NCBI GenBank assembly: GCA_001899685.1
Contig: MKWG01000007.1
Coordinates: 62,001 to 126,000 of the forward strand
Length of the DNA: 64,000 bases
DNA from: Sphingobacteriales bacterium 44-15
GTDB taxonomy: Bacteria > Bacteroidota > Bacteroidia > Chitinophagales > Chitinophagaceae
Direction of reading: 5' to 3'
In this document: positions 1-64,000 of the stretch, one piece after another
How positions within the stretch are numbered: position 1 is the first letter of the stretch
Layout of the letters: each line of letters opens with the position of its first letter
Made by a program: the position numbers and the translations under genes
Notes under the pieces: model-generated
The model's database searches: none
What the model was told of the DNA's origin: nothing
What the model saw: only the letters and a program-made list of their open reading frames with translations

Positions 1-152
1 GTCAGAAGAATGATGGCAGTAAGCTTCATAATAAACAGCATTTTTTTAAACCGGCTATTTCGCCACCAGCGAAAAGAGCACAGTTTTTTGGTTTTGGTTA
101 TTGTTCCGGGATTGGCAATAAAAACCCGGACAAAGTGCGCATTAATTTGCAT
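1..152 (-). CDS. SusC/FecA-type TonB-dependent receptor, N-terminal fragment
   Basis: Only the first 50 codons are in the window; the gene continues past the left edge. Translation from the ATG at 152 gives a start MQINAHFVRVF, a basic stretch with TKTKK, then an internal hydrophobic segment after FKKMLFIMKLTAIILL. This long, basic N-terminal extension before the signal peptide is typical of SusC-like receptors of Chitinophagaceae that sit downstream of fecR and often carry an STN signalling domain. The position directly after the sigma and FecR genes on the same strand supports it. The receptor would import a ligand across the outer membrane and signal its presence to FecR. Identity as a receptor is inferred from the N-terminus and context; the barrel itself is not visible. 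Confidence 0.72.
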   Translation of the reverse strand, partial: MQINAHFVRVFIANPGTITKTKKLCSFRWWRNSRFKKMLFIMKLTAIILL

Positions 153-225
153 AACTTTGGTTTGTTTTGGGTGAATGAATAAATAGTCTTTCCTGACTTT
201 GTTATTGAAGTTGACCCAAATACTC

Positions 226-254
226 AGCCAGGAGTGTTGCAACCACTGCTGGCT
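226..254. other. Hairpin between fecR and the receptor gene
   Basis: Two 11-base arms (226-236 and 244-254) pair at 10 of 11 positions around a 7-base loop. On the plus strand the hairpin is followed by TTTTTT, so as an intrinsic terminator it would face the opposite direction to the flanking minus-strand genes. Read in the fecR direction it has no T-tract and could instead be a processing or attenuation structure separating fecR from the receptor. Confidence 0.4.
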
Positions 255-276
255 TTTTTATTGTCAACTAAACAGT

Positions 277-1485
277 TTATAGCTTACCTGCTTCAGCAGG
301 CCGTATTTCAACGACTTTATTGTTAATACTTACATCTATCTCACTATATTCCAGGATCTTCAAAAATTCAGAAAGCTTAACATTCTTGGAAATGCCTCCG
401 CTTAAGGTATCAGCAGGTATCTTGCCGGGGTAGTTGATTTCTATATCATACCATCTGGCAGCCTGCCGCATGATAGTTTGTATGCCCGCTTTCTTGAAAA
501 GGAACCTCCCGTTTTTCCAGGCCATTACTGATTCTATATCCGCATTTTTTTCCACACTGATATATTTACTTATCTGTGCCTGTTGCCCGGGTTGAATAAG
601 CACAGGCTGTAACCCGGCTTTGGTGACACGAACTGCACCCTCAAGCAAGGTAACTGCAGTTCCCGGCTCCTCATCATAAGCATTGACATTGAAGTGAGTT
701 CCCAGTACCTGCACTTCTTCCTCCTCACCATTTTCATGTTTTATGCGAACTGTAAAAGGGACCTTTTCTCCGGTCTTGCTTATCTTTTCAGCAACTTCAA
801 AATAAGCTTCCCCCGACATTTCTATTGTTCTTGTAGCAGATTCAAAAAACGTAACCGGGTAATGAACAGAGGATGCCGCATTCAGCCAGACCCTGGTACC
901 GTCTGATAAAACCACTGCATATTCACGCCCATTCGGAGTCGTTATTGTATTATATGTCTGTATGCCGCCGGCATTTGCAGCTTCGCTGTACCTCAGCATT
1001 CCGTTGTTATTCAATATACTGGTAGCGCCTTGAGTTGCAAGTTTACCATTTCGTGTGCTGTCAAGAGAAATTTTTGATCCATTGTCAAGAGTAAGGATCG
1101 CACCCGTCCTTCCCGGCAAGACATCGTGAACGGTTAATAGGGTTTCTCTGCCTGAGGTCTGTGCAATAGGAGGCTGCTTTTCACCCCTAAAAAATAAAAC
1201 ATATGCAACTACTGATGCAATGGCAAACACAACCACTGCGGCGGCTATCTGCCAGCGCATCCATATTTTCCTGGTAGAGCTTGTCAGAGACCGCTCCCGG
1301 GCTACTTCAGACATAATACGACTGTGTAGTATGCTTTTAAACGCTTTTTTGTCTTCCTCGCTCCATTCCCAATCGCTACTATTTTCGAGAGAAGCATACC
1401 ATTCTTCAATAGTCTGTCTTTCTTCTTCAGAACATTCTCCCAGCCTGTAGCGTATAAGTAATTCTTTTGCTTCTTCGTTGGTCAT
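277..1485 (-). CDS. FecR-family anti-sigma factor
   Basis: This 402-residue protein has the three-part FecR layout of Bacteroidota. A cytoplasmic N-terminal region (about 1-75) would bind the sigma factor, one transmembrane helix lies at about 79-99 (AAAVVVFAIASVVAYVLFF), and a periplasmic FecR domain (about 175-290) is followed by a C-terminal DUF4974-like domain (about 325-395, including FLFKKAGIQTIMRQAARWYDI). It holds the ECF sigma factor encoded just upstream and releases it when the cognate TonB-dependent receptor signals through its STN domain. The order sigma, fecR, receptor on one strand, with 116 bp between sigma and fecR, is the standard arrangement. Which receptor it serves is inferred from position. 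Confidence 0.93.
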   Translation of the reverse strand: MTNEEAKELLIRYRLGECSEEERQTIEEWYASLENSSDWEWSEEDKKAFKSILHSRIMSEVARERSLTSSTRKIWMRWQIAAAVVVFAIASVVAYVLFFRGEKQPPIAQTSGRETLLTVHDVLPGRTGAILTLDNGSKISLDSTRNGKLATQGATSILNNNGMLRYSEAANAGGIQTYNTITTPNGREYAVVLSDGTRVWLNAASSVHYPVTFFESATRTIEMSGEAYFEVAEKISKTGEKVPFTVRIKHENGEEEEVQVLGTHFNVNAYDEEPGTAVTLLEGAVRVTKAGLQPVLIQPGQQAQISKYISVEKNADIESVMAWKNGRFLFKKAGIQTIMRQAARWYDIEINYPGKIPADTLSGGISKNVKLSEFLKILEYSEIDVSINNKVVEIRPAEAGKL

Positions 1486-1601
1486 AGTATCTATTTAGTT
1501 AAACAAAAGCAACATCTTATATACTATGTTCCTGAAAAAAAGTACAGGTAGTAGAAGAAGAGAAAAATATTTGAAAAAAATTAAGGATAGCAGGTCTGAG
1601 G

Positions 1602-2186
1602 TTAATGAAACAGTATTGTTAGTCCAATAAAAAATAATATAAACAATTCATTTACAGCATTCCGTATGATTTTGATAGCGTTGCTTACCTGCTTCTTAAC
1701 GGTTGTTTCTGTAATCCCCATTTGTTTTGCAATCTCCTTGTAGCTTAAATGCTCTCTTCTACTTAGAATGAACACTTCCTGCATCTTAGGGGGCAGCTTG
1801 GAAACAGCATGGGCAATCTTTCCTTCCAATTCCTCATATTCAACATCATTCTGCCCTGCAGGTGCTGTTTCGTTAAACATTTGAGAAAGACTGGAAAGAA
1901 AATTGCGCTTAGAAGTATTTTTTTCAATATATCTGATAGACAGATTTCTGACACTTTTAAGGAGATATGCACCAAGAGCGCCTGAAATAACAATTTCACC
2001 ACGTCTCTTCCATATAGAAATAAAAACTTCCTGTACTATATCTCTCGCATCATCGGATGATTGAATAACTTTCAAAACATGCATGGTCATCTTTTCCCAA
2101 TACCTTTCATATATCTCTGTAAAAGCAGCTTCGTCACTACTTCTAAGAAGATTTAATAATTCACTTTCAGTTAGTAAATGGTACAT
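1602..2186 (-). CDS. RNA polymerase ECF sigma factor, Bacteroidota FecI-like type
   Basis: This 194-residue protein has sigma region 2 at about 22-62 (FTEIYERYW and DDARDIVQEVFISIWKRR) and sigma region 4 at about 130-176 (LPPKMQEVFILSRREHLSYKEIA followed by the recognition helix MGITETTVKKQVSNA). It should direct transcription of the downstream receptor locus once released by FecR. The last 15 residues (LFILFFIGLTILFH) are strongly hydrophobic; a similar greasy tail is seen in many FecI-like factors of this phylum. It is divergent from the AraC regulator gene, with 357 bp between them holding a perfect palindrome (2306-2328). No strong TAnnTTTG box was seen upstream. Confidence 0.95.
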   Translation of the reverse strand: MYHLLTESELLNLLRSSDEAAFTEIYERYWEKMTMHVLKVIQSSDDARDIVQEVFISIWKRRGEIVISGALGAYLLKSVRNLSIRYIEKNTSKRNFLSSLSQMFNETAPAGQNDVEYEELEGKIAHAVSKLPPKMQEVFILSRREHLSYKEIAKQMGITETTVKKQVSNAIKIIRNAVNELFILFFIGLTILFH

Positions 2187-2543
2187 ATTCTCAGGGAATT
2201 AAGACAAGCAAGGATAAAATTAAATAAAAATATTTCTTTTATTGAGTGAAGATTTTAAAGAATATTTTCATTCATTGATATAGTGTATTTGTTACTAAGA
2301 TGTCTAATAAGCTATCAGATAGCTTATTGTCAGTAAAATTCCGGCTTCTTCACAAACGTTTGTGTATTTTTTATAAGTATTGTACGCACCTACTACTAAA
2401 ACTCTATAGGCGGTTATCTGCCCGACTGTTAAAAATTGAAATGCATTCTTTTACCTGCACCCATCTAAAAAATCTTCGATAACTTTAGAAACTGTAAAAC
2501 ACCTGTAAGAAAATCCATAGTTTACCCATTAAAGAAGCGTATA
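2187..2543. other. Divergent intergenic region between the sigma factor and araC-type genes
   Basis: A 357-bp AT-rich stretch with no credible gene. A 60-codon plus-strand frame (2300-2482) has no recognisable content and runs through the palindrome, so I treat it as chance. Promoters of both flanking genes must lie here; on the minus strand TATCCTTG at about 2208-2215 is one mismatch from the Bacteroidota -7 consensus. The palindrome is listed separately. Confidence 0.6.
2306..2328. promoter_or_regulatory. Perfect 23-bp palindrome, candidate operator
   Basis: AATAAGCTATC at 2306-2316 is followed by a single A and then its exact reverse complement at 2318-2328. An 11-bp perfect arm with a 1-base centre is a poor RNA hairpin but an ideal site for a dimeric repressor. 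It lies 120 bp upstream of the sigma gene start and 216 bp upstream of the AraC-type gene, in their shared divergent region. The binding protein is unknown. Confidence 0.5.
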
Positions 2544-3410
2544 ATGAGGGCGGTTGAAGTAAGATTACCTAAAGAGTTCGATAAATCCTTTATAGTTTTC
2601 AGGGAAAGAGGATGCTTTTTCCCCGTGCCATGGCATTATCACCCCGAATATGAGCTGGTGCTCGTTACTAAAAGTACAGGCAGGAGAATGGTAGGCGACC
2701 ATATCGGTTATTTTAATGAAGAGGATCTTGTGCTGATGGGCCCAATGCTGCCGCATGTGTGGGTGAATGACAGTGAATATATTAACGGTAGCAACAAAGA
2801 TGCGGCTGACGCCATTGTGGTACAGTTCGTGGAAGATTTCCTGGGTGAAAAATTTTTGCAGATCCCCGAAATTGAGGGGCTTACAAAAATATTGAAGCTA
2901 TCGGCCAACGGGCTGGAAATAAAAGGCAATACCCGGAAACGCATCAATGAACTGATGAAGCAAATGCCGGATGCCAGCGGGTTACGGCGCCTTAGCTTAT
3001 TGTTTACCATATTTGACCTGTTGGCCAATACCAAGGAATACGAATTGTTGGCCAGTCCCGCATTTGTAAACAGCACTACGCTCCACGCATCGGATCGGTT
3101 CAACAATATCACCGAATATATTATGCGGAATTTTGACAACGATATCAGCCTCAATGAGGTTGCTGCTGTTGCCAACATGGCTACCACTACTTTCTGCAAT
3201 TTTTTTAAAGAGCATTACCGGGTGACCTTCATGGAATATGTAACAGAAATAAGAATAGGGCATGCATGCAAATTACTAAGCGACCCCACCAAAAACATCG
3301 TGGAGGCCGCTTATGAAAGCGGGTTTAATAATCTCGCCAATTTCAACCGGCAATTTAAAAAGCTAAAAAACATGACCCCGACGGAGTATCGGAAAATGCT
3401 GGAGATATGA
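2544..3410 (+). CDS. AraC-family transcriptional regulator
   Basis: This 288-residue protein has an N-terminal cupin-like ligand-binding domain (about 10-110, with WHYHPEYELVLV, the VGDHIGYF turn and MGPMLPHVW) and a C-terminal pair of helix-turn-helix motifs (about 190-285). The second motif has the AraC signature IVEAAYESGFNNLANFNRQFKK ending in TPTEYRKML. Such proteins usually sense a sugar or related metabolite and activate catabolic operons by binding two direct half-sites about 21 bp apart. It lies next to, and convergent with, operon A. The promoters of operons A, B and C each contain two AGTA cores 21 bp apart just upstream of the -33 region, so this protein is the best local candidate for their activator. 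That link is inference. Confidence 0.93.
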   Translation: MRAVEVRLPKEFDKSFIVFRERGCFFPVPWHYHPEYELVLVTKSTGRRMVGDHIGYFNEEDLVLMGPMLPHVWVNDSEYINGSNKDAADAIVVQFVEDFLGEKFLQIPEIEGLTKILKLSANGLEIKGNTRKRINELMKQMPDASGLRRLSLLFTIFDLLANTKEYELLASPAFVNSTTLHASDRFNNITEYIMRNFDNDISLNEVAAVANMATTTFCNFFKEHYRVTFMEYVTEIRIGHACKLLSDPTKNIVEAAYESGFNNLANFNRQFKKLKNMTPTEYRKMLEI

Positions 3411-3420
3411 GGGAAGGTTT

Positions 3421-3528
3421 GAAGGCACAAGTTTCAGGTGAGGTAACATGCAACCTGAAACTTGTAACCTGCAGCAACTTATCACTTATCACTTACCACT
3501 TATCACTTATGACTCATCACTCCCCCTC
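3421..3528. repeat. Word-like intergenic repeat with a 13-bp hairpin
   Basis: Between convergent genes. ACAAGTTTCAGGT at 3427-3439 is exactly complementary to 3453-3465, giving a 13-bp stem with a 13-base loop. After it come repeated units of the form TCACTTATCACTTACCACT (about 3480-3520). The same words recur in many spacers of this window (near 14730, 42120, 56740 and 58840). It may serve as a transcription barrier between the two convergent genes. Confidence 0.75.
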
Positions 3529-4296
3529 TCACCCCACCGTATATCCGCCGTCAATGACTATTGCCTGGCCTGTAATTCCCGCAGCCTGTTCCCCGGCAAG
3601 AAAGAGGGTTACAGCAGCAATTTCATCTGCCTGCAACAGTCTTTTCTGGGGAACTAGCGGATAGATCACTTCTTCCAGCACTTTTTCCACCGGCACTCCA
3701 CGATTTTTTGCAAGATCTGACAGTTGGTTGCGTACCAGCGCGGTATCCACATAACCCGGGCAAACAGCGTTTGCCGTTATTCCATCAGTAGCCGTTTCCA
3801 GGGCAGTCACTTTTGTCAACCCTATCAACCCGTGCTTGGCACTATTGTATGCAGCTTTACCGGCAAAACCTATAAGCCCGTTTACAGAAGCCATATTGAT
3901 GATCCTGCCAAAACCCTGCTGCTTCATAAAAGGCAATGCATGTTTAATACCTATAAATGGCGCAGTCAGCATCACGTCGAGCATATACCTGAATTTCTCA
4001 ACAGGAAACACTTCAACGGGCGCTATATGCTGTAATCCTGCATTGTTGATCAGCACATCAATGCTGCCCAGCTTATCATATACCTCCGTAAAGATCCTTT
4101 GCATACCCTGCTCACTGGTCACATCACAGGCATAGCCGGAAACAGTATCAGCATTTAATGCACTTACCATTTCGTCAACGCTCTCCTGGTGCAGATCAAG
4201 TACGGCTACCATATAGCCGGCTGCTAAAAAGGACCGGGCAATAGCCGAGCCAATACCCCCGGCAGCGCCTGTAATAACAACAACTTTGGATCGCAT
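3529..4296 (-). CDS. SDR dehydrogenase, 3-hydroxybutyrate dehydrogenase-like
   Basis: This 255-residue classical short-chain dehydrogenase has the cofactor motif TGAAGGIG at 9-16, NNAG at 84-87 and the catalytic set S137, Y150, K154 (YNSAK). Beyond the fold it carries family-specific segments of D-3-hydroxybutyrate dehydrogenases: GLQHIAPVE after NNAG and the stretch NAVCPGYVDTALVRNQ with VYPLVPQKRLL-like C-terminal residues. That family oxidises D-3-hydroxybutyrate to acetoacetate with NAD; several relatives act on sugar acids instead. Here it is the last gene of a sugar-type catabolic operon, so a hydroxy-acid or sugar-acid substrate is as likely as hydroxybutyrate. It is 73 bp downstream of the next SDR gene. 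Confidence 0.85.
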   Translation of the reverse strand: MRSKVVVITGAAGGIGSAIARSFLAAGYMVAVLDLHQESVDEMVSALNADTVSGYACDVTSEQGMQRIFTEVYDKLGSIDVLINNAGLQHIAPVEVFPVEKFRYMLDVMLTAPFIGIKHALPFMKQQGFGRIINMASVNGLIGFAGKAAYNSAKHGLIGLTKVTALETATDGITANAVCPGYVDTALVRNQLSDLAKNRGVPVEKVLEEVIYPLVPQKRLLQADEIAAVTLFLAGEQAAGITGQAIVIDGGYTVG

Positions 4297-4304
4297 AATA
4301 AAAA

Positions 4305-4369
4305 TTTAAACGGTTTAGGTATAGGGCCTTTACACCCTACTCCTTATACCCTACTCCTTACACCCTCCC
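4305..4369. repeat. Short tandem word repeat (CCCTACTCCTTA type)
   Basis: The spacer between two SDR genes holds about three imperfect copies of a 14-bp unit, ACACCCTACTCCTT. It has no coding content and belongs to the same class of low-complexity spacers seen elsewhere in the window, though with different words. Confidence 0.6.
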
Positions 4370-5149
4370 CTACCAGCTCGTCCAGCCTCCATCCACTACA
4401 AGATTATGACCTGTAATATAACTTGAAACATCTGATAATAAGAAAGCTACCGGGCCCGCAATTTCATCAGACATACCTATTCTTCCCATCGGTGATTTTT
4501 TTGCAAGCCGTGCTATAAATCCCGGATGGTTTTGCTGAACAGTTGGGCTGGGAAACGGCCCGGGTGATATACAATTCACCCGGACATGCTGCTTTGCCCA
4601 GTGCACAGCCAGGTATTTTGTCATTTGAATAATGCCGGCCTTACCCACGCCATACTCCAGCGGGTTCTTATTCATAGGCGCTTCATACACTTCATCATCA
4701 GGCGATACCATACCATACATGCTGGAAAACAATACAATGCTTCCCCTTCCCTTTTCGATCATATTGTATGCTACCTCTCGGGCAAGCATGAACGTAGCAG
4801 TAAGCGCCGCATGGTTTACTTTGTCAAAATCTTCATCAGCAAGTTCTTCCAGTTTTTTTGCAGTAGATCCAAACGCAAGGTTGACCAAACCGTCGGGACT
4901 GCCGTGAAGAGCTAGCTGCTCTTTAACAAATCGGGCAATAAAGCCTGTATCATTAATATTAAAAGAGGCGGTTGCAACCTTATCTTCAAGCCCTGCATTT
5001 CTCACAAAATCAACAGCACGGTTTTCCATGTCTATACACAACAGCTTTGCACCGAGGTTGCTTAATAATGTAACTACTGCCTGCCCGAGGTAGCCGGCTC
5101 CCCCAACTACCCAGATCAATTTACCGTTTAATTGAAAAGCACTATTCAT
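4370..5149 (-). CDS. SDR family oxidoreductase
   Basis: This 259-residue short-chain dehydrogenase has VGGAGYLG at about 15-22 as the nucleotide-binding turn. The usual NNAG is altered to NLAFG (90-94). The catalytic residues are present as S142 or S143, Y166 and K170 (YGVGK). The insertion between Ser and Tyr (about 148-163, with DDEVYEAPMN) resembles SDRs that act on sugars or sugar acids. It sits 38 bp downstream of the zinc alcohol dehydrogenase and 73 bp upstream of the hydroxybutyrate dehydrogenase-like gene, so the three oxidoreductases are probably translated from one message. The substrate cannot be told from the sequence. Confidence 0.88.
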   Translation of the reverse strand: MNSAFQLNGKLIWVVGGAGYLGQAVVTLLSNLGAKLLCIDMENRAVDFVRNAGLEDKVATASFNINDTGFIARFVKEQLALHGSPDGLVNLAFGSTAKKLEELADEDFDKVNHAALTATFMLAREVAYNMIEKGRGSIVLFSSMYGMVSPDDEVYEAPMNKNPLEYGVGKAGIIQMTKYLAVHWAKQHVRVNCISPGPFPSPTVQQNHPGFIARLAKKSPMGRIGMSDEIAGPVAFLLSDVSSYITGHNLVVDGGWTSW

Positions 5150-5187
5150 ATCCGTTCTTTTATCAATGCAAAATAACTTTGAATGCC

Positions 5188-6318
5188 TCAGGCAAATGAT
5201 ACGATCTGCCTTAGCGCCAGCCCCTTTGCCAACCGTTCAAAACCTTCGTTTATTTCATGCAGCCTGATGGTATGAGACAAAAGCTGCTCCACAGGCAGCC
5301 TGCCTGACCGGTGCAAAGCAATAAATGCAGGGATATCTCTTGCCGGGATACAACTGCCTAAATAAGATCCCTTTAAAGTTCGTTCTTCGCCAACCAGCAA
5401 TGCAGGAGACAAAGCAAAAGAAACAGAAGGATGAGGTAGCCCGGCGCTAACGGTAATGCCTCCGCGCCTTGTGGAAGCATATGCAAACTCCAATGCTTTA
5501 ACAGCGCCGGCAAATTCCACCGCAATATCTACACCGCCGCCGGTGATATCCTTTACTTCCTGCACAGCCTCCGGCATAGCAGGATCTACCACATGATGGG
5601 CGCCCATAGCCAGCGCGGCAGTTCGTTTATCTGCATTGATATCGGCGGCTATTACCTTCGCGGCGCCACCGGCCAAAGCACCCAGCAGTGCAGCAAGTCC
5701 TACCCCACCCAGCCCTACAACGAGCACTGTTTGCCCGGCATTTAATGTGGCAGTATTGATAACAGCGCCAACCCCCGTCAGCACGGCGCAACCAAACAAT
5801 GCAGCGATATCATACGAGATATCTTCATTGATCTTTACCAGGGAATGACGTGATACTACAGCGTATTCCGAGAACGCGGATACTCCAAGATGATGCTGAA
5901 GATCGCGGAGTGAGATATTTTTCAAACGAACACCTCCGTTAAGCAATATACCTTTTGTATTGGCGGCAGCGCCCGGTTCGCAGAGTGCAGGTCGTCCTGT
6001 TATACAGGGAATACAATGCCCGCAGGCTGGCACAAATGAAAAGACAACATGATCACCGGGCTTCAGATCAGTTACGCCTGCCCCGCATTCCACCACCTCC
6101 CCTGCTGCTTCATGTCCGAGCACCATAGGTAAAGGGCGGGGGCGACTGTCATCAATCACCGATAAGTCTGAATGACATATACCTGCAGCATGTACCTTTA
6201 CCAATATCTCATCCTGCAACGGAGCGCTTAGGTATACCTCTTCAATTTGCAGCGGTTCCGATTCAGTATAAGGCCTTGTTTTTCCTGTTTCATACAAAAT
6301 CGCAGCCTTCGTTTTCAT
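5188..6318 (-). CDS. Zinc-dependent alcohol dehydrogenase
   Basis: A 376-residue medium-chain dehydrogenase with all metal ligands visible. The catalytic zinc site is C48 (GICHSD), H69 and E70 (GHEAAGEV) and C177 (LFGCAVLTG). The structural zinc site is C99, C102, C105 and C113 (CGHCIPCITGRPALC). The NAD fold has GLGGVG at about 202-207. Spacing and motifs match the class I/III alcohol and formaldehyde dehydrogenase branch. In operon A it could oxidise an alcohol or aldehyde released by the HpaI-type aldolase (for example lactaldehyde or glycolaldehyde type products), which is inference from the neighbourhood. A 111-bp spacer separates it from the SDR gene upstream. Confidence 0.93.
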   Translation of the reverse strand: MKTKAAILYETGKTRPYTESEPLQIEEVYLSAPLQDEILVKVHAAGICHSDLSVIDDSRPRPLPMVLGHEAAGEVVECGAGVTDLKPGDHVVFSFVPACGHCIPCITGRPALCEPGAAANTKGILLNGGVRLKNISLRDLQHHLGVSAFSEYAVVSRHSLVKINEDISYDIAALFGCAVLTGVGAVINTATLNAGQTVLVVGLGGVGLAALLGALAGGAAKVIAADINADKRTAALAMGAHHVVDPAMPEAVQEVKDITGGGVDIAVEFAGAVKALEFAYASTRRGGITVSAGLPHPSVSFALSPALLVGEERTLKGSYLGSCIPARDIPAFIALHRSGRLPVEQLLSHTIRLHEINEGFERLAKGLALRQIVSFA

Positions 6319-6429
6319 ATGACTTATTTGATTTTGTTAATTGAATTTCAGCGGGCTTAAAAGGCACATACATGTATAATCAATACTGCTTTCCGTATGC
6401 AATGTAACAGGCACATTCAACAATACCTT

Positions 6430-7209
6430 TTAAGCATATAAGCCGCCATCAATCAATATATTTTCGCCATTGATATATGCACCGGCGTCCGATGATAACA
6501 GGACGATCAAACCCTTGATATCGTCATTATTTGCCATCCTGCCCAGCGGAACTTTCTTACAATAATTCTCTACAAATTTTTCCGGTTGGTTGTTGAACAA
6601 TCCGCCGGGACTGATACAGTTAAAACGGATATTTTTGCCGGCATGTGTCTTAGCCATAAAACGGGTAAGCATTATCAATCCGGCATTATGAAAACAATAA
6701 TCCGGTGCAATATCTCCCATTCCGGGTATACCATCGTAGTTTGAATATACAGGAGCATACATCCCCATCATAGAGCTGATATTGATCACACTACCTCCTC
6801 CTGATTGTATAATTAAACCCGTCATCTCCCTGAGAATATCCATCATACCGGTTGCATTCACGCGCATAGATTCATCAAACTGTTCGATAGGTGCATTGTA
6901 GCCCTTCATTGGCCGTGATACGGCATTATTGATAAAAACATCCAGCTTACCAAACTGCCTTATAATATTTTCTTTCAGTCTTAATACCGAAGCTTTATCT
7001 GCCTGGTCTACCTGCATACCATGAACATCCCATCCGCCTGCACGAAAATCTGCTGATACCTTCTCAATCGCCTCTATATTACGGGAAGCGATGATCACCG
7101 TGGCGCCGGCTTCGCCTAAACCTTCGGTTATGGAACGACCGTAATTACCTGCGCCCCCCGTAACCAGCACTACTTTATTTTTTAAGCTGAATAACTGCAT
7201 TACGTTCAT
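6430..7209 (-). CDS. SDR family protein lacking the catalytic lysine
   Basis: This 259-residue protein has the SDR layout: TGGAGNYG at about 17-24, NNA at 94-96 and S145/S146 (INISSMMG). The active-site segment reads DYCFHNAG, so Y171 is kept but the lysine four residues later is asparagine (N175, codon AAT). In related Bacteroidota SDRs this segment is of the form YAxIKGG. The lysine lowers the tyrosine pKa and binds the nicotinamide ribose, so the enzyme may be slow, use another mechanism, or serve a binding role. Met4 is a possible alternative start. It lies 6 bp downstream of the Gfo/Idh gene, which implies co-translation. Confidence 0.86.
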   Translation of the reverse strand: MNVMQLFSLKNKVVLVTGGAGNYGRSITEGLGEAGATVIIASRNIEAIEKVSADFRAGGWDVHGMQVDQADKASVLRLKENIIRQFGKLDVFINNAVSRPMKGYNAPIEQFDESMRVNATGMMDILREMTGLIIQSGGGSVINISSMMGMYAPVYSNYDGIPGMGDIAPDYCFHNAGLIMLTRFMAKTHAGKNIRFNCISPGGLFNNQPEKFVENYCKKVPLGRMANNDDIKGLIVLLSSDAGAYINGENILIDGGLYA

Positions 7210-7215
7210 GGCTAA

Positions 7216-8136
7216 CTATTTTAAATAAATGATTTTGCCACCGGAAAGCCTGCTTGCTTCTGCAGCGATCACTGTATTGATTATATTTTTTGTTATGCCG
7301 AAATCCAACCGGGATTTTCCTTCTTTCACACTTCGCAAAAATTCTATAATATTATCCCGGAACATGGAATAAGAATTCTTGATCTCCGCCATCTTCCACG
7401 CCTTCTGTCCAAAGAAAGTTAATTGAAATGTGCCGGATATATCCATGAACAGGTGAATAGTTGCAGGCAGACCGTCTTCAAAAGTAATATGTACCACATC
7501 TTTACCTCTCTCTCCAATATGCTGTACCGTTGCCACTTTAGGATCATCCAGCGTAGCGAACATCGCCTCGATCATGTGCACACCATACTTCAGCCAGTCT
7601 TTTTTTCCCACTGCAGTTACAAGTTCCAGCTTACCTAATGATGTAATATCCTGCTTAACAACCCGGCATTCATTAGCATAACGCATAGAGGAACATGACA
7701 TAATAAACCTGCCGGCAGCATGCTGTTCTTCAAACCAATCCAAATCTTCCTGTTTAATAGCTAAGGGCTTATCAATAAAAACAGGTATGCCCGCTTCAAT
7801 AAATGGCTTAGCCATTTCAACATGAAATTCCGCATCGTCACGGGCAAGTATGACCGCGTCTACTTTTCCGATCATATCCTCAGCTCTTTCCGCTATATTT
7901 TCAATACCGGAAGAAGCAGCAATGCTTTTTGAAATGGATATATCCTGTGTCAGTACATGGGTAACTCTTGCTTCCGGTAATCCCAATGTATCTTTATTTG
8001 CATCCAGGTAAGCCGTTACGCCCGGATAGCCAATTGTTGTAATTTCTTCACCATCATATTCACCATTGATGATAGATGACCATGAGTAAGGATGTGCATT
8101 CCCTGCACTCATTCCGATGATACCGACACGTAACAT
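7216..8136 (-). CDS. Gfo/Idh/MocA-family oxidoreductase
   Basis: A 306-residue protein with an N-terminal Rossmann fold starting LRVGIIGMSAGNAH and the family motif FIDKPLA at about 120-126 (normally EKP; here DKP). A conserved YGVHMIE segment near 185-195 carries the usual active-site histidine. Family members oxidise or epimerise sugars and inositols with NAD(P). The glycine loop is unusual: GMSAGNAH in place of GxGxxG, with an insertion of aromatic residues after it. It is only 6 bp from the next gene downstream. The start is fixed by the first ATG at 8136, immediately after repeat-type spacer sequence. Confidence 0.87.
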   Translation of the reverse strand: MLRVGIIGMSAGNAHPYSWSSIINGEYDGEEITTIGYPGVTAYLDANKDTLGLPEARVTHVLTQDISISKSIAASSGIENIAERAEDMIGKVDAVILARDDAEFHVEMAKPFIEAGIPVFIDKPLAIKQEDLDWFEEQHAAGRFIMSCSSMRYANECRVVKQDITSLGKLELVTAVGKKDWLKYGVHMIEAMFATLDDPKVATVQHIGERGKDVVHITFEDGLPATIHLFMDISGTFQLTFFGQKAWKMAEIKNSYSMFRDNIIEFLRSVKEGKSRLDFGITKNIINTVIAAEASRLSGGKIIYLK

Positions 8137-8320
8137 TTAGATTTGAAATTTAATATTTGAAATTTGAACCACGGAGACACAAAGACACAGAGGTGCACAG
8201 AGTGGTTTGTTATTATTGTTTACGGTTTATAGTTTTTTGTTTATGCTATTCTAATACTTTCTAACTAAGCTATTTAAAACGCTGCCTTTTATGTGTGCAT
8301 TTCAAATCTCAAATTTTAAA
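8137..8320. repeat. Word-like intergenic repeat (TTTGAAATTT and CCACGGAGACAC types)
   Basis: This 184-bp spacer starts with AGATTTGAAAT (8139-8149), which is exactly complementary to ATTTCAAATCT at 8299-8309, so the whole spacer is bracketed by an 11-bp inverted repeat. Inside is the motif ACCACGGAGACACAAAGACA (8167-8186) and a GTGGTT that pairs with AACCAC. No gene is visible. Confidence 0.7.
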
Positions 8321-9274
8321 TCATCTTAGCCATCCCATTTTATCCCAATACGGCAGATTCAGAAAAGCCGGATCGGGATAGGCAAGTGAACGCGCCTGCT
8401 GTACTCCCGTTTCATCCAGGTAATTGCCATCTGCAGCATCCAGCGATTCCAACAGATATGACTCCTTATCTATACCCACCAGCACTGAAGAAACCTGCGG
8501 AAAAGACAGCGCGAACTTCACTGCCATTTTAGGAAGAGACACTCCATTTTGCAGCAGCCTGCTATACTTTCTTATATGCTCTTCAACCTGTTGGAGCGCC
8601 GGATGCAAACCTGTTCCCCTGGTACTTAATAATCCTTTCAGCAAAACAGAACGTACCACTATCCCTACTCCACTTTTTGCAGCAAGCTCAAACAATGTTT
8701 GCTGGCGCTGATCCATTAAATTAAAAGGGAGCTGTACCACATTCCAGGTATCGGATTCAATAGCTTTCCGGGTTTCTTCTACGCTATAGGTAGATGCACC
8801 AATGGCTCTTACCACACCGGCTTTTTTAAGCCTGAGCATTTCATCTGCGATCACCTGCCGGTCAAGAATCTCCTTATCAGCCTGGTGAAGCATGTACACA
8901 TCAATATAATCTGTTTGTAGCGCCGACAGGCTTTCCCTGATTGACGTATGTATTAATTTTTTTATTTCTGCGTCTGATGAAAGCACTCCTTCTGCATTCC
9001 TGAAATGACGGCATTTTGTTGCAAGTACAATATCCTGCCGGCAATGCCTGAACGCTTTTCCCATTATATTTTCACTTACTCCATACATCCGGGCAGTATC
9101 AAAAAAATTAAATCCTTTTGCTGCAGCAGCCTGCAACAATGCAATGGCATCTTTTTCAGCGATCATATCTTCCCTGCCATTCACGCCAATACCATAAGGC
9201 ATTCCTATTTCCACTCCTCCAAAAGCTATCTCTGAAACACGGATGCCTGTATTCCCTAAAAACCTCTTTTGCAT
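8321..9274 (-). CDS. Aldo/keto reductase
   Basis: This 317-residue TIM-barrel oxidoreductase has the full catalytic tetrad: D59 and Y64 (FFDTARMYG), K87 (LATKCRHF) and H130 (VYMLHQAD). It begins KRFLGNTGIRVSEIAFGG, the usual start of the family. It resembles aldose or aldehyde reductases and L-fucose or D-threo-aldose dehydrogenase relatives, which would suit a sugar pathway. It lies 3 bp downstream of the aldolase gene, so the two are almost certainly co-translated. The substrate is not determinable. Confidence 0.92.
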   Translation of the reverse strand: MQKRFLGNTGIRVSEIAFGGVEIGMPYGIGVNGREDMIAEKDAIALLQAAAAKGFNFFDTARMYGVSENIMGKAFRHCRQDIVLATKCRHFRNAEGVLSSDAEIKKLIHTSIRESLSALQTDYIDVYMLHQADKEILDRQVIADEMLRLKKAGVVRAIGASTYSVEETRKAIESDTWNVVQLPFNLMDQRQQTLFELAAKSGVGIVVRSVLLKGLLSTRGTGLHPALQQVEEHIRKYSRLLQNGVSLPKMAVKFALSFPQVSSVLVGIDKESYLLESLDAADGNYLDETGVQQARSLAYPDPAFLNLPYWDKMGWLR

Positions 9275-9277
9275 ACA

Positions 9278-10078
9278 CTATTGCTTTTCTATATAGGAAC
9301 TGCTCTTTGCTGAAGAAGTGTTATCAAATGCCTGCAGCAGTGAAGCATAATAATTTTTCAATCCTACCACATCAGCACCTATGCTTACGAACTGGTAGCC
9401 CATTTCATTCAGCTCTTTCAGATTGGCGGGACTTCCTACCGTTCCGGCAAATTTTCCGTTTTTCTTTGCTGCTTCTGCAATCCTTTTTCTTGTTTCAATC
9501 AATAATGGATGATCCCATACTCCCGGTGCGCCGATACCCTGGCTAAAGTCGCCGGGACCAAAAAACAACATATCATATCCCGGTAATGCAGCAATAGCTT
9601 CCAACTCATCCAATGGCTCGGGGTCTTCTATCTGTAGTATTACAAAACGCTGTTCATTAGCTTCCTTTAAATATTGGAAAAAGTCTACGCCGGTATATCC
9701 GCCATCTGCATTGCCCCCGTCTATCGCTCTTCTTCCTGTGGGATGAAACCTGGTGTGATATACGATTTCCTTAGCGTCAGAAAGACTGAGTATATGAGGT
9801 ACCATAATACCTGTTGCATCCAGCTCCAATGGCTTGATATAATTATTGTATGCTCCTCTCGGCACTCTTACCAGCAGATCGGCATCATGTGCCTTTGTTG
9901 CCCAAACAGAAGCCTCAAGCGCCGACCAATCCTGGCTGATATGTTCCTGGTCCACCCATACGCAGTCAAAGCCAGCCAGCGCAGCCATTTCGCATACTCT
10001 CGGATCTGCCAGGTTAATTTTTATACAACTCACGTTTTCGCCTTCGCGAAGCTTTTTTAGAACCCTGCTTTTACGCAT
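9278..10078 (-). CDS. HpcH/HpaI-family aldolase
   Basis: This 266-residue class II pyruvate aldolase has catalytic H46 (VDQEHISQD), R71 (RVPRGAYNN), metal ligands E151 (LQIEDPE) and D177 (FFGPGDFSQG), and the GIMVPHI segment. The family splits 2-keto-3-deoxy sugar acids or 4-hydroxy-2-oxo acids into pyruvate and an aldehyde. I place the start at the ATG at 10078 (MRKSRVLKK). The frame is open back to 10147, but those 23 codons only translate a TTTGAAATTTGA repeat and do not resemble the family. With the aldo/keto reductase and alcohol dehydrogenase it suggests a non-phosphorylative sugar-acid pathway; a dehydratase is not evident in the operon. Confidence 0.92.
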   Translation of the reverse strand: MRKSRVLKKLREGENVSCIKINLADPRVCEMAALAGFDCVWVDQEHISQDWSALEASVWATKAHDADLLVRVPRGAYNNYIKPLELDATGIMVPHILSLSDAKEIVYHTRFHPTGRRAIDGGNADGGYTGVDFFQYLKEANEQRFVILQIEDPEPLDELEAIAALPGYDMLFFGPGDFSQGIGAPGVWDHPLLIETRKRIAEAAKKNGKFAGTVGSPANLKELNEMGYQFVSIGADVVGLKNYYASLLQAFDNTSSAKSSSYIEKQ

Positions 10079-10112
10079 AAAAAGATTTGAAATTTGAAAA
10101 TTGAAATTTGAG
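10079..10112. repeat. TTTGAAATTTGA-type repeat upstream of the aldolase
   Basis: About three imperfect copies of TTTGAAATTTGA in the leader of the aldolase gene. The same words appear at 8139-8160, 8299-8320 and 42011-42040. Because the repeat is free of stops in one frame it falsely extends the aldolase reading frame. Confidence 0.7.
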
Positions 10113-10197
10113 ACGCCACATCTCCCATTTCCGGCTATTGGTTCCAAAATTAATTCTTTCTATCACCTTTGCCACTGTCACTTTTATGCAGTTTTGC

Positions 10198-11451
10198 TTA
10201 TTGCCTGCTTACAGATCGTTTCAACAAATACAATGACAGCGCTCCTGTTGCCAGCAGGAATGCAGCAATCCTGAACAACAGTCCAAGATCTATATTGATA
10301 TCCCTTAGGTATCCGCCTGCATATATACCTATCCCGCCAATAACGGTAGCAAAAAGATTCAGCACCCCGTAAGCAGTTGCCCTGTATTTCTGATCCACGA
10401 CCATGCACAATATGGGCATCATATTCCCATCTGAAAAAATACGGGTGAACGCATACAGCATAAAACAAGCCACCGCCACGACCAGCACAGAAGAATATCC
10501 GGCAATAAAAATAGCGGGAGCAGCAATACACAAACCGATCATCGGCAACAATATTCTTGCATACTTATTCGTCCGGCTCCACCTGTCGGCTAAAAAACCG
10601 CCAACCAATACCCCGATGATGGAGGCTGTATGAAAATAACCGGTAGCATATACACCTGCCATAGTTTGCGACAGGCTGAACTTCTCTTTATAGAAAGTCG
10701 GCAGCCAGCCACCGATCACCCAGCCCACAATACCGATCATGCTCCATGTGAACAGTGTTTTCAGATAATTTTTATTGGTCAGCAAATACCTGATCACTGC
10801 AAAAAACTTTGGCTTATTTCCCAGGTCAGCCTTTTCCACTGAAGTCTCTGTCTGATCTGGCTCTTTGTTATCTCTTAAGCAGAATATCAGTACGACGGCA
10901 TACAACATCCCAATGCCCCCTAATATATTAAAAGCAAAGTTCCACGAATGAGCCTCCGCAAGCCAGCCTCCTATAAAACCAAGGCTCTGCCCAACCATAA
11001 TGCCCATAATATGCACACTATTGGCGGAAGACCTGGTATTGCCCCGGTGATAATCCATGATCAGTGCCAACGCGGTTGGGATATAAAAGGCTTCACTAAT
11101 TCCCATCAGTGCCCTCGTTGCCAGCAGGTATTCAAAGCTCGTGGCATAGGCTGTTAAAAACGTTACCCCGGACCATATCAAAAGGCTGACAATAATGATC
11201 CTGCTTTTATTGAATTTATCAGCAATAAACCCTGCCAGCGGGCTTAGCAATCCGTATACCCAAAGAAATACAGAGGTAAGCAGGCCAAACTGCGCATCGG
11301 TCATATGAATTTCGGATACTATGGAGCTGCGCATGGTGGTGATCATCATCCTGTCCAGGTAATTCAAAAGCCCTACCACACAGAGCATAGCCACTACCAG
11401 CCAGGGATAAAAGGAAGATTTTTGTATTGATGATTCTGTAAATTGTGTCAC
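10198..11451 (-). CDS. MFS transporter (anion:cation / sugar-acid symporter type)
   Basis: A 417-residue major facilitator protein with about 12 membrane segments. It shows the loop 2-3 type motif PLAGFIADKFNKSRII, the TM4-5 segment RALMGISEAFYIPTALALIMDY and a second GGFLADRWSRTNK motif in the second half. It resembles hexuronate, galactonate and related carboxylate transporters. The start I choose is GTG at 11451 (VTQFTESSIQKSSF). The frame is open to 11520, but that stretch contains the -7 promoter box (11493-11500) and would need a TTG start, so it is leader DNA. It is the first gene of operon A and probably imports the substrate. There is a 119-bp spacer before the aldolase gene. Confidence 0.9.
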   Translation of the reverse strand: MTQFTESSIQKSSFYPWLVVAMLCVVGLLNYLDRMMITTMRSSIVSEIHMTDAQFGLLTSVFLWVYGLLSPLAGFIADKFNKSRIIIVSLLIWSGVTFLTAYATSFEYLLATRALMGISEAFYIPTALALIMDYHRGNTRSSANSVHIMGIMVGQSLGFIGGWLAEAHSWNFAFNILGGIGMLYAVVLIFCLRDNKEPDQTETSVEKADLGNKPKFFAVIRYLLTNKNYLKTLFTWSMIGIVGWVIGGWLPTFYKEKFSLSQTMAGVYATGYFHTASIIGVLVGGFLADRWSRTNKYARILLPMIGLCIAAPAIFIAGYSSVLVVAVACFMLYAFTRIFSDGNMMPILCMVVDQKYRATAYGVLNLFATVIGGIGIYAGGYLRDINIDLGLLFRIAAFLLATGALSLYLLKRSVSRQ

Positions 11452-11481
11452 AATATTTAAAATGTAGACGCCTGATTTTGC

Positions 11482-11510
11482 AGCATACTTTTCAAATGTA
11501 GAAGTATGCT
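11482..11510 (-). promoter_or_regulatory. Promoter -7 box of operon A inside a 9-bp inverted repeat
   Basis: On the minus strand TACATTTG (11500-11493) matches the Bacteroidota -7 consensus TAnnTTTG exactly. It is enclosed by the inverted repeat AGCATACTT (11482-11490) and AAGTATGCT (11502-11510). The shared 35-bp element lies exactly 21 nt upstream. The start codon of the transporter is about 40 bp downstream. The inverted repeat is specific to this promoter and could be a repressor site. Confidence 0.7.
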
Positions 11511-11521
11511 TTAAAAACAAT

Positions 11522-11556
11522 TGTTACTTTAATACATAAATATGATACTTTTTTTC
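11522..11556 (-). promoter_or_regulatory. Shared 35-bp regulatory element, copy A (operon A promoter)
   Basis: Read on the minus strand it starts GAAAAAAAGTATCATA and ends TTAAAGTAACA. It matches the ridA copy at 26 of 35 positions without gaps, and all three copies share AGTA at element positions 8-11 and 29-32. The end of the element is 21 nt from the -7 box, the same distance as in the other two copies. Two AGTA cores 21 bp apart fit a direct-repeat site for an AraC-type activator. Confidence 0.75.
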
Positions 11557-11640
11557 GTGGTTAACGATCAGGATAAGAAATGAGGACACTATCAAGAAAA
11601 AAGTGCCTGTTATTCTTTATCTTTAGCTATATAGAAAAAT

Positions 11641-13722
11641 ATGCTCCGTAATATTATTTTTAACCTCTGCCCAAAACTCTCCCGACTGTTTTTTCTTATC
11701 ATATTCTTAAACCTCGCTCCTTCAATACCAGCCGCTTCCCAGGACATAGATACACCGAAAGCTTATTTTAAAACAGGGCCTGCTACAGCGCTTAAGTGGG
11801 ATCATGGCCCGGTATCGCTTGGAATGGTGATGGACATGGATATGGCGCCGGGTTCAGGTAAGCCTTCACAGGATCTTTTGATAAGCCGTATCTGGGATGG
11901 GATATATACTTATTCCTCGCAAGGCGCTTTCTCGGGTGAAAGCCTTCTAAAGCAACCTTATTTTATGGGTAAAGCAGGAATACTCCTGTTTCAACCGGTT
12001 GACTGGAATAAGGACGGAATTGCAGATCTGATAGCAGCTGACAGAGATGGCTTTCTTTATCTTCTTCCCGGAAACAAAACCGCTGCAGGTATTCATTATG
12101 ACAAATCCAATAAAGCCATAATGCGGGATACAGTGAATAACCTTCCTTTTAATATACCTTACGAAAACCCCAATAATCCCCGCGTAGATGACCTGGGCGG
12201 GTATATTGATGCGCAATATTATAATTACGTATATCCCAAGATATATACTTCGCCATTCTTCAAAAAATTCAAAGATCTGATCATAGGCGATTTTGCCGGT
12301 AATCTCTGGTGGCTTCCGGATCAATCCGACGGAAGCGGGCAACCTTCCTATTCAGGAATAAAATATACCAAGGAAGTAAGCCATCAAAGGTTTGGTATAC
12401 AATACCAGAAAGACCTGGGGCTGGATTATGTAAAACCTGCCGAGAAAATAAATGATGAACAGGGGCAGCCTTTTTTATTAGGCACAGCAAAGGAAAATAA
12501 AGCTTTTTTTAAAGGATCAAATACAAGACCTGTTGTATATCCCGATCAGTCCGGAGCTCCGGGGCTGCTGGTGATAGCCGGTTCTAATCTCCAGCAGATA
12601 TTTTATTTAAAAAGAGTCAATCCTCTCCGTGAGCGAAAACCTGTTTTCAAAAATATGGGGGAAATAAAGATCTCCGGGCTGGAAAAAGCAACATTAAATT
12701 TTCATTCCAAGATATGCCTGTTTGAAAATAAAGGCAGGAAAGACCTGCTGCTTACAACAGGCAATAATATAGCCATACTCAGGAACGACGGCTGGAAAAA
12801 CGGTCTCCCTCATTTCACTTTCCATAACTGGATCAGCGGCCCTGATGTTACAGGATCATTCTATGCTTTTGATGATATGTATACAGACTCTCAGAGCAAA
12901 AGATATATCATTCATTTTACAGGAACTTACTGGAACATGATACCTGTTGAAAAAACAAAAGATGGTATCAGGCTGCATTATACAGACTCTCTTAAAATCA
13001 TGGATCAGGATGGAATTTTCAACGTCGAAGGAGAAACGGATCCACAGCTATCGCCGGAATGGGGTTATCACAGGATCTCGCATTGGGATTTTGACGGGTC
13101 AGGTCATAACCATCTTATTGCAGCAACCGATAAAGGGCTGCTCTATCTTCTTAAAGATGATCCGGCACTTGCAAAGCCCGGCAAATTTATATTCCGTTCT
13201 TCAGGTCCGTTGAAAGATACTTCGGGCAATGTGATCAGGATCCACAATCGTGCTGTTGCTGCAGGCATTGATCTGAATGAAGATGGTCGTGAAGACCTGA
13301 TTGCAGGTGGCATCAGCTACCAGTTAGGCATTAAGTCGGATCCTCATCCTGGTGGCGGGGTTTATTATATGATCAATTTGGGTAATGACCCCGAAGGAAT
13401 ACCTGTCTTATCGCCTCCGCAGCCACTCGATCTCGGCCCGGATTTTAAACCCCGGGTAAACAGTCATATTGGTCTGCAGGCTTTGGATATTGATAGTGAT
13501 GGGGAAAAAGAAGTTATAATAAGTCTCCAGGATGCCGGATGGGACGGGAGGATATATCGCAAGGTGAAAGGGAAAACAGCCCTGCAGTATACAGGATCAA
13601 AGGTTCCGGTAAAACCGATCAATGAACAGGTACTTGACCTGGATGGCGATGGCAGCTATGAACTGGTACGTCCCGGCGGGGAAAGAGGCGTGGGAGATTT
13701 CAGAAAATTAGAAAGGTATTGA
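11641..13722 (+). CDS. Exported FG-GAP/VCBS repeat protein
   Basis: This 693-residue protein has a signal peptide (about 1-33, with LFFLIIFLNLAPSIPAASQ) followed by a beta-propeller-like series of calcium-binding blade motifs: DWNKDGIADLIAADRDG, DFDGSGHNHLIAATDKG, DLNEDGREDLIAGG, DIDSDGEKEVIIS and DLDGDGSYELVRPGG. Such repeats form integrin-like propellers and occur in secreted or surface proteins that bind glycans or proteins. No catalytic motif and no type IX sorting domain were seen at the C-terminus. It is transcribed divergently from operon A and convergently with operon B, between the two, so a role with the same substrate is plausible. A weak -7-like TATCTTTA lies about 20 bp upstream of the ATG. 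Confidence 0.86.
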   Translation: MLRNIIFNLCPKLSRLFFLIIFLNLAPSIPAASQDIDTPKAYFKTGPATALKWDHGPVSLGMVMDMDMAPGSGKPSQDLLISRIWDGIYTYSSQGAFSGESLLKQPYFMGKAGILLFQPVDWNKDGIADLIAADRDGFLYLLPGNKTAAGIHYDKSNKAIMRDTVNNLPFNIPYENPNNPRVDDLGGYIDAQYYNYVYPKIYTSPFFKKFKDLIIGDFAGNLWWLPDQSDGSGQPSYSGIKYTKEVSHQRFGIQYQKDLGLDYVKPAEKINDEQGQPFLLGTAKENKAFFKGSNTRPVVYPDQSGAPGLLVIAGSNLQQIFYLKRVNPLRERKPVFKNMGEIKISGLEKATLNFHSKICLFENKGRKDLLLTTGNNIAILRNDGWKNGLPHFTFHNWISGPDVTGSFYAFDDMYTDSQSKRYIIHFTGTYWNMIPVEKTKDGIRLHYTDSLKIMDQDGIFNVEGETDPQLSPEWGYHRISHWDFDGSGHNHLIAATDKGLLYLLKDDPALAKPGKFIFRSSGPLKDTSGNVIRIHNRAVAAGIDLNEDGREDLIAGGISYQLGIKSDPHPGGGVYYMINLGNDPEGIPVLSPPQPLDLGPDFKPRVNSHIGLQALDIDSDGEKEVIISLQDAGWDGRIYRKVKGKTALQYTGSKVPVKPINEQVLDLDGDGSYELVRPGGERGVGDFRKLERY

Positions 13723-13750
13723 TCAGCGCATATAATCAAAGATTTATCCG

Positions 13751-14719
13751 TTATTGCTCGCTACTAATCCTGTCACATATTTGTAAAACGGCACAGGCAG
13801 CGGATGCCTGTACATCCGCATCATCTGCAGCTTTACCGGTCGGGTCTGCATTACGCATCCAGCCCGTAAGAACAGGTAAATGTTCTTTACCGCCAGCAAC
13901 GGCCAATCCCGCCGCTATATCCATTCTTATTCCCTTATCTTTTTTATTGCTGAAAGCGACAAACCTGTTGAAGATGTTTTTATATGTTTCGTTGATCTTC
14001 GCCTCCTGCGGAGCAGTAAGCAACGCAGCATTCAGGAAGCCAACTTTCCCTTCCGCATCATCCGGTAATGCCAGCACCATACCACTTAATGCATTCCAGT
14101 CCTCTATGTCGAGTTCACCACTAATACGCAATACATACGCGGCTACACGTCGCTGTAACATATCCTCATTTGCATCCAGCAGCCTGTTAAGGAAATATTT
14201 TTCTGCGGCTTTAGCTGAATCCGCATTGGTATAAGCAACTGCCCAATGCGTATAAGCAGAAAAGCTTTTAACATCGCTATGGAGCGCTGCATTAGTGGCC
14301 TCGGGGTATTGAGGCAGGGGAGAGATTTTCAGCTTTGCCATCGTTTCAATGGCATGTATCCTGTCCCTGCCGGCCGTATCCAAAAAGGCATTTACAATTT
14401 GTGTTTTATACCGCGCCGCTTCATCGCTATTGCTCAACAGTGCAAGTACCCTCCATATCCCTATACGGTATTGAGGCCTTTCATGAAAGCGCTCCAATTC
14501 CTTTAAATATACATCCTTAACAGCGCCGGAATGTCCCGACCATATTAAAAATTCAGCGGCATGCACCTTTACCCATTCCTGCTGCTCATGTAAAATCTTT
14601 CTTAGAGTATTAACGGCTTCTTCCTTCAGGTCAATTGGCTGTTCTTGTGTTTCTCTTTTCCCTGGATGACATGCGCTCATCATTAATACAATTAAAAATG
14701 TTTTTGATAGTAATTTCAT
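13751..14719 (-). CDS. HEAT-repeat-like lipoprotein
   Basis: This 322-residue protein starts MKLLSKTFLIVLMMSAC, a lipoprotein signal with the cysteine at 17, so it is probably anchored in the outer membrane or facing the periplasm. The rest is alpha-helical with repeated units of the HEAT type, for example VHAAEFLIWSGHSGAV, DRIHAIETMAKL, LQRRVAAYVLRISG and IRMDIAAGLAVAGG. I chose the ATG at 14719 because the frame upstream (to 14749) only translates spacer repeat; Met at 14731 is possible. It is the last gene of operon B, 106 bp after the PhyH gene, the gap being filled by a word-like repeat. HEAT proteins serve as scaffolds; no enzymatic function is visible. Confidence 0.8.
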   Translation of the reverse strand: MKLLSKTFLIVLMMSACHPGKRETQEQPIDLKEEAVNTLRKILHEQQEWVKVHAAEFLIWSGHSGAVKDVYLKELERFHERPQYRIGIWRVLALLSNSDEAARYKTQIVNAFLDTAGRDRIHAIETMAKLKISPLPQYPEATNAALHSDVKSFSAYTHWAVAYTNADSAKAAEKYFLNRLLDANEDMLQRRVAAYVLRISGELDIEDWNALSGMVLALPDDAEGKVGFLNAALLTAPQEAKINETYKNIFNRFVAFSNKKDKGIRMDIAAGLAVAGGKEHLPVLTGWMRNADPTGKAADDADVQASAACAVLQICDRISSEQ

Positions 14720-14731
14720 GGTAAAATTCAT

Positions 14732-14825
14732 ACAGGTTACAAGTTGCAAGTCTCAGGTTTCAGGTTTACTTGTACATAAAGCTCACAGCTCATAGCCGAA
14801 AGCTCGAAGCTCACAGCCCATCACA
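14732..14825. repeat. Word-like intergenic repeat (CAGGTTTCAGG and AGCTCACAGCTC types)
   Basis: The spacer reads as short, partly repeated words: TTACAAGTTGCAAGTCTCAG, then AAGCTCACAGCTCATAG and AGCTCGAAGCTCACAGC. It has no coding content. The first word family recurs at 3427-3470 and 56735-56760. Confidence 0.7.
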
Positions 14826-15581
14826 TCACACTTTTTCCCGTTCTTTAGCCAACTGCTCCATATATCTTTCTTTTGCCACCTTATCTTCTTTGGCTGATTC
14901 TCCCCAATAAATCAATCCCATTGCTTTTCTTGTCCTGTCGGCGGTAGTATTGGCGCCTGCCCTGTGAATAGTTAGCGAATGATGTACCAGCAGATCGCCC
15001 GGATTAGCAGGGAATGCTATTTCATTTTTTACATCGTCTTCTGTTCCGAAATCAACGATCTGTTGTGAAAAGCCAAGTGTGGCAGTACGTCCGTGGGTTC
15101 TCATACCTTTGAGATGAGAGCCCTTTACATATTTCACACATCCGTTTTCTTCGTCGGCCTTTTCCAGGGCGAGCCACATGGTAACCGCCTGCTGCGGGTC
15201 CAGCATAAAATAATATCCGTCCTGGTGGGGCGGTGTAGGTTTTCCTATTTTAGGAGGCTTATTGAAATATTCTACAGTTTTGCAAACAACATCTTCATCC
15301 AGCAAAGCCTTAGCGATTGCTTCGAACTTACTGTCTACTGCTAATGCTTTAAAATATGGATCATACTTCTCCAGGTCCTGCATCTGCTTGAGCGTGGCAA
15401 TATCATTCTTGTCTTCATAGAAATAATGACTTGCAGACATAGCAGGTATTTTTTCTGCAATAAACCGCTGCACGTTCTCATTCAAGTCCTGTACTTCCTT
15501 CAGTGAAAGAAACCCGGGAATATATACGTATCCATCTTTATCAAAAGAGGATTTCAGCGATTTCAGGTATTGTTCATTCAT
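14826..15581 (-). CDS. Phytanoyl-CoA dioxygenase (PhyH) family protein
   Basis: A 251-residue Fe(II)/2-oxoglutarate oxygenase. The iron triad is visible as H119 and D121 (PPHQDGYYF) and the distal H206 (SLTIHRAGAN), with an arginine at 216-218 (DRTRKAMG) to bind 2-oxoglutarate. The segment ENGCVKYVKGSHLKG is the usual double-stranded helix core. There is no signal peptide, so it acts in the cytoplasm. Bacterial members hydroxylate diverse small molecules; in sugar loci they can act on methylated or alkylated substrates. It is near the 3' end of operon B, 27 bp after a GH-like gene. The substrate is unknown. Confidence 0.92.
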   Translation of the reverse strand: MNEQYLKSLKSSFDKDGYVYIPGFLSLKEVQDLNENVQRFIAEKIPAMSASHYFYEDKNDIATLKQMQDLEKYDPYFKALAVDSKFEAIAKALLDEDVVCKTVEYFNKPPKIGKPTPPHQDGYYFMLDPQQAVTMWLALEKADEENGCVKYVKGSHLKGMRTHGRTATLGFSQQIVDFGTEDDVKNEIAFPANPGDLLVHHSLTIHRAGANTTADRTRKAMGLIYWGESAKEDKVAKERYMEQLAKEREKV

Positions 15582-15608
15582 ATATATTACTTTTTAAAAT
15601 GGAAAAGA

Positions 15609-17177
15609 TTAATCAAAAAAACGAAATGAATACAGATCAGCATCATGAAGCACAAAACGCAGGCGAACAGGTTTTCCGGACAAAGCCCCCAGATCACTTC
15701 CTTCTTTCCATTCAATAACGCGTTCAATAGTATCGCCGAACACCGGCTGTATGTCTTTCAAAGCAAAACCCGGAATAACTGCGCCTTTTTCATCCTGTAT
15801 TTCTACCTCAACAGAACCCGCTACTGAAGTAGAAAAATTGATTGATAGTTTATTGCCTTTGAAACGAAAAGCCCGAGTAATGATTTCCCCTCCGGACATC
15901 GGCGCATTGACCGATACAAAGCCATCAAGGCGCATCGTATAGCGTCTCAAATCACTGGTCCGTGCTTCATTTGTCCACGAGTTTTCTGTTGAATAAAAAG
16001 ACATTTCGTTTGGAGCTCCCGGCAGGTCTGATCTGGTTTCAGCAATTCCCCAGCATATATACTGATGTCCATAATTCCAGGTACCTGCTCTTTCTATCCC
16101 GGGCCGAAAAAAGCTCTCCTCCCATCTGTCAAAAGATATACCATCCCTGCTGCTCATCAACATTGCATCTGTAAGCGCTGTACCATAGCGTAAATGGTGG
16201 CTACTTCTCAACTCCCTGTGCGGAAGGTCGGGCAGGGCATGCATTGAAGGAGACCAACCCAGCTCAATATAACGGGTAGGGATACCTAATAAAATATGAG
16301 GAGCCCTGTAATATGTGTTCACCTGGTTGGTATAGAGCTCAATTCTCATGGTATCATCATAGGTAACATCTTTTACATCGGTCCAGTGTATAAAATCTTT
16401 TGATACGGCAGTGCGTACAGCCCTGACACCTCCGGCAGTAAGCGTATTTTCACTTTCACCATTTTTAAAATATCGCCAATAGGCTCTGTATTCTTTTTTA
16501 ACACTATCCCAAAAACCCACATTTTGGGAATCGAATGCACCTTCTGTAATCACGGGTTTATCTGCCATAGGTAACCAATGAATAGCATCCGCCGATTTAA
16601 AAGCAAATAATCCCCTGGGATTACTGGAACATACGAATGCTTTATAACGGGCATCCGCCGGCGCATCAGGATTAAGATCTTTAAACATAGATGCGTTGTC
16701 TCCCATTTTCAATTCCACACCGGCTATATTACCACTCATGATAACAATATTGTTCTTTTTAGGGCCATTCACCTCATATATCCCCAGCTCTGGTTTAGTC
16801 CAGGAAATCCCATCAGCACTTTCAGCATAACAGATATAAAAGGGATGTGCTTCTTTCAGGCTTTCTTTGGTAGCTGCAATATGAGAACCACGATAATACA
16901 TCCTGTAAATACCGCCATCTTTAAATAAACTATGATAACCACAGGTATTACCTTCCCATGGCTGATCATGTACAATTGCCACTCCTTTGGGATCGGGATG
17001 ATGTAAAACCCGCTGCGCTTTTCCACTAAGGCTTTCAATCATAAATCCGTCAACGAACAGCTCTCTGCGGGAACCTATATCAATAATTTTCTTTGCCTTT
17101 TGTGCAAACAGAAAAGAAATATTGGTTGTTAGAAACAACGAGACAACGAGAAAGAAAAGAAATCGCCTGCAATACAT
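15609..17177 (-). CDS. Secreted beta-propeller protein, GH32/43-like (paralogue 1)
   Basis: This 522-residue protein has a signal peptide (about 1-26, ending FLFAQ). Family signatures are: RRELFVDGFMIE at the start, QPWEGNTCGYHSLFKDGG and YRMYYRG near 80-100, YAESADGISWTKPELGIY, AFDSQNVGFWD, SKDFIHWTDV, LYTNQVNTYYRAPHIL and a C-terminal beta domain ending DADLYSFRFFD. The repeated strand patterns with an S-x-DG-x-x-W element suggest a five-bladed propeller as in GH32/43 families, but I cannot assign a CAZy family. It is closest to the 30232-31863 paralogue (shared SSRDGxxF, RPG, WGxxETxSD segments). It is expected in the periplasm or outside the cell, trimming the operon's glycan. Confidence 0.8.
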   Translation of the reverse strand: MYCRRFLFFLVVSLFLTTNISFLFAQKAKKIIDIGSRRELFVDGFMIESLSGKAQRVLHHPDPKGVAIVHDQPWEGNTCGYHSLFKDGGIYRMYYRGSHIAATKESLKEAHPFYICYAESADGISWTKPELGIYEVNGPKKNNIVIMSGNIAGVELKMGDNASMFKDLNPDAPADARYKAFVCSSNPRGLFAFKSADAIHWLPMADKPVITEGAFDSQNVGFWDSVKKEYRAYWRYFKNGESENTLTAGGVRAVRTAVSKDFIHWTDVKDVTYDDTMRIELYTNQVNTYYRAPHILLGIPTRYIELGWSPSMHALPDLPHRELRSSHHLRYGTALTDAMLMSSRDGISFDRWEESFFRPGIERAGTWNYGHQYICWGIAETRSDLPGAPNEMSFYSTENSWTNEARTSDLRRYTMRLDGFVSVNAPMSGGEIITRAFRFKGNKLSINFSTSVAGSVEVEIQDEKGAVIPGFALKDIQPVFGDTIERVIEWKEGSDLGALSGKPVRLRFVLHDADLYSFRFFD

Positions 17178-17256
17178 TTTTAACTGTTTTTCTTATAAAT
17201 AATCATTCAGGGCAATTCAGAATTGCCGGTAGTCAAATCATTCTCTTACCAGCCCT

Positions 17257-18369
17257 TTATACCAAAATCCGGACGAATGCTATCTTGGTAGTGTCAGCAG
17301 AAGTACCTGCATAGTAATAAGCCAATACTTCATTATTCCCGAGATACAGCAAAGCAGGATGCCCGGCAGAAAACTGTACCATCTCTGCCCATGCGCCGTT
17401 CATGCTGATCTCCCTGCTGTCCTGCTTACCCGAATCTGCTTCATATACTATAAGCGATTCATCAAACCCACTCCGGATATCTTTGCTTGTCCTCACAGTA
17501 ATAACCGGTTTTATTGATCTGTCAATATCGATCGTCATTAATCTTCCGTCTTTCAGAACAATTGGTTGCCCGGGTTGTCCATATATCCCGGTATCCCAAA
17601 GCGCTCCCCAGGTTTTTCCTCCGTCTTTGCTCCATTTTGTATGGATGTTTTTATACTGATTAGTTACTCCGTCCAGCGTCCAGAAGAAATCAATGATTGA
17701 TATACCATCTGCCAGCACCTGCGGCCGCTGGTCCCAATAGTACATATTCTTTTCCTCCGTGACCATCACCGGGTCTTTCCAGGTATTACCGCCATCGTAA
17801 GAAAAGACCATCGCAGAACGATGTATCCACTCATTGGGATCACCTACTGCTTTGTTGATCTCGAACTGGCAAATAATTGTTCCGTTCTTAAGCATTAACG
17901 GAGGACCGGTCAATGGCACAGGTGCATTGATGCCATCTATTGTCATTAATTGCGGCACAGACCAGGAGACTCCCTCATCATCCGAAAAGCAATAAAAAAT
18001 CCTCGTATCTTTTAATGTTTCTTCAGCAGGATCATAATACGGCAGCGAAGTGTCCGAACAATCTACCCAGTTCAACAACATCAGGAGCCTGTCTTCCTCC
18101 AATGGAATCACGTAGGCTGTTCTGCTTTGGCCCTGTACTCCATTTATATCCGGTAGCTTCACCGGCTCAAAAGGCGTACTCCACGAGTTTCCTTCATCAT
18201 CCGACCAGCAAATAACAGCATGCATAAAATCACAATCTCCCTTTTTCTCTGAAGCCTTAAATGACGCCAGCCACCTGCCGGAAGGAAGCTTTTGTATGGA
18301 GGGGAATGTGTTGCTGCCAAAACGACGATCACCGGGAGTGGGAATGATTCCCCTGCTGATAATTTTCAT
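17257..18369 (-). CDS. BNR/sialidase-like beta-propeller protein, no signal peptide
   Basis: This 370-residue protein has four Asp-box motifs, SDDEGNSW, SDDEGVSW, SYDGGNTW and SKDGGKTW, spaced along the first two thirds as in six-bladed sialidase propellers. FPSIQKLPSGRWLASFKASE near the N-terminus resembles the first sialidase strand. It starts directly with MKIISRGIIPTPGDRRFGS and has no signal peptide, unlike the second BNR protein of this operon (27502-28671), so it is probably cytoplasmic. The arginine triad that would prove exo-sialidase activity could not be placed. It lies 79 bp upstream of paralogue 1. Confidence 0.85.
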   Translation of the reverse strand: MKIISRGIIPTPGDRRFGSNTFPSIQKLPSGRWLASFKASEKKGDCDFMHAVICWSDDEGNSWSTPFEPVKLPDINGVQGQSRTAYVIPLEEDRLLMLLNWVDCSDTSLPYYDPAEETLKDTRIFYCFSDDEGVSWSVPQLMTIDGINAPVPLTGPPLMLKNGTIICQFEINKAVGDPNEWIHRSAMVFSYDGGNTWKDPVMVTEEKNMYYWDQRPQVLADGISIIDFFWTLDGVTNQYKNIHTKWSKDGGKTWGALWDTGIYGQPGQPIVLKDGRLMTIDIDRSIKPVITVRTSKDIRSGFDESLIVYEADSGKQDSREISMNGAWAEMVQFSAGHPALLYLGNNEVLAYYYAGTSADTTKIAFVRILV

Positions 18370-18399
18370 TGGAGATAGTTTAACATTTTTCCAATTGGT

Positions 18400-18530
18400 T
18401 CCGGGAACTTAGTGCTATGTCAAACGTGAAATGAGAAATGTGAGAGGTTGAAACATTCACTATTCACTATTGCCCTACTCACCTTTATCCCCTGCCTGCC
18501 GGTAGGTAAGTCTCACTTTTCACGATAGCA
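18400..18530. repeat. Word-like intergenic repeat (TGAAATGAGAAATGTGAGAGG and ATTCACTATTC types)
   Basis: The 219-bp spacer before the flavoenzyme end holds AACGTGAAATGAGAAATGTG, CATTCACTATTCACTATTG and CCTGCCTGCCGGTAGG. The first unit also occurs at 40602-40630 upstream of the ceramidase-like gene end, and the CATTCAC unit at 62680-62720. No gene or clear promoter is visible. Confidence 0.65.
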
Positions 18531-18588
18531 TACAGATATAATTGGCTTGACTTAACACTAGTAAAAGTTTTCGGTCACAAAGTCTGTA

Positions 18589-19809
18589 TCAATGCCTTCT
18601 TTTTGCAACGTTTTTTTGCTGTACCGTTTGAGCAAGGTATTTTTCTGTTTGTTCGTTGCTGAAACGGGAGAGTGAAAACGCATCAATATTGACAGAGGTT
18701 TTTCCGTCTGTAACTAATTCTGCCAGGAGTAGTCCTGATACAGGGTTATAGGCAAACCCGCCGGAATGAAAGGCAACACCTACAAATAAGCCCGGGACCT
18801 CGGTCACAGGGCCGAGTATCGGTTCTCCATCCATGGAAAAAGTAAGCAGCCCTGTTTTTGAGCTTTCCCACCGGAGATTTTTTACCGGGGGGAAATAAGA
18901 AGAAAAATTTTCCCTCACTTTTTCTCTCAAGATAGCTTCTGTATAACGCGGATCCGGCGACCGTAACAGGTCATCAAGATGAAAATTCATATCCGAAACC
19001 CGCCATTCTTCCCGGTCTGACGTTTCAATTCCAAACAATAGCCGTCCACCTGCTGCAGGTCTGCAGTAACCATAGAACGGATCAGCATTCACACAAGGAA
19101 TACTCATAGTATGATGCAGGGGCTCTGTAACGTAACGTTGATGTACAACTGTTTTTACAGGCAGCTTCAGCCCAAGCCTGGAAAACAAAACATTGGTCCA
19201 TCCATATACAGTACTTACTACGGCATCTGCCTCAATCAATCCTTTCTCTGTTATAACACCGGCTATGCTTCCCGAGCGTAATACAAAATCTTTGACAGGT
19301 TCCTCTTCCCTGATATCAACACCCAATTTATTACACGCAATTTTCAGCGCTGCAAGATAATCTTCCGGCTCACTGTATCCGCCCAAAGGGTCAAAAAGCC
19401 CTACCAGTTCACCGGAAGGGTAAAGATCAGGCCACCGCGTACGCATTTCCTTTGCCGTCAGGATTTCAAAAGGTGCACCGCATTGCTCATACAGGGGCAA
19501 TAACAATTTTCTTTGTTCCCAGGCTTGCTGATCCAGCAAATTGAGTGTACCAACGTCCTGAAAACTATAGCCGTTCAATTCAGAAGATAATTCACGGAAT
19601 AATCGCAACGCAACCTTCCTGGCTTCAACACCTGTTTTACTCCAAAGCAATCCTGTAATGATACCTGCGGCCCGGCTGCTGGAACCATCTCCTGTTTTTC
19701 CTTTATCAAAAACAATTATTTTTCCGGCTTCTTTTTTCGCCAGCCTGTACGCGGTACTCAGCCCGGTTACACCTGCCCCTATGATTATTATAGTCCTTTT
19801 ATTAAGCAT
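18589..19809 (-). CDS. FAD-dependent oxidoreductase, DAO family (glycine/sarcosine oxidase-like)
   Basis: This 406-residue flavoprotein has the ADP-binding fold at the N-terminus (IIIIGAGVTGLSTAYRLAK), the second FAD contact FDKGKTGDGSSSRAAGIIT, and the C-terminal glycine-rich segment GLFVGVAFHSGGFAYNPVSG common to D-amino-acid, glycine and sarcosine oxidases. These enzymes oxidise a C-N bond to an imine. I start at the ATG at 19809; a GTG at 19818 is also in frame. In operon B it fits with the aminotransferase fusion and, in operon C, with RidA, which removes reactive imines. The amine substrate is not known. Confidence 0.9.
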   Translation of the reverse strand: MLNKRTIIIIGAGVTGLSTAYRLAKKEAGKIIVFDKGKTGDGSSSRAAGIITGLLWSKTGVEARKVALRLFRELSSELNGYSFQDVGTLNLLDQQAWEQRKLLLPLYEQCGAPFEILTAKEMRTRWPDLYPSGELVGLFDPLGGYSEPEDYLAALKIACNKLGVDIREEEPVKDFVLRSGSIAGVITEKGLIEADAVVSTVYGWTNVLFSRLGLKLPVKTVVHQRYVTEPLHHTMSIPCVNADPFYGYCRPAAGGRLLFGIETSDREEWRVSDMNFHLDDLLRSPDPRYTEAILREKVRENFSSYFPPVKNLRWESSKTGLLTFSMDGEPILGPVTEVPGLFVGVAFHSGGFAYNPVSGLLLAELVTDGKTSVNIDAFSLSRFSNEQTEKYLAQTVQQKNVAKRRH

Positions 19810-19934
19810 ATAACACACTCTCTTTTCTAACCTGTTGATCGCATGTTTTCTTTGGTTCTCAAAATGACTGTTAAATTTACCCCTGATCCATAAATAACTT
19901 TGCTACTATCATGCTGGATTTACATACTATCTTA

Positions 19935-22061
19935 TTAAAGTGGCAGGGTATTATGCCAACGCTGCAAAATTTGTTGTGAAGAGAGCACTTCAGTAGTAAC
20001 CAATACATCTTTTATCACACCTTCCATCAATGCTTCATCAGCAGACTTAGACATGTGCCTGTAAGTAGTAAAATTACCGGTCCGGTCACCTCCTATTACC
20101 AGGTCATTTCCCAGGTATATGCCCACTTCATGTAAAGCGTCAGGCAAATCGAAATAAGCTTTTACACTTCTGTCGCTGTACAAATGTGCCGCTCCCGCGT
20201 CCAGTTGCTTAACAGCTACAGGGTTACCATCAAAATAGAGCACTACTTTGCCGTAGTCATAGGTAACGGCAATCTGGTGATATTTTCCATCTATGAAATT
20301 AAGGGGGCCAGAAGTTACGCTCTGCCCGTTTACAATAAACCTGCATCCCTGCATTGATTGACCGGAAGGATCAAAATCAACTATCAACTCTCCCGTTACG
20401 AAGGAACCGCTCCCGCGATAATTGCTGAACAGCCTCGTCTGTTTCGTTGTGGTTGGCTTAACCATTGCAGAAAGGGTAAATCGTGGTCCCAAAAAAGAGG
20501 AGCCCGGGATTTCTACAGGACGATAAGCACCTTCTGCAACAGGCCTGAAAACTACAGCATCTTTGAATGGTTGTATACTCACAACAAGATCCGGTGATCC
20601 GGGTTTTATTATGCTGTCTCCCCGGAAGGCAAATAAAGATGCATTTTTCAAAATGAAGCGCAACTTCAGCAACGCTGCGGAAGGTAATCTTTTTCCTTTC
20701 CAGTTTGCAAGGATTTCTATATTGTCTTTTCCTTTGATTATACAGGCACTTCTTTCATAACCCGGCAGTACATTTCCCGATGCATCCAATACCTCCACCT
20801 GTATCTGCCCGCCTTTGGTATCTGCATTTATATATAAGTTACCTTTTAAGTTACTCAGTACCCTGGTAGTAATAACACCCTGTTTTCCCTGTGCATCGAG
20901 CGATACAAAACGGTCTTTGGGGAGCGTGGCGATACCAACTCCCGAACGTCCTTGTTTATTGGAAGCATGCGTGATATTTGAGCCGCCATACCATAATTTT
21001 ACCGTGTCGTGTTCTACAAGCGGATGGTTGGTAGAAAATACCATTCCCTCGTCCCAGGAACCGGTCTTTCCTATCGGCAGGATTGGCATTCTCACCCCGT
21101 TAACTGCTTCCTGCCGGGCCCAGCGGATACCGTCTCTGCTACTTACAAGTTCACAATATATGGGACCATCATTGTTGCCATCGGTAATATGAAATATCCA
21201 TAGAAACCCCAGGTAGGCAGACTGATAAGCAAAACCGCTCAGCCCGTAGAATTCGGTACGTTGCCCGGGAGTTGTCACCCAATGATCATCTGTACTGTCG
21301 GGTACCAGGATAAGTTGAGCCGACGGCCATTGTTCAAAATCCTTTGTAGCGGTATAACCTACACAACGCCTGTTAAACCCACTAACAGGGGCAAATATTT
21401 TAGGATATCCTATATACGACCAGTTATGCGGATCCCAGTTAAAATTACCAACATCGCCGGGATCTTTAAGAATGGGGTTCCTGTTTACGTCCTTCCAATG
21501 AATTCCGTCTGAAGAGTATGCTCCCCAGAAACCACTGATCAAATGATCAGGAGAAGTTCTTCCGTAGTCATAGTTGATCAGCTTATATCTTTTTAAGGTA
21601 TCCTTTTCCCAGGGTGTATATATAACCTGGGGAAGATGATCTTCCTTTGTTCGTCTCAAAAAAATATTGTTTTGTGTTGTCCCCTGAAAGTTTATTAACC
21701 CAAGGGATGGTTTCTGCCAGTGAACACCGTCGGCGCTAACAGCATACAGATTAGTATACTCTCCATTCCAGGCATGATACCACATTCTGTAGCCCTTTCG
21801 GGGAGATTCTTCAGGTAAAACCGTACCATACAAATAACTTGTCGTTCCCTCCCATGGCTTATCTGCCGTCAGTACAGGATTATCTCCATACTTAACAAAA
21901 GGATGATACTGCCGTACAACGTTCTCTTTATGATCAATCAGGTAATCGTCAACCATAAGTTCCCACGGACCAGTGAGGTCTGAAGGATTGCTTTGCGATA
22001 CAACGCGTGCTGCAAACAGTATAAGGAATGTCAAATGAAACAACACGGTAGCTGAACGCAT
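19935..22061 (-). CDS. Secreted GH32/43-like propeller with C-terminal LamG domain (paralogue 2)
   Basis: A 708-residue protein with a signal peptide (about 1-23, AARVVSQ). Residues about 27-480 follow the paralogue pattern: ELMVDDYLIDHKENVVRQYHP, KPWEGTTSYLYGTV, YRMWYHAW, VSADGVHWQKPSLGLI, YSSDGIHWKDV, KLWYGGSN and a C-terminal beta domain ending NASLFAFRGDS. It is the most divergent of the five and the only one with an extra domain: about 490-708 looks like a concanavalin/LamG jelly roll (FTLSAMVKPTTTKQTRLFSN, GKYHQIAVTYDYGKVVLYFDG). The LamG domain probably binds the glycan. Enzyme activity is not proven by any motif I can place. Confidence 0.82.
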   Translation of the reverse strand: MRSATVLFHLTFLILFAARVVSQSNPSDLTGPWELMVDDYLIDHKENVVRQYHPFVKYGDNPVLTADKPWEGTTSYLYGTVLPEESPRKGYRMWYHAWNGEYTNLYAVSADGVHWQKPSLGLINFQGTTQNNIFLRRTKEDHLPQVIYTPWEKDTLKRYKLINYDYGRTSPDHLISGFWGAYSSDGIHWKDVNRNPILKDPGDVGNFNWDPHNWSYIGYPKIFAPVSGFNRRCVGYTATKDFEQWPSAQLILVPDSTDDHWVTTPGQRTEFYGLSGFAYQSAYLGFLWIFHITDGNNDGPIYCELVSSRDGIRWARQEAVNGVRMPILPIGKTGSWDEGMVFSTNHPLVEHDTVKLWYGGSNITHASNKQGRSGVGIATLPKDRFVSLDAQGKQGVITTRVLSNLKGNLYINADTKGGQIQVEVLDASGNVLPGYERSACIIKGKDNIEILANWKGKRLPSAALLKLRFILKNASLFAFRGDSIIKPGSPDLVVSIQPFKDAVVFRPVAEGAYRPVEIPGSSFLGPRFTLSAMVKPTTTKQTRLFSNYRGSGSFVTGELIVDFDPSGQSMQGCRFIVNGQSVTSGPLNFIDGKYHQIAVTYDYGKVVLYFDGNPVAVKQLDAGAAHLYSDRSVKAYFDLPDALHEVGIYLGNDLVIGGDRTGNFTTYRHMSKSADEALMEGVIKDVLVTTEVLSSQQILQRWHNTLPL

Positions 22062-22110
22062 TGGAGTAGTATTTGAACAAATAAATAATGTTAAGGCAGT
22101 CTTTCAGCAT

Positions 22111-23613
22111 TCACGCCGGGAGCCTTCCTTTTATTGAACGGTCAATGATACTAAAACATATTGCTCCCAAGATTCCTGCTACCAGGGATACAGGCATGAT
22201 CCAAAGCACTGTAATGCCACCCATTCCCCAGAACGCTATAGCAACCGCTATACTCACAGCCAAAATCCCACCTAAAAAAGTACCCCTTTCTGTTGCAAAC
22301 GGAACAAATAAAGCCATAAAAAAGAGCACAAATAACGGAGCGACAAACAGGTTCACTACCTTCATAATAATATCGTACAGGTTACCGGATACCCTGGCTA
22401 CTATGAAACTAAGCACCATGATGACAATACCCATTACAAATGAGAGTTTTTTTATCTGTTGCAACGATTTCTTTTGCCGCCCGTCTTTTCTAAAACGGTT
22501 AAGAATATCTTCTGCTATCACGGAAGACACGCTGTTTAATCCGGAAGACAGACTTGACATAGCAGCTGCCAGGAGTCCCGAAATCAATAATCCGGATAAT
22601 CCTACCGGCAGCCCTATCAAAATAAAGCGCGGGAATAAAGTATCCGCCTGCTCTGTTATCGGCTTACCCTGCAGTAAACCGGAATTAAAAGTAAAATATG
22701 CCAGCATGGATAAACCCACTAAAGCCAGCAACGTGGATGCAAACATATCTGACAAGAGCGCTATCTTAAAGGAACGTCTCGCTGTTTTTGCATCAGGAGT
22801 GGCCAGGTAGCGCTGTACTGCAATCTGATCGGAGCCATTTGTGCAGACATACCATACCAGTACCGACAGCATAGCATTGGCTAATGTCGTCCTTTGCTGA
22901 GGATCAAATTTCAATGCGAATGTACCCCAGTGGGATGGCCATTCTTTCGGGAAAATAGCGCCCACTGAGCCAAGATGCCAGCAAACAATTATCACGCTCA
23001 GCAATGCCCCTCCCAGAAAAATGCAGGATTGAACGATGTCGGTGACTACTACAGCCTTCAGTCCCCCCATGGTAGTATAAATAACAGTGATTATGGTAAG
23101 CAGCCCGGCTATCCATGGTACATAAGCCTTATCAAATTGTATAACAGAATACAGGGCTACATCAACCGTTACGTAAATAATGGTAGCCATCCAAAGTAAC
23201 CGTAACAATAAAAACATAACGGTACCCAGTAATCGCACAGACAAACCAAGCTTTTGTTCCAGTATTTCATATGCACTGGTTACCCCTGTTTTCATAATAG
23301 CCGGTATGATCCACCATCCTACAATAACATATACCAGTGGAAAGGCCAATGCGCCCGCAAAAATAATGGGACCATGCAGGATCATCTCGCCCGGGGTGGT
23401 TATATAACTTAATGTACTGACCAACGTCGCAAATAACGATATACCGATGGAGGCAGGCTTCATTTTCCGGCCTCCCAATAAATATTCTTCCTTTGTTTTA
23501 TTCTTTCGCTGGTAATACCACCCTATTCCCAGCATACCGGCCCCGTAGATGATCAATATGGTCCAGTCTAAAAAGGACAGTGCCCGGGAAGAAACCTGAA
23601 GCAATCTAAACAT
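22111..23613 (-). CDS. Sodium:solute symporter (SSS family)
   Basis: This 500-residue membrane protein has 13 or so hydrophobic segments. It shows the family signature near the N-terminus (RKNKTKEEYLLGGRKMKPASIGISLFATLVSTLSY), the TM5 region YTTMGGLKAVVVTDIVQ, and the GLLAAAMSSLSSGLNSVSSVI segment carrying the serines of the second sodium site. It should import a sugar, sialic acid-like acid, or other small organic solute with Na+ across the inner membrane. Operon B thus has its own inner-membrane importer, while operon A carries a separate MFS carrier. Spacers are 49 bp and 36 bp on either side. Confidence 0.94.
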   Translation of the reverse strand: MFRLLQVSSRALSFLDWTILIIYGAGMLGIGWYYQRKNKTKEEYLLGGRKMKPASIGISLFATLVSTLSYITTPGEMILHGPIIFAGALAFPLVYVIVGWWIIPAIMKTGVTSAYEILEQKLGLSVRLLGTVMFLLLRLLWMATIIYVTVDVALYSVIQFDKAYVPWIAGLLTIITVIYTTMGGLKAVVVTDIVQSCIFLGGALLSVIIVCWHLGSVGAIFPKEWPSHWGTFALKFDPQQRTTLANAMLSVLVWYVCTNGSDQIAVQRYLATPDAKTARRSFKIALLSDMFASTLLALVGLSMLAYFTFNSGLLQGKPITEQADTLFPRFILIGLPVGLSGLLISGLLAAAMSSLSSGLNSVSSVIAEDILNRFRKDGRQKKSLQQIKKLSFVMGIVIMVLSFIVARVSGNLYDIIMKVVNLFVAPLFVLFFMALFVPFATERGTFLGGILAVSIAVAIAFWGMGGITVLWIMPVSLVAGILGAICFSIIDRSIKGRLPA

Positions 23614-23649
23614 TGGTTAATCAGTATTAATAATCAGCTATTTTGATTT

Positions 23650-25971
23650 TTATGCCAGACGGGTAAACCCATGTTGAAAGGCTTTACTATTATCCGTTTC
23701 TATTATACCCGATTCAATAGACCTTTCTATCAACTGCAACGTCTGTTCGAAGGCTTCTGCAAAGCGATGCAAATGCTGCTCTTTATGCGCATGCATCAAA
23801 TAAAAAATTCCTGCTACAAGAAAACCCTCTTCCTGCATCCTGGTAATAAATAACTTCCTGGCGGCAGCGGCATGAGAGGATGTAAAAGTAAAAGTGGGCG
23901 ATGCCGGCATTCCACCTACAACAAGACCGCAGGAAACATATTTCATTGCAATCTCACGCAACAGCTCCTGCAACGCTACTCCTTTTGACCAAACGGCATT
24001 AAATACATTTTCGCTTTCCATCTTTTCTAATACAGCCAGTGCTGCAGCGGTGCCTATACCATCCGTCCAGTAACTGGACGAGATAAAACTTTCATCAGCA
24101 GCAGTCATCACATCATCATTTCCTATTACAGTTGCAAATGGTATTCCATTGCTCATAGCCTTGGCATATATTACAATATCAGGTACTACATTATAACGGG
24201 TAAGCGCTCCGGGGTAACCGTATCGTAATCCACTTGTTATTTCATCAACAACCATAACTATATTTTTGCCGGAGCAAAAACTTCTAATCTTTTGAAGAAA
24301 ATCATTTTCGGGGAACTGTGAGCGCATCGGCTCCATTACTACTACCCCACAATTATCGCCCAGTTTGTTTACTGCAGCTTCGAAAGATTGCCAGTCGTTA
24401 TACCTGAACGGAACAGCTGTTCCTGTTAATTCCCTGGGAACTCCCTTAGGCTGTAATCCGGGCAGCAAATGGCCATCCAGTGCATTGGTTTCACCAAGAT
24501 TAGCAGCGAGGTACCAATCGTGCCAGCCATGATAGCCACAAAAAGCAACCCCGCTTTTACCGGAAGCAGCCCTGGCTATACGAACAGCAACGGACATTGC
24601 TTCCCCTCCTGTTCTGGCATAGCGTACTTTACCTGCCCATGGATGTAACTGAAGTAACTTTTCAGCAAGTTCCAACTCCTGCGGATTTACCAGGGAGGAG
24701 TAAGTTCCGAGGGTAAGCCTTCGTGTAACCGCTTTCGATACATCTTCATCCCCGTACCCCAGTAATACGGCACCAATACCACCGGCGCAATCGATATATT
24801 TTCTTCCATTCAAATCCCATACTTCACAACCGCTGCTTTTTGAGAAAAAGGTTGGCCATTCTGCATTGAATTGTTCGGACCTTTTTGACAACAACCCGGT
24901 TCCGCCTGCAATAACCGACTTAGCCGACTGCCAAAGCTTTTTATTGTCAACAGCAAGTGTATTTGCATACGCAGGCAGATGGGGCTGCAACAGCCTTAAT
25001 GCGTTATTGAGAAAAATATCCTCAATATCAGAACGGTTAAGCCCGGCATCTTCGCAACTTTCCTGCAGGGTCAGTAAGGATTCTATTCCAATCAATGTAA
25101 AAGCGCTATCAGTTGGTGCCTGGTATTGTTTATCTATGATCTCGGGATGCAGCCAAAAGAAACGATCGCCGGTGGTAACGCAACGTCCGCGCATTTCTGT
25201 AACAGGGAAATCGCCGCCCCATAGTAATCTTTTTGGGCCAAATACCCTGAGGGCTGCTTTAAAAGCTTCCGTTTCACAAACAGCAGAAGTATCCAGGAAC
25301 ACATTCTCAATATCGGCAATACCGGGAAGCCCCTTTCGCGCATTCCGGTAGTTAAAACTACGTGCCACATGAGCCAGTATTAACTTTACCCGCGGGTATG
25401 CCTTGCAAAGCTCCCTGATCTGTTGTTGATTGCCTTTATCTTCTATTGCCCCATTTTTCACCATGTGCAACATCAGAACACCATCCATTTCATTTAATAA
25501 TTCCCACATCCACTCCGGCGCATATTCTGCTATTTCCGCATTCATAGTATCTTCCCTGTCTGCATAACAGTGATATACTTTTATACCACAGCAGGTATCC
25601 TGCTTCAATTGATCCGCAACCTTCACTACGTCGTCATGGGGAGAAACCACCATTAACGACCTGCTTAAATCTGTTCCATGATCCCTTACCTCATCCAGCG
25701 TAAACCTGTTCATCGCATCACGGTCACCGTGTTTCTCCGGCATACCAAAGTACAGTCCATGCAATTTCTTTACCGGCATATAACGCGATAAATAACTGCG
25801 GTGATCTTCACAACCCAGCTTATGTATTCCTTTTAAAAAGGATATTTCTTTCTGAAAGTGAGCGGAATGATAGGTATGCACGTGAATGTCAAAGACCTCA
25901 TCAGGAACAAAGTCGCGGAAGATCCTTGCAATAGCAGCATCAGACGCACTGAATTTTTGCTGAAAAATCAT
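23650..25971 (-). CDS. Amidohydrolase-class III aminotransferase fusion protein
   Basis: A single uninterrupted 773-residue frame holds two enzymes. Residues 1-about 330 form an amidohydrolase_2 TIM barrel with metal-site residues H30 and H32 (DIHVHTYHS), H169 (LMLHM), H201 (LILAHV) and D254 (LLWGGDFPV), ending in the usual LNNALRL helix. Residues about 345-773 form a PLP class III aminotransferase of the glutamate-1-semialdehyde aminomutase branch, with GYHGWHDW (479-486), E547, D576 (MVVDEITSG) and the Schiff-base lysine K604 (YAKAMSNG). No signal peptide. The two activities joined in one chain suggest sequential hydrolysis and transamination of the same metabolite. All key residues seem intact in both halves. 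I know of no standard name for this fusion. Confidence 0.92.
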   Translation of the reverse strand: MIFQQKFSASDAAIARIFRDFVPDEVFDIHVHTYHSAHFQKEISFLKGIHKLGCEDHRSYLSRYMPVKKLHGLYFGMPEKHGDRDAMNRFTLDEVRDHGTDLSRSLMVVSPHDDVVKVADQLKQDTCCGIKVYHCYADREDTMNAEIAEYAPEWMWELLNEMDGVLMLHMVKNGAIEDKGNQQQIRELCKAYPRVKLILAHVARSFNYRNARKGLPGIADIENVFLDTSAVCETEAFKAALRVFGPKRLLWGGDFPVTEMRGRCVTTGDRFFWLHPEIIDKQYQAPTDSAFTLIGIESLLTLQESCEDAGLNRSDIEDIFLNNALRLLQPHLPAYANTLAVDNKKLWQSAKSVIAGGTGLLSKRSEQFNAEWPTFFSKSSGCEVWDLNGRKYIDCAGGIGAVLLGYGDEDVSKAVTRRLTLGTYSSLVNPQELELAEKLLQLHPWAGKVRYARTGGEAMSVAVRIARAASGKSGVAFCGYHGWHDWYLAANLGETNALDGHLLPGLQPKGVPRELTGTAVPFRYNDWQSFEAAVNKLGDNCGVVVMEPMRSQFPENDFLQKIRSFCSGKNIVMVVDEITSGLRYGYPGALTRYNVVPDIVIYAKAMSNGIPFATVIGNDDVMTAADESFISSSYWTDGIGTAAALAVLEKMESENVFNAVWSKGVALQELLREIAMKYVSCGLVVGGMPASPTFTFTSSHAAAARKLFITRMQEEGFLVAGIFYLMHAHKEQHLHRFAEAFEQTLQLIERSIESGIIETDNSKAFQHGFTRLA

Positions 25972-26010
25972 ACACTATAATAAATTAAATTATACGGGTT
26001 CGCTCCTGTC

Positions 26011-27474
26011 TTAGTTAAACTTCAAAGAATATAAATCAGCATCTTTCAAATAAATCTTCAGCTTTACAGGCTTTCCTTCAAGTGAAGAAACATCCTCCTT
26101 CCCATTCCATAATACTATACGTTTGATTTCATTGCCGATAATTTCCTGGGCATCATTAACTGTATATCCCGGCAGCGGTCGTCCTTTAGCATCAAGTATT
26201 TCAATTTTTACATATCCCGCCGCTGAAGTAGCGTAATTGATCTCAAGCTCTTTTCCTTTAAAAACAAAAGGTTTTGTAATCACTTCCCCGCCTTTAAAAT
26301 CTCCCTTCAGGGAAGCGAACCCATCCAGGCGCAAAGAATATCTTTTAATATGCGCAGTAGGCTGGGCATAGCTTTCATTTACATACACCGATAATTCCGT
26401 AGGGCTGGTCTGCACCACATTCAACACAGGATAATTAGACCGGGACACCCAATTTTCCAGCCCGATCTCAGGACGGATAAAAGATTGCATAAAAGTCCTG
26501 TCATATACTGATCCGCCACGCGTACTCATAAAAACAGCATCCGAACAGTCTTTAAAATAACCAGGGTTCACATTTAATGCTTTTGCCTGCTCATCCGTTA
26601 AAACCTGCCTCTTAGGCATAAACCTGGCACAAATAGATAAGTATATATGGGGCGCCCTGAAATAAGGGCTGGTTTGGTTGGTATATAAATGGTCTAACGG
26701 AGTATCTCCAAAAGTCATTTTTACAGGAGCTGTCCAGTTGATAAAATCTTTGGATGTTGTTCTGCTCACCGATCTGAAACCTTTATACTGTGTGAATCCC
26801 CCGTCGCTCCATGTACGAAAATAACAAACATATTGCTGCTCGCTTTCAGACCAGAAAGATACATTTTGAGAATCAAAAACTCCTGTTTTATATACAGCGG
26901 AATCCTGTATCTTTTTCCAGTGAATACCATCTGCAGATACAAAAGCAAATAAGCCTGTTCTATCTGTTCCGCCTAACGCCTTGAATCTTTCTGTAGCTTT
27001 TGCATTGGGATTCCTGTCGAGAAAAGGACTGAAATTATGCGTAGCCGGAGCCGCGTGTGCCAAAACAACATTATTATCTGTTGTACCATTTATGGTATAA
27101 ATACCAAGATTAGGTTTCTTCCAGTTAATGCCATCAGACGATTCTGCATAGCAGGTTACTTCAGTTTCATTACCATCTCCTTTGGCCTCTCTTACTCCCC
27201 GGTAGTATAATCTAAATTGCGTACCATCTTTAATAATAGTGCTGTAGCCGCTAAAATTTCCTTCCCAGGGATTATCAAACTTTAAAACCGTCCCTTCACT
27301 TCTCGGAGTATAAAGATGCTGAGTAACATTGTTTAATTTTTCTATCAAATACTGATCAACAAAAAGTTCCCTGTTACTTCCAAGTTGCAGTGGCTTACCG
27401 GTCTGGGCAGACAGGTTAGTCTGTTGAAGACAAATACATACCAGATATAGTAATAGGCTCTTTCGAATATACAT
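26011..27474 (-). CDS. Secreted beta-propeller protein, GH32/43-like (paralogue 3)
   Basis: This 487-residue protein has a signal peptide (about 1-24, QQTNLSAQ). It follows the common plan: NRELFVDQYLIEKL, NPWEGNFSGYSTIIKDG, FRLYYRG, CYAESSDGINWKKPNLGIY, AHAAPATHNFSPFLDRNP, FDSQNVSFW, SKDFINWTAP, LYTNQTSPYFRAPHIY and WVSRSNYPVLNVVQT, ending DADLYSLKFN. It is strongly similar to paralogue 4 (28735-30213) along its whole length, and the BNR gene lies between them, which points to a local duplication. It is 40 bp upstream of the fusion gene end and 28 bp from the BNR gene. Putative glycoside hydrolase; the exact activity is not inferable. Confidence 0.82.
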   Translation of the reverse strand: MYIRKSLLLYLVCICLQQTNLSAQTGKPLQLGSNRELFVDQYLIEKLNNVTQHLYTPRSEGTVLKFDNPWEGNFSGYSTIIKDGTQFRLYYRGVREAKGDGNETEVTCYAESSDGINWKKPNLGIYTINGTTDNNVVLAHAAPATHNFSPFLDRNPNAKATERFKALGGTDRTGLFAFVSADGIHWKKIQDSAVYKTGVFDSQNVSFWSESEQQYVCYFRTWSDGGFTQYKGFRSVSRTTSKDFINWTAPVKMTFGDTPLDHLYTNQTSPYFRAPHIYLSICARFMPKRQVLTDEQAKALNVNPGYFKDCSDAVFMSTRGGSVYDRTFMQSFIRPEIGLENWVSRSNYPVLNVVQTSPTELSVYVNESYAQPTAHIKRYSLRLDGFASLKGDFKGGEVITKPFVFKGKELEINYATSAAGYVKIEILDAKGRPLPGYTVNDAQEIIGNEIKRIVLWNGKEDVSSLEGKPVKLKIYLKDADLYSLKFN

Positions 27475-27501
27475 GATATTTATATTTAAATGAATTAAAA
27501 A

Positions 27502-28671
27502 CTATGGCTTAATTTCAATAATAGTTCCGGCAATATAACGGTTACCATTGTCCTTATTAAAGTAATAAACCACCAACACCCGATTCCCGGACAATACTAC
27601 CGACCATGGATAACCGATATCCGTATTACCTCCGTCATCTCTCAGGACAAATTCTTTGGATGTTTTCCAATCAGTACATTCCGCATTTAAAATGCGTGCT
27701 CTTATGCCATAAGGCTTGTGCCGATAGCCATATACCAGCAAAACCCGGTTATCCGGCAACTTTGTTGCCATTAGCGGGTGTCCCTGAAAACCCATTGGCT
27801 CCCAGGAAAAAGTTTTTCCTCCATCTTTAGAGCGGGCTATTACCGCCTGATCATCCATATTGGCAGTACGTAAAAAACCAATAATGTCTCCTCCGGGGGT
27901 TTCATATACTGATGCTTCATTGAAAGAAGCATTGGCATCTCTTGCCACTTCACTTACATATTCCCAGGTTAATCCCTTATCCTTTGAAGTAAGCAAATAG
28001 TTAGATGTTTTCTTTACACTATCGTTTGCTGCAACAATCCATAACACCCTGCCGTCTTTAGCTTCATACAATGCCCCCCGGTTGTAAGCAGGCAATGCCT
28101 GCCCGTATGCATTAAAATACCGCTCGGGTTTTATATGCGGTGGATAATAAGGTCCCTGCCATGTTTTTCCATCATCAACGGATCGTACTACGTAGCCTCC
28201 CAGGAATATATATCCTCCGGCTTCAAAATACGGCTGTTTTAAATTAGGTATTCCTTCAGGACGTACTGTCGTCCAGCCATAACTCGTACATAGTAAAGTA
28301 CCGTCCTTCAACCGAAGAAGGCAGGGATCCTGAGAGCCGCCAAATGCATGAGCATAGAGCAATTGAGGAGTTTTCGCCCAGCTTTCCCCATCTTTCGACT
28401 TTACAGATACCAGATAACTGTTATGATCCACATGATTATTGCCCTTTTCTCCAAAAATGATGCGGTTGGGAGCTCTTCTGAAGACCACCATTAATTCACC
28501 ATTTTTAAGTTTAGCTACGGAAGGAAAAGTTGCATAGAAAGTAGTGTCGCTATATACAACAACGTCTTTTATCTTTTTAATCTGCGAAAGGCATGGAGTA
28601 CCCGGATGTGCAATACATACAATCAGCAAAAAAAACCGCACGTAATATTGATTGAGAGGGAACATATTCAT
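27502..28671 (-). CDS. Secreted BNR/sialidase-like protein
   Basis: This 389-residue protein has a signal peptide (about 1-30, with FFLLIVCIAHPGTPCLSQ). It contains Asp boxes SKDGESW, SVDDGKTW, SKDKGLTW and SKDGGKTF, and an N-terminal strand FPSVAKLKNGELMVVFRRAPN resembling sialidases. The second half has GHPLMATKLPDNRVLLVYGYRHKPYGIRARI, a typical later blade. It probably acts in the periplasm on a terminal sugar. It sits between the two most similar propeller paralogues of operon B. Sialidase activity is uncertain; many BNR proteins in such loci have other specificities. Confidence 0.86.
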   Translation of the reverse strand: MNMFPLNQYYVRFFLLIVCIAHPGTPCLSQIKKIKDVVVYSDTTFYATFPSVAKLKNGELMVVFRRAPNRIIFGEKGNNHVDHNSYLVSVKSKDGESWAKTPQLLYAHAFGGSQDPCLLRLKDGTLLCTSYGWTTVRPEGIPNLKQPYFEAGGYIFLGGYVVRSVDDGKTWQGPYYPPHIKPERYFNAYGQALPAYNRGALYEAKDGRVLWIVAANDSVKKTSNYLLTSKDKGLTWEYVSEVARDANASFNEASVYETPGGDIIGFLRTANMDDQAVIARSKDGGKTFSWEPMGFQGHPLMATKLPDNRVLLVYGYRHKPYGIRARILNAECTDWKTSKEFVLRDDGGNTDIGYPWSVVLSGNRVLVVYYFNKDNGNRYIAGTIIEIKP

Positions 28672-28734
28672 CGATGAATTGTACTTAATGACTTAATAAA
28701 ATGAAAGGTCAAAACTGTTCTTTCTGTACCGCAA

Positions 28735-30213
28735 TCAGTTAAACTTAAAAGAAAAGAGGTCTGCATCTTTTAAATAAAACTTTAACCTAACCGGTTGACC
28801 GGATACAGCACTCAAAGACGGGTTGTTCTTCCAGGATACTATCCTTTTAATTTCATTCCCGATTATTTCACCTGCATCTTCTTTTGAAAATCCCGGAATG
28901 GGTTTACCGTCTGCATCAAGCAGCTCTACTCTCACTGATCCTGCAGCAGAGGTTGAATAATTAATTTCCAGTTCTTTTCCTTCAAACTTAATAAGTTTAG
29001 TCGTAATACTCCCCTCTTTTATTCCGGCATGTACAGACACAAATCCATCAATTCGCATTGAGTACCTTTTCAAATGTGCCCCCTCCTGCGCATAACTTTC
29101 ATTAACATATACCGACATTTCCTGTTGCCCGGTCTCTACAACATTCAATGCAGGATAATTTGAACGGGAAACCCAGTTTTCCAGCCCGATTCCGGGTCTT
29201 ATAAAAGATTCCAGAAAGGTTCTGTCGTAAAGATTATCGCCTCTTGTTGTCATAAAGATCGCGTCGGAGCAATCTTTATAATAGTCGGGGTTTACATGCA
29301 AAAGAGCTGCCTGCTCATCCGAAACCACCTGCCGGCCGGGCATGAACCGTGCTCCTATCGCAACGTATATTTGAGGAGCCCGGTAATATGGACTGGTCTG
29401 CTGTGTATACAGATGATCATAGGGAACATTCCCAAACTTCATGGGTTCGGGTTTGGTCCAGTTTATGAAATCTGTTGATGTGGTCCTGCTTACAGACCGG
29501 TAAGATTTATTTCCTTCTTTGGCACTCGTTCTTATATAACTGATATATTTATGCTCCGATTCAGACCAGAAAGCAACATTCTGCGAATCAAAAGCGCCTC
29601 CGGTTATAATACTCTTGTCCTGCAACAGATCCCAGTGTATGCCATCAGCAGAGACATATGCCTTCAGTCCTCCGGGAGCTGTACCTCCAATTGCTTTAAA
29701 TCTTTGAGAAGCTATAGCATCCGGGTTCTTATCAAGAAAAGGACAAAAATTATGAGTAACGGGAGCCGCATGGGCCAGCACTACATTGTTATTTTTAGTC
29801 CCGGCAATGGTATAGATCCCCAAATCAGGCTTTGTCCAGTTAATCCCGTCACGGGATTCAGCATAACATGTCATTTCAGCATCGCCTCCATCTTTTCCGG
29901 CATCTCTTCTTCCCCTGTAATATAGCCTGTATAAATCTCCATCCTTAATCACCGTAACATAGGCGCTGAAGTTGCCTTCCCATGGCTTATCAAAATACAA
30001 CACGGCTCCTTCATTCCTTGGCTGATGCAGCTTTTGTTGTACACCGGTGAGATTTTCTATCAGATATTGATCCACGAAAAGCTCCCTGTTATTTCCTACC
30101 TGTAAAGCCTTATCTTTTTGAGCAAACGACTCCATTTGAATAACAGAACAAATGACAGCTAACCCAAAAAATAAATTCTTTTTTCTACGATTTACAGCCT
30201 GAATAATATACAT
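28735..30213 (-). CDS. Secreted beta-propeller protein, GH32/43-like (paralogue 4)
   Basis: This 492-residue protein has a signal peptide after a basic start (about 1-32, NRRKKNLFFGLAVICSV to SFAQ). Shared blocks are NRELFVDQYLIENL, KPWEGNFSAYVTVIKDGD, YRLYYRG, CYAESRDGINWTKPDLGIY, AHAAPVTHNFCPFLDKNP, FDSQNVAFW, STDFINWTKP, YYRAPQIYVAIGARFMPGRQV and WVSRSNYPALNVVET, ending DADLFSFKFN. It is nearly collinear with paralogue 3 and is the best evidence of recent tandem duplication in the operon. It is 18 bp downstream of paralogue 5. Function as a glycosidase is inferred from fold resemblance and location. Confidence 0.82.
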   Translation of the reverse strand: MYIIQAVNRRKKNLFFGLAVICSVIQMESFAQKDKALQVGNNRELFVDQYLIENLTGVQQKLHQPRNEGAVLYFDKPWEGNFSAYVTVIKDGDLYRLYYRGRRDAGKDGGDAEMTCYAESRDGINWTKPDLGIYTIAGTKNNNVVLAHAAPVTHNFCPFLDKNPDAIASQRFKAIGGTAPGGLKAYVSADGIHWDLLQDKSIITGGAFDSQNVAFWSESEHKYISYIRTSAKEGNKSYRSVSRTTSTDFINWTKPEPMKFGNVPYDHLYTQQTSPYYRAPQIYVAIGARFMPGRQVVSDEQAALLHVNPDYYKDCSDAIFMTTRGDNLYDRTFLESFIRPGIGLENWVSRSNYPALNVVETGQQEMSVYVNESYAQEGAHLKRYSMRIDGFVSVHAGIKEGSITTKLIKFEGKELEINYSTSAAGSVRVELLDADGKPIPGFSKEDAGEIIGNEIKRIVSWKNNPSLSAVSGQPVRLKFYLKDADLFSFKFN

Positions 30214-30231
30214 ACACTTAATCTTTAATTC

Positions 30232-31863
30232 CTAATTGAATACGAAGGAGTAAACGTCGCCATCCTTTACAGCTATCCGCAATCTGACAGGAACGCCCTG
30301 TAATGTAGCAAGATCGGCACCTGACTTCCATATGACCTGCCGGTCCAGATCATCGCCATATATCTCCTCACAATCATCCAGAGAAAATCCCGGGATGACC
30401 TTACCATCCGGCTGCCGGATCTCTACTTTCACCGATCCTGCGGCAGAGGTTGAAACATTTAAATGGACCTTACTTCCGTTAAAAGTAAATGGTTTAGTAA
30501 TGAGCTCACCTCCCGCAAGCGGTGCATGAAGCGAAACAAAGCCATCTATCCTGATAGTATATCGCCTTATGCTTACTCCTGTTTCCTGCAGCGTCTTTTC
30601 TGTTGCATATATTGATATTTCCGCCGGAGCGTCTTCAATATCGGATGGAGTCTCTACCAGCCCCCAATTCTGGTACATATCTCCATAAAACCATGTATCG
30701 TATTTTCTGAGCCCCGGGCGCAGAAAGGCTTCCGGCCAGATAGTAAAATGATCCCCATCCCTGCTGCTCATAATCATACCTTCTGTTATAGCTGTTCCTT
30801 CTCTGCGTGAACCAACCGCCCTTATCTGCCGGTAATCAAACCGGGGCAGAAACTTTGCTGATGTGGTCCAGCCCTTATCTACATACCTTGTAGGAAAACC
30901 TATGAATAATCCGGGTGAACGATAATATGGCAACACCTGATTAGTATATAATTCGCTTACCCTTCCCGTTGGATAGTCTTTGGAACGCGTTTTTTTGTCG
31001 GGCACACTTCCTCCCGGATCTGTATTTGCTTCATAGCTGACAAACTCCGGTTCTGTCCAATGAATAAAATCTTTAGATACAGCAGTACGAATATCCCGCC
31101 CGGCATCTATCCCTGCATTGATGAGGCTTACTGAGCCTTCTGTTTTATTACGAAAATCGCGAACATAGCACCTGTATTCCTTCTTCTCAGCATCCCAAAA
31201 TGCCAGGTTTTGTGAATCAAAAGCTCCTTTGGTAACAACGGGATCTGCGTTCATCAGGGCCCAATGTATTCCATCTGCAGATTTGAAAGCATACAGCCCA
31301 TGTTTGCCTCCACCCCATCCAAGTGCTTTGTATTTCGCATCAGGCGCACAATCCGGGTTCCTGTCTAAAAACGGGGAGAAAGCATGACTTCCTATTGAAT
31401 CAAGAATAATATTGTTCTTAAACGACCCTGCCCAGTTAATGATTCCAAGAACAGGCTTTTTCCAATGAATGCCATCCGTGCTTTCCGCATAACAGTAAAT
31501 ATCTTTACGGTTTGGTCTGTCCTTACCTCCAATATAAGAATAGTGCCCGGCACGATAATACATCCGGTATCTATCCCCATCCCGGAAAACCGTTATATAG
31601 TTTGTTCCATTTCCCTCCCAACCTTCGTTGGTTTCCAAAACAACATTACGTGGTACAGGATGATGAAGCAAAAGATCAGCCTTTCCTGTAACCTTTTCTA
31701 TCAATATATTATCTATAAACAGTTGCCGGGAAGATCCTATCGGGTAAATTTCTTCATTAACCTTTTTTTGAGCACAAATATTTGTTGCATATATCAATGC
31801 ACATATCATCAGGAAATGCCGCAGCATTGAGCGAAATAAGAGGCCTGCTCTAAAAATTTTCAT
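30232..31863 (-). CDS. Secreted beta-propeller protein, GH32/43-like (paralogue 5)
   Basis: This 543-residue protein begins with a signal peptide; Met1 or Met13 (MLRHFLMICALIYATNICAQ) may start it. Blocks: SRQLFIDNILIEKV, EGWEGNGTNYITVFRDGD, YRMYYRAGHYS, CYAESTDGIHWKKPVLGII, AFDSQNLAFWD, SKDFIHWTEP, LYTNQVLPYYRSPGLFIGFPTRYV, and a C-terminal domain ending DGDVYSFVFN. A 20-residue insertion near 265-290 (DPGGSVPDKKTRSKDYPTG) sets it apart. It groups with paralogue 1. It is the first enzyme gene after susD, only 9 bp away, so it is expected to be the most strongly co-expressed with the outer-membrane import complex. Confidence 0.82.
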   Translation of the reverse strand: MKIFRAGLLFRSMLRHFLMICALIYATNICAQKKVNEEIYPIGSSRQLFIDNILIEKVTGKADLLLHHPVPRNVVLETNEGWEGNGTNYITVFRDGDRYRMYYRAGHYSYIGGKDRPNRKDIYCYAESTDGIHWKKPVLGIINWAGSFKNNIILDSIGSHAFSPFLDRNPDCAPDAKYKALGWGGGKHGLYAFKSADGIHWALMNADPVVTKGAFDSQNLAFWDAEKKEYRCYVRDFRNKTEGSVSLINAGIDAGRDIRTAVSKDFIHWTEPEFVSYEANTDPGGSVPDKKTRSKDYPTGRVSELYTNQVLPYYRSPGLFIGFPTRYVDKGWTTSAKFLPRFDYRQIRAVGSRREGTAITEGMIMSSRDGDHFTIWPEAFLRPGLRKYDTWFYGDMYQNWGLVETPSDIEDAPAEISIYATEKTLQETGVSIRRYTIRIDGFVSLHAPLAGGELITKPFTFNGSKVHLNVSTSAAGSVKVEIRQPDGKVIPGFSLDDCEEIYGDDLDRQVIWKSGADLATLQGVPVRLRIAVKDGDVYSFVFN

Positions 31864-31872
31864 TGTTTATTG

Positions 31873-33351
31873 CTATTGATAGCCCGGGTTTTGCTTAACC
31901 TTAGGTTCTTTGCTTAAAATATCCAACGAAAGCGGCCATAGATATTTATAAGTATCCCCGGGGTTATTCTGAAAATAGGGTATCAATTCAGAAGCTTTAT
32001 TAAACCTCAAAATATCCCACCAATATTTCCCTTCGTATAAAAATTCCAGCAAACGCTCCTCCAAAATAGCTTTATCATTATCCTCTTTCGACCCGGACAC
32101 AAATTCATTGCCACTGAAATTACTGCCAAATGCCCTCTTCCTTACTTTATTCATTGCATCAGAAGGATCCTGGGATAACGCATTTTGCGCCTCAGCCTTC
32201 ATCAGCAATACATCAGCATATCTATACAATACCACATCATCAATAAAAGTCCTGGCACCCGCATTTATCATTCCGTCAAATTTCCTCTGGATACAACCAT
32301 AAAATTTGGTATATCCGCTGGTCGCTTCATCATAACTGTATAATTCAGTATAAGTCGCTGTTCGGCGTAAATCTTCCGGTTTAAACTTCTGTCTCGTATC
32401 ATCAGTCAGTGTCCAGTAATTTGCCCCTCCAACAGCACCAATAATTGCGACTGCAGCAGGATCACTGTTAGGCGGATATCCATCTATGTACATATTCTGC
32501 ATAAAAGTGCTTCCCGTTTCATTGAGAAGGAAATTATTCGCCATTAAAATTTCCTTATTCCCTTTATTGTCATAATCAAAGATTCTCCCAAAATCCCCTA
32601 ATAGCTGTACATCGGCCGCTTCTACATCATTCAAAGCAGAAAGTGCTGTGGTCAGATCTTCATTACCGCCATTTAATTTTTTTGCGGTCCATAAAAACAC
32701 ATCGCCTTTAAGCGCATTTAACGCCGGCTTTGACCACCTGTTCCTGCCAGTAGCAAAGCTATTATCAGAAAAAAGAGATAATCCCTGGGCTATATCATTT
32801 TTAATTTGGGTAAATATATCTGCTACCGGGGTTCTTTCCTTATAAATAACTGATGGATCATATCCCTCTGTGGGGTCAGTTACAAGCGGAAGATCTCCCC
32901 ATGTTTTCGCCATTATAAAATAGCAGTATGCACGCATGGTGTATGCTTCTGCCAGATATTTATTCTTTGTGGCATCTGATTTAAAGGAAATAGTCGGCAG
33001 ATACTTTAAGATCAGGTTTACATCATTTATTACCTGGTAAACGCTGCTCCAATCGGGGCCTGCGACAGTAGGGTCAAGAGTATTATTAAAATTCCGGATA
33101 TTGGTGAAGTCGTTCCCAATGGACTGTTTCATATCCTGGCTTCGTGATTCTCCCCAAATAAAAAGATTGGTAGATGTTACGCTCCTAAGCCTGATATACA
33201 TTCCTGTCACAGCGCCATTCGCATCATCTTCCGTTTTCCAGAAAGAAGAAGTAGAAATAGAACTCACAGGCTCAAGCTCCAACTGCTTTGTGCAGCTTGC
33301 AGATAAAGCAATTACGATAGTTATGTATATAAATGATTTAATAGTTTTCAT
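31873..33351 (-). CDS. SusD/RagB-family nutrient-binding lipoprotein
   Basis: A 492-residue protein starting MKTIKSFIYITIVIALSASC, a lipoprotein signal with the cysteine at 20. It then shows the SusD pattern: LELEPVSSISTSSFWKTEDDANGAVTGMY near the N-terminus, helical TPR-like segments (YLAEAYTMRAYCYFIMAKTWGDLPLV, the usual SusD hallmark) and the C-terminal ERLLEFLYEGKYWWDILRF. It forms the lid of the SusC transporter on the cell surface and binds the glycan. The start is set at the ATG at 33351 because the 13 codons upstream (to 33390) do not resemble a signal and overlap the susC end. It is 16 bp downstream of susC. Confidence 0.96.
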   Translation of the reverse strand: MKTIKSFIYITIVIALSASCTKQLELEPVSSISTSSFWKTEDDANGAVTGMYIRLRSVTSTNLFIWGESRSQDMKQSIGNDFTNIRNFNNTLDPTVAGPDWSSVYQVINDVNLILKYLPTISFKSDATKNKYLAEAYTMRAYCYFIMAKTWGDLPLVTDPTEGYDPSVIYKERTPVADIFTQIKNDIAQGLSLFSDNSFATGRNRWSKPALNALKGDVFLWTAKKLNGGNEDLTTALSALNDVEAADVQLLGDFGRIFDYDNKGNKEILMANNFLLNETGSTFMQNMYIDGYPPNSDPAAVAIIGAVGGANYWTLTDDTRQKFKPEDLRRTATYTELYSYDEATSGYTKFYGCIQRKFDGMINAGARTFIDDVVLYRYADVLLMKAEAQNALSQDPSDAMNKVRKRAFGSNFSGNEFVSGSKEDNDKAILEERLLEFLYEGKYWWDILRFNKASELIPYFQNNPGDTYKYLWPLSLDILSKEPKVKQNPGYQ

Positions 33352-33367
33352 GCTCTGCAGTTTAAAA

Positions 33368-36300
33368 TTAGAAAGTAATGGAAGCGCCAAAAATGTAAGA
33401 CCTTGGATTCGGATATGCCGTCTCTGTATCAGTTTGTTCAGGACTCAATCCTTCATATTTGGTGAAGTAGATCAGGTTGCTTCCTGTAAAATTTAGTCGC
33501 ACATCTGTCAAGCCAATTCTATTTAAAAGATTTTTGGGAAGACTGTAAGCAAGCGTCACTTCCCTCAGGCACAGGAAGTCTGTGCTTTGATAAAACCTTG
33601 AGTTGCCCCGGTTATTCCATACATTCCACTGGGCATTTTGATCTGCCCAATAATATCTTGGAATATCTGTAATATCGCCTTGTTTTTGCCAGGATCTGAG
33701 CATGTGCCCGCTGATGGCATTAGCCCCGGAAAAATTACCTTCAAGTCTTGCCCCGGTTTCATAATATATGGTGGCTCCTAAGGTATAATCCATTCTTACT
33801 ATAAGGCTTAAATTTTTATAGCTCAACGTGTTGGTAAAACCACCTGTCACGCGTGGGATTGAGTTGCCCATATATACCCTGTCCCTTGTATCAATAGTAT
33901 CATTTTTATCAACATCAAGCCAATTCACATCACCGCCATATTTTTTCTTGCTTGCACTGGGCACTAACATGTCAATAGGGCCCTTGGCTGCTTCATCATC
34001 TGTTGAATATACGCTAACTTGTTTATACGCATACAGATCGCCAATTCTTTGACCTTCCTGTAAACCTCCTAACCATCCATAAGTTCCTTTTGCCGGATCG
34101 AATACATATACTCCGCCAACACGATTATTTTCAATGCCATTTTCAGGTAACCGAAGAACTTTACTATTAACTTTTGCAGTATTAAACGCAATATTCCATT
34201 GCAGAGGAGAAGTTGGAGACAATATTCTCGCTGACACTTCTACTTCGTATCCCTTATTTTCCAAAGAACCATAATTCGTCAAAATACTTGAGAAACCTGT
34301 TGAAGGAGGTAATGTGAGAGAAGTAAGCAGGTTGTTTGTCACTCTCCGGTAATAATCAAAAATTACGCTAACCCTGTCATTTAATAATCCAACATCTGCG
34401 CCAATATCAAATGTTTTTGATTGTTCCCATTTAAGATTTTGATTAGGCAGTGTGGAAATCATAATACCGGACACACCATTATACTTAGAGGAAGCGTTGT
34501 ATTCACCCTGGGCCTGGTACAACCCTAATCCACTGATATTTCCCGTAACACCATAACTGGCTCTTAATTTCAGCTTTACTAAACCTTCGGGGAGAAAATT
34601 CCAAAAGTTCTCCCGGTCCACATTCCATCCGGCTGACATCCCCGGGAAAATCCCCCATTTATTATCTGTACCCAGATTGGATGCTCCATCATATCTTAAA
34701 CTAACATTAAAAAGATACTTCCTTTTGTAATTGTAGGTAGCCCGTCCGAAATAACCGATCAACGACTGGTGTGTTTCTGAGCTTGATACTACGGTAGGGG
34801 TAGCCGAAGCATTTAATGTTGGAATGATGTCAGTAGCAGCATTGGTACCGGTTGCTGACAACGAAATATTATCTGCCCATAAATAAGAAAGTCCGCCTTT
34901 CAGCTCAAGGTCATGATCGTTATTAAACGTTTTATTATATGTTAAAACAGCATTTACCTGTGGTCTGAAATTTTCTGCGTAGGAACCGGTAGCTGTGCGG
35001 GATGTTACTAATGTTGTCGGGCCGTTTAAATAACTGCGCACAAAATTACGGGAATAACCACCACGGTACTGCAAGGAAATCTGAGGGCTGAAAGTCAGGC
35101 CGGGGATGATTTTGGCTTCACTACCAACAATCAGGGTCAGATCATTTGCAAGATTTTTTGGATTATATACAGATGCTCTGTAAAATGGATTGGAATATCC
35201 TAAGCTACGTCCCGGGGATAAAGTTCCATCTTCAAAATATAATTTATCAGTCGCTGGTGCAATGAGAGAAGATTTAAAAATATCTATTGTCGGTACCTGC
35301 GTATTCCTCGTATTAGAATACATCACCCTTGAATAGAGCTTTATCTTTTCATTGATATTTAATTCTCCATTCATGTTCATAGTAAACCTCTTATAGTCTG
35401 TTTGGATGGCTATACCCTTACCATCCAGATAACCTAATCCTAAATAAAATCTGGCCTTTTGATTGCCACCGGATACAGAGATGGAATGACTTTGAGACAA
35501 TGGCTTTCTAAACAACATGCTTTGCCAGTCTGTATTTGAAAAAATTAATGTCCGAGACGGATCTACAGGATCAGGAATACTTTCCCAACCTTCATTGAGC
35601 TTATATTGATTTTCAGGCGTAAGATACTGTAATGAGTTGGCAGTTGTATTGGTAAGATCATTTCCGGCACCGCCTAAATACGTACGTCCGTCTAATTGTG
35701 CAAGAAAGGATGAGTTTATTCCTCCGGTTGCCAGTATACCCAGGCGGGCAAAATATACTTCATCTTTTGCTGATAGAACGTCATAGGTTTTGGCAACTTC
35801 AGATTTTGTCAAATCAAATCTGTATGTCACCTGTGTTTTTCCGCTCTGACCTGATTTTGTTTCTACAATTACAACTCCGTTTGATCCCTGCGCCCCGTAT
35901 ATAGCCGTGGCGGCAGCGTCCTTTAATACCTGGATGGATTTAATATCATTAACATCAATATCATTCATATTACTCCTTAAAACTCCATCAATAATATAAA
36001 TGGGTGGAGAACTATTGGGGCTATTGATAGAAGTACCTCCCCTTACAATAATATTAGGAGCGGCACCGGGCTGACCCGAATTGGTTTGTACTCTTACACC
36101 AGCCAACGTACCCTGAAGGGCAGCAGCAGCATTCGAATACGGAACATTTTCCAACACTTTATTATCAAGCTTGGAAACCGCAGTAGTTACAACGTCCCTG
36201 CGTTGCTTACTACCGAAACCAACGACAACCACTTCTGATAAAGCGTTTGGAGCTCCACTCCCTAAGGTTATATTAAGTGGCGACTGGCTATTGACAAAAA

Positions 36301-36595
36301 CTTCTTTAGTGCTGAAACCAACCGAGCTTATTATCAGGGTTACATTCAGGTTAGGCAAATTGATACTAAAGAAGCCATCATTATCTGCAGTAGCTCCGGC
36401 TGTCCCGTTTTTTACTTTTATGCTTGCTCCCGAAAGAGGGTCACCTTCTTCATTGGTTACTTTACCGGAAACCCTTACTTGTGATTGTGCAATCGCAATA
36501 TTTAACTGGCATAGCAATAGCATGGATAAAATTCTATACAACATGCTGAATGATGAAAAAAAAGGCCTTGAAGATCTAGTGGATTGTCGTATCAT
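33368..36595 (-). CDS. SusC/RagA-family TonB-dependent outer-membrane receptor
   Basis: A 1075-residue receptor. After the signal peptide (about 1-37, LLLCQLNIAIAQ) comes a carboxypeptidase-regulatory-like domain (about 40-125, VSGKVTNEEGDPLSGASIKVKNG), the TonB plug (about 130-260, VVVVGFGSKQRRDVVTTAVSKL and SIQVLKDAAATAIYGAQGSNGVV) and a beta-barrel to the C-terminal IFGASITF. No STN domain is present, so unlike the partial receptor at 1-152 it does not signal to a FecR. I start at the ATG at 36595 (MIRQSTRSSR); the frame is open to 36715 but that part contains the -7 box at 36691-36698. It is the first gene of operon B. Confidence 0.97.
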   Translation of the reverse strand: MIRQSTRSSRPFFSSFSMLYRILSMLLLCQLNIAIAQSQVRVSGKVTNEEGDPLSGASIKVKNGTAGATADNDGFFSINLPNLNVTLIISSVGFSTKEVFVNSQSPLNITLGSGAPNALSEVVVVGFGSKQRRDVVTTAVSKLDNKVLENVPYSNAAAALQGTLAGVRVQTNSGQPGAAPNIIVRGGTSINSPNSSPPIYIIDGVLRSNMNDIDVNDIKSIQVLKDAAATAIYGAQGSNGVVIVETKSGQSGKTQVTYRFDLTKSEVAKTYDVLSAKDEVYFARLGILATGGINSSFLAQLDGRTYLGGAGNDLTNTTANSLQYLTPENQYKLNEGWESIPDPVDPSRTLIFSNTDWQSMLFRKPLSQSHSISVSGGNQKARFYLGLGYLDGKGIAIQTDYKRFTMNMNGELNINEKIKLYSRVMYSNTRNTQVPTIDIFKSSLIAPATDKLYFEDGTLSPGRSLGYSNPFYRASVYNPKNLANDLTLIVGSEAKIIPGLTFSPQISLQYRGGYSRNFVRSYLNGPTTLVTSRTATGSYAENFRPQVNAVLTYNKTFNNDHDLELKGGLSYLWADNISLSATGTNAATDIIPTLNASATPTVVSSSETHQSLIGYFGRATYNYKRKYLFNVSLRYDGASNLGTDNKWGIFPGMSAGWNVDRENFWNFLPEGLVKLKLRASYGVTGNISGLGLYQAQGEYNASSKYNGVSGIMISTLPNQNLKWEQSKTFDIGADVGLLNDRVSVIFDYYRRVTNNLLTSLTLPPSTGFSSILTNYGSLENKGYEVEVSARILSPTSPLQWNIAFNTAKVNSKVLRLPENGIENNRVGGVYVFDPAKGTYGWLGGLQEGQRIGDLYAYKQVSVYSTDDEAAKGPIDMLVPSASKKKYGGDVNWLDVDKNDTIDTRDRVYMGNSIPRVTGGFTNTLSYKNLSLIVRMDYTLGATIYYETGARLEGNFSGANAISGHMLRSWQKQGDITDIPRYYWADQNAQWNVWNNRGNSRFYQSTDFLCLREVTLAYSLPKNLLNRIGLTDVRLNFTGSNLIYFTKYEGLSPEQTDTETAYPNPRSYIFGASITF

Positions 36596-36690
36596 AATCG
36601 CAGTTTTTGGTAGTTTTAGGAAATCAGAGTGATCAGAAAAATGTTGCCTACTCATAACACAATTAGAATCGTTAACAATAATTTCATTTT

Positions 36691-36698
36691 CAAATCTA
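36691..36698 (-). promoter_or_regulatory. Promoter -7 box of operon B (susC)
   Basis: TAGATTTG on the minus strand matches the Bacteroidota TAnnTTTG consensus. It gives a leader of about 90 nt before the susC start at 36595. The shared 35-bp element lies exactly 21 nt upstream. No separate TTTG -33 box is needed if an activator bound at the element recruits polymerase. Confidence 0.7.
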
Positions 36699-36719
36699 AT
36701 TGTAGTAACAATCAAAATC

Positions 36720-36754
36720 TGCTACTTTTCTTTACATTCTTAATACTATTTTTC
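36720..36754 (-). promoter_or_regulatory. Shared 35-bp regulatory element, copy B (susC promoter)
   Basis: On the minus strand it starts GAAAAATAGTATTAAG and ends AGAAAAGTAGCA. It matches the ridA copy at 30 of 35 positions without gaps. AGTA cores lie at element positions 8-11 and 29-32, 21 bp apart, and the element ends 21 nt before the -7 box. Confidence 0.8.
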
Positions 36755-36869
36755 AAAAAGGATTTTTCTTTTACCGCTACCTAAAAAAAGCCCGGGGAAG
36801 GCATAGCTTTGATCCTGTGCAGGAAAAATTTACAACCGCTATTGCTGTTGCTGCCGCAAGCAGACTAAT

Positions 36870-36998
36870 TTATGAATACAACAAAGCCACGAATACACCA
36901 ATGACCTTTTTTCAATTGACCATCCATTCGTACATCTGTGGCTTTGTTGTATCGAAAAATCATCCTGCCGCGCAGGACGCTGGAATTCGTGGCATAGA
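36870..36998. repeat. Hairpin-forming intergenic element, copy 1
   Basis: ATACAACAAAGCCAC at 36876-36890 is exactly complementary to 36938-36952, a 15-bp stem around a 47-base loop. It continues into AAATCATCC and GGACGCTGGAATTCGTGGC. The right arm and the GGACGCTGGAATT tail recur at 59689-59749. It occupies the gap between the operon B promoter and the end of the 37052-39349 gene and could act as a terminator for the latter. Confidence 0.78.
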
Positions 36999-37051
36999 AA
37001 AAACATACGCGGCCGTTAAACAGCTAGCCCCATGTATTTTCCAGGGAAATG

Positions 37052-39349
37052 TCAATCCTTAAAAACCTCCAGCAGAAAGTGGCAGTTCAATATCTTTTCT
37101 ATAAGATCCTGTTCAACATAATAATACTGGTTGGAAGCCTCATACCCTATTCTCGGGTCTTCCCTGCAGACACGGAACAGCTCCGCCGCAAGCGCTATCT
37201 CATTCCGGAGGATACCACGGATATTTTTCTTTAAACTTTTGCGAATACCTGGTGTAAGTTTTTTGTTGGCCAGGCTATCTCTGTACATTACGAATCGCGC
37301 CTGATTTACTACCGACGCGAAATGGAGGTATGCAGCAACCGCGATGCGTTCATCAGACAAAACGGTCTGCCGGTGCAAACTGTCTGAAATGTTTTTTACC
37401 TGCCGGAAATATTCAAGCCCTTTGAGCCATCCTTCTGCTACCAGGTTAAACTGGCGGATAAAAATACTGTCCGGGTAAATGGCTCTCCAGCTTTTAAGAT
37501 CGTCATAGGGAAAGCCTACCATGGTTGCTTTGTAACCGGTCGCTTTTTCGTACAGCAGGTTTGCCGGGCCATATTGCTGCGGCGCAGTGTATAACGTGCC
37601 GCCGCTATACGGATATGCTTCAAATGCCTTGCTGAAAGCAGTCCATGCTTTACGTGCAGCAGGCACTGCGGCAACGCCATATCTGTTTGTGGCGATACTG
37701 TCGAGCACATCATTTTCACCTGATACGCTATAATTTAAGCACAGGTCTGCAATCTCCATATTCGGAGAAGGATAACCGCCCAGCGACCAGCTCAGCATGA
37801 GCCCGTCCATATCGTAATTTGAAAGAGCCGATATATGCTGCTGCACCAGGTCGAAAACAGGTAACCAGGGAACGGCAGACAGTTCCCATGAATTATTTAC
37901 CTGCACTTTTGCGAAAGTCCTGAGACCGGTCTGCTTTGCCCATGCCCAGTGTTGTATCGCACGCGGGCCGGGTCCAACAGCCGATAAGGAATATTCGCCG
38001 ACTTTTGAGTCAATGCCCCCCCTGCTGATGGGCTTGGCCCATTCGCTCACCGACATCAGGTATACAGATTTAGGCAATGCAGTAATGACATCCTGTGCCA
38101 ATCCATGGTTATGCCAGCCCCAGTCCCATACAATTACTTTAGCATCGGGATTTCCGGTATGTACGCCTTCTTCGATAACACGGTTCACCCCGGCGATAAT
38201 ATCAGCATAGCTGCGCCGGCTGCAGCGGGGGCAAAGTTCCGGATGACCATGAGAAGCGCAATTGGTAAAATTCTCTGATGCTGTAATTGTGATCACTCCG
38301 GCGAGCCCCGGCACATTTTTAAAAACAAAAGCCAGCGACGCTCTCATCCAGTTGGTAACAGTTTCGTCACTGGTGCACATGGCATAAAAATTTCCTTCCT
38401 TTGTTCCCTGCATGCCGGAGCGGTTCGTAAAAAAGGAAGCGGGCATTGCCCTCGGCTCATTCATATACAGGTAAATGCCGATACCATATTTAGCGGCCCG
38501 CTCAACTATCTTTTTCAGATTGTTTATCCGTGTCTCATGACCTACTCCGAATTCCGGGAAACCCTTGCCGCCGGGCGCCATCTGGTTAAGCACCGTATGC
38601 ATCCAGATACCATTCACCCCGCTCCGGGATAATTTTTCGAGCAATCCATCCGGGTAAGGATTTTGAGAAGTATCTGAAAGCGGATCACCAAAGATGCCGA
38701 AATAAGAATAAACGATCCTGGGCCGGATATTAGCATTATGAGTGTCCGGTTTATTAATACGCTCATTCGGGGAGACCAAACTGAGATCATCTATAAACTT
38801 AAACCGCGGTACACCGGTCTGTTGCTGAAAATACTTTTGAGCGATCTTTTTGATCGCTGCAGCCCGCGCAATGGCTTTCGGACCGGGAGCAGCATACCGG
38901 AGCTCTGAAACCTTTGGCTTTAAGCCCCCCAGCTTAATGAAAAGAAAATCGTCTTCTTTAAGCGCAACTGAGAGCTCTTCAGCACTCATGCCCAGCAGCT
39001 TCAGCAACTGGCCATACGGCAACAAATGCCAGTTCCTTCTTATTACTGTAATGTATATGCGCTTGTTAAAAGATCCATCCACCGGTACATAGGAAGGAAG
39101 TCCCATCGAAGCCGCTATCCCCAGGATATCTGAATTTTTACATCCTATCGTTCTGCTCATTGCATCCAGGCTTACGAGATTCCAGTTACGCCATACAAAA
39201 GCGTGTAACCTGTCAGGAAAATGGGTTACCGGTATGGCTTCGGGATATGCACCAACAGGTAAACTGTCTGTTTGCCCAAAAGTTTTCTCAGTAAAAAGGC
39301 CTGATAAAAAAAGCAAACAGCAAAAGAAGATCCGTTTCATCTTGTCCAT
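37052..39349 (-). CDS. Secreted glycosidase-like TIM-barrel protein
   Basis: This 765-residue protein has a signal peptide (start MDKMKRIFFCCLLFLSGL; Met4 is an equally good start). The central part (about 215-560) looks like a glycoside hydrolase (beta/alpha)8 barrel: IVYSYFGIFGDPLSD, GVNGIWMHTVLNQM, IGIYLYMNEPRAMP, ITITASENFTNC, VIVWDWGWHNHGLAQDV, YLMSVSEWA and MDGLMLSWSLGGYPSPN. Conserved acids in MNEPR, TASENF and VSEW are candidate catalytic residues. A CxxC-type pair (ELCPRCSRR) is also present. It resembles GH20/GH84/alpha-glucuronidase-type barrels in style but I cannot name the family. A helical C-terminal region follows. It may be the last gene of operon C (316-bp gap) or have its own promoter. 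Confidence 0.75.
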   Translation of the reverse strand: MDKMKRIFFCCLLFLSGLFTEKTFGQTDSLPVGAYPEAIPVTHFPDRLHAFVWRNWNLVSLDAMSRTIGCKNSDILGIAASMGLPSYVPVDGSFNKRIYITVIRRNWHLLPYGQLLKLLGMSAEELSVALKEDDFLFIKLGGLKPKVSELRYAAPGPKAIARAAAIKKIAQKYFQQQTGVPRFKFIDDLSLVSPNERINKPDTHNANIRPRIVYSYFGIFGDPLSDTSQNPYPDGLLEKLSRSGVNGIWMHTVLNQMAPGGKGFPEFGVGHETRINNLKKIVERAAKYGIGIYLYMNEPRAMPASFFTNRSGMQGTKEGNFYAMCTSDETVTNWMRASLAFVFKNVPGLAGVITITASENFTNCASHGHPELCPRCSRRSYADIIAGVNRVIEEGVHTGNPDAKVIVWDWGWHNHGLAQDVITALPKSVYLMSVSEWAKPISRGGIDSKVGEYSLSAVGPGPRAIQHWAWAKQTGLRTFAKVQVNNSWELSAVPWLPVFDLVQQHISALSNYDMDGLMLSWSLGGYPSPNMEIADLCLNYSVSGENDVLDSIATNRYGVAAVPAARKAWTAFSKAFEAYPYSGGTLYTAPQQYGPANLLYEKATGYKATMVGFPYDDLKSWRAIYPDSIFIRQFNLVAEGWLKGLEYFRQVKNISDSLHRQTVLSDERIAVAAYLHFASVVNQARFVMYRDSLANKKLTPGIRKSLKKNIRGILRNEIALAAELFRVCREDPRIGYEASNQYYYVEQDLIEKILNCHFLLEVFKD

Positions 39350-39665
39350 TACCGAATATACAATTTCATACTAAACAAAATAACTTACAGAAATTTTAAT
39401 GAATTCCGTAGAACTGTTTCGGCATGGCAAAAGGGGCTAGGGGCTATTATCAGCAAGGAATGTTACGATGCAGATGCCTCTCCCGTGCCCATGACGCATT
39501 GCCAAACAGTTAATTGCCAATGCCACCCGGAGACTGCTTCTCCCGACCTTCGGTTGGGATCGCAAAGACAACAAAGTGTTCTGTTTTTACAATCTTGCAC
39601 TAAAGCAATCTTCATATTGATAAGTTGTAAAAAAGGCTCGGAACCCTATAAAACTGCTTTTCTTA
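39350..39665. other. Intergenic region upstream of the glycosidase-like gene
   Basis: A 316-bp stretch without a credible gene. It contains GGAGACTGCTTCTCCC followed by a 7-bp hairpin (CCCGACC and GGTTGGG) and GATCGCAAAGAC (about 39529-39570), which resembles dispersed repeats of the GAGATTGCTTCxxCGCAATGAC type known in several phyla. No perfect TAnnTTTG box was found for the minus-strand gene. Confidence 0.5.
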
Positions 39666-40571
39666 CTACAATGCTGTAGCCAGTAGATCCAACAACCCGG
39701 CATCCTCCTCCCGCATTGCCGCAAGCGCCTGATCTATGTGCCGCGTGGAACGGCAGCCTATCAGCACGGAACTTATCTGTGGCTGACGGAAAGCCCAGGA
39801 CAACGCCAGCGATGCAACAGGCTTTCCCGTTTCTTCCGCAACTCTCAACAATTTATCAAGACGTTCCCATGCATGATCATTAAAATAAATATCCTTATGC
39901 CCGGGTATGATCTCAAAGCGGGTATCCGGCGAAACAGCATACCGGTATTTCCCCGTGAGAAATCCTGCGCCCAAAGGGCTATAGGTGATAATATGTATAT
40001 TGAAGTCACGGCACAGTTCTCTTAGTTCATCATCCACATCACTCACCGCAAAATTCTGATTATTCTGAATGAATGCAACCTGGATGAGATTATTGTTTAT
40101 TTGTTTTTGCAGCAATGCGTTCAACTGCTTAACATTAAAATTGCTTACGCCCAATGCACCTATCTTTCCCGATATGAAAAGCTTATTCAGTTCAGCCAAA
40201 ACGTGGTCGTCCTCTACGGATGAATGCCAGGAATGAAGAAAGAGTATGTCAATACGATCCCTTCGAAGCCGCATAAGACTTTGCTCAACGGCTGCAGTAA
40301 TAGTGGTGCTTTTAAAGGGAGGTAACAGTTTTGTTGCGATTGTTATATGCGCGGCAGCTTTTCCTCTTTGGGTAAACCACTGACCGATAATTTCTTCGGA
40401 AGCGCCCCCGCCATACACTGCGGCAGTATCAAAAAATACGATCTCCTTCTCAAGCGCGTAATCCATAATTGAAAAAGAAGTGGGAACATCAATCTCTCTT
40501 CCAAATGTTACACAACCAAGACCTCCCTTGCTGATATACTTATGTAAGGATGGAATAAAAGTTTTGTTCAT
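39666..40571 (-). CDS. Aldo/keto reductase
   Basis: This 301-residue TIM-barrel oxidoreductase has the tetrad in FFDTAAVYGGG (Asp, Tyr), ITIATKLLP (Lys) and ILFLHSWHS (His). It starts atypically with KTFIPSLHKYISKGGLGCVTFGREIDVPTS in place of the usual LGxTGxxVS opening. ALSWAFRQPQISSVLIGCRSTRHID near the C-terminus is the NADPH-binding segment. It is distinct from the aldo/keto reductase in operon A (317 residues) and less typical. It is the seventh gene of the run from ridA. The substrate is unknown, probably a carbonyl product of the preceding transaminase or dehydrogenase steps. Confidence 0.91.
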   Translation of the reverse strand: MNKTFIPSLHKYISKGGLGCVTFGREIDVPTSFSIMDYALEKEIVFFDTAAVYGGGASEEIIGQWFTQRGKAAAHITIATKLLPPFKSTTITAAVEQSLMRLRRDRIDILFLHSWHSSVEDDHVLAELNKLFISGKIGALGVSNFNVKQLNALLQKQINNNLIQVAFIQNNQNFAVSDVDDELRELCRDFNIHIITYSPLGAGFLTGKYRYAVSPDTRFEIIPGHKDIYFNDHAWERLDKLLRVAEETGKPVASLALSWAFRQPQISSVLIGCRSTRHIDQALAAMREEDAGLLDLLATAL

Positions 40572-40662
40572 ACATCAATGCTTCTTTAATATATAGTATC
40601 AAACGTGAGAAGTGAGACGTGAAATGACGACTAATCTCTCACATCTCACTTCTCACCTTTTC
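40572..40662. repeat. Word-like intergenic repeat (AACGTGAGAAGTGAGACG and CTCACATCTCAC types)
   Basis: The spacer carries CAAACGTGAGAAGTGAGACG followed by TCTCACATCTCACTTCTCAC, which is partly self-complementary. The same words occur at 18419-18450 and 56766-56830. Confidence 0.7.
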
Positions 40663-42012
40663 TCACCCTGCCATTTCACTCAAAGCATTTCTCACTATCC
40701 CTTCGCCATCCTCCTTAATATGGCTCGTCCGGCACCGCCATGTTTCATATCCTCCTTTTTCTATTTCATGCGCAGGAGGTATATACCCGATATACCCGTT
40801 GGCCATAGTGATGGTAAAATATTTATCAGTATTGATCTTCTTTTTTAGAGCCAACCCCGTTTCTGCAAAAAACTCACCGCCTAATGCACCAATGGTCATA
40901 TCTCCGATTTTCAATACCTGTACAGGGAATTCAATGGTATCCGGGTATTCATTGAGAAACACCTGCTCTCTCGCATATATTTTCACCATAGCTTCCGCAT
41001 CAGGACTGATGAGGCGGTAATCTGTTTGTGAAACTATTTTTTTTGCAGCTTCCACTTCAGCATCAGAAGGCTTACGCACACCAAGGGTGATATATTTGAA
41101 TGAAGCAGATAAAGAAGGGTCTGTTTGCCATTCTATGTTTTTTAATGCTTCGTATAATTTCCATGCAAGATCGCTCCCTATTATTTCTTTTTTTTGATGC
41201 TCCTCTTTAGGATAACGGTCTGGCTGAAGGAAATCCCAGATATTGGCTTCGCCGCTGGTACCATTGCTGAGCATTGCAATAAAATTTTCACCGGCTTTTA
41301 AATTAGCTGTAATATGTCTTGCAAATACGGCAAAATAATCTGCAGTTATGGTCCCGTTAGCACAATCACCTACATAATGCATGGAATAGTTCGCCAGCAG
41401 GCTGATCCATTCTCCATCTATGGATTGGATGGCAACAGCGCTTAATTCAGGGTCAACCGTTGAAGCTCTCTTATCTATATATGCCTCACCTCCGGCAGGA
41501 TTTGTTTTTATTATGTCCAGCCCGCCTGTAACAGGGTTTACAGCCTTATATCCGGGCTTCATATAATATCGCCTGCACACCACATGCTCCGGAACAGCTA
41601 CAGACGCAAACCCGATCCTGGCAGGACGTAACCGCTGCACAGCTTCTGCAACAGACTGTACAATTTTTTTTCCCAGGCTTTTCCGGTATGGCAGATCACA
41701 GGGACCTCCCAGCAGGTCGAGTATAGAACCTGCATAATGCGTATGGGTAGCAGCTATTAAAATATGCTCAGCGGGAATCCCGGTAAGGACAGTTATTTCC
41801 TTTTTTACTTCTACTATAAACTCTTTATCCATTGCACAGATATCAACGATCACAATGGCAAGCGTTGTCCCGGCATTTTGTAATACCAGTGCTTTTGAAT
41901 ATAAAGGATCGTGAATGGTATGTGCGTAAAAAGCCACAAACTCACCGTTAATGATGGTTCCCAATGGAGGGGTAATATCTGTTTTGGCAGCGCCGGCGAA
42001 AAAGTGATTCAT
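40663..42012 (-). CDS. Neutral/alkaline ceramidase-like protein, no signal peptide
   Basis: This 449-residue protein resembles the N-terminal domain of neutral ceramidases: GAAKTDITPPLGTIINGEF at the start, a HTHYAG metal-type motif (LIAATHTHYAG), YSMHYVGD, and SNGTSGEANI where ceramidases carry the nucleophile region. The closing segments GEFFAETGLALKK and YIPPAHEIEKGGYE also fit. It lacks a signal peptide and the C-terminal domain, so it is likely a cytoplasmic amidase of a small substrate. The start is the ATG at 42012; the frame is open to 42165 but the 51 extra codons translate a repeat. In operon C, with the M19 dipeptidase, it adds a second amide-cleaving enzyme. Confidence 0.87.
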   Translation of the reverse strand: MNHFFAGAAKTDITPPLGTIINGEFVAFYAHTIHDPLYSKALVLQNAGTTLAIVIVDICAMDKEFIVEVKKEITVLTGIPAEHILIAATHTHYAGSILDLLGGPCDLPYRKSLGKKIVQSVAEAVQRLRPARIGFASVAVPEHVVCRRYYMKPGYKAVNPVTGGLDIIKTNPAGGEAYIDKRASTVDPELSAVAIQSIDGEWISLLANYSMHYVGDCANGTITADYFAVFARHITANLKAGENFIAMLSNGTSGEANIWDFLQPDRYPKEEHQKKEIIGSDLAWKLYEALKNIEWQTDPSLSASFKYITLGVRKPSDAEVEAAKKIVSQTDYRLISPDAEAMVKIYAREQVFLNEYPDTIEFPVQVLKIGDMTIGALGGEFFAETGLALKKKINTDKYFTITMANGYIGYIPPAHEIEKGGYETWRCRTSHIKEDGEGIVRNALSEMAG

Positions 42013-42172
42013 TTGAGATTTGAAATTTGAGATTTGAAAACTGTAAAGGCATAAAGTATAACAAGTAAGGCATAGGGTATATGGTCTGCACAAGTTATAA
42101 GAGCCTTGCTTCCCTGAAACCTGGAACCTGGAACCTGAAACTCGTAACCCCTTATCACTTACCACTTAACAC
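42013..42172. repeat. Word-like intergenic repeat (TTTGAGATTTGAAATTTGA, CCTGGAACCTGGAACC, TATCACTTACCACTT types)
   Basis: This is the richest example: TTTGAGATTTGAAATTTGAG, then CTGAAACCTGGAACCTGGAA, then TTATCACTTACCACTTAACA. It lies between the M19 and ceramidase-like genes and extends the latter's frame falsely. No gene is visible. Confidence 0.75.
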
Positions 42173-43270
42173 TTACCTCTCATTCCCCCACGCCTCCCTC
42201 AAAAACCTTATCCAGTTTTTGTGAAAAATATTTTCCACATCCTCTTCTTTATAGCCTCGTCTTAACAATATCTCATGATACTTCTGCAGGTCGGCAATGC
42301 TGTTCATATCCCAGGGGGATTGCTCTGTTCCAAAATTCCCGTCAAGATCAGTCCCGAAAGCCACATGCGAGCTGTTCCCTGCTATCTGGCAGATGTGATC
42401 CCAATGGTCAACCAGGTTTTCGAGGCGTATATTCAGTTGCCACGGGTCTGATACAGCATCAATAAAACGGTTATCCATCGCCCAGCAGTCAAGCATACCG
42501 CCGATCACTGCACCTCTTTCTATCAATAACTTTATCTGTTCGTCTGTCAACTGCCTTTGCGTAGGTACGATCTTTCTTACATTATGATGGCTCGCCCATA
42601 TAGGTCCGTCGTACAGATCCATCACCTGTATAAAACCCTCGTCTGTTAAATGGGTAACATCGAGGATCATTCCCAGCTTACCCATCTCTTTTACCAGTTC
42701 AATGCCCCGTGGTGTTAAAGGGCCTTCCATTTTAGTGCCCGGCGCATAACGCCCATGTGCAAAATGCGCGGGACCTGCAGCACGTAAGCCATACGCGTAT
42801 GCCTTGTGCAGGTAGGTAATATCCACTAAGGAATCTGCACCTTCCAGGCTTAAGATATATCCGACGGGCTTTTTGTCATCAGCAATTGTTTCGTCATTCC
42901 ACAACTGCAGGTGGGCATCCAGTTGCTGCAGGTTTATGATCTGCACAATTTCACCCAAAGCTTCCATTTCACGATACCAGGCAAGCTGCGCCTGTGTCAT
43001 CGCCCATGCCTGTTGCGGCGAGTTCCAGCTCGATCCCGGCAGGGCGCTTCCCGCAGCGTTTACACGCGACAATTGTGTAGCTACTACCAATCCGACCTTT
43101 CCTTTACGCAACTCCGGCAGGCATACCGTACCTTTCCCCCTGTCGTTCTTATCTTTCAGATGCATTTCTCTCAGCCTGATCTCATCCAGCGGGCGGGTAA
43201 GATCCCGGTTCCATTCTATGGCATTCATCGCCAGGTCGAGATGCGCGTCAAAAATGAAATGCCTATTCAT
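42173..43270 (-). CDS. Membrane dipeptidase (peptidase M19 family)
   Basis: This 365-residue protein has all dinuclear zinc ligands of renal dipeptidase relatives: H10 and D12 (FDAHLDLAM), the bridging E143 (LSLEGADS), H207 (LDVTHLTDEGF), H228 (ASHHNVRKI) and D308 (FGTDLDGNFG). Family members hydrolyse dipeptides, often with a D-residue at the C-terminus, and some act on other amides. No signal peptide. Its start overlaps the end of the upstream dehydrogenase-like gene by 8 bp, so translation is coupled. Its presence suggests an aminoacyl-type amide in the substrate or in an intermediate of operon C. Confidence 0.95.
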   Translation of the reverse strand: MNRHFIFDAHLDLAMNAIEWNRDLTRPLDEIRLREMHLKDKNDRGKGTVCLPELRKGKVGLVVATQLSRVNAAGSALPGSSWNSPQQAWAMTQAQLAWYREMEALGEIVQIINLQQLDAHLQLWNDETIADDKKPVGYILSLEGADSLVDITYLHKAYAYGLRAAGPAHFAHGRYAPGTKMEGPLTPRGIELVKEMGKLGMILDVTHLTDEGFIQVMDLYDGPIWASHHNVRKIVPTQRQLTDEQIKLLIERGAVIGGMLDCWAMDNRFIDAVSDPWQLNIRLENLVDHWDHICQIAGNSSHVAFGTDLDGNFGTEQSPWDMNSIADLQKYHEILLRRGYKEEDVENIFHKNWIRFLREAWGNER

Positions 43271-44240
43271 TTAGCGTAATTTTGGAATTGATCATTTTTG
43301 ATCCCTCCTTCAGGTAGTTGAAAGGATATTTTTCAATAATTTCTTTTATTTCAAAGCTGAATTCCCTGAACTGTTCCTCCCACTGCTCCCCGGCTCCTGC
43401 TGCATAGTTATAGAAACCCCCGGTATTTTCCATGCCGGTCTTGCCAGTTTCTATAAGCCGGGCAAAAAGTGCAGGTGGCTGAGCTTCCTTCGACAATTCG
43501 CGGTTCAGGTCTTTCATTACCAATCCATACGCGTAAGTGCCCATCATATCCATATACCTGCAATTACCGGCAAAGGGCAGATAATACCCTGCATCATTCC
43601 TGCACGCACGGTCAATATCTTCTATCGATGCATAACCATGCTCTATAAGATAAAGTGCTTCCCGTGCAAGCGCTGCCATTAAGCGCGCATTAATGCTGTA
43701 GCCGCAAAGAACAATACAGGGATCTTTCTCCCAGCTATTCACGGCTGCCGTTTCAACGGACTTTATTATGCCAGCAGGCGTTAAATGGTTCCCTATGATT
43801 TCCAGGAACGCAGTAGTATGAGCAGGATCGCACCAGTTCAGCCCAATTATCCGCTGCGGGTATTGTGTGTTTTCCTGCAATGTTTCCAGCAAAATACTTT
43901 CAGTATTCACTGCAATAATTGTTTCAGGAGAAAGCGTCTGCTCCAACTGCCGTATAAGCTTTTGCTTGACCGGCAGATCCTCTCCTGTAATACAAACAGC
44001 AATATCTGCCGCCCCTGCTTCCTCAACAGCAGACAGGTATTGCAGCATATCTGTGCCGATGGTAATATTCCGGTATTGCTTCCAGTCGGCTACATTATCA
44101 GCAATATACTTCTTATCCTGCGTCGTGTTCTCTGAAATACACTGTACCTGCATTCCGGCCTTTAAAAGGTTAGTTGCTATGCCTGACGCCATCCTGCCTG
44201 TGCCCACCACCAATATATTTTTAAAACTTATACGCTCCAT
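43263..44240 (-). CDS. 3-hydroxyacyl-CoA dehydrogenase-like protein with altered active site
   Basis: This 325-residue protein has the NAD fold GTGRMASGIA (13-22) and both domains of the family. At the catalytic segment, normally GxHFxxP, it reads GLNWCDP, so N135 stands where the catalytic histidine is expected, while the partner E147 (FLEIIG) is kept. The C-terminal domain has YAYGLVMKDLN and NTGGFYNYAAG in place of GxGFYxY. The family includes L-gulonate 3-dehydrogenase and carnitine dehydrogenase, so a non-CoA substrate is possible. It overlaps the dipeptidase gene by 8 bp. Compared with its neighbour paralogue (45569-46552), which keeps the histidine, it may have lost or changed its activity. 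Confidence 0.88.
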   Translation of the reverse strand: MERISFKNILVVGTGRMASGIATNLLKAGMQVQCISENTTQDKKYIADNVADWKQYRNITIGTDMLQYLSAVEEAGAADIAVCITGEDLPVKQKLIRQLEQTLSPETIIAVNTESILLETLQENTQYPQRIIGLNWCDPAHTTAFLEIIGNHLTPAGIIKSVETAAVNSWEKDPCIVLCGYSINARLMAALAREALYLIEHGYASIEDIDRACRNDAGYYLPFAGNCRYMDMMGTYAYGLVMKDLNRELSKEAQPPALFARLIETGKTGMENTGGFYNYAAGAGEQWEEQFREFSFEIKEIIEKYPFNYLKEGSKMINSKITLNE

Positions 44241-44255
44241 CCTGTATGTAAAATT

Positions 44256-45560
44256 TTATAACCTCTTTAGTACATCTCCTGCAACAGCAATAGCCTGTTC
44301 GATATCCTGCCGGTTGTGCACCGCGCTGATATACACCAGCCCTCTTCCTATAATTCTTATTTTACGGTCATGCATAGCCGCAATAAATTTTGAAAGTTTT
44401 GCTTTATCACAACTAAAAGTACCACGGTAATCATTTATTGTATCAGCATCGGTAAAAGCAATACAGAACATAGGGCCCGGACCTTGTATCAGCATGCGCT
44501 GCCCCGCCCCGGCAGCAGCTTTTCTTAATCCTTCCATAAAATGTCTTCCCAGGTCAAACATCCGCTTATAAGGGTTTTCCCTTTCCAGTATTTGTATAGT
44601 GGTTAATGCAGCAGCTATCGTAGCATTTCCCGAATTCATTGTTCCGGCATGAATGACCGTTCCGTCTTCGAGCAGTTGCATCCACTTACGCTTACCCACC
44701 ACCGCACTTATAGGGTAACCGCTTGCCATTGCTTTTGCAAAAACAGACATATCCGGCGTAATGCCAAAATATTGTTGGGCGCCTCCCAGTCCAAGCCTGA
44801 AGCCGGTGATCACCTCATCAAAAATAAGGGCGATGTTATATTGATCACAAATATTCCTGAGTCCCTGCAAAAACCCGGGAGCCGGCTCTATGCAGTTATT
44901 ATTGCACATTACAGGCTCTGTAATGATCGCTGCTATCTCTCCATGCAATTTTTCTACGGTGGTCTCTACCATCGTAAGATCATTCCAGGGCAGCAAAATA
45001 CTTTCCTGCTTTGTCTCTTCCGCTAACCCTTTACTCCAGGGGTTGGCTGTTGGATGTCCGCGGTCCCCCATGCTGCTTAATGACGGTGCAGCATTGCCCC
45101 AGCACACATTATCGAGCCAGCCATGGTAGTGCCCTTCAAACCTGATAAACTTCTGCTTACCGGTTTTTGCTCTTGCTATGCGAAAGGCAGTTTGTACGGC
45201 CGTGGAGCCATCGAGGCAAAAGCGCATGAGCTCTGCAGAAGGGATGACAGCATTAAGCTTTTCTGCCAGCTCAATTTCTTTGAGATGCTGCCCCGCATAC
45301 AACTGCCCGTATTGTGAATAATCGGAAACGGCTTTTACCACTTCAGGATGGGAATGCCCGAGTATCAATGGCCCCTGGCTCAATGTAAAGTCCAGGTATT
45401 CATTTCCGTCTGCATCATAGATCCTGCTTCCTTCCCCATGCGTATAAAAAAGCGCATGCGGGTGATTATATTTCCTGAATTCTGATGAAACGCCCCCCGC
45501 TAACACTTTTTTTGCCCGCTCCAGCAATTTTGCCGATTCAGCGTAATTTGTTGTACTCAT
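44256..45560 (-). CDS. Class III aminotransferase (glutamate-1-semialdehyde aminomutase-like)
   Basis: This 434-residue PLP enzyme has LAGGVSSEFRKYNHP and YLDFTLSQGPLILGHSHP near the N-terminus, FEGHYHGWLD (141-150), E215 (TEPVM), D248 (LIFDEVITGFR) and the Schiff-base lysine K276 (VFAKAMASGYP). It transfers an amino group between a substrate and a keto acid or within the substrate. It lacks features needed to call it the heme-pathway enzyme, and the location in a catabolic operon argues against that role. It is a second member of the same branch as the C-terminal half of the fusion protein in operon B. It is 15 bp and 8 bp from its neighbours. Confidence 0.94.
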   Translation of the reverse strand: MSTTNYAESAKLLERAKKVLAGGVSSEFRKYNHPHALFYTHGEGSRIYDADGNEYLDFTLSQGPLILGHSHPEVVKAVSDYSQYGQLYAGQHLKEIELAEKLNAVIPSAELMRFCLDGSTAVQTAFRIARAKTGKQKFIRFEGHYHGWLDNVCWGNAAPSLSSMGDRGHPTANPWSKGLAEETKQESILLPWNDLTMVETTVEKLHGEIAAIITEPVMCNNNCIEPAPGFLQGLRNICDQYNIALIFDEVITGFRLGLGGAQQYFGITPDMSVFAKAMASGYPISAVVGKRKWMQLLEDGTVIHAGTMNSGNATIAAALTTIQILERENPYKRMFDLGRHFMEGLRKAAAGAGQRMLIQGPGPMFCIAFTDADTINDYRGTFSCDKAKLSKFIAAMHDRKIRIIGRGLVYISAVHNRQDIEQAIAVAGDVLKRL

Positions 45561-45568
45561 AGCAGTGC

Positions 45569-46552
45569 TTAACTTTTTGTGTGTGCTTCGTTTACACGTT
45601 CAGGATAGTTTGCTGCCAGGTGAAAAATATCTTTATTGAACTCCGAGAACGCCTGCGACCATTGCAGCGCTTCCTGCCTTGTATAACTATAAAAACCTTT
45701 ACCGTTTTGTATACCACGGGAATGAGCATCCACTATTTTCTGCATCTGCGGGGAAATATCATCGCTGTTTGATAGCAAAGGAAAGATATTTTTATATGCA
45801 GCAAAATAGTCTTTCAACCCTTCATAATCCATTCTCCTGAAAATACCCATCAGTGTCATCCACGAGCCGGCATTATAACGAAAACATTTATCGGCGTCTG
45901 CAAAACTGGTATGGTCTTTTTCCGCAAGGTGAAGTATTTCCCTGTAAACGGCATACATCAGCCGGTTGGTAATGAATCCCCTGATATCTCTTTTCAGTAC
46001 GGTAGGCTCCTTACCCCAGCTCAGCGCCAGCCTTACAACAGCATCAGTAGTAGCTTCGCTGGTTTGATTACCGCAGATGATTTCAAGAAAACGGGTAGCA
46101 AATGCAGGCTCTGCCCAATGTATGCCTATAAACCGCTGCGGATCAGGAACTGCCTTCTGCAGGATACTGATAGGTATAGCCGAAGTATTGCTGGCAAGTA
46201 TGGCGTCTTTTTTTGTAACTGCAGCAATCTTTTTGAAAACAGTTTCCTTTATAGCCAGGTTTTCCACAATACATTCCACTACCAGCCCGCATTCCTTCAA
46301 TTCGTCATACTCTGCCGATACCGTGAGCAATGCCATATATTCATCAACCGGCGCAGAAAGTATATTAAACTTTTCACACAACAGCAGTTGCTCAAGAATA
46401 CGTTTGTACCCTATTTCCTTCTCACCGTGTATAGGAGCTATGGCCTTTACCGGATATCCCAATGCAAGCAAGGAAGCTATAATACTGCTACCCATCAATC
46501 CTAATCCTACAATCCCGATGCCGGTGTCCTGAGGATGTATCTTCGCATTCAT
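45569..46552 (-). CDS. 3-hydroxyacyl-CoA dehydrogenase family protein
   Basis: This 327-residue protein has the NAD-binding loop IVGLGLMGSSI, SNTSAIPIS (121-129), the catalytic pair H145 (GIHWAEP) and E157 (FLEIIC), the GFITNRLMYAVYREILHL domain junction and GKGFYSY near the C-terminus. It oxidises a 3-hydroxy group to a keto group; the CoA or sugar-acid nature of the substrate is not clear. The start at 46552 (MNAKIHPQ) is chosen because the frame is open to 46690 only by overlapping the ridA gene. It is 4 bp downstream of ridA and shares the family with the neighbour at 43263-44240. Confidence 0.93.
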   Translation of the reverse strand: MNAKIHPQDTGIGIVGLGLMGSSIIASLLALGYPVKAIAPIHGEKEIGYKRILEQLLLCEKFNILSAPVDEYMALLTVSAEYDELKECGLVVECIVENLAIKETVFKKIAAVTKKDAILASNTSAIPISILQKAVPDPQRFIGIHWAEPAFATRFLEIICGNQTSEATTDAVVRLALSWGKEPTVLKRDIRGFITNRLMYAVYREILHLAEKDHTSFADADKCFRYNAGSWMTLMGIFRRMDYEGLKDYFAAYKNIFPLLSNSDDISPQMQKIVDAHSRGIQNGKGFYSYTRQEALQWSQAFSEFNKDIFHLAANYPERVNEAHTKS

Positions 46553-46556
46553 ACTT

Positions 46557-46958
46557 TTATTGTTGATCAGGTATATACGCGATGCAGTCAATCTCCACTT
46601 TAATACCTTCTGCCAGCACTGACTGTACCGTTGTTCTCGCAGGCTTGATACCGGGGAAATATGCTGCATACACAGCGTTGTACCTGTCAAATTCCCTGAT
46701 ATCGCTTAAATGCACGGCGCATTTTACTATGTTATCCATAGACGTTCCTGCTTCCTCTAAAATAAGTTTGATATTATCAAGTGTGCGACGGGTTTCCTCT
46801 TCAATAGTACCAAGCACAAACGCTGATGTATTGAAATCAACAGATGCCTGTCCGCTTACAAAAATGAATCCATTGACTATTACGGCATCGGAATAAGCGC
46901 CGGTAACAAACGCCGGGTTACGGTGAGGGTGCTTTACTTTTTGCTTAGAATGCTTCAT
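46557..46958 (-). CDS. RidA family (enamine/imine deaminase) protein
   Basis: This 133-residue protein has the RidA core: YSDAVIVNGFIFVSGQASVDF, the TRRTLDNIKLILEEAGTSMDNIVKCAVHLSDI segment and the substrate-binding arginine in KPARTTVQSVLAEGIKVEIDCIAYIP. RidA hydrolyses reactive enamines or imines produced by PLP enzymes and amine oxidases into keto compounds. It is the first gene of operon C, followed by a dehydrogenase, an aminotransferase and others, so its role as a detoxifying or productive deaminase in this pathway fits. Its promoter lies 33 bp upstream of the ATG and carries the shared regulatory element. Confidence 0.95.
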   Translation of the reverse strand: MKHSKQKVKHPHRNPAFVTGAYSDAVIVNGFIFVSGQASVDFNTSAFVLGTIEEETRRTLDNIKLILEEAGTSMDNIVKCAVHLSDIREFDRYNAVYAAYFPGIKPARTTVQSVLAEGIKVEIDCIAYIPDQQ

Positions 46959-46990
46959 GCCCTGATTAAATTTTATAAAAGTTTACTGAT

Positions 46991-46998
46991 CAAATGTA
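46991..46998 (-). promoter_or_regulatory. Promoter -7 box of operon C (ridA)
   Basis: TACATTTG on the minus strand matches TAnnTTTG exactly and lies 33 bp upstream of the ridA ATG. The shared element ends exactly 21 nt upstream. Confidence 0.75.
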
Positions 46999-47019
46999 GT
47001 TTCACTAAAAATATATTGA

Positions 47020-47054
47020 TGTTACTTTTATTTACATTTATAGTACTATTTTTC
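47020..47054 (-). promoter_or_regulatory. Shared 35-bp regulatory element, copy C (ridA promoter)
   Basis: On the minus strand it starts GAAAAATAGTACTATA and ends ATAAAAGTAACA. It is near-identical to the susC copy (30 of 35) and matches the operon A copy at 26 of 35. The two 21-bp halves match each other at 14 of 21 positions, so the site is a tandem direct repeat. Confidence 0.8.
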
Positions 47055-47213
47055 AGCAGGTATATAACAAGAGTATGCTTCTACTCAGTATATAAAATAC
47101 CATAGCCATGTATACCGGACAGGAGCATTCGTATATTTTTACAATTATATAATGGCTTTTACCAAACCGGCAATACAGCTCTTACCGTATTTCAAAGATA
47201 TATACCATCCTGT

Positions 47214-49328
47214 ATGAGGGCTTACTTTACGCTAAGTGCCGGTATCCTGGCAAGCATTCTATGGATATCTCCCGTTTTTTCCCAGGATCATTGCGCAACT
47301 ATGCCACGTCTTGATTCTCTTTTTGAAAAAAATATTTCGCTTAAAAAAAATTTTGAAGCGCAGCGTAATAGTTTGAACACCCGGCTGCAGCAACGAAAAG
47401 CTTTGTCTCAAAGAAGCAACGCTGCAGAGATCACCTATACTATACCTGTAGTCTTCCATATAATATTACCTGACCCTTCTGTTGTGACGGATGCACAGCT
47501 ACAGGCTCAGCTTGAGGTTTTGAACCAGGCCTATTCCGGAACAAATGCCGATAGTGCGTCCATCCCCTCCTGGTTTAAGCCGCTTTTTGCCAAATCATAT
47601 ATCCGTTTCTGCCTGGCACAGCGCACACCCGGCGACGCGCCATCAACAGGTATAACGCGAACTGCTACCAGCAGCACAAGCTTTACTTATGATGATAAGG
47701 TAAAATACAGCAGCACCGGAGGCACTGACAGTTGGAATACCGACAATTACTTTAATGTGTGGATATGCCGGCTGGGAAATAACCTTCTCGGCTATGCTAC
47801 TTTTCCCGATGACGGCAACGCTGATGCCCAGGGCGTGGTCATTGATTACAGGACACTGCCCGGGGGAAGCTACCAGAATTATAATACAGGTAAAACACTG
47901 TGTCATGAAACCGGTCATTACTTCAACCTCTATCATATCTGGGGAGACGATGATGGGGCCTGCACCGGTACAGACTATGTAGACGACACCCCTAACCAGG
48001 CTAATTCGAGCTCGGGCTGCAGTTCAGGCATCAAGACAGATAAATGCACTCCGGGAGGCAACGGTATTCTATACCAGGATTATATGGATTACAGTTACGA
48101 TAATTGTTTGATCATGTTCACCACCGAACAGGTAGAACGAATGGAGTATGCGCTTACCACCTACAGGTCTTCGCTTCTTAATTCACAGGGATGCATACCT
48201 GTAAACTTATATCCTTATGACGCAGCATTAACGGCAGTATATGAACCCGCACAACGTTTATGCTCCCCGGCATTTTCACCGCTGATCACCATCAAAAATA
48301 AAGGGACCGAAACGCTTACCAGCCTTGATATAAACGTACTGCTCAACAATGAAAAGATCGGTACGTATAAATGGGCAGGCAATCTTTCCTCCTGGGATAC
48401 GGTTGCTGTCACGCTTCCTCAATACAACATTGGTGAAGGAAATTATACGCTTACCATCCAGCTCGCAAATCCTAATGAACAGGCAGATAATGACACTACA
48501 AATAATGTCGTATCGGAGCCATTACTATACTACTCATCTACTACAGCAATACAGGAAAGCTTTGAGGGGGACGGCAATTTACCTGCAGGATGGGACATTA
48601 TCAGCAGCAATAATACAGCAGGATGGCAAAAAACAGATGGGATTGCCCGCACAGGCATTACCAGCATGAGTAAAGTAACAGATACCTACGGCAACGGGAA
48701 AAAAGCATGGCTCCGTATGCCTGAAGTGTATTTTACAGGTGTTGATTCCGCTTATCTCACCTTTATGATCGCAGCAGCGCCGCTCGCCTCCGGCAGCACC
48801 GGGTATGCAGACACACTTGAAGTATTGCTCAGCCAGGATTGCGGCAAGTCTTACCAGTCTTTATATAAAAAATATAACACTTCTCTTATTACAGGCAATC
48901 CCGTAGTTTCAGCATTCAATCCTTCCGGAGCTGAATGGCGGAAAGATACAGTGAGCCTGCTGAATTATATTAACAGGGGAAATATCATGCTTGCATTCCG
49001 CATCGCCAACTATAATCAAAGCAATATTTATATTGACGATGTAAATGTATTCACGGTAACGGTAAACCCCAACCTCAAGGCAAAGGGATTTATGGTAACG
49101 CCTAACCCCACATCAGGAAAGATATATGTACAATTTTACCCTGCCCCGGATAAATTGCTTGCTGTTCAGGTATACACCGTCTCAGGACAACTGATCAGAA
49201 ATATAGCAACCGGTAATGGTCAAAGCAATCTCTATACCATTGATCTTGATCCTTATCCCGCAGGTATATATGTAGTAAGAGCTGTTTTCTCAGATCAGGT
49301 GTTGATCAAAAAAATAATAAAAAACTGA
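47214..49328 (+). CDS. M43-family metalloprotease with type IX secretion domain
   Basis: This 704-residue protein has a signal peptide (about 1-23, VFSQ) and a zinc site H231, E232, H235, H241 (HETGHYFNLYHIWG), the extended HExxHxxGxxH-like motif of pappalysin-type (M43) peptidases. A Ser/Thr/Cys-rich stretch with DYVDDTPNQANS follows, typical of the family. Residues about 330-420 look like a CARDB or Ig-like domain (LTAVYEPAQRLCSPAFSPLITIKNKGTETLTS), then a jelly-roll (about 445-615), and a C-terminal type A sorting domain (FMVTPNPTSGKIYVQF to GIYVVRAVFSDQVLIKKIIKN). It is secreted through the type IX system to the surface or medium. It is divergent from operon C. Confidence 0.95.
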   Translation: MRAYFTLSAGILASILWISPVFSQDHCATMPRLDSLFEKNISLKKNFEAQRNSLNTRLQQRKALSQRSNAAEITYTIPVVFHIILPDPSVVTDAQLQAQLEVLNQAYSGTNADSASIPSWFKPLFAKSYIRFCLAQRTPGDAPSTGITRTATSSTSFTYDDKVKYSSTGGTDSWNTDNYFNVWICRLGNNLLGYATFPDDGNADAQGVVIDYRTLPGGSYQNYNTGKTLCHETGHYFNLYHIWGDDDGACTGTDYVDDTPNQANSSSGCSSGIKTDKCTPGGNGILYQDYMDYSYDNCLIMFTTEQVERMEYALTTYRSSLLNSQGCIPVNLYPYDAALTAVYEPAQRLCSPAFSPLITIKNKGTETLTSLDINVLLNNEKIGTYKWAGNLSSWDTVAVTLPQYNIGEGNYTLTIQLANPNEQADNDTTNNVVSEPLLYYSSTTAIQESFEGDGNLPAGWDIISSNNTAGWQKTDGIARTGITSMSKVTDTYGNGKKAWLRMPEVYFTGVDSAYLTFMIAAAPLASGSTGYADTLEVLLSQDCGKSYQSLYKKYNTSLITGNPVVSAFNPSGAEWRKDTVSLLNYINRGNIMLAFRIANYNQSNIYIDDVNVFTVTVNPNLKAKGFMVTPNPTSGKIYVQFYPAPDKLLAVQVYTVSGQLIRNIATGNGQSNLYTIDLDPYPAGIYVVRAVFSDQVLIKKIIKN

Positions 49329-49338
49329 CAGCATACTT

Positions 49339-50946
49339 TTATAGTTGTGTGCGTAACCTTGATTCATCCAGGTCAATTTCTTTTTCCAGTATCCGGATAT
49401 TCTGAGCGCTGAATGAACCGTCCCTGTACAGCTTAATAAGCAATTGCCTTTTAAAGTCTGTTACGGCAAGCTGCACATTTATTACCTGTTCCAGAAAGTT
49501 ATCATTGCCGGATAGTGCCTGGTTACCCGAAAGGGTTTCTCTGAAATCATCTCCCTTCAGCCAGCTTACCCGTAATTCATACAATTTTCTCACCTGTTCA
49601 ATCGCCTGGCTGTTAAATGCTTTGCCGGAAATACGGTCATCTATATAATTCAATGCGCTGCTGTTAACCAGCAGTCTCAGCTTCTTTTCCTCGTCATCAT
49701 TATTATCCGGCTTAATTCCTAACAGCTTTATCAGTAATGGCAGCGTGAGCCCCTGTCCTACAAGCGTTACCAGTATCACTACAAATGTGATAATTAAGAT
49801 AGTTTCCCTGTGGGGGAAAACGGATCCGTCATTAAGCGTAGAAGGCAGCGCCATAGCAGTAGCAAGAGATACTACGCCACGCATACCGGACCAGGAAAGT
49901 ATTATTGAATTTTTCCAGTTAAAGACACCTTCTTCCCGGTGGATCTTTGACCCAAGCAACTGTGGGAAAAAAATGGCAGGGGCAATGAACAATAAACGTA
50001 TGATAATTGCAGCAGCGCTTATTAGCAGACCATATTGAATGGTTTTACTTAACGTAAATTCTTTGAAAGCATCAATACTGTCAGACAGTTGTAAGCCTAT
50101 CAGGATAAAGATCACGCCATTCAGAATAAAACCCATCATATCCCATACGGCATTGGATTGTGTGCGCCCGAGGTAAGAGAAGACTTCAGAAGAGCGCCAG
50201 GACGTAACAAGCCCTGCGGCAACGGCTGCAAGCACTCCGGATAATCCAAATCTTTCTGCCACCGGATATACGATAAAGGGCGTTAACAAAGAAAGGATCC
50301 CTTCTACTGTTGCATTATTATGTATGCGTTTGAGAATAAGACATAAGATATATCCCAGTATAAAGCCTGTAAAAAGCCCCATTACGGAAATCCATAAGAA
50401 TTGCAGGCCTGCTTTCCATATCACAAAACTGCTGCTGACGATCGCTGCTACTGCATACCTGTAGGCAACAAGCGCAGAAGCATCATTTACCAGGCTTTCA
50501 CCTTCAAGAATAGTTACAATCCTTTTATTTAAGCCCATCCCTCTGATAATACTGGTAGCAGACACAGCATCGGGTGGCGACACAATCGCTCCCAGTACAA
50601 ATGCCAGCGGCCAGTCCATACCCGGAATATAGTAATGCGCTACAGCAGCTACAGCTATCGTTGTAAAAAACACAAGCCCGATCGCTAATCTTGAAATAGG
50701 TGTGATGGAAGCTTTGAAATCCCTCCACGAAGTATTCCATGCCGCCCGGTACAACAGAGGGGGGAGAAAGATCAGGAATATCATTTCCGGATCAAGCCTT
50801 ACCGTAGGCAACCCGGGTATAAAACCTATAATAAGCCCGGCCAGCACCAAAAAGATCGGATAGGGAATACGCTTCACTTTCCCATAAACAACGGAAAGAC
50901 ACGCTAATGTAGCAACAATAAAAATGATCGGTTCGAGGTGGATCAT
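49339..50946 (-). CDS. Na+/H+ antiporter (CPA1, NhaP-like)
   Basis: This 535-residue membrane protein has 12 or so transmembrane segments in the first 430 residues. Signatures include ILGAIVSPPDAVSATSII-type residues near 120, the ion-site motif EGESLVNDASALVAYRYAV, and SGMRGVVSLATAMALP. A cytoplasmic C-terminal tail of about 110 residues is charged and helical. It exchanges Na+ or K+ for protons at the inner membrane. It is convergent with the M43 protease gene, with only 10 bp between stop codons and no hairpin visible. Its role relative to the neighbours is general homeostasis. Confidence 0.95.
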   Translation of the reverse strand: MIHLEPIIFIVATLACLSVVYGKVKRIPYPIFLVLAGLIIGFIPGLPTVRLDPEMIFLIFLPPLLYRAAWNTSWRDFKASITPISRLAIGLVFFTTIAVAAVAHYYIPGMDWPLAFVLGAIVSPPDAVSATSIIRGMGLNKRIVTILEGESLVNDASALVAYRYAVAAIVSSSFVIWKAGLQFLWISVMGLFTGFILGYILCLILKRIHNNATVEGILSLLTPFIVYPVAERFGLSGVLAAVAAGLVTSWRSSEVFSYLGRTQSNAVWDMMGFILNGVIFILIGLQLSDSIDAFKEFTLSKTIQYGLLISAAAIIIRLLFIAPAIFFPQLLGSKIHREEGVFNWKNSIILSWSGMRGVVSLATAMALPSTLNDGSVFPHRETILIITFVVILVTLVGQGLTLPLLIKLLGIKPDNNDDEEKKLRLLVNSSALNYIDDRISGKAFNSQAIEQVRKLYELRVSWLKGDDFRETLSGNQALSGNDNFLEQVINVQLAVTDFKRQLLIKLYRDGSFSAQNIRILEKEIDLDESRLRTQL

Positions 50947-51210
50947 TTGGTATTATGAGGAGTAATCCCGGCTATATATGCCCGCTTTACAATGCAGAAA
51001 TAGCGTCACCCGCATCTCAAGCCAAAGCATACCGGCGTACAAATTGTTACACAATAATTTTATAGGTGACCTGGTGCAAATTTACTTATTTGTCAGAGAT
51101 AACAAAAGCCGGAAACATTCCAAATCCGTGCCAGCCAAACATGAGAGATACCCGTTGGATATCTTAGCTCATTAAAAGGATTGTAAAACAAGTTATAATT
51201 TCTTTGAGGT

Positions 51211-51335
51211 CTTTGCCTGCCCGGAGGATACCAGTCGGACGGGCGAAAAGCTTTGTATTTCCTTTGTAGTTATATTTTACCGCAAAGCACGCTAAGAAAT
51301 TACGCCCGCCTGAATGACAAGTCGGGCAGGCAAAG
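51211..51335. repeat. Inverted-repeat element with CTTTGCCTGCCCG arms
   Basis: CTTTGCCTGCCCG at 51211-51223 is exactly complementary to 51323-51335. The interior has TTTACCGCAAAGCACGCTAA, and GGAACGCAAAGCC follows, words of the kind found scattered in Bacteroidota intergenic DNA. It has no coding content. Confidence 0.65.
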
Positions 51336-51359
51336 GAACGCAAAGCCATGCTAAAGAGC

Positions 51360-51677
51360 AATATATAATTCAATGTCGTTTCCTTTAAGCTTAAGAATCA
51401 TCATAAAACTTTTAATTTATCAGAACGCAGAGATTTATCGCACTGTTACCTGTATCCGAATAAGCCACCTTTTTTTGCGTGAGATTTGTACTACCGCCGA
51501 TCAAAGGGGTAGATGAATAATGATATGAAGCCGACAGATCTCCTCAAAGCAAAAAACAGGGGCCCCACCCCCCGGGCGGGAGATACGAAGCCCGCCGGCT
51601 TGAGACAATCAACAACTTACCCTTAAAAAACGCTATGTCTTCTTATGGAAACGACATTGATATACTAATATATAATT
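51360..51677. mobile_element. Candidate non-autonomous (MITE-like) element
   Basis: TCAATGTCGTTTCC at 51370-51383 is exactly complementary to 51647-51660, giving 14-bp terminal inverted repeats around 263 bp. Outside them AATATATAATT occurs on both sides in direct orientation (51360-51370 and 51667-51677); the right copy is offset by 6 bp from the terminal repeat. The interior has no open frame of size. A mobile origin is inferred from structure only; a single copy is seen here. Confidence 0.4.
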
Positions 51678-51715
51678 GGTGGGGCAGTCGGCACAAACCG
51701 CAAATCAGCAAAAAG

Positions 51716-53188
51716 CTATTTCACTTTATTCAACAACTGTAAATGTTTGCTGCGATAACCATTAGGGTCAAACGATACGGCGTTTGCCGCCCATTGCTTA
51801 ATATTATTTAAAGTGACAGATCCTTTATAAGAAGAATTTCGCAGGTACAACCCCAGTGCGGCGAGCGAAGCAGAAAACCTCATATTCTCGCTTGCATCTG
51901 CAAAAGCAGCTCCGTTGTCATACACATCCAGGTTCAAAAGAACGCTGGGATCATTAGCGGTCTTCTTATACCGGAAGCTTATGGCAAATGAAGGATGGTT
52001 CCCGAAGTCAGCATTTCCCTGTTTCGGTTTTATTTCATACAGCGCAGTGATGGTCTGCCCAGCGCCTATTTCGCCTGCATCTTTACTGTCATCTTCAAAA
52101 TCACTGTTGGTCAGCGCCCTGTTCTCATACCCGATCAGGCGATATTCTTCCACGAGGTCTTTATTAAAGCTGACCTGCACTTTCACATCCTTGGCAACCG
52201 TTACAAATTTGCTGTATTCGTCAATAAATACTTTCTTCAATTCTTCTTCACTGTCGAGATATTCATAAGTGCCGTCTCCCTTATTGGCTATTTTCTCCAT
52301 CATAGACTCATTATAGTTACCCAAACCCACTCCGAGCGTGGTAAGATAAATGCCTTTGGATTTATTGTCTTCTACAAGCTTTATCAAGTCATCAGTGTTG
52401 GTGATACCCACATTAAAATCACCGTCGGTTCCTAATATCACCCTGTTGTTGCCGCCGGGTATAAAATTCCGGTTGGCTATTTCATAGGCTTTCTGAATAC
52501 CGCCGGCGCCATTAGTGCTTCCACCGGCGCCCAGTTTTTTTATTGCATTTACTATATCATTCTTTTTAGATCCTGCAGTAGATTCAAGCAGCACAGCTTC
52601 TTTGCCGGCATAAGTCACTATCGCAATTTTGTCTGAAGAGCGCATCTGATTGGCAAAGCTGATAAAGCCATTTTTCAATAATTCCAGCTTATCATCGCTG
52701 CTCATAGACCCTGACACGTCAATCAGCAGTACAAAATTGGCAGGCGGATACGCGGATTTCGAAATACTTTTTCCTTTAATACCGATGCGCACCAGCTTAT
52801 GTTCCGTATTCCAGGGACAGGTACTTACTTCACCATTCACTGCAATATTATCTTCATCAGAAGGATCGGGATAGTTGTAGGTGAAATAATTAATAAACTC
52901 TTCCGTGCGGATAGCCTGCGTATAAGAGCTGATATCCTGGGAGCCTGTCAAAAGCCTGCGGGAAAGCGCATAGGAACCGCCATCCGCATCTACCGAAAAA
53001 GTGGTAACAGCGGAATCCCCTGTCTTAACAAACCGGTTCTCCACAACAGAGTCTGTATTTCCTACCTGCCCGGAACCGCCCATGTTATCTGTTGCATAAT
53101 AATAGCCGGATCCGGAATTACCCATTTTTTCACATGAAAGAAAAGTAATACCTATCAGCGAAAGCAGGGAGATCAGGGATTTTTTCAT
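51716..53188 (-). CDS. von Willebrand factor A domain lipoprotein (YfbK-like)
   Basis: This 490-residue protein has a lipoprotein signal (MKKSLISLLSLIGITFLSC, cysteine 19) and a glycine/serine-rich linker. A von Willebrand domain-associated N-terminal region follows (about 55-140, SVDADGGSYALSRRLL to EEFINYFTYNYP). The vWA domain with an intact metal-ion site DVSGSMS lies at 157-163, then T and D loops in GGSTNGAGG and TDGDFNVG. The C-terminal part (about 330-490) corresponds to DUF3520 (YRLIGYENRAL, AGQTITALYEIKP). Proteins of this kind are envelope-attached with unknown binding partners. No catalytic role is expected. It is 86 bp upstream of the sugar porter end. Confidence 0.92.
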   Translation of the reverse strand: MKKSLISLLSLIGITFLSCEKMGNSGSGYYYATDNMGGSGQVGNTDSVVENRFVKTGDSAVTTFSVDADGGSYALSRRLLTGSQDISSYTQAIRTEEFINYFTYNYPDPSDEDNIAVNGEVSTCPWNTEHKLVRIGIKGKSISKSAYPPANFVLLIDVSGSMSSDDKLELLKNGFISFANQMRSSDKIAIVTYAGKEAVLLESTAGSKKNDIVNAIKKLGAGGSTNGAGGIQKAYEIANRNFIPGGNNRVILGTDGDFNVGITNTDDLIKLVEDNKSKGIYLTTLGVGLGNYNESMMEKIANKGDGTYEYLDSEEELKKVFIDEYSKFVTVAKDVKVQVSFNKDLVEEYRLIGYENRALTNSDFEDDSKDAGEIGAGQTITALYEIKPKQGNADFGNHPSFAISFRYKKTANDPSVLLNLDVYDNGAAFADASENMRFSASLAALGLYLRNSSYKGSVTLNNIKQWAANAVSFDPNGYRSKHLQLLNKVK

Positions 53189-53274
53189 GATGCTTTTTCT
53201 CCGGTGACATAAAAAGCTTCTGCATCGTTGCTTTTACCCATTTTTTTGCAGTCTCTCCCCGGGATAAAGGCATC

Positions 53275-54675
53275 TTATTCCTCCACCAGCTTTTTCTCAA
53301 GCTCTTCGAGGGAAATGCCTTTGGTCTCGGGCATCTTTGTGAGCACCCATATCAGTTGCAATACCATCATCCCTGCAAAAAAAACAAAGATGGGCCAGGG
53401 ATTGTCGCGGAAGATACCTTTGCCGGCATCCAGGAATACAGGAGTGATCAATGTGATAATGGCTGCAAATATCCAGTGAATACTCGCACCAAAAGACTGC
53501 CCTTTACCACGGATAGTATTGGGAAATATTTCAGCAATAAATACCCAGATCACGGCGCCCTGTCCCATAGCATGTGATGCAACAAACAAGAGAAGGAATA
53601 CCAGCAAAAAATCCGCACTGGCGCCGGAATAAAATGCCCACGCTACCAGCAACAGGCTGATAATATAACCAAAGGATCCCCAGATCAGCAGCGTCTTCCG
53701 CCCTACCCTGTCAATAAGATACAAGCCTGCAAACGTAAATACAAGATTAGTGCCGCCAATAGCTATGGAGTTCAACAGGGAATCTTTGGTTGCCAGCCCT
53801 GCACGTTCAAGAATTTCAGGAGCATAATACAGGATAAAATTAATACCCGACCACTGGTTGAAAAACGCCACAAAAAATGCCAGCCAAATGATCTTTTTAT
53901 ATTTAGCATTGAAAAGACTTTTTTTACTGTTGCCGGCTTCGTGTTCAGCACTTTCGGAAATGGCTGCAATTTCCCGGTCAGGGTTGTCTATTCCAAGTCT
54001 GGCAAGAACGTTTTTAGCTGTGGCATTATCATGTTTTACTGCCACAAGCCACCGGGGGCTTTCAGGTATCGCAAAAACCATCACGGTATATATTAATGAA
54101 GGAACAGCCATTATCCCAAGCATCCACCGCCAGTCATTAGCGCCTCCCACACCCTGCAAAAAATAATTGGACAAAAAAGCTATCAGTATCCCGAAAACAA
54201 TATTGAACTGGTACATGGCAACCAGACGCCCGCGGGTAGCCGGTGTAGAGATCTCCGACACATAAGCCGGGGCAGCTACTGAAGACACACCGATACCAAG
54301 CCCGCCGACGAACCGGAAAAAAGAAAAAGTATAGGGGTTGCCTGCAAACGCAGAGCCCAGCGCAGATACCGTAAACAATATCCCTACCCAAAGCAACACT
54401 TTTTTCCGCCCGTACTTATCAGTAGGCGTGCCGCCGAATACAGCTCCCACCACTGTGCCCCATAATGCCATTGACATGATAAAAAAACCATGAAACCAGG
54501 GAGAAATTTCAGTAGTATGCCACAGCTCTTTGATCGGCTGATTGGCGCCGGAAATAACAACGGTATCAAACCCGAAAATAAAACCCGCAAGGGCAGCAAT
54601 TAAAGAAATACCGAAGAGATGAGCTGAGCCTTTTTGAATAGGCCGGGCAGAGCTGTCGTTATTTTGTATGTGCAT
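53275..54675 (-). CDS. Sugar porter family MFS transporter
   Basis: A 466-residue protein with 12 membrane segments and sugar-porter motifs: DKYGRKKVLLWVG after TM2, RFVGGLGIGVSSVAAPAYVSEISTPATRGRL around TM4-5, PESPRWLV in the central loop, DRVGRKTLL in the second half and PETKGISLEELE at the C-terminus. It is likely a proton-linked importer of a monosaccharide such as xylose or glucose. The start is set at the ATG at 54675 (MHIQNNDSS); the frame is open to 54825 but the 50 upstream codons are not family-like. It could also serve products of the operon B enzymes, but no shared regulatory element was found upstream. Confidence 0.95.
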   Translation of the reverse strand: MHIQNNDSSARPIQKGSAHLFGISLIAALAGFIFGFDTVVISGANQPIKELWHTTEISPWFHGFFIMSMALWGTVVGAVFGGTPTDKYGRKKVLLWVGILFTVSALGSAFAGNPYTFSFFRFVGGLGIGVSSVAAPAYVSEISTPATRGRLVAMYQFNIVFGILIAFLSNYFLQGVGGANDWRWMLGIMAVPSLIYTVMVFAIPESPRWLVAVKHDNATAKNVLARLGIDNPDREIAAISESAEHEAGNSKKSLFNAKYKKIIWLAFFVAFFNQWSGINFILYYAPEILERAGLATKDSLLNSIAIGGTNLVFTFAGLYLIDRVGRKTLLIWGSFGYIISLLLVAWAFYSGASADFLLVFLLLFVASHAMGQGAVIWVFIAEIFPNTIRGKGQSFGASIHWIFAAIITLITPVFLDAGKGIFRDNPWPIFVFFAGMMVLQLIWVLTKMPETKGISLEELEKKLVEE

Positions 54676-55088
54676 CGTATTAGCTTTGATATGTACTGTG
54701 AACAAACCGGCTTTACAAGGGTAAAAACAATTCAATATAAATAATAATCGGTTATAAAAAACAGGGTTCATTGAAATAATCTTTCTACAAACAGGCAGAC
54801 GATATGCGGCATATTGCAGATACATAGCTACAGGTGAATGAAATACTTTTAGTCAGTTGCTCTACTATATAAAATGCTGTTGAGCATAAGCGCTACCCTG
54901 GTTATCTAAGAAAGATCCCACACGAACACGCATTCGGAGGCTCATGTTTCTTACATTGACGGCTATGCGGGACATGCACCAGGGCTCAAAGCTGATCGCT
55001 CCCAAACATAAAAAGGGCGCACTCCCGTGCGCCCCGGATGAAAATCAAAACCCGGCCTTTAGCCTGTCATAGTTAATCAACAGGATTT
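54676..55088. other. Intergenic region between htrA and the sugar porter gene
   Basis: A 413-bp stretch without a gene. It holds the htrA terminator (55010-55034) and must contain the sugar porter promoter, for which I found no perfect TAnnTTTG match. Nothing else is recognised. Confidence 0.55.
55010..55034 (-). terminator. Intrinsic terminator of the htrA gene
   Basis: GGGCGCAC at 55015-55022 pairs exactly with GTGCGCCC at 55027-55034 around a 4-base loop. Read on the minus strand the 8-bp GC-rich stem is followed by TTTTT (55014-55010). It lies 55 bp downstream of the htrA stop. Confidence 0.85.
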
Positions 55089-56594
55089 TTATTTCCTGAA
55101 ATCATTGATACCATAATAATATACTTCATTGCTGCCGGGATAAACACCCTGTATCTGGAAGTTGGCATCCTGGTGGCTTATCGCTGATTTCAGATCGTCT
55201 ATGGATCTTACAGCATCATCACCCACTTTTGTAATTACAAAACCAGGGCGCATATTGGTCTGATCAGCAATGATACCTCCATTGATCTTTACTACCTGCA
55301 CTCCGCCGGCAATTTTCATTTTAGCAGCATCTTCTTTGCTCAGCGTAGAGAACTCCGCACCAAGCGATTCAATAGCCGCAGTTTCCTGTGAAGCAAAAGT
55401 GCCCAGCTTATTCTTCAGCACCACGTTGAAATTCTTTTCTTCCTTGTTCCTTATCACTGTCAGGCTCACCTTATCGCCGGGCTTCATCCTTGCTATTTGT
55501 TCAGAAAGCTGCGCATCGGTATTAACCGTAACGCCGTTCACCTTAGTAATGGCATCCCCTTTCTTAATGCCGGCTTCGGCAGCCGCACCTTTCGGATCGG
55601 TTTCCATCACCCACACCCCGTCAATATCATCATTCACAATGCCCAGCTCTTTTTTTGCAGCATCGTTCATTTCGTCGGGCGCCATGCTGATGCCGAGGTA
55701 TCCTCTCTGCACCGAACCGAACTTCATAATATCACCGATCACCTTTTTCATGAGATTAGAAGGAATAGAATATGCGTATCCTGCGTATGCGCCGGTTGGA
55801 GAAGCTATAGCGGCATTAATGCCGATCAGTTCGCCATTAGTATTGACCAGCGCGCCACCGCTGCTGCCAGGGTTTACGGCCGCATCGGTTTGGATAAAAG
55901 CTTCCACCGGCGCAGATCCCTGGCGGTTGATGCCTATATTCCTGCTCTTTGCGCTCACAATGCCCTGAGTAACGGTAACATCCAGGTTAAGAGGATAACC
56001 GATAGCCAATACCCATTGCCCCAGGTGTACGTCATCGGAATTGCCGACTGGCATTACCGGGAGCCCTTTGGCATCTACTTTAATAAGCGCAAGATCAGTA
56101 TTGGGGTCGGCACCTATTACCTTTGCTTTATAACTCTTCCTGTCGCTAAGCGTAACGGAAATATCAGTAGCGCCATCTACCACGTGGTTATTGGTAACTA
56201 TATAACCGTCGCTGCTGATGATAACACCCGACCCGGATGCTTTTTGTTCAGGCGGCTGAAATCCCTGCCCGCCATCGCCGAAAAAGCGTTTAAAAAAATC
56301 ATTATCACCAAACATGCCACCGAAGGGATCCTGTTCCTGCCCCCTTCTCCCTGCCACCTGCTTAAATTTGGTTGTAGTCTTGATATGCACTACTGACGGC
56401 ACTGCAGATGTAGCCGCTTTCTCAAAATCAACGGGAGCTACCGTTCCTTCCGTATAAGCGGTTTTTACAACAGGAGTATGTGTATTATCCAAAATACTGT
56501 TTTCTGCCTTAGCGCCATGCGACCACAATCCATAGGCCGCTGCCGTGGTAATAATGCCGGCAGCAAAAGCTATAATATTCAATCTGCTTTTCAT
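55089..56594 (-). CDS. Do-family serine protease (DegP/HtrA)
   Basis: This 501-residue protein has an N-terminal membrane or signal segment (about 6-26). A trypsin-like domain has the triad H137 (NNHVVDGA), D167 (NTDLALIKV) and S245 (NPGSSGGAL). Two PDZ domains follow: about 290-375 (GYLGISMAP to VNTDAQLSEQIARMKPGDKVSLTVIR) and about 410-490 (GGVQVVKINGG to RPGFVITKVGDD). A glycine/phenylalanine-rich LA loop (about 85-118) is present. It degrades or refolds damaged envelope proteins. The upstream spacer holds an 11-bp direct repeat and the next genes are a two-component system, a common envelope-stress arrangement. The terminator is visible downstream. Confidence 0.96.
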   Translation of the reverse strand: MKSRLNIIAFAAGIITTAAAYGLWSHGAKAENSILDNTHTPVVKTAYTEGTVAPVDFEKAATSAVPSVVHIKTTTKFKQVAGRRGQEQDPFGGMFGDNDFFKRFFGDGGQGFQPPEQKASGSGVIISSDGYIVTNNHVVDGATDISVTLSDRKSYKAKVIGADPNTDLALIKVDAKGLPVMPVGNSDDVHLGQWVLAIGYPLNLDVTVTQGIVSAKSRNIGINRQGSAPVEAFIQTDAAVNPGSSGGALVNTNGELIGINAAIASPTGAYAGYAYSIPSNLMKKVIGDIMKFGSVQRGYLGISMAPDEMNDAAKKELGIVNDDIDGVWVMETDPKGAAAEAGIKKGDAITKVNGVTVNTDAQLSEQIARMKPGDKVSLTVIRNKEEKNFNVVLKNKLGTFASQETAAIESLGAEFSTLSKEDAAKMKIAGGVQVVKINGGIIADQTNMRPGFVITKVGDDAVRSIDDLKSAISHQDANFQIQGVYPGSNEVYYYGINDFRK

Positions 56595-56688
56595 CGTCTT
56601 AATTTTTTTGTTTTAGATTTTGATTTACTGCTGTAAAATTTGCAGGCGATACTGAATACATTCTGAAGAAATAAGGCAAACAGCGGGA

Positions 56689-56725
56689 AACAGGCGGGGT
56701 TTTAGAAAAGTTTTAACAGGCGGGG
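56689..56725. promoter_or_regulatory. 11-bp direct repeat upstream of htrA
   Basis: AACAGGCGGGG occurs at 56689-56699 and again at 56715-56725, 26 bp apart start to start, about 95-130 bp upstream of the htrA ATG. It could be a binding site for a response regulator such as the one encoded at 58118-58792. Confidence 0.4.
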
Positions 56726-56734
56726 CAGGTTTCG

Positions 56735-56843
56735 GGTTTCAGGTTGCAAGTTGCAGGTTGTACGTCTCAAAGATCTCTCACATCTCACTTTTCACATCTC
56801 ACTTTTCACGTTTCACTTTTCACGTTTCACCATTCATCACTCA
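56735..56843. repeat. Word-like intergenic repeat (CAGGTTGCAAG, TCTCACTTTTCACG types)
   Basis: The spacer between htrA and the histidine kinase end has GGTTTCAGGTTGCAAGTTGC followed by several copies of TCTCACTTTTCACATCTCAC and CGTTTCACCATTCATCAC. It has no coding content and is a clear member of the spacer family seen across the window. Confidence 0.75.
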
Positions 56844-58118
56844 CTATTCGCCTTTCCCAAACTCAACAGAAAAACAATGCATATTACCAGTGTAACTGTA
56901 GTGAAGATTATAATTATAGATCCTGCAAATAGTACTGGCAATAGACAACCCAAGCCCGGTGCCGTTGCTATCGGCATTGCCTTTCACAAAACGATCAAAT
57001 ATCTTTTGCTCATCGAGCGGCGCCTCCGCCCCGCTGTTACCTACCAGCAGGCTGTTATTTTGAAGGGTGATACGGATCTCTCCGCCGGGAAAATTATGGC
57101 GGATGGCGTTGGCAAGCAGGTTGCCGGCCAACATCTCGATCAACGCTTTATCAGCATTCACCACAATATCTCCGCTATGCTCAAAATGCACCTGTAAGTC
57201 CTTTTCCTTTATCTGCATTTCATATTGCTGTATAAGCGTTGCAACAATATACTGCAAAGAAATGCTTTCAACATTTGAAAACTGGTTGTTTTCAATCTTG
57301 GTAAGCAATACCAGGCTTTTATTCAATCGCGACATGCGCCTGCCTGCATCCGCAAGATCATTGATCAATTGACCCTGTTCAGCCGTAAAGGGAGACGTCT
57401 GCATCAGCAATTCCAGCTTGCTTTGAAATACGGCCAGCGGCGACTGCATTTCGTGCGATGCATTTTCTGTAAATGCTTTCTGGCTGAAGTATACGTTGCG
57501 GGCACGCTGCGCCAGGCCCTCCAGCGACCGGTTCAGGTCATCAAATTCCTTAATGGAAGATTGCTCAAGAAATAAAGGCTCATGCTGATCAACATTGTAG
57601 CGCTGCAGCCTGTTGAGCGTCCGGTAAAACGGGCCCCATATTTTTTTGGAAAGATTCCTGTTGATAAGCAGCAGCCCTAAAAGCAACAATACAAGCAACG
57701 CCAACTGTATCTTTACAATATTTTCAATCAGGCTGAAATTATCCAGCAGGGATGTTTTTACCTGCAGTACACAGGGCTTTCCATTAATGCTAAAGCTTGA
57801 GGTGAGGATCCTGTGAGGCACTTCCCTACCCGTTACGCTGTCGAAGATTTCGACGGAAGCCAGCGAATCATATACCCGGGAAACAGTAGCGATTGAAATT
57901 GAAATATTCCGGTCGGCAAAACGCAACTGCCCCAGTGTATTATTAACAATGGCTTCACCGATCTTTGGCTTTAACAATTCTTTGGTAGTGATAAGATCAT
58001 GGTCTACACTTTGCAGCACAAGCTGCTGCACCACAAAATAAAATATGGGTATCTCCACCAGTAAAAGTATCACTGAATATACCAGGTAACGCCGTATGGT
58101 CTTTTTTAGCAGTTTCAT
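56844..58118 (-). CDS. Sensor histidine kinase
   Basis: This 424-residue kinase has transmembrane helices at about 12-32 and 135-153 enclosing a periplasmic sensor of about 100 residues. A linker follows (about 160-210), then the phosphoacceptor H222 (FTENASHEMQSPLA), the N-box NLLANAIRHN (about 333) and the G-box GTGLGLSIAS (about 385). It autophosphorylates and passes phosphate to the response regulator encoded upstream. Its ATG shares one base with the regulator's stop (TGATG), so translation is coupled. The signal is unknown; the adjoining htrA gene suggests envelope stress as a possibility. Confidence 0.95.
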   Translation of the reverse strand: MKLLKKTIRRYLVYSVILLLVEIPIFYFVVQQLVLQSVDHDLITTKELLKPKIGEAIVNNTLGQLRFADRNISISIATVSRVYDSLASVEIFDSVTGREVPHRILTSSFSINGKPCVLQVKTSLLDNFSLIENIVKIQLALLVLLLLGLLLINRNLSKKIWGPFYRTLNRLQRYNVDQHEPLFLEQSSIKEFDDLNRSLEGLAQRARNVYFSQKAFTENASHEMQSPLAVFQSKLELLMQTSPFTAEQGQLINDLADAGRRMSRLNKSLVLLTKIENNQFSNVESISLQYIVATLIQQYEMQIKEKDLQVHFEHSGDIVVNADKALIEMLAGNLLANAIRHNFPGGEIRITLQNNSLLVGNSGAEAPLDEQKIFDRFVKGNADSNGTGLGLSIASTICRIYNYNLHYSYTGNMHCFSVEFGKGE

Positions 58119-58792
58119 CAGACGGTAAACTTATAACCTATACCATATACAGATTGAATATAATCTTCGCAACCGGCTGCAGTAAGCTTTTTCTTCAGGT
58201 TCTTAATATGCGCATATATAAAATCAAAATTATCATATACATCGGCGCTTTCACCTGATATTTTTTCCGCAATGGCGTTTTTGGAGATCACCCTGTTTTT
58301 GCCGGAAGCAAGATACAGCAGCAGATCATATTCTTTTCTCGTAAGATCCACGGGGACTCCGTTTACAGTCACTGTTCTCGCAGAAAGATCAAAGCTAAGT
58401 TCATTCAGCGTAAAGACATTCCCTCCCTGGAAGCTTTTCCGGCGTATAACAGCTTCTATCCGTGCGCTTAGTTCGGATAAGTGAAAGGGTTTGGGAAGAT
58501 AATCGTCGGCGCCAAGCTTTAATCCCGTTATTTTATCATCGAGTGAATCTTTGGCGGAAATAATAATGATGCCATCGGCTTTCCGGTCCTCTTTTAATGC
58601 TTCGAGCACTTTAAGCCCGTTCCCGTCAGGCAACGAAATATCCAGCAGTATACAATCATATTCAAAAGATTCCACTTTATCCATTGCTTCGCTGAAGCTG
58701 AATGCCGTATCGCAAAGATAGCTCTCCTTCTGCAGGTACTCCGCTATACTGCGGGACAGCTCTTTTTCATCTTCAACAATAAGGATCCTCAC
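58118..58792 (-). CDS. OmpR-family response regulator
   Basis: This 224-residue regulator has a receiver domain (about 1-118) with the acidic pocket VEDE, phosphoacceptor D51 (LLDISLPDGNG) and K101 (YLPKPF), and a winged-helix DNA-binding domain (about 128-224, with LTRKEYDLLLYLASGKNRVISKNAIAEKI and the final YIQSVYGIGYKF). It is the first gene of the two-component operon, directly coupled to the kinase. Likely targets include its own operon or htrA; the latter is inference. Confidence 0.96.
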   Translation of the reverse strand: MRILIVEDEKELSRSIAEYLQKESYLCDTAFSFSEAMDKVESFEYDCILLDISLPDGNGLKVLEALKEDRKADGIIIISAKDSLDDKITGLKLGADDYLPKPFHLSELSARIEAVIRRKSFQGGNVFTLNELSFDLSARTVTVNGVPVDLTRKEYDLLLYLASGKNRVISKNAIAEKISGESADVYDNFDFIYAHIKNLKKKLTAAGCEDYIQSVYGIGYKFTV

Positions 58793-58824
58793 GGTTTTTT
58801 GGGTAAATGTAAGGGATACGGGGG

Positions 58825-58925
58825 GAATTATGTAGTAAGTGATAAGGGGTAAGTGGTAAGGTGGTTTCAGGTCTCAGGGTTTCACCTCTCACCTTTCACC
58901 TCTCATTCCATTCACCATTCCCTGT
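58825..58925. repeat. Word-like intergenic repeat (TAAGTGATAAGGGG, CACCTCTCACCTTTCACC types)
   Basis: The divergent spacer contains GTAAGTGATAAGGGGTAAGT, GGTTTCAGGTCTCAGGG, and CACCTCTCACCTTTCACCTC. It shares words with 3480-3528 (on the opposite strand) and 56766-56830. The promoter of the LOG-family gene follows directly. Confidence 0.7.
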
Positions 58926-58927
58926 CG

Positions 58928-58935
58928 TATATTTG
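58928..58935 (+). promoter_or_regulatory. Promoter -7 box of the LOG-family gene
   Basis: TATATTTG matches TAnnTTTG exactly, 22 bp upstream of the ATG at 58958. A clear -33 TTTG was not seen because the repeat lies upstream. Confidence 0.55.
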
Positions 58936-58957
58936 AACCCACAGCAAAAAAATATTC

Positions 58958-59539
58958 ATGAAACGAGTTGTCATATTCTGCGGCTCAGGTTCGGGCACAG
59001 ATGAGATATTTTACAGAGAAGCTACGCTGGCAGGAGCTACGCTTGCCAGGCAGGGGATAGAGATAGTGTATGGAGGAGCAAAAGTCGGGCTGATGGGAGC
59101 AGTAGCTGACGGCGCCCTTCGGCAGGGAGGAAAAGTAACCGGTGTGATCCCTTATTTTCTTCAGTCAAAAGAAATAGCACATACAGGGCTGACTGAGCTT
59201 ATCCTGGTAGAAAGCATGCACGAACGCAAAACAAAGATGAATGAGCTATGCGATGCAGTAATCGCGCTGCCCGGAGGGTATGGCACAATGGAAGAATTTT
59301 TCGAAATGCTTACCTGGGCGCAGCTCGGGCTTCACCAAAAGCCGATAGCGTTACTTAATATAGCACATTATTACGATCCGCTTATAACGCTGGTGAATAC
59401 CATGACAGCGAAAGGTTTTCTTAAATCCATCCACCGGGAGATGCTTTTATACAGTGACCGGATAGACGACCTGCTGGGAAAGATGAAAAACTACAAAGCC
59501 CCTGATACGGGAAAATGGATCTCCAAAGAAGACACTTAA
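58958..59539 (+). CDS. LOG-family protein (TIGR00730 Rossmann-fold, nucleotide phosphoribohydrolase)
   Basis: This 193-residue protein has the lysine-decarboxylase-like Rossmann signature: VFCGSGSGTD near the start, YGGAKVGLMGAVADG (38-52), MHERKTKMNE (87-96) and PGGYGTMEE (105-113), the last two being the active site of LOG enzymes. These hydrolyse nucleoside 5'-monophosphates such as AMP or cytokinin ribotides to a base and ribose phosphate. The length is typical. It stands alone with its own promoter, followed by two hairpin repeat elements. Confidence 0.94.
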   Translation: MKRVVIFCGSGSGTDEIFYREATLAGATLARQGIEIVYGGAKVGLMGAVADGALRQGGKVTGVIPYFLQSKEIAHTGLTELILVESMHERKTKMNELCDAVIALPGGYGTMEEFFEMLTWAQLGLHQKPIALLNIAHYYDPLITLVNTMTAKGFLKSIHREMLLYSDRIDDLLGKMKNYKAPDTGKWISKEDT

Positions 59540-59540
59540 T

Positions 59541-59628
59541 ATGCCACTAATGCACAAATAGACACAAAAGGGTATTGATGCAAATTCGTGCATTCTGTAC
59601 AACAAACTATTTCCTGCTGTGGCATTTT
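59541..59628. repeat. Hairpin-forming intergenic element, copy 2
   Basis: Outer arms ATGCCAC (59541-59547) and GTGGCAT (59619-59625) enclose inner arms AATGCACAAAT and ATTCGTGCATT (10 of 11 complementary). It follows the LOG-family stop codon directly and may aid termination. Confidence 0.6.
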
Positions 59629-59635
59629 AGAAAGA

Positions 59636-59752
59636 GATAGCCACCAAACCACGAATTCACACCAATACTTTCGTGCCCATTCGTACTTTCGTGGCTTTGT
59701 TGTATTCATAAATCATCCCGAGAAATGCTGGACGCTGGAATTAGTGGCTATC
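59636..59752. repeat. Hairpin-forming intergenic element, copy 3
   Basis: Outer arms GATAGCCAC (59636-59644) and GTGGCTATC (59744-59752) are exactly complementary. Inside are CCACGAATTCACACCAAT, GTGGCTTTGTTGTATTCA and GGACGCTGGAATTAGTGG, which match the copy at 36870-36998 over much of its length. It lies between two convergent genes. Confidence 0.75.
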
Positions 59753-59760
59753 TCCTCTGA

Positions 59761-60753
59761 TCACTTATCTCCAAATTTCTTCTTCAGGTTTTTTCTCCAT
59801 TTCCTGCACAGCCACATGCGCCTGAGATAAGCAATACTTACTGCAGTAACATTCCTGTATTCATCCCGGAAATAATCCAGGTATTCCGTAACACTGTTCC
59901 GGATATCAAGCCGGTTTTCTGCAAATTTCCTGAAAAAAGCGCCGTCCGCCGGATCATATTTTCTGAGCTCGCTTTCCAACTGCAGAGCAGTATAGCTGCG
60001 ATTACTGTACCTGCCGGAACAATTATTAAGTATACTCTCTCCTATCCTATCTTTTACATAACCGTCTCCACACGAGGGATAATAATCCCTGTGATCAAAG
60101 ATAATTACCGGTCTGCCGCATGCCATAGCTTCATAGGCAGAGCGTCCTACGCCCACCACAATATCGGCTTCATTGATCTTCTGTTCCACTTCCCATACCG
60201 GGTTATTATACTTGTCTACTACGATCAGCTTAGTCCCCACTCCTTCACATGCCTTTTCCAATGCTGCATTTGCCATTGCCGAATGGCACAGGCTCAGCAC
60301 ACATGTCAATTGAGTATGAAGAGGCTGCAGCAGACGGTAGCGCTCCAGGTTGATGCCATTCAGAATAACTCGGCTGGTATAACCAAGTTGCTGCAAATGC
60401 TTTTTTACTTCTTCTGATATGGCCACATAGGCATCAGCATTAGGAGAAGGCTGCTCCAGTTCCGGAAATACCCCATGACAGGTTTGGATCACAAAACCTT
60501 TTCCAAAAAGATAATTTACGCAGGTGTTATGATTAGCCAGGATAAGATCATATTTCTTTCCCGACATAAAGCGAATGGAAAAATCTTTTTCGAGCCTGTG
60601 TGATACCTCTCCCCTGAAAAAAGTGAAATATTCAACATGGTATCCTCTTTTCACTAATTCTTCCGCCATAGCGTAGGTATAGGATTCCGTTCCTCCCACT
60701 TTATCAAGATGATGGTTTGCCACCAGTATATGTTTTACAAATATCCCGTTCAT
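59761..60753 (-). CDS. Glycosyltransferase (GT4-like)
   Basis: This 330-residue protein resembles GT-B transferases: KHILVANHHLDKVGGTESYTYAMAEELVKRGYHVEYFTF at the N-terminus (acceptor domain), VILNGINLERY in the middle and IVVGVGRSAYEAMACGRPVIIFDHRDY in the nucleotide-sugar-binding domain, where E of AYEAMACG is the usual donor-phosphate contact. It probably adds a sugar to a surface polysaccharide or lipid-linked glycan. It faces the opposite way to the other transferases at the right end. No signal peptide. Confidence 0.86.
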   Translation of the reverse strand: MNGIFVKHILVANHHLDKVGGTESYTYAMAEELVKRGYHVEYFTFFRGEVSHRLEKDFSIRFMSGKKYDLILANHNTCVNYLFGKGFVIQTCHGVFPELEQPSPNADAYVAISEEVKKHLQQLGYTSRVILNGINLERYRLLQPLHTQLTCVLSLCHSAMANAALEKACEGVGTKLIVVDKYNNPVWEVEQKINEADIVVGVGRSAYEAMACGRPVIIFDHRDYYPSCGDGYVKDRIGESILNNCSGRYSNRSYTALQLESELRKYDPADGAFFRKFAENRLDIRNSVTEYLDYFRDEYRNVTAVSIAYLRRMWLCRKWRKNLKKKFGDK

Positions 60754-60940
60754 AAAACTGGCATAAAAATTTGGGTTAATAATTTAGGATCGCTTAACAT
60801 AAGCAATTATCATGTCAAAATACAGCGTAACAAATAAATATACCTACAATGCAACGAAACTTACTTTCTTTTGCTCAAGGAGTACCGTTGTCATATTGAA
60901 TTATTGCAGACATTTACAGCGTTAACAGTAAACAAACCGG

Positions 60941-61846
60941 ATGAACGTATTTAAAAAATTATGGTTTAAAGCAAAAGCCGACAGTCCCGCGGAATATAAG
61001 TTTTTGAAACATACAGAAAGATATCTGGAAAAATTAAAAAAAATCAATCCGCCGGATCTCAATTTCCCGGCAGGCAGAGGGATACATTTCAAGCACAGCG
61101 GCAATTGCGGGGATATTATATATGCCATACCTGCTATGAAAGCTATTGCCCGGGACCAAGACATTCATCTGCATCTTTTTTTGAACCGCCCTGCAGATTA
61201 TGCCAAACATTTCAAACATCCCCTGGGTAATGTTACGCTTAACCAAAAAATGTTTGAGATGCTGCAACCATTGGTACTCTCCCAGCCACAGTTTAAGGAA
61301 TGTGCCATACTGCAGGAACAAAAAACAGATATTGATCTTGACATCATGCGTGATTATCCGCTGCTGCTCGACAGGGGAAATATTGCCAGGTGGTATTTCC
61401 TGGTATTTCCCGGTAACTACGACTTAAATAAAGCCTGGCTGCAGGCAGAACCTGATAAAGATATGCAGGATGCTATCGTGCTGGCCAGGAGCTTACGATA
61501 CCAGGCGCCTAATATAGATTACCGCATCCTGAAAAGATATTCGAAGGTTTATTTTGTTGGCATTACAGAAGAATTTGAAGCCATGAAAAAATATATCCCT
61601 CATCTGATTTACCGCCCGGTGAAAGATTTCCTGGAAATGGCGTCGGTTATAGCAGGAGCAAAACTTTTTATAGGCAACCAGTCATTCCCATTCTCACTTG
61701 CTGAAGCGCTGAAAGTTAACAGGATGCTGGAAGTTTATTTTGAATGCCCGAATGTAACGGTATATGGAGAAAACGGGTTCGACTTTTCCTTTCAGCCTCA
61801 GTTTGAAAAATTAATCAGGATGAGATATGAAAACTGCGACAGATAG
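60941..61846 (+). CDS. GT9-like glycosyltransferase-fold protein
   Basis: This 301-residue protein has an N-terminal segment GRGIHFKHSGNCGDIIYAIPAMKAIARDQDIHLHLFLNRP, resembling the glycine-rich start of heptosyltransferase-type (GT9) proteins, and a late segment AKLFIGNQSFPFSLAEALKVNRMLEVYFECPNVTVYG comparable to their donor site. The middle (about 125-200) is less typical. It may transfer a sugar to a surface glycan. It is 15 bp upstream of the DUF5672 gene, and both precede a GT4 gene, so a glycan synthesis cluster is likely. Family assignment is by resemblance. Confidence 0.68.
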   Translation: MNVFKKLWFKAKADSPAEYKFLKHTERYLEKLKKINPPDLNFPAGRGIHFKHSGNCGDIIYAIPAMKAIARDQDIHLHLFLNRPADYAKHFKHPLGNVTLNQKMFEMLQPLVLSQPQFKECAILQEQKTDIDLDIMRDYPLLLDRGNIARWYFLVFPGNYDLNKAWLQAEPDKDMQDAIVLARSLRYQAPNIDYRILKRYSKVYFVGITEEFEAMKKYIPHLIYRPVKDFLEMASVIAGAKLFIGNQSFPFSLAEALKVNRMLEVYFECPNVTVYGENGFDFSFQPQFEKLIRMRYENCDR

Positions 61847-61861
61847 CCTTAAATTGCAGGA

Positions 61862-62665
61862 ATGGTTACAGTGGTCATTCCTATATATAAATCCACTATT
61901 TCACACACAGAAGATATCTCTTTACGCCAGTGTGCTAAAATATTAGGAAAATATACCATTACGATCATCAAGCCTGAACATCTTGAAAGCAACGGTTTTT
62001 TATCCTATTTTAATGACGTACGCGTGGAAAATTTTCCTCAATATTATTTTGAGGGCATTGAAGGTTATAATAAACTAATGCTTTCCGCTGAATTTTATGA
62101 AAGATTTCTGAAATACGAATTTATACTTATCCATCAACTGGATGCTTTCGTTTTTAGCGATCAGCTATTATACTGGTGCCGTCAGAAATATGATTATATC
62201 GGTGCACCCTGGCTATTTAAAGAGAATGTTAAAATCTCCTTGAAAAAGAGAATCAAACGCTTTATTGCCAGAAGAACAGCATACAGGAATAATATAAAAC
62301 AACCGGATTCTAATCTTCCCACCGAGCTGCAGTTTCACAATAAAGCAGGTAACGGGGGATTTTCACTACGCAGGGTAAAAAAATTTTACCGTCTCTGCAA
62401 AGAAATGAAGGAGGAAATAAAATATTACAATGGACAACATCATCATTTATATAATGAAGATGTATTCTGGTCGCTGGAAGTAAACAGGAAAAGAAAACAT
62501 TTAAATATCCCAGGCTATAAAAAAGCGCTCCGGTTCTCGTTTGAGCTTCACCCGGAATACGCTCTGGAAATTACGCACAACCATCTGCCCTTTGGCTGCC
62601 ATGCATGGGATCTGTTCCCTGAATTCTGGGATCCTTATATGAAAGAAGCAGGTTATTCCATATAG
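61862..62665 (+). CDS. DUF5672 protein, putative glycosyltransferase
   Basis: This 267-residue protein matches the DUF5672 pattern: VTVVIPIYKSTISHTEDISLRQC at the start, ITIIKPEHL, then YNKLMLSAEFYERF, ILIHQLDAFVFSDQLLYWCRQKYDYIGAPWL (with QLDAFVF as a DxD-like region) and GNGGFSLRRVKKF with EDVFWSLE further on, which is the C-terminal acid region of GT-A folds. Proteins with this domain are found among surface-glycan genes and are thought to be glycosyltransferases. The 15-bp spacing from the upstream gene indicates one message. The specific sugar is unknown. Confidence 0.84.
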   Translation: MVTVVIPIYKSTISHTEDISLRQCAKILGKYTITIIKPEHLESNGFLSYFNDVRVENFPQYYFEGIEGYNKLMLSAEFYERFLKYEFILIHQLDAFVFSDQLLYWCRQKYDYIGAPWLFKENVKISLKKRIKRFIARRTAYRNNIKQPDSNLPTELQFHNKAGNGGFSLRRVKKFYRLCKEMKEEIKYYNGQHHHLYNEDVFWSLEVNRKRKHLNIPGYKKALRFSFELHPEYALEITHNHLPFGCHAWDLFPEFWDPYMKEAGYSI

Positions 62666-63014
62666 TGAATGGGCAATGGTGAATCATTCACCATTCACTA
62701 TTCACCATTCACCATTCACATTTCCTTTAACATTTTGTTTGCAACGGTTTCAAATATTATATGGTCATGATTGCGGCCGGTATATTTTTAAATGCTGCCG
62801 GTATATACGATACGTAGTTTCATAAGATAAATAAAAAACAACGATGAGTTTTAGCATATTATTTCCAACGACCGGCAAAGAAGAACCGTATATAGCAAGT
62901 GTTAATCAGGTATGAATTTTGTACCATCTTGTTTATCCCAAATATTGCTTTCGCCATACCTCATCTCTACGCCTTTACCGGAATAAAGATTTTTGACACA
63001 TACGAATAAAATGT
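62666..63014. other. Intergenic region upstream of the last glycosyltransferase
   Basis: A 349-bp stretch. It starts with a word-like repeat (62670-62720, copies of CATTCACCATTCACTATTC and its reverse). A 23-codon frame (62844-62915, MSFSILFPTTGKEEPYIASV) and a minus-strand tail fragment (62902-63030, listed separately) are the only peptide-like parts. The promoter of the 63015 gene was not identified. Confidence 0.55.
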
Positions 63015-63030
63015 ATGAGGAATATCATTT
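62902..63030 (-). pseudogene. Possible C-terminal gene remnant
   Basis: The minus strand reads FVCVKNLYSGKGVEMRYGES and continues NIWDKQDGTKFIPD before a TAA stop at 62904. The composition is protein-like, but the frame is closed by a stop about 43 codons upstream, within the start of the glycosyltransferase gene. I read it as a possible fragment left from an older gene; the parent family is not recognised and chance is a real alternative. Confidence 0.22.
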
Positions 63031-64000
63031 TTGATTGTGAACGAATGAAATATTCGAGCACAGGACTATACCACTATTGTTTAAATCTAGGGCAGCATCT
63101 CCGGCAAAAACTGGAAACGTCCAACGAAGAGAAGCTGACTTTTTTTTCGCCGCCGCAGGTGCAGCCTCTATTGGGGTGCGGTCCGGGACATATTACACAG
63201 CACTCGCTTCAAAAATTTTTCATGCCATCGCTTAAAGGATATGATATATGGCATTGTACCTATCAGAACTCTCATTATGTTCCTAAGAGGAACAAGAAAA
63301 TAAGAGTGGTATTGACCATTCATGATCTTAACTTTTTGTATGAGAGCAAACCTGAATCAAAAAGAAAAAAACACTTACAGCACCTGCAGGAAAATATCGA
63401 CAGAAGTGATGCCATTGTATGTATTTCCGGTTTCTGCCGGAAAGATGTGATGCTTCATTGCAAAGTTGGGAGTAAACCTGTGCATGTGATACTGAATGGC
63501 ACCAATAATCTCCAGGCGCCGGATCTTGCCTCGGATTCTTATAAACCTAAAAATCCTTTTCTTTTTTCATTGGGGGTTATCAGTCCCAAGAAAAATTTTC
63601 ACGTGTTGCTGCCATTATTAAAATTAAACCGCCATCTCGAATTGCTGATCGCAGGAAGGACAAATGACCAGGACTACCTGAATTTTATTTATGCGTCAGC
63701 CCGGAAATTAAGAGTAGATGAAAACCTGAGAATGCTTGGAAGCATATCAGAGGGAGAAAAATCCTGGTACTACCGCAATTGCTATGCATTTGCCCTACCA
63801 TCCATAGCGGAAGGATTCGGGCTCCCCGTAGCAGAAGCCATGTCTGTGGGCAAGCCTGTTTTTCTTTCTGCCCGCACAGCATTGCCGGAGATAGGCAGCA
63901 ATGTCGCTTTTTATTTCCAGGATTTTTCAGCTACCCACATGCAGCGGGTGTTCACACAGGGAATGCAAACCTACCAGGAAAAGAAAATGGAGCAGGCAAT
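63015..64000 (+). CDS. Glycosyltransferase family 4 protein, C-terminus beyond the window
   Basis: The first 328 codons are visible; the gene runs off the right edge. From the ATG at 63015: MRNIIFDCERMKYSSTGLYH starts the acceptor domain, VVLTIHDLNFLYE is the usual HDL segment, IVCISGFCRKDVMLH the linker, LFSLGVISPKKNFHVLLP and LLIAGRTNDQDYLNFI the donor domain, and LPSIAEGFGLPVAEAMSVGKPVF the E-x7-E donor-binding motif of GT4. It resembles mannosyl- or rhamnosyltransferases of O-antigen or exopolysaccharide synthesis. An alternative ATG lies 4 bp upstream in another frame. It continues the glycan cluster started at 60941. Confidence 0.93.
   Translation, partial: MRNIIFDCERMKYSSTGLYHYCLNLGQHLRQKLETSNEEKLTFFSPPQVQPLLGCGPGHITQHSLQKFFMPSLKGYDIWHCTYQNSHYVPKRNKKIRVVLTIHDLNFLYESKPESKRKKHLQHLQENIDRSDAIVCISGFCRKDVMLHCKVGSKPVHVILNGTNNLQAPDLASDSYKPKNPFLFSLGVISPKKNFHVLLPLLKLNRHLELLIAGRTNDQDYLNFIYASARKLRVDENLRMLGSISEGEKSWYYRNCYAFALPSIAEGFGLPVAEAMSVGKPVFLSARTALPEIGSNVAFYFQDFSATHMQRVFTQGMQTYQEKKMEQA

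What the first reader, a model, noticed from the sequence alone, without database searches (positions are those of the whole stretch)
36691..36754. One 35-bp element at identical spacing before three separate operons: a hidden regulon
The promoters of operon A (11493-11556), operon B (36691-36754) and operon C (46991-47054) each hold the same gapless 35-bp element, followed by exactly 21 nt and a perfect TAnnTTTG -7 box. Copies B and C match at 30 of 35, A and C at 26 of 35. The 21-nt spacers themselves are not conserved, so this is not a recent duplication of the whole region but conserved sites. I inspected the upstream regions of other genes in the window and saw no further copy. It ties together a transporter-aldolase operon, a SusCD locus with five propeller paralogues, and an amine-processing operon. 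I know of no description of this regulon.
Basis: seen in the sequence. Interest (0 to 1): 0.86.

Follow-up and report, generated by a model that had tools for sequence, protein, structure and literature searches.

The report
Shared AraC-type switch of catabolic cluster
The repeated 35-base element is very probably the docking site of a single AraC-type regulator, encoded at the edge of the same gene cluster, that switches on neighbouring operons for taking up and breaking down one still unknown nutrient; the design is known, but I found no description of this regulator-site pair, which recurs in several classes of Bacteroidota.

Summary
In detail: three minus-strand promoters carry the 35-bp element, a 21-nt non-conserved spacer and TAnnTTTG. 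A fourth, weaker copy (19872-19935) was missed. The copies serve neighbouring operons of one catabolic cluster; the exact core occurs only three times in the 6.0-Mb genome. The element is a direct repeat with a 21-bp period at about -68 to -34, the layout of an AraC-family activator site at promoters without a conserved -33 box. The only transcription-factor gene recognised in the cluster is AraC-type (2544-3410). Its orthologues track the element: in 294 family genomes, sites at E<=1e-4 occur in 12 of 16 with the orthologue and 1 of 278 without. Around 80 relatives of the regulator in named genomes, 55 loci hold 104 sites (reversed matrix: 0), often before relatives of the first genes of operons A, B and C. 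So the regulon is real, local and conserved in Chitinophagia, Sphingobacteriia and Cytophagia; the regulator is identified by inference, without binding data. New member of a known kind (AraC-type direct-repeat operators in Bacteroidota); the substrate is unknown.

The parts
11493..11556 (-). Site A: 35-bp element (11556-11522), 21-nt spacer, TACATTTG (11500-11493); before the MFS gene of operon A. Predicted +1 at 11488
   Evidence: +1 inferred from the -12..-5 position of the box given in PMC9723704 (passage)
36691..36754 (-). Site B: element (36754-36720), spacer, TAGATTTG; before SusC of operon B. Predicted +1 at 36686
46991..47054 (-). Site C: element (47054-47020), spacer, TACATTTG; 33 nt before the RidA ATG of operon C. 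Predicted +1 at 46986
19872..19935 (-).
   Evidence: 25.4 bits with a matrix from other genera, best background 12.4; also a 2-mismatch hit. Not among the listed hits of model R1
2544..3410 (+). AraC-family regulator (288 aa): N-terminal cupin-like domain plus C-terminal double HTH; proposed reader of the element
   Evidence: Pfam HTH_18 2.5e-22; orthologue co-occurrence; model and fold search
3529..11520 (-). Operon A: MFS transporter, HpcH/HpaI-type aldolase, aldo/keto reductase, GFO/IDH/MocA oxidoreductase, SDR, zinc ADH, SDR, SDR (the listed MFS ORF begins upstream of the true start)
   Evidence: operon extent inferred from strand and gaps
13751..36715 (-). Operon B: SusC, SusD, proteins without a Pfam match, BNR_2 protein, amidohydrolase-aminotransferase fusion, SSF symporter, LamG protein, then (after site D) DAO, BNR_2 protein, unknown, PhyH, HEAT-like (the listed SusC ORF begins upstream of the true start)
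   Evidence: operon extent inferred
37052..46958 (-). Operon C: RidA, 3HCDH-type dehydrogenase, class-III aminotransferase, 3HCDH-type dehydrogenase, M19 dipeptidase, ceramidase-like protein, aldo/keto reductase, 765-aa unknown (the last follows a gap of about 0.3 kb; membership uncertain)
   Evidence: operon extent inferred

Best explanation
The 35-bp element is a DNA operator upstream of the transcript, not an RNA or a mobile repeat: a direct repeat of two 14-bp half-sites, roughly GAAAAATAGTAYYA and RnAnRAWAGTARCA, 21 bp apart, i.e. two helical turns on one DNA face. It is bound by the AraC-family regulator encoded at 2544-3410. The site ends where a -33 box would lie (about -68 to -34 if TAnnTTTG is -12 to -5), the distance to the -7 box is nearly fixed, and the spacer holds no conserved -33 sequence; so the bound regulator most likely acts as an activator that touches RNA polymerase, switched by a ligand held in its cupin-like N-terminal domain, and uptake (SusCD, MFS, SSF) and breakdown genes of one cluster come on together. 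Shown: site architecture, confinement to the cluster, conservation, co-occurrence with this regulator. Inferred: that the protein binds the site, activation rather than repression, and an inducer related to the cluster's substrate.
For: Confinement: exact core AAAGTANCA-N21-TANNTTTG at 3 places in 6.0 Mb, all in this cluster; model R1 finds the three at 3.0e-12 to 2.6e-11, the next own-genome hit at 0.32. Repeat: in 43 sites (42 plus site C) the self-match is highest at a shift of 21 bp, also after removing the element's A-richness (correlation 0.75, next 0.56 at 24), and in 63 non-redundant sites of more distant loci (0.68, next 0.60 at 24); the spacer carries almost no information. Distance: 46 of 52 sites kept with free gap have 21 nt, though other gaps were penalised; over 80 named loci 21 nt gives most hits of all gaps 10-32. 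Regulator: orthologue of 60% or more in 11 of 11 genomes (own included) with the orthologous ceramidase-like gene. 294 family genomes: site E<=1e-4 in 12 of 16 with it, 1 of 278 without (Fisher 3e-17); of the 7 of these 16 that gave no site to model R2, 3 at 1e-4 and 6 at 2e-4 (G123 and G277 among the 7 did give sites to the script matrix, not to R2). Order sample of 396: 4 of 5 with, 1 of 391 without. 80 named loci: 104 sites in 55, reversed matrix 0. Sites often lie about 130 bp upstream of the regulator gene, pointing away from it. First genes behind the 104 sites: RidA 23, SusC 18, HCDH1 18 (several double sites before one gene), PhyH 6, HpcH 4. A genome with two regulator copies on two contigs has sites beside both (G304). 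Fold matches to full-length ToxT, CsvR and Rns and to the N domains of AraC, RhaR and BgaR.
Against: No binding or expression data. In the window the regulator gene lies about 8 kb from site A and no site was found at its own promoter. 25 of 80 loci have no site within 10 kb; I searched 19 of these 25 genomes whole: 13 have a hit at E<=1e-3, but three with orthologues of 57-59% (G307-G309) have none at 0.05, and of three with relatives of 45-49% two have none and one a hit at 0.011. In five genomes (G239 = G296, G123, G179 = G305, G295, G306) sites and regulator are on different contigs, so linkage is unproven there. G211 has a site but no orthologue; its contig holds two genes close to genes of related clusters, so the regulator may be missing from that assembly, which is a guess. 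At the looser E<=0.01, 38 of 278 genomes without the orthologue also have hits. A shift of 24 bp is a close second in the self-match and per column even slightly ahead of 21 in the distant set without the composition correction (0.320 against 0.310). Site conservation is partly built in, since sites were picked by a matrix.
Confidence: 0.82

Rival explanations
1. The same AraC-type protein binds the element but represses, or both represses and activates, as classical AraC does by looping between distant half-sites.
For: Several sites in one cluster, and paired sites on both sides of the regulator gene in Larkinella loci (about -135 and +911), would allow looping; E. coli AraC does both (passages of PMC4760080).
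Against: A position of about -68 to -34 with near-fixed distance to the -7 box and no conserved -33 sequence is the activator arrangement; a pure repressor site would not need a fixed distance.
Confidence: 0.1
2. Another transcription factor, encoded elsewhere, recognises the element; the AraC gene merely travels with the cluster.
For: In the window the AraC gene is about 8 kb from the nearest site; an ECF sigma/FecR pair lies beside it; in five genomes site and regulator are on different contigs.
Against: No other transcription-factor family among the ORFs I scanned between 2544 and 50946 (short ORFs not scanned); the 21-bp direct repeat fits AraC-type binding; the association holds in two genome samples. 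No ORF of 100 aa or more beside the regulator resembled the ECF gene in the eight relatives where I mapped that contig, and the sites have the TAnnTTTG box of the main sigma factor.
Confidence: 0.06
3. The element is only an extended promoter (A-tract UP element plus core) without a specific regulator, or a chance or duplication artefact.
For: A-rich 5' end (element 54% A); TAnnTTTG is the ordinary -7 box of the phylum.
Against: A general promoter feature would occur genome-wide; the core occurs only in this cluster. In 14 comparisons of related promoters the element keeps 23-34 of 35 bases while the spacer keeps 4-9 of 21 in 12 and 14 and 18 of 21 in two close SusC pairs.
Confidence: 0.02

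Closest known systems
HTCS regulons of Bacteroides (AraC-type DNA-binding domain; PMC3878776, abstract and found passages seen)
   Same: Direct-repeat motifs with a period of about 21 bp (two 16-bp sites with 5 bp between; 12 with 9; 14 with 6) in front of susCD and catabolic operons, inferred by comparative genomics.
   Different: HTCS are hybrid two-component proteins with sensor, kinase and receiver domains; here the regulator is a one-part 288-aa cupin-AraC protein. The motif sequences were not compared: their alignments are in supplements I could not open.
CgrA, AraC-family regulator of the carrageenan locus of Zobellia galactanivorans (PMC5698469, found passages seen)
   Same: AraC-family regulator inside a catabolic locus of a marine Bacteroidetes; its deletion delays and reduces growth on the substrate; the regulon includes a susCD-like pair.
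   Different: Different genes and substrate; no operator motif in the passages I saw.
E. coli AraC at araI1-araI2 (PMC4760080, found passages seen)
   Same: Two proximal operators next to the promoter; binding at araI2 recruits RNA polymerase; AraC's N domain is among the fold matches.
   Different: Enterobacterial promoter; DNA looping not shown here. The 21-bp period and -35 overlap of araI are recalled, not taken from a call; sequences not compared.

Membership tests
AraC/XylS family regulator (protein 2544-3410) | C-terminal double helix-turn-helix domain | tested here: met
   HTH_18 2.5e-22, above cut-off; helices 184-287; matches to 3oou, 3mn2, 3lsg by sequence and fold
AraC/XylS family regulator (protein 2544-3410) | N-terminal cupin-like ligand/dimer domain (many members) | tested here: met
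   Strands 17-95, then helices 108-162; Foldseek matches to AraC (2arc), RhaR (5u93) and BgaR domains and full-length ToxT/Rns; mean pLDDT 79.8, pTM 0.63. No Pfam match in that part
AraC-type direct-repeat operator | Two half-sites in direct orientation about 21 bp apart | tested here: met
   Self-match highest at 21 bp in both site sets after composition correction, 24 bp second
AraC-type direct-repeat operator | Bound by the cognate AraC protein | not testable with these tools
   Co-occurrence only
Class II-like activator site | Site abuts the -33 region at a fixed distance from the -7 box | tested here: met
   21 nt in 46 of 52 sites (other gaps penalised); most hits at 21 nt of all gaps 10-32. 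Transcription starts not mapped
HTCS (hybrid two-component) regulon | Regulator with sensor, kinase and receiver domains | tested here: not met
   288-aa protein; only HTH families in Pfam
Dispersed regulon of separate operons | Sites at several distant genome positions | tested here: not met
   Strong sites of the own genome all within C7:73493-109054

The most novel reading that the evidence does not exclude
The AraC protein and its element mark an unrecognised catabolic pathway, spread over three classes of Bacteroidota, for a nitrogen-bearing glycoside or sugar acid: SusCD uptake, sialidase-like and other surface proteins, two 3HCDH-type dehydrogenases, RidA, an aminotransferase, an M19 hydrolase and a 2-keto-3-deoxy-acid type aldolase acting together. 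The operator would then be a search key for the genes of the pathway, including PhyH and ceramidase-like ones that nobody would otherwise link to it.
Probability: 0.4. Interest if true: 0.6.

Novelty: new member of a known kind. Interest (0 to 1): 0.42.

Why it matters
It turns a motif seen by eye into a regulator-operator pair that can be tested directly: one protein, four promoters, one predicted class of inducer. The operator groups genes of unknown function into one pathway in many environmental Bacteroidota, and could serve as a ligand-controlled promoter.

Tried and rejected
Dispersed regulon: rejected, strong own-genome sites are in one cluster. ECF sigma factor beside the regulator as reader of the element: rejected (see rivals). 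Recent duplication of the whole region: rejected, spacers differ. Substrate: not resolved; Pfam, NCBIfam and PDB searches gave broad enzyme classes (one search gave no hit at its cut-off of 1e-25), and a paper search on the gene set gave nothing useful. A search for the solved BNR relative (Dfer_1899, 5hx0) listed one unrelated paper. Searches for a description of the regulon: 8 papers listed, only PMC3878776 on AraC-type motifs looked relevant; 0 papers; 2 papers, the relevant one again PMC3878776. The library lacks most subscription journals and supplements were not open, so 'not described' is weak.

Selection to note: one search ended with 64 hits above its first threshold, 52 kept as upstream and non-coding; the logo uses the 42 of these with 28 bits or more and a gap of 21, plus site C; R2 was built from 22 sites of nine genomes. 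Six of the 80 named loci (L131, L145, L177, L178, L182, L187, judged by equal contig length) are contigs that had given training sites; without them 50 of 74 loci hold a site. The samples overlap: by equal coordinates, at least L125, L131, L145, L154, L157, L161, L177, L178, L182 and L187 are genomes of the family sample, G366 of the order sample is G306/L186, and the order sample shares G000, G004 and further orthologue-free genomes with the family sample; without G000 and G004 it is 2 of 3 against 1 of 391. Searches used stricter filters that lose weak matches. Sites with two copies before one gene count twice. Family or class names were looked up for four genera only.

Full report
Observation. 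Identities are B-C 30, A-C 26, A-B 23 of 35; spacers agree at 10, 5 and 7 of 21. Unrelated 35-mers of the window reach at most 22-23 of 35. With a matrix trained only on 28 sites of other genera, A, B and C score 44.5, 48.1 and 52.1 bits; a fourth place, 19872-19935, scores 25.4; the next is 12.4, and 20 mononucleotide shuffles reach 12.0. The fourth site lies in the gap between the LamG and DAO genes and would be an internal promoter of operon B.

Genome-wide. The pattern AAAGTANCA-N21-TANNTTTG has 3 exact matches in the 6,006,143-base genome, namely A, B and C; 3 more have one mismatch (their surroundings were not studied); with up to two mismatches there are 90 matches against 90 for the reversed control. 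The sequence model R1 of the three copies finds them at 3.0e-12, 1.2e-11 and 2.6e-11 and nothing else of this genome below 0.3. So the set is local.

Surroundings. From 47 kb down to 3.5 kb most genes run on the minus strand (an exception is 11641-13722). Operon C: RidA, 3HCDH-type, class-III aminotransferase (best solved relatives are glutamate-1-semialdehyde aminomutases), 3HCDH-type, M19, ceramidase-like, aldo/keto reductase. Operon B: SusC, SusD, BNR_2 and unassigned proteins, an amidohydrolase-aminotransferase fusion, SSF, LamG, DAO, PhyH. Operon A: MFS, HpcH/HpaI aldolase, reductases. At the left end, convergent with operon A, is an AraC-family gene (2544-3410), with an ECF sigma/FecR pair beyond it.

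Relatives. In 294 genomes of the family, 12 hold a relative of the ceramidase-like protein at E<=1e-40; 11 have an orthologue-like match (45% or more), the twelfth (G211) matches of up to 39% only. I fetched cluster contigs, mapped ORFs and scanned them: sites stand before relatives of RidA, SusC, MFS, PhyH, the AmidoAT gene and others. In 14 comparisons with window sites A-C the element keeps 23-34 of 35 bases, the spacer 4-9 of 21 in 12 of them and 14 and 18 in two. Forty-three sites (42 plus site C) give a logo whose self-match is highest at a 21-bp shift; positions 1-14 and 22-35 are the half-sites, the spacer is nearly uninformative and the box is TAnnTTTG. After subtracting the element's own composition the correlation is 0.75 at 21 (0.56 at 24), and 0.68 (0.60 at 24) in 63 non-redundant sites of more distant loci; without this correction, per column, 24 is slightly ahead in the distant set (0.320 against 0.310). 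With the box at -12 to -5 (PMC9723704, passage) the element spans -68 to -34.

Regulator. The AraC orthologue (60% or more) is in 11 of the 11 cluster genomes; G191 and G211 have only matches of up to 44%. In the 294 family genomes the orthologue (E<=1e-90) is in 16. R2 sites at E<=1e-4: 12 of 16 with, 1 of 278 without; at 2e-4: 15 of 16 and 3 of 278; at 0.01: 16 of 16 and 38 of 278. Nine of the 16 gave sites to R2; of the other seven, 3 have a site at 1e-4 and 6 at 2e-4. An order-wide sample of 396, overlapping the first, has the orthologue in 5; sites at 1e-4 in 4 of these 5 and in 1 of 391 others.

Named genomes. The best 80 of 348 relatives of the regulator in genome contigs were scanned within the DNA held (up to 10 kb each side): 104 sites of 22 bits or more in 55 loci, none with the reversed matrix; of spacers from 10 to 32 nt, 21 gives most (78 sites of 31 bits or more; next 38 at 22 nt). 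First genes behind the 104 sites: RidA 23, SusC 18, HCDH1 18, PhyH 6, HpcH 4, SSF 2, MFS, HEAT, BNR and ceramidase-like 1 each, 19 without a match to a window protein, 10 without an ORF found. The organisms with sites include Niabella (Chitinophagia), Parapedobacter (Sphingobacteriia), Larkinella and Cyclobacterium (Cytophagia). Of the 25 loci without a site I searched 19 genomes whole: 13 have a hit at E<=1e-3; three with orthologues of 57-59% have none at 0.05; of three with 45-49% two have none and one has a hit at 0.011. In nine of the 13 the site is on the regulator's contig, in four (G295, G296, G305, G306) on another. G304 has two regulator copies on two contigs and sites near both.

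Protein. The AlphaFold2 model (33 sequences, mean pLDDT 79.8, pTM 0.63) has a strand-rich N domain and the double HTH; Foldseek's best are full-length ToxT, CsvR and Rns (TM about 0.5-0.55) and the ligand domains of RhaR, AraC and BgaR. These are matches within a large family and say nothing about virulence.

Reading. A one-part, probably ligand-sensing AraC-family activator binds two half-sites on one DNA face next to the -33 region of four promoters of its own catabolic cluster. Direct repeats with about 21-bp period for the AraC-type domains of Bacteroides HTCS are in print (PMC3878776, passages), and so is an AraC-family regulator of a Bacteroidetes catabolic locus (CgrA, PMC5698469, passages). 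Hence a new member of a known kind. I found no description of this pair, within the limits of that library. The substrate is open.

Noticed in passing
   Followed up: yes
G000:C7:51212-51523, about 10.5 kb left of the window (in L080): A piece 80% identical to residues 60-167 of the regulator, with a TGA inside: perhaps remains of a second copy.
   Followed up: no
window 23650-25971 (-): Fusion of an Amidohydro_2 domain and a class-III aminotransferase in one 773-aa protein, with relatives of similar length in G028, G239 and G279.
   Followed up: no
window 27502-28671 (-): BNR_2 protein with a very close solved relative named as uncharacterised, 5hx0 (Dfer_1899), E 2.6e-172.
   Followed up: partly
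window 1602-2186 and 277-1485 (-): ECF sigma and FecR pair, followed left of the window by another SusC/SusD-like pair: apparently a separate uptake locus next to the cluster.
   Followed up: no
G211:C79 (L109): A good site without a regulator orthologue in that assembly; the contig carries two genes close to genes of related clusters.
   Followed up: partly
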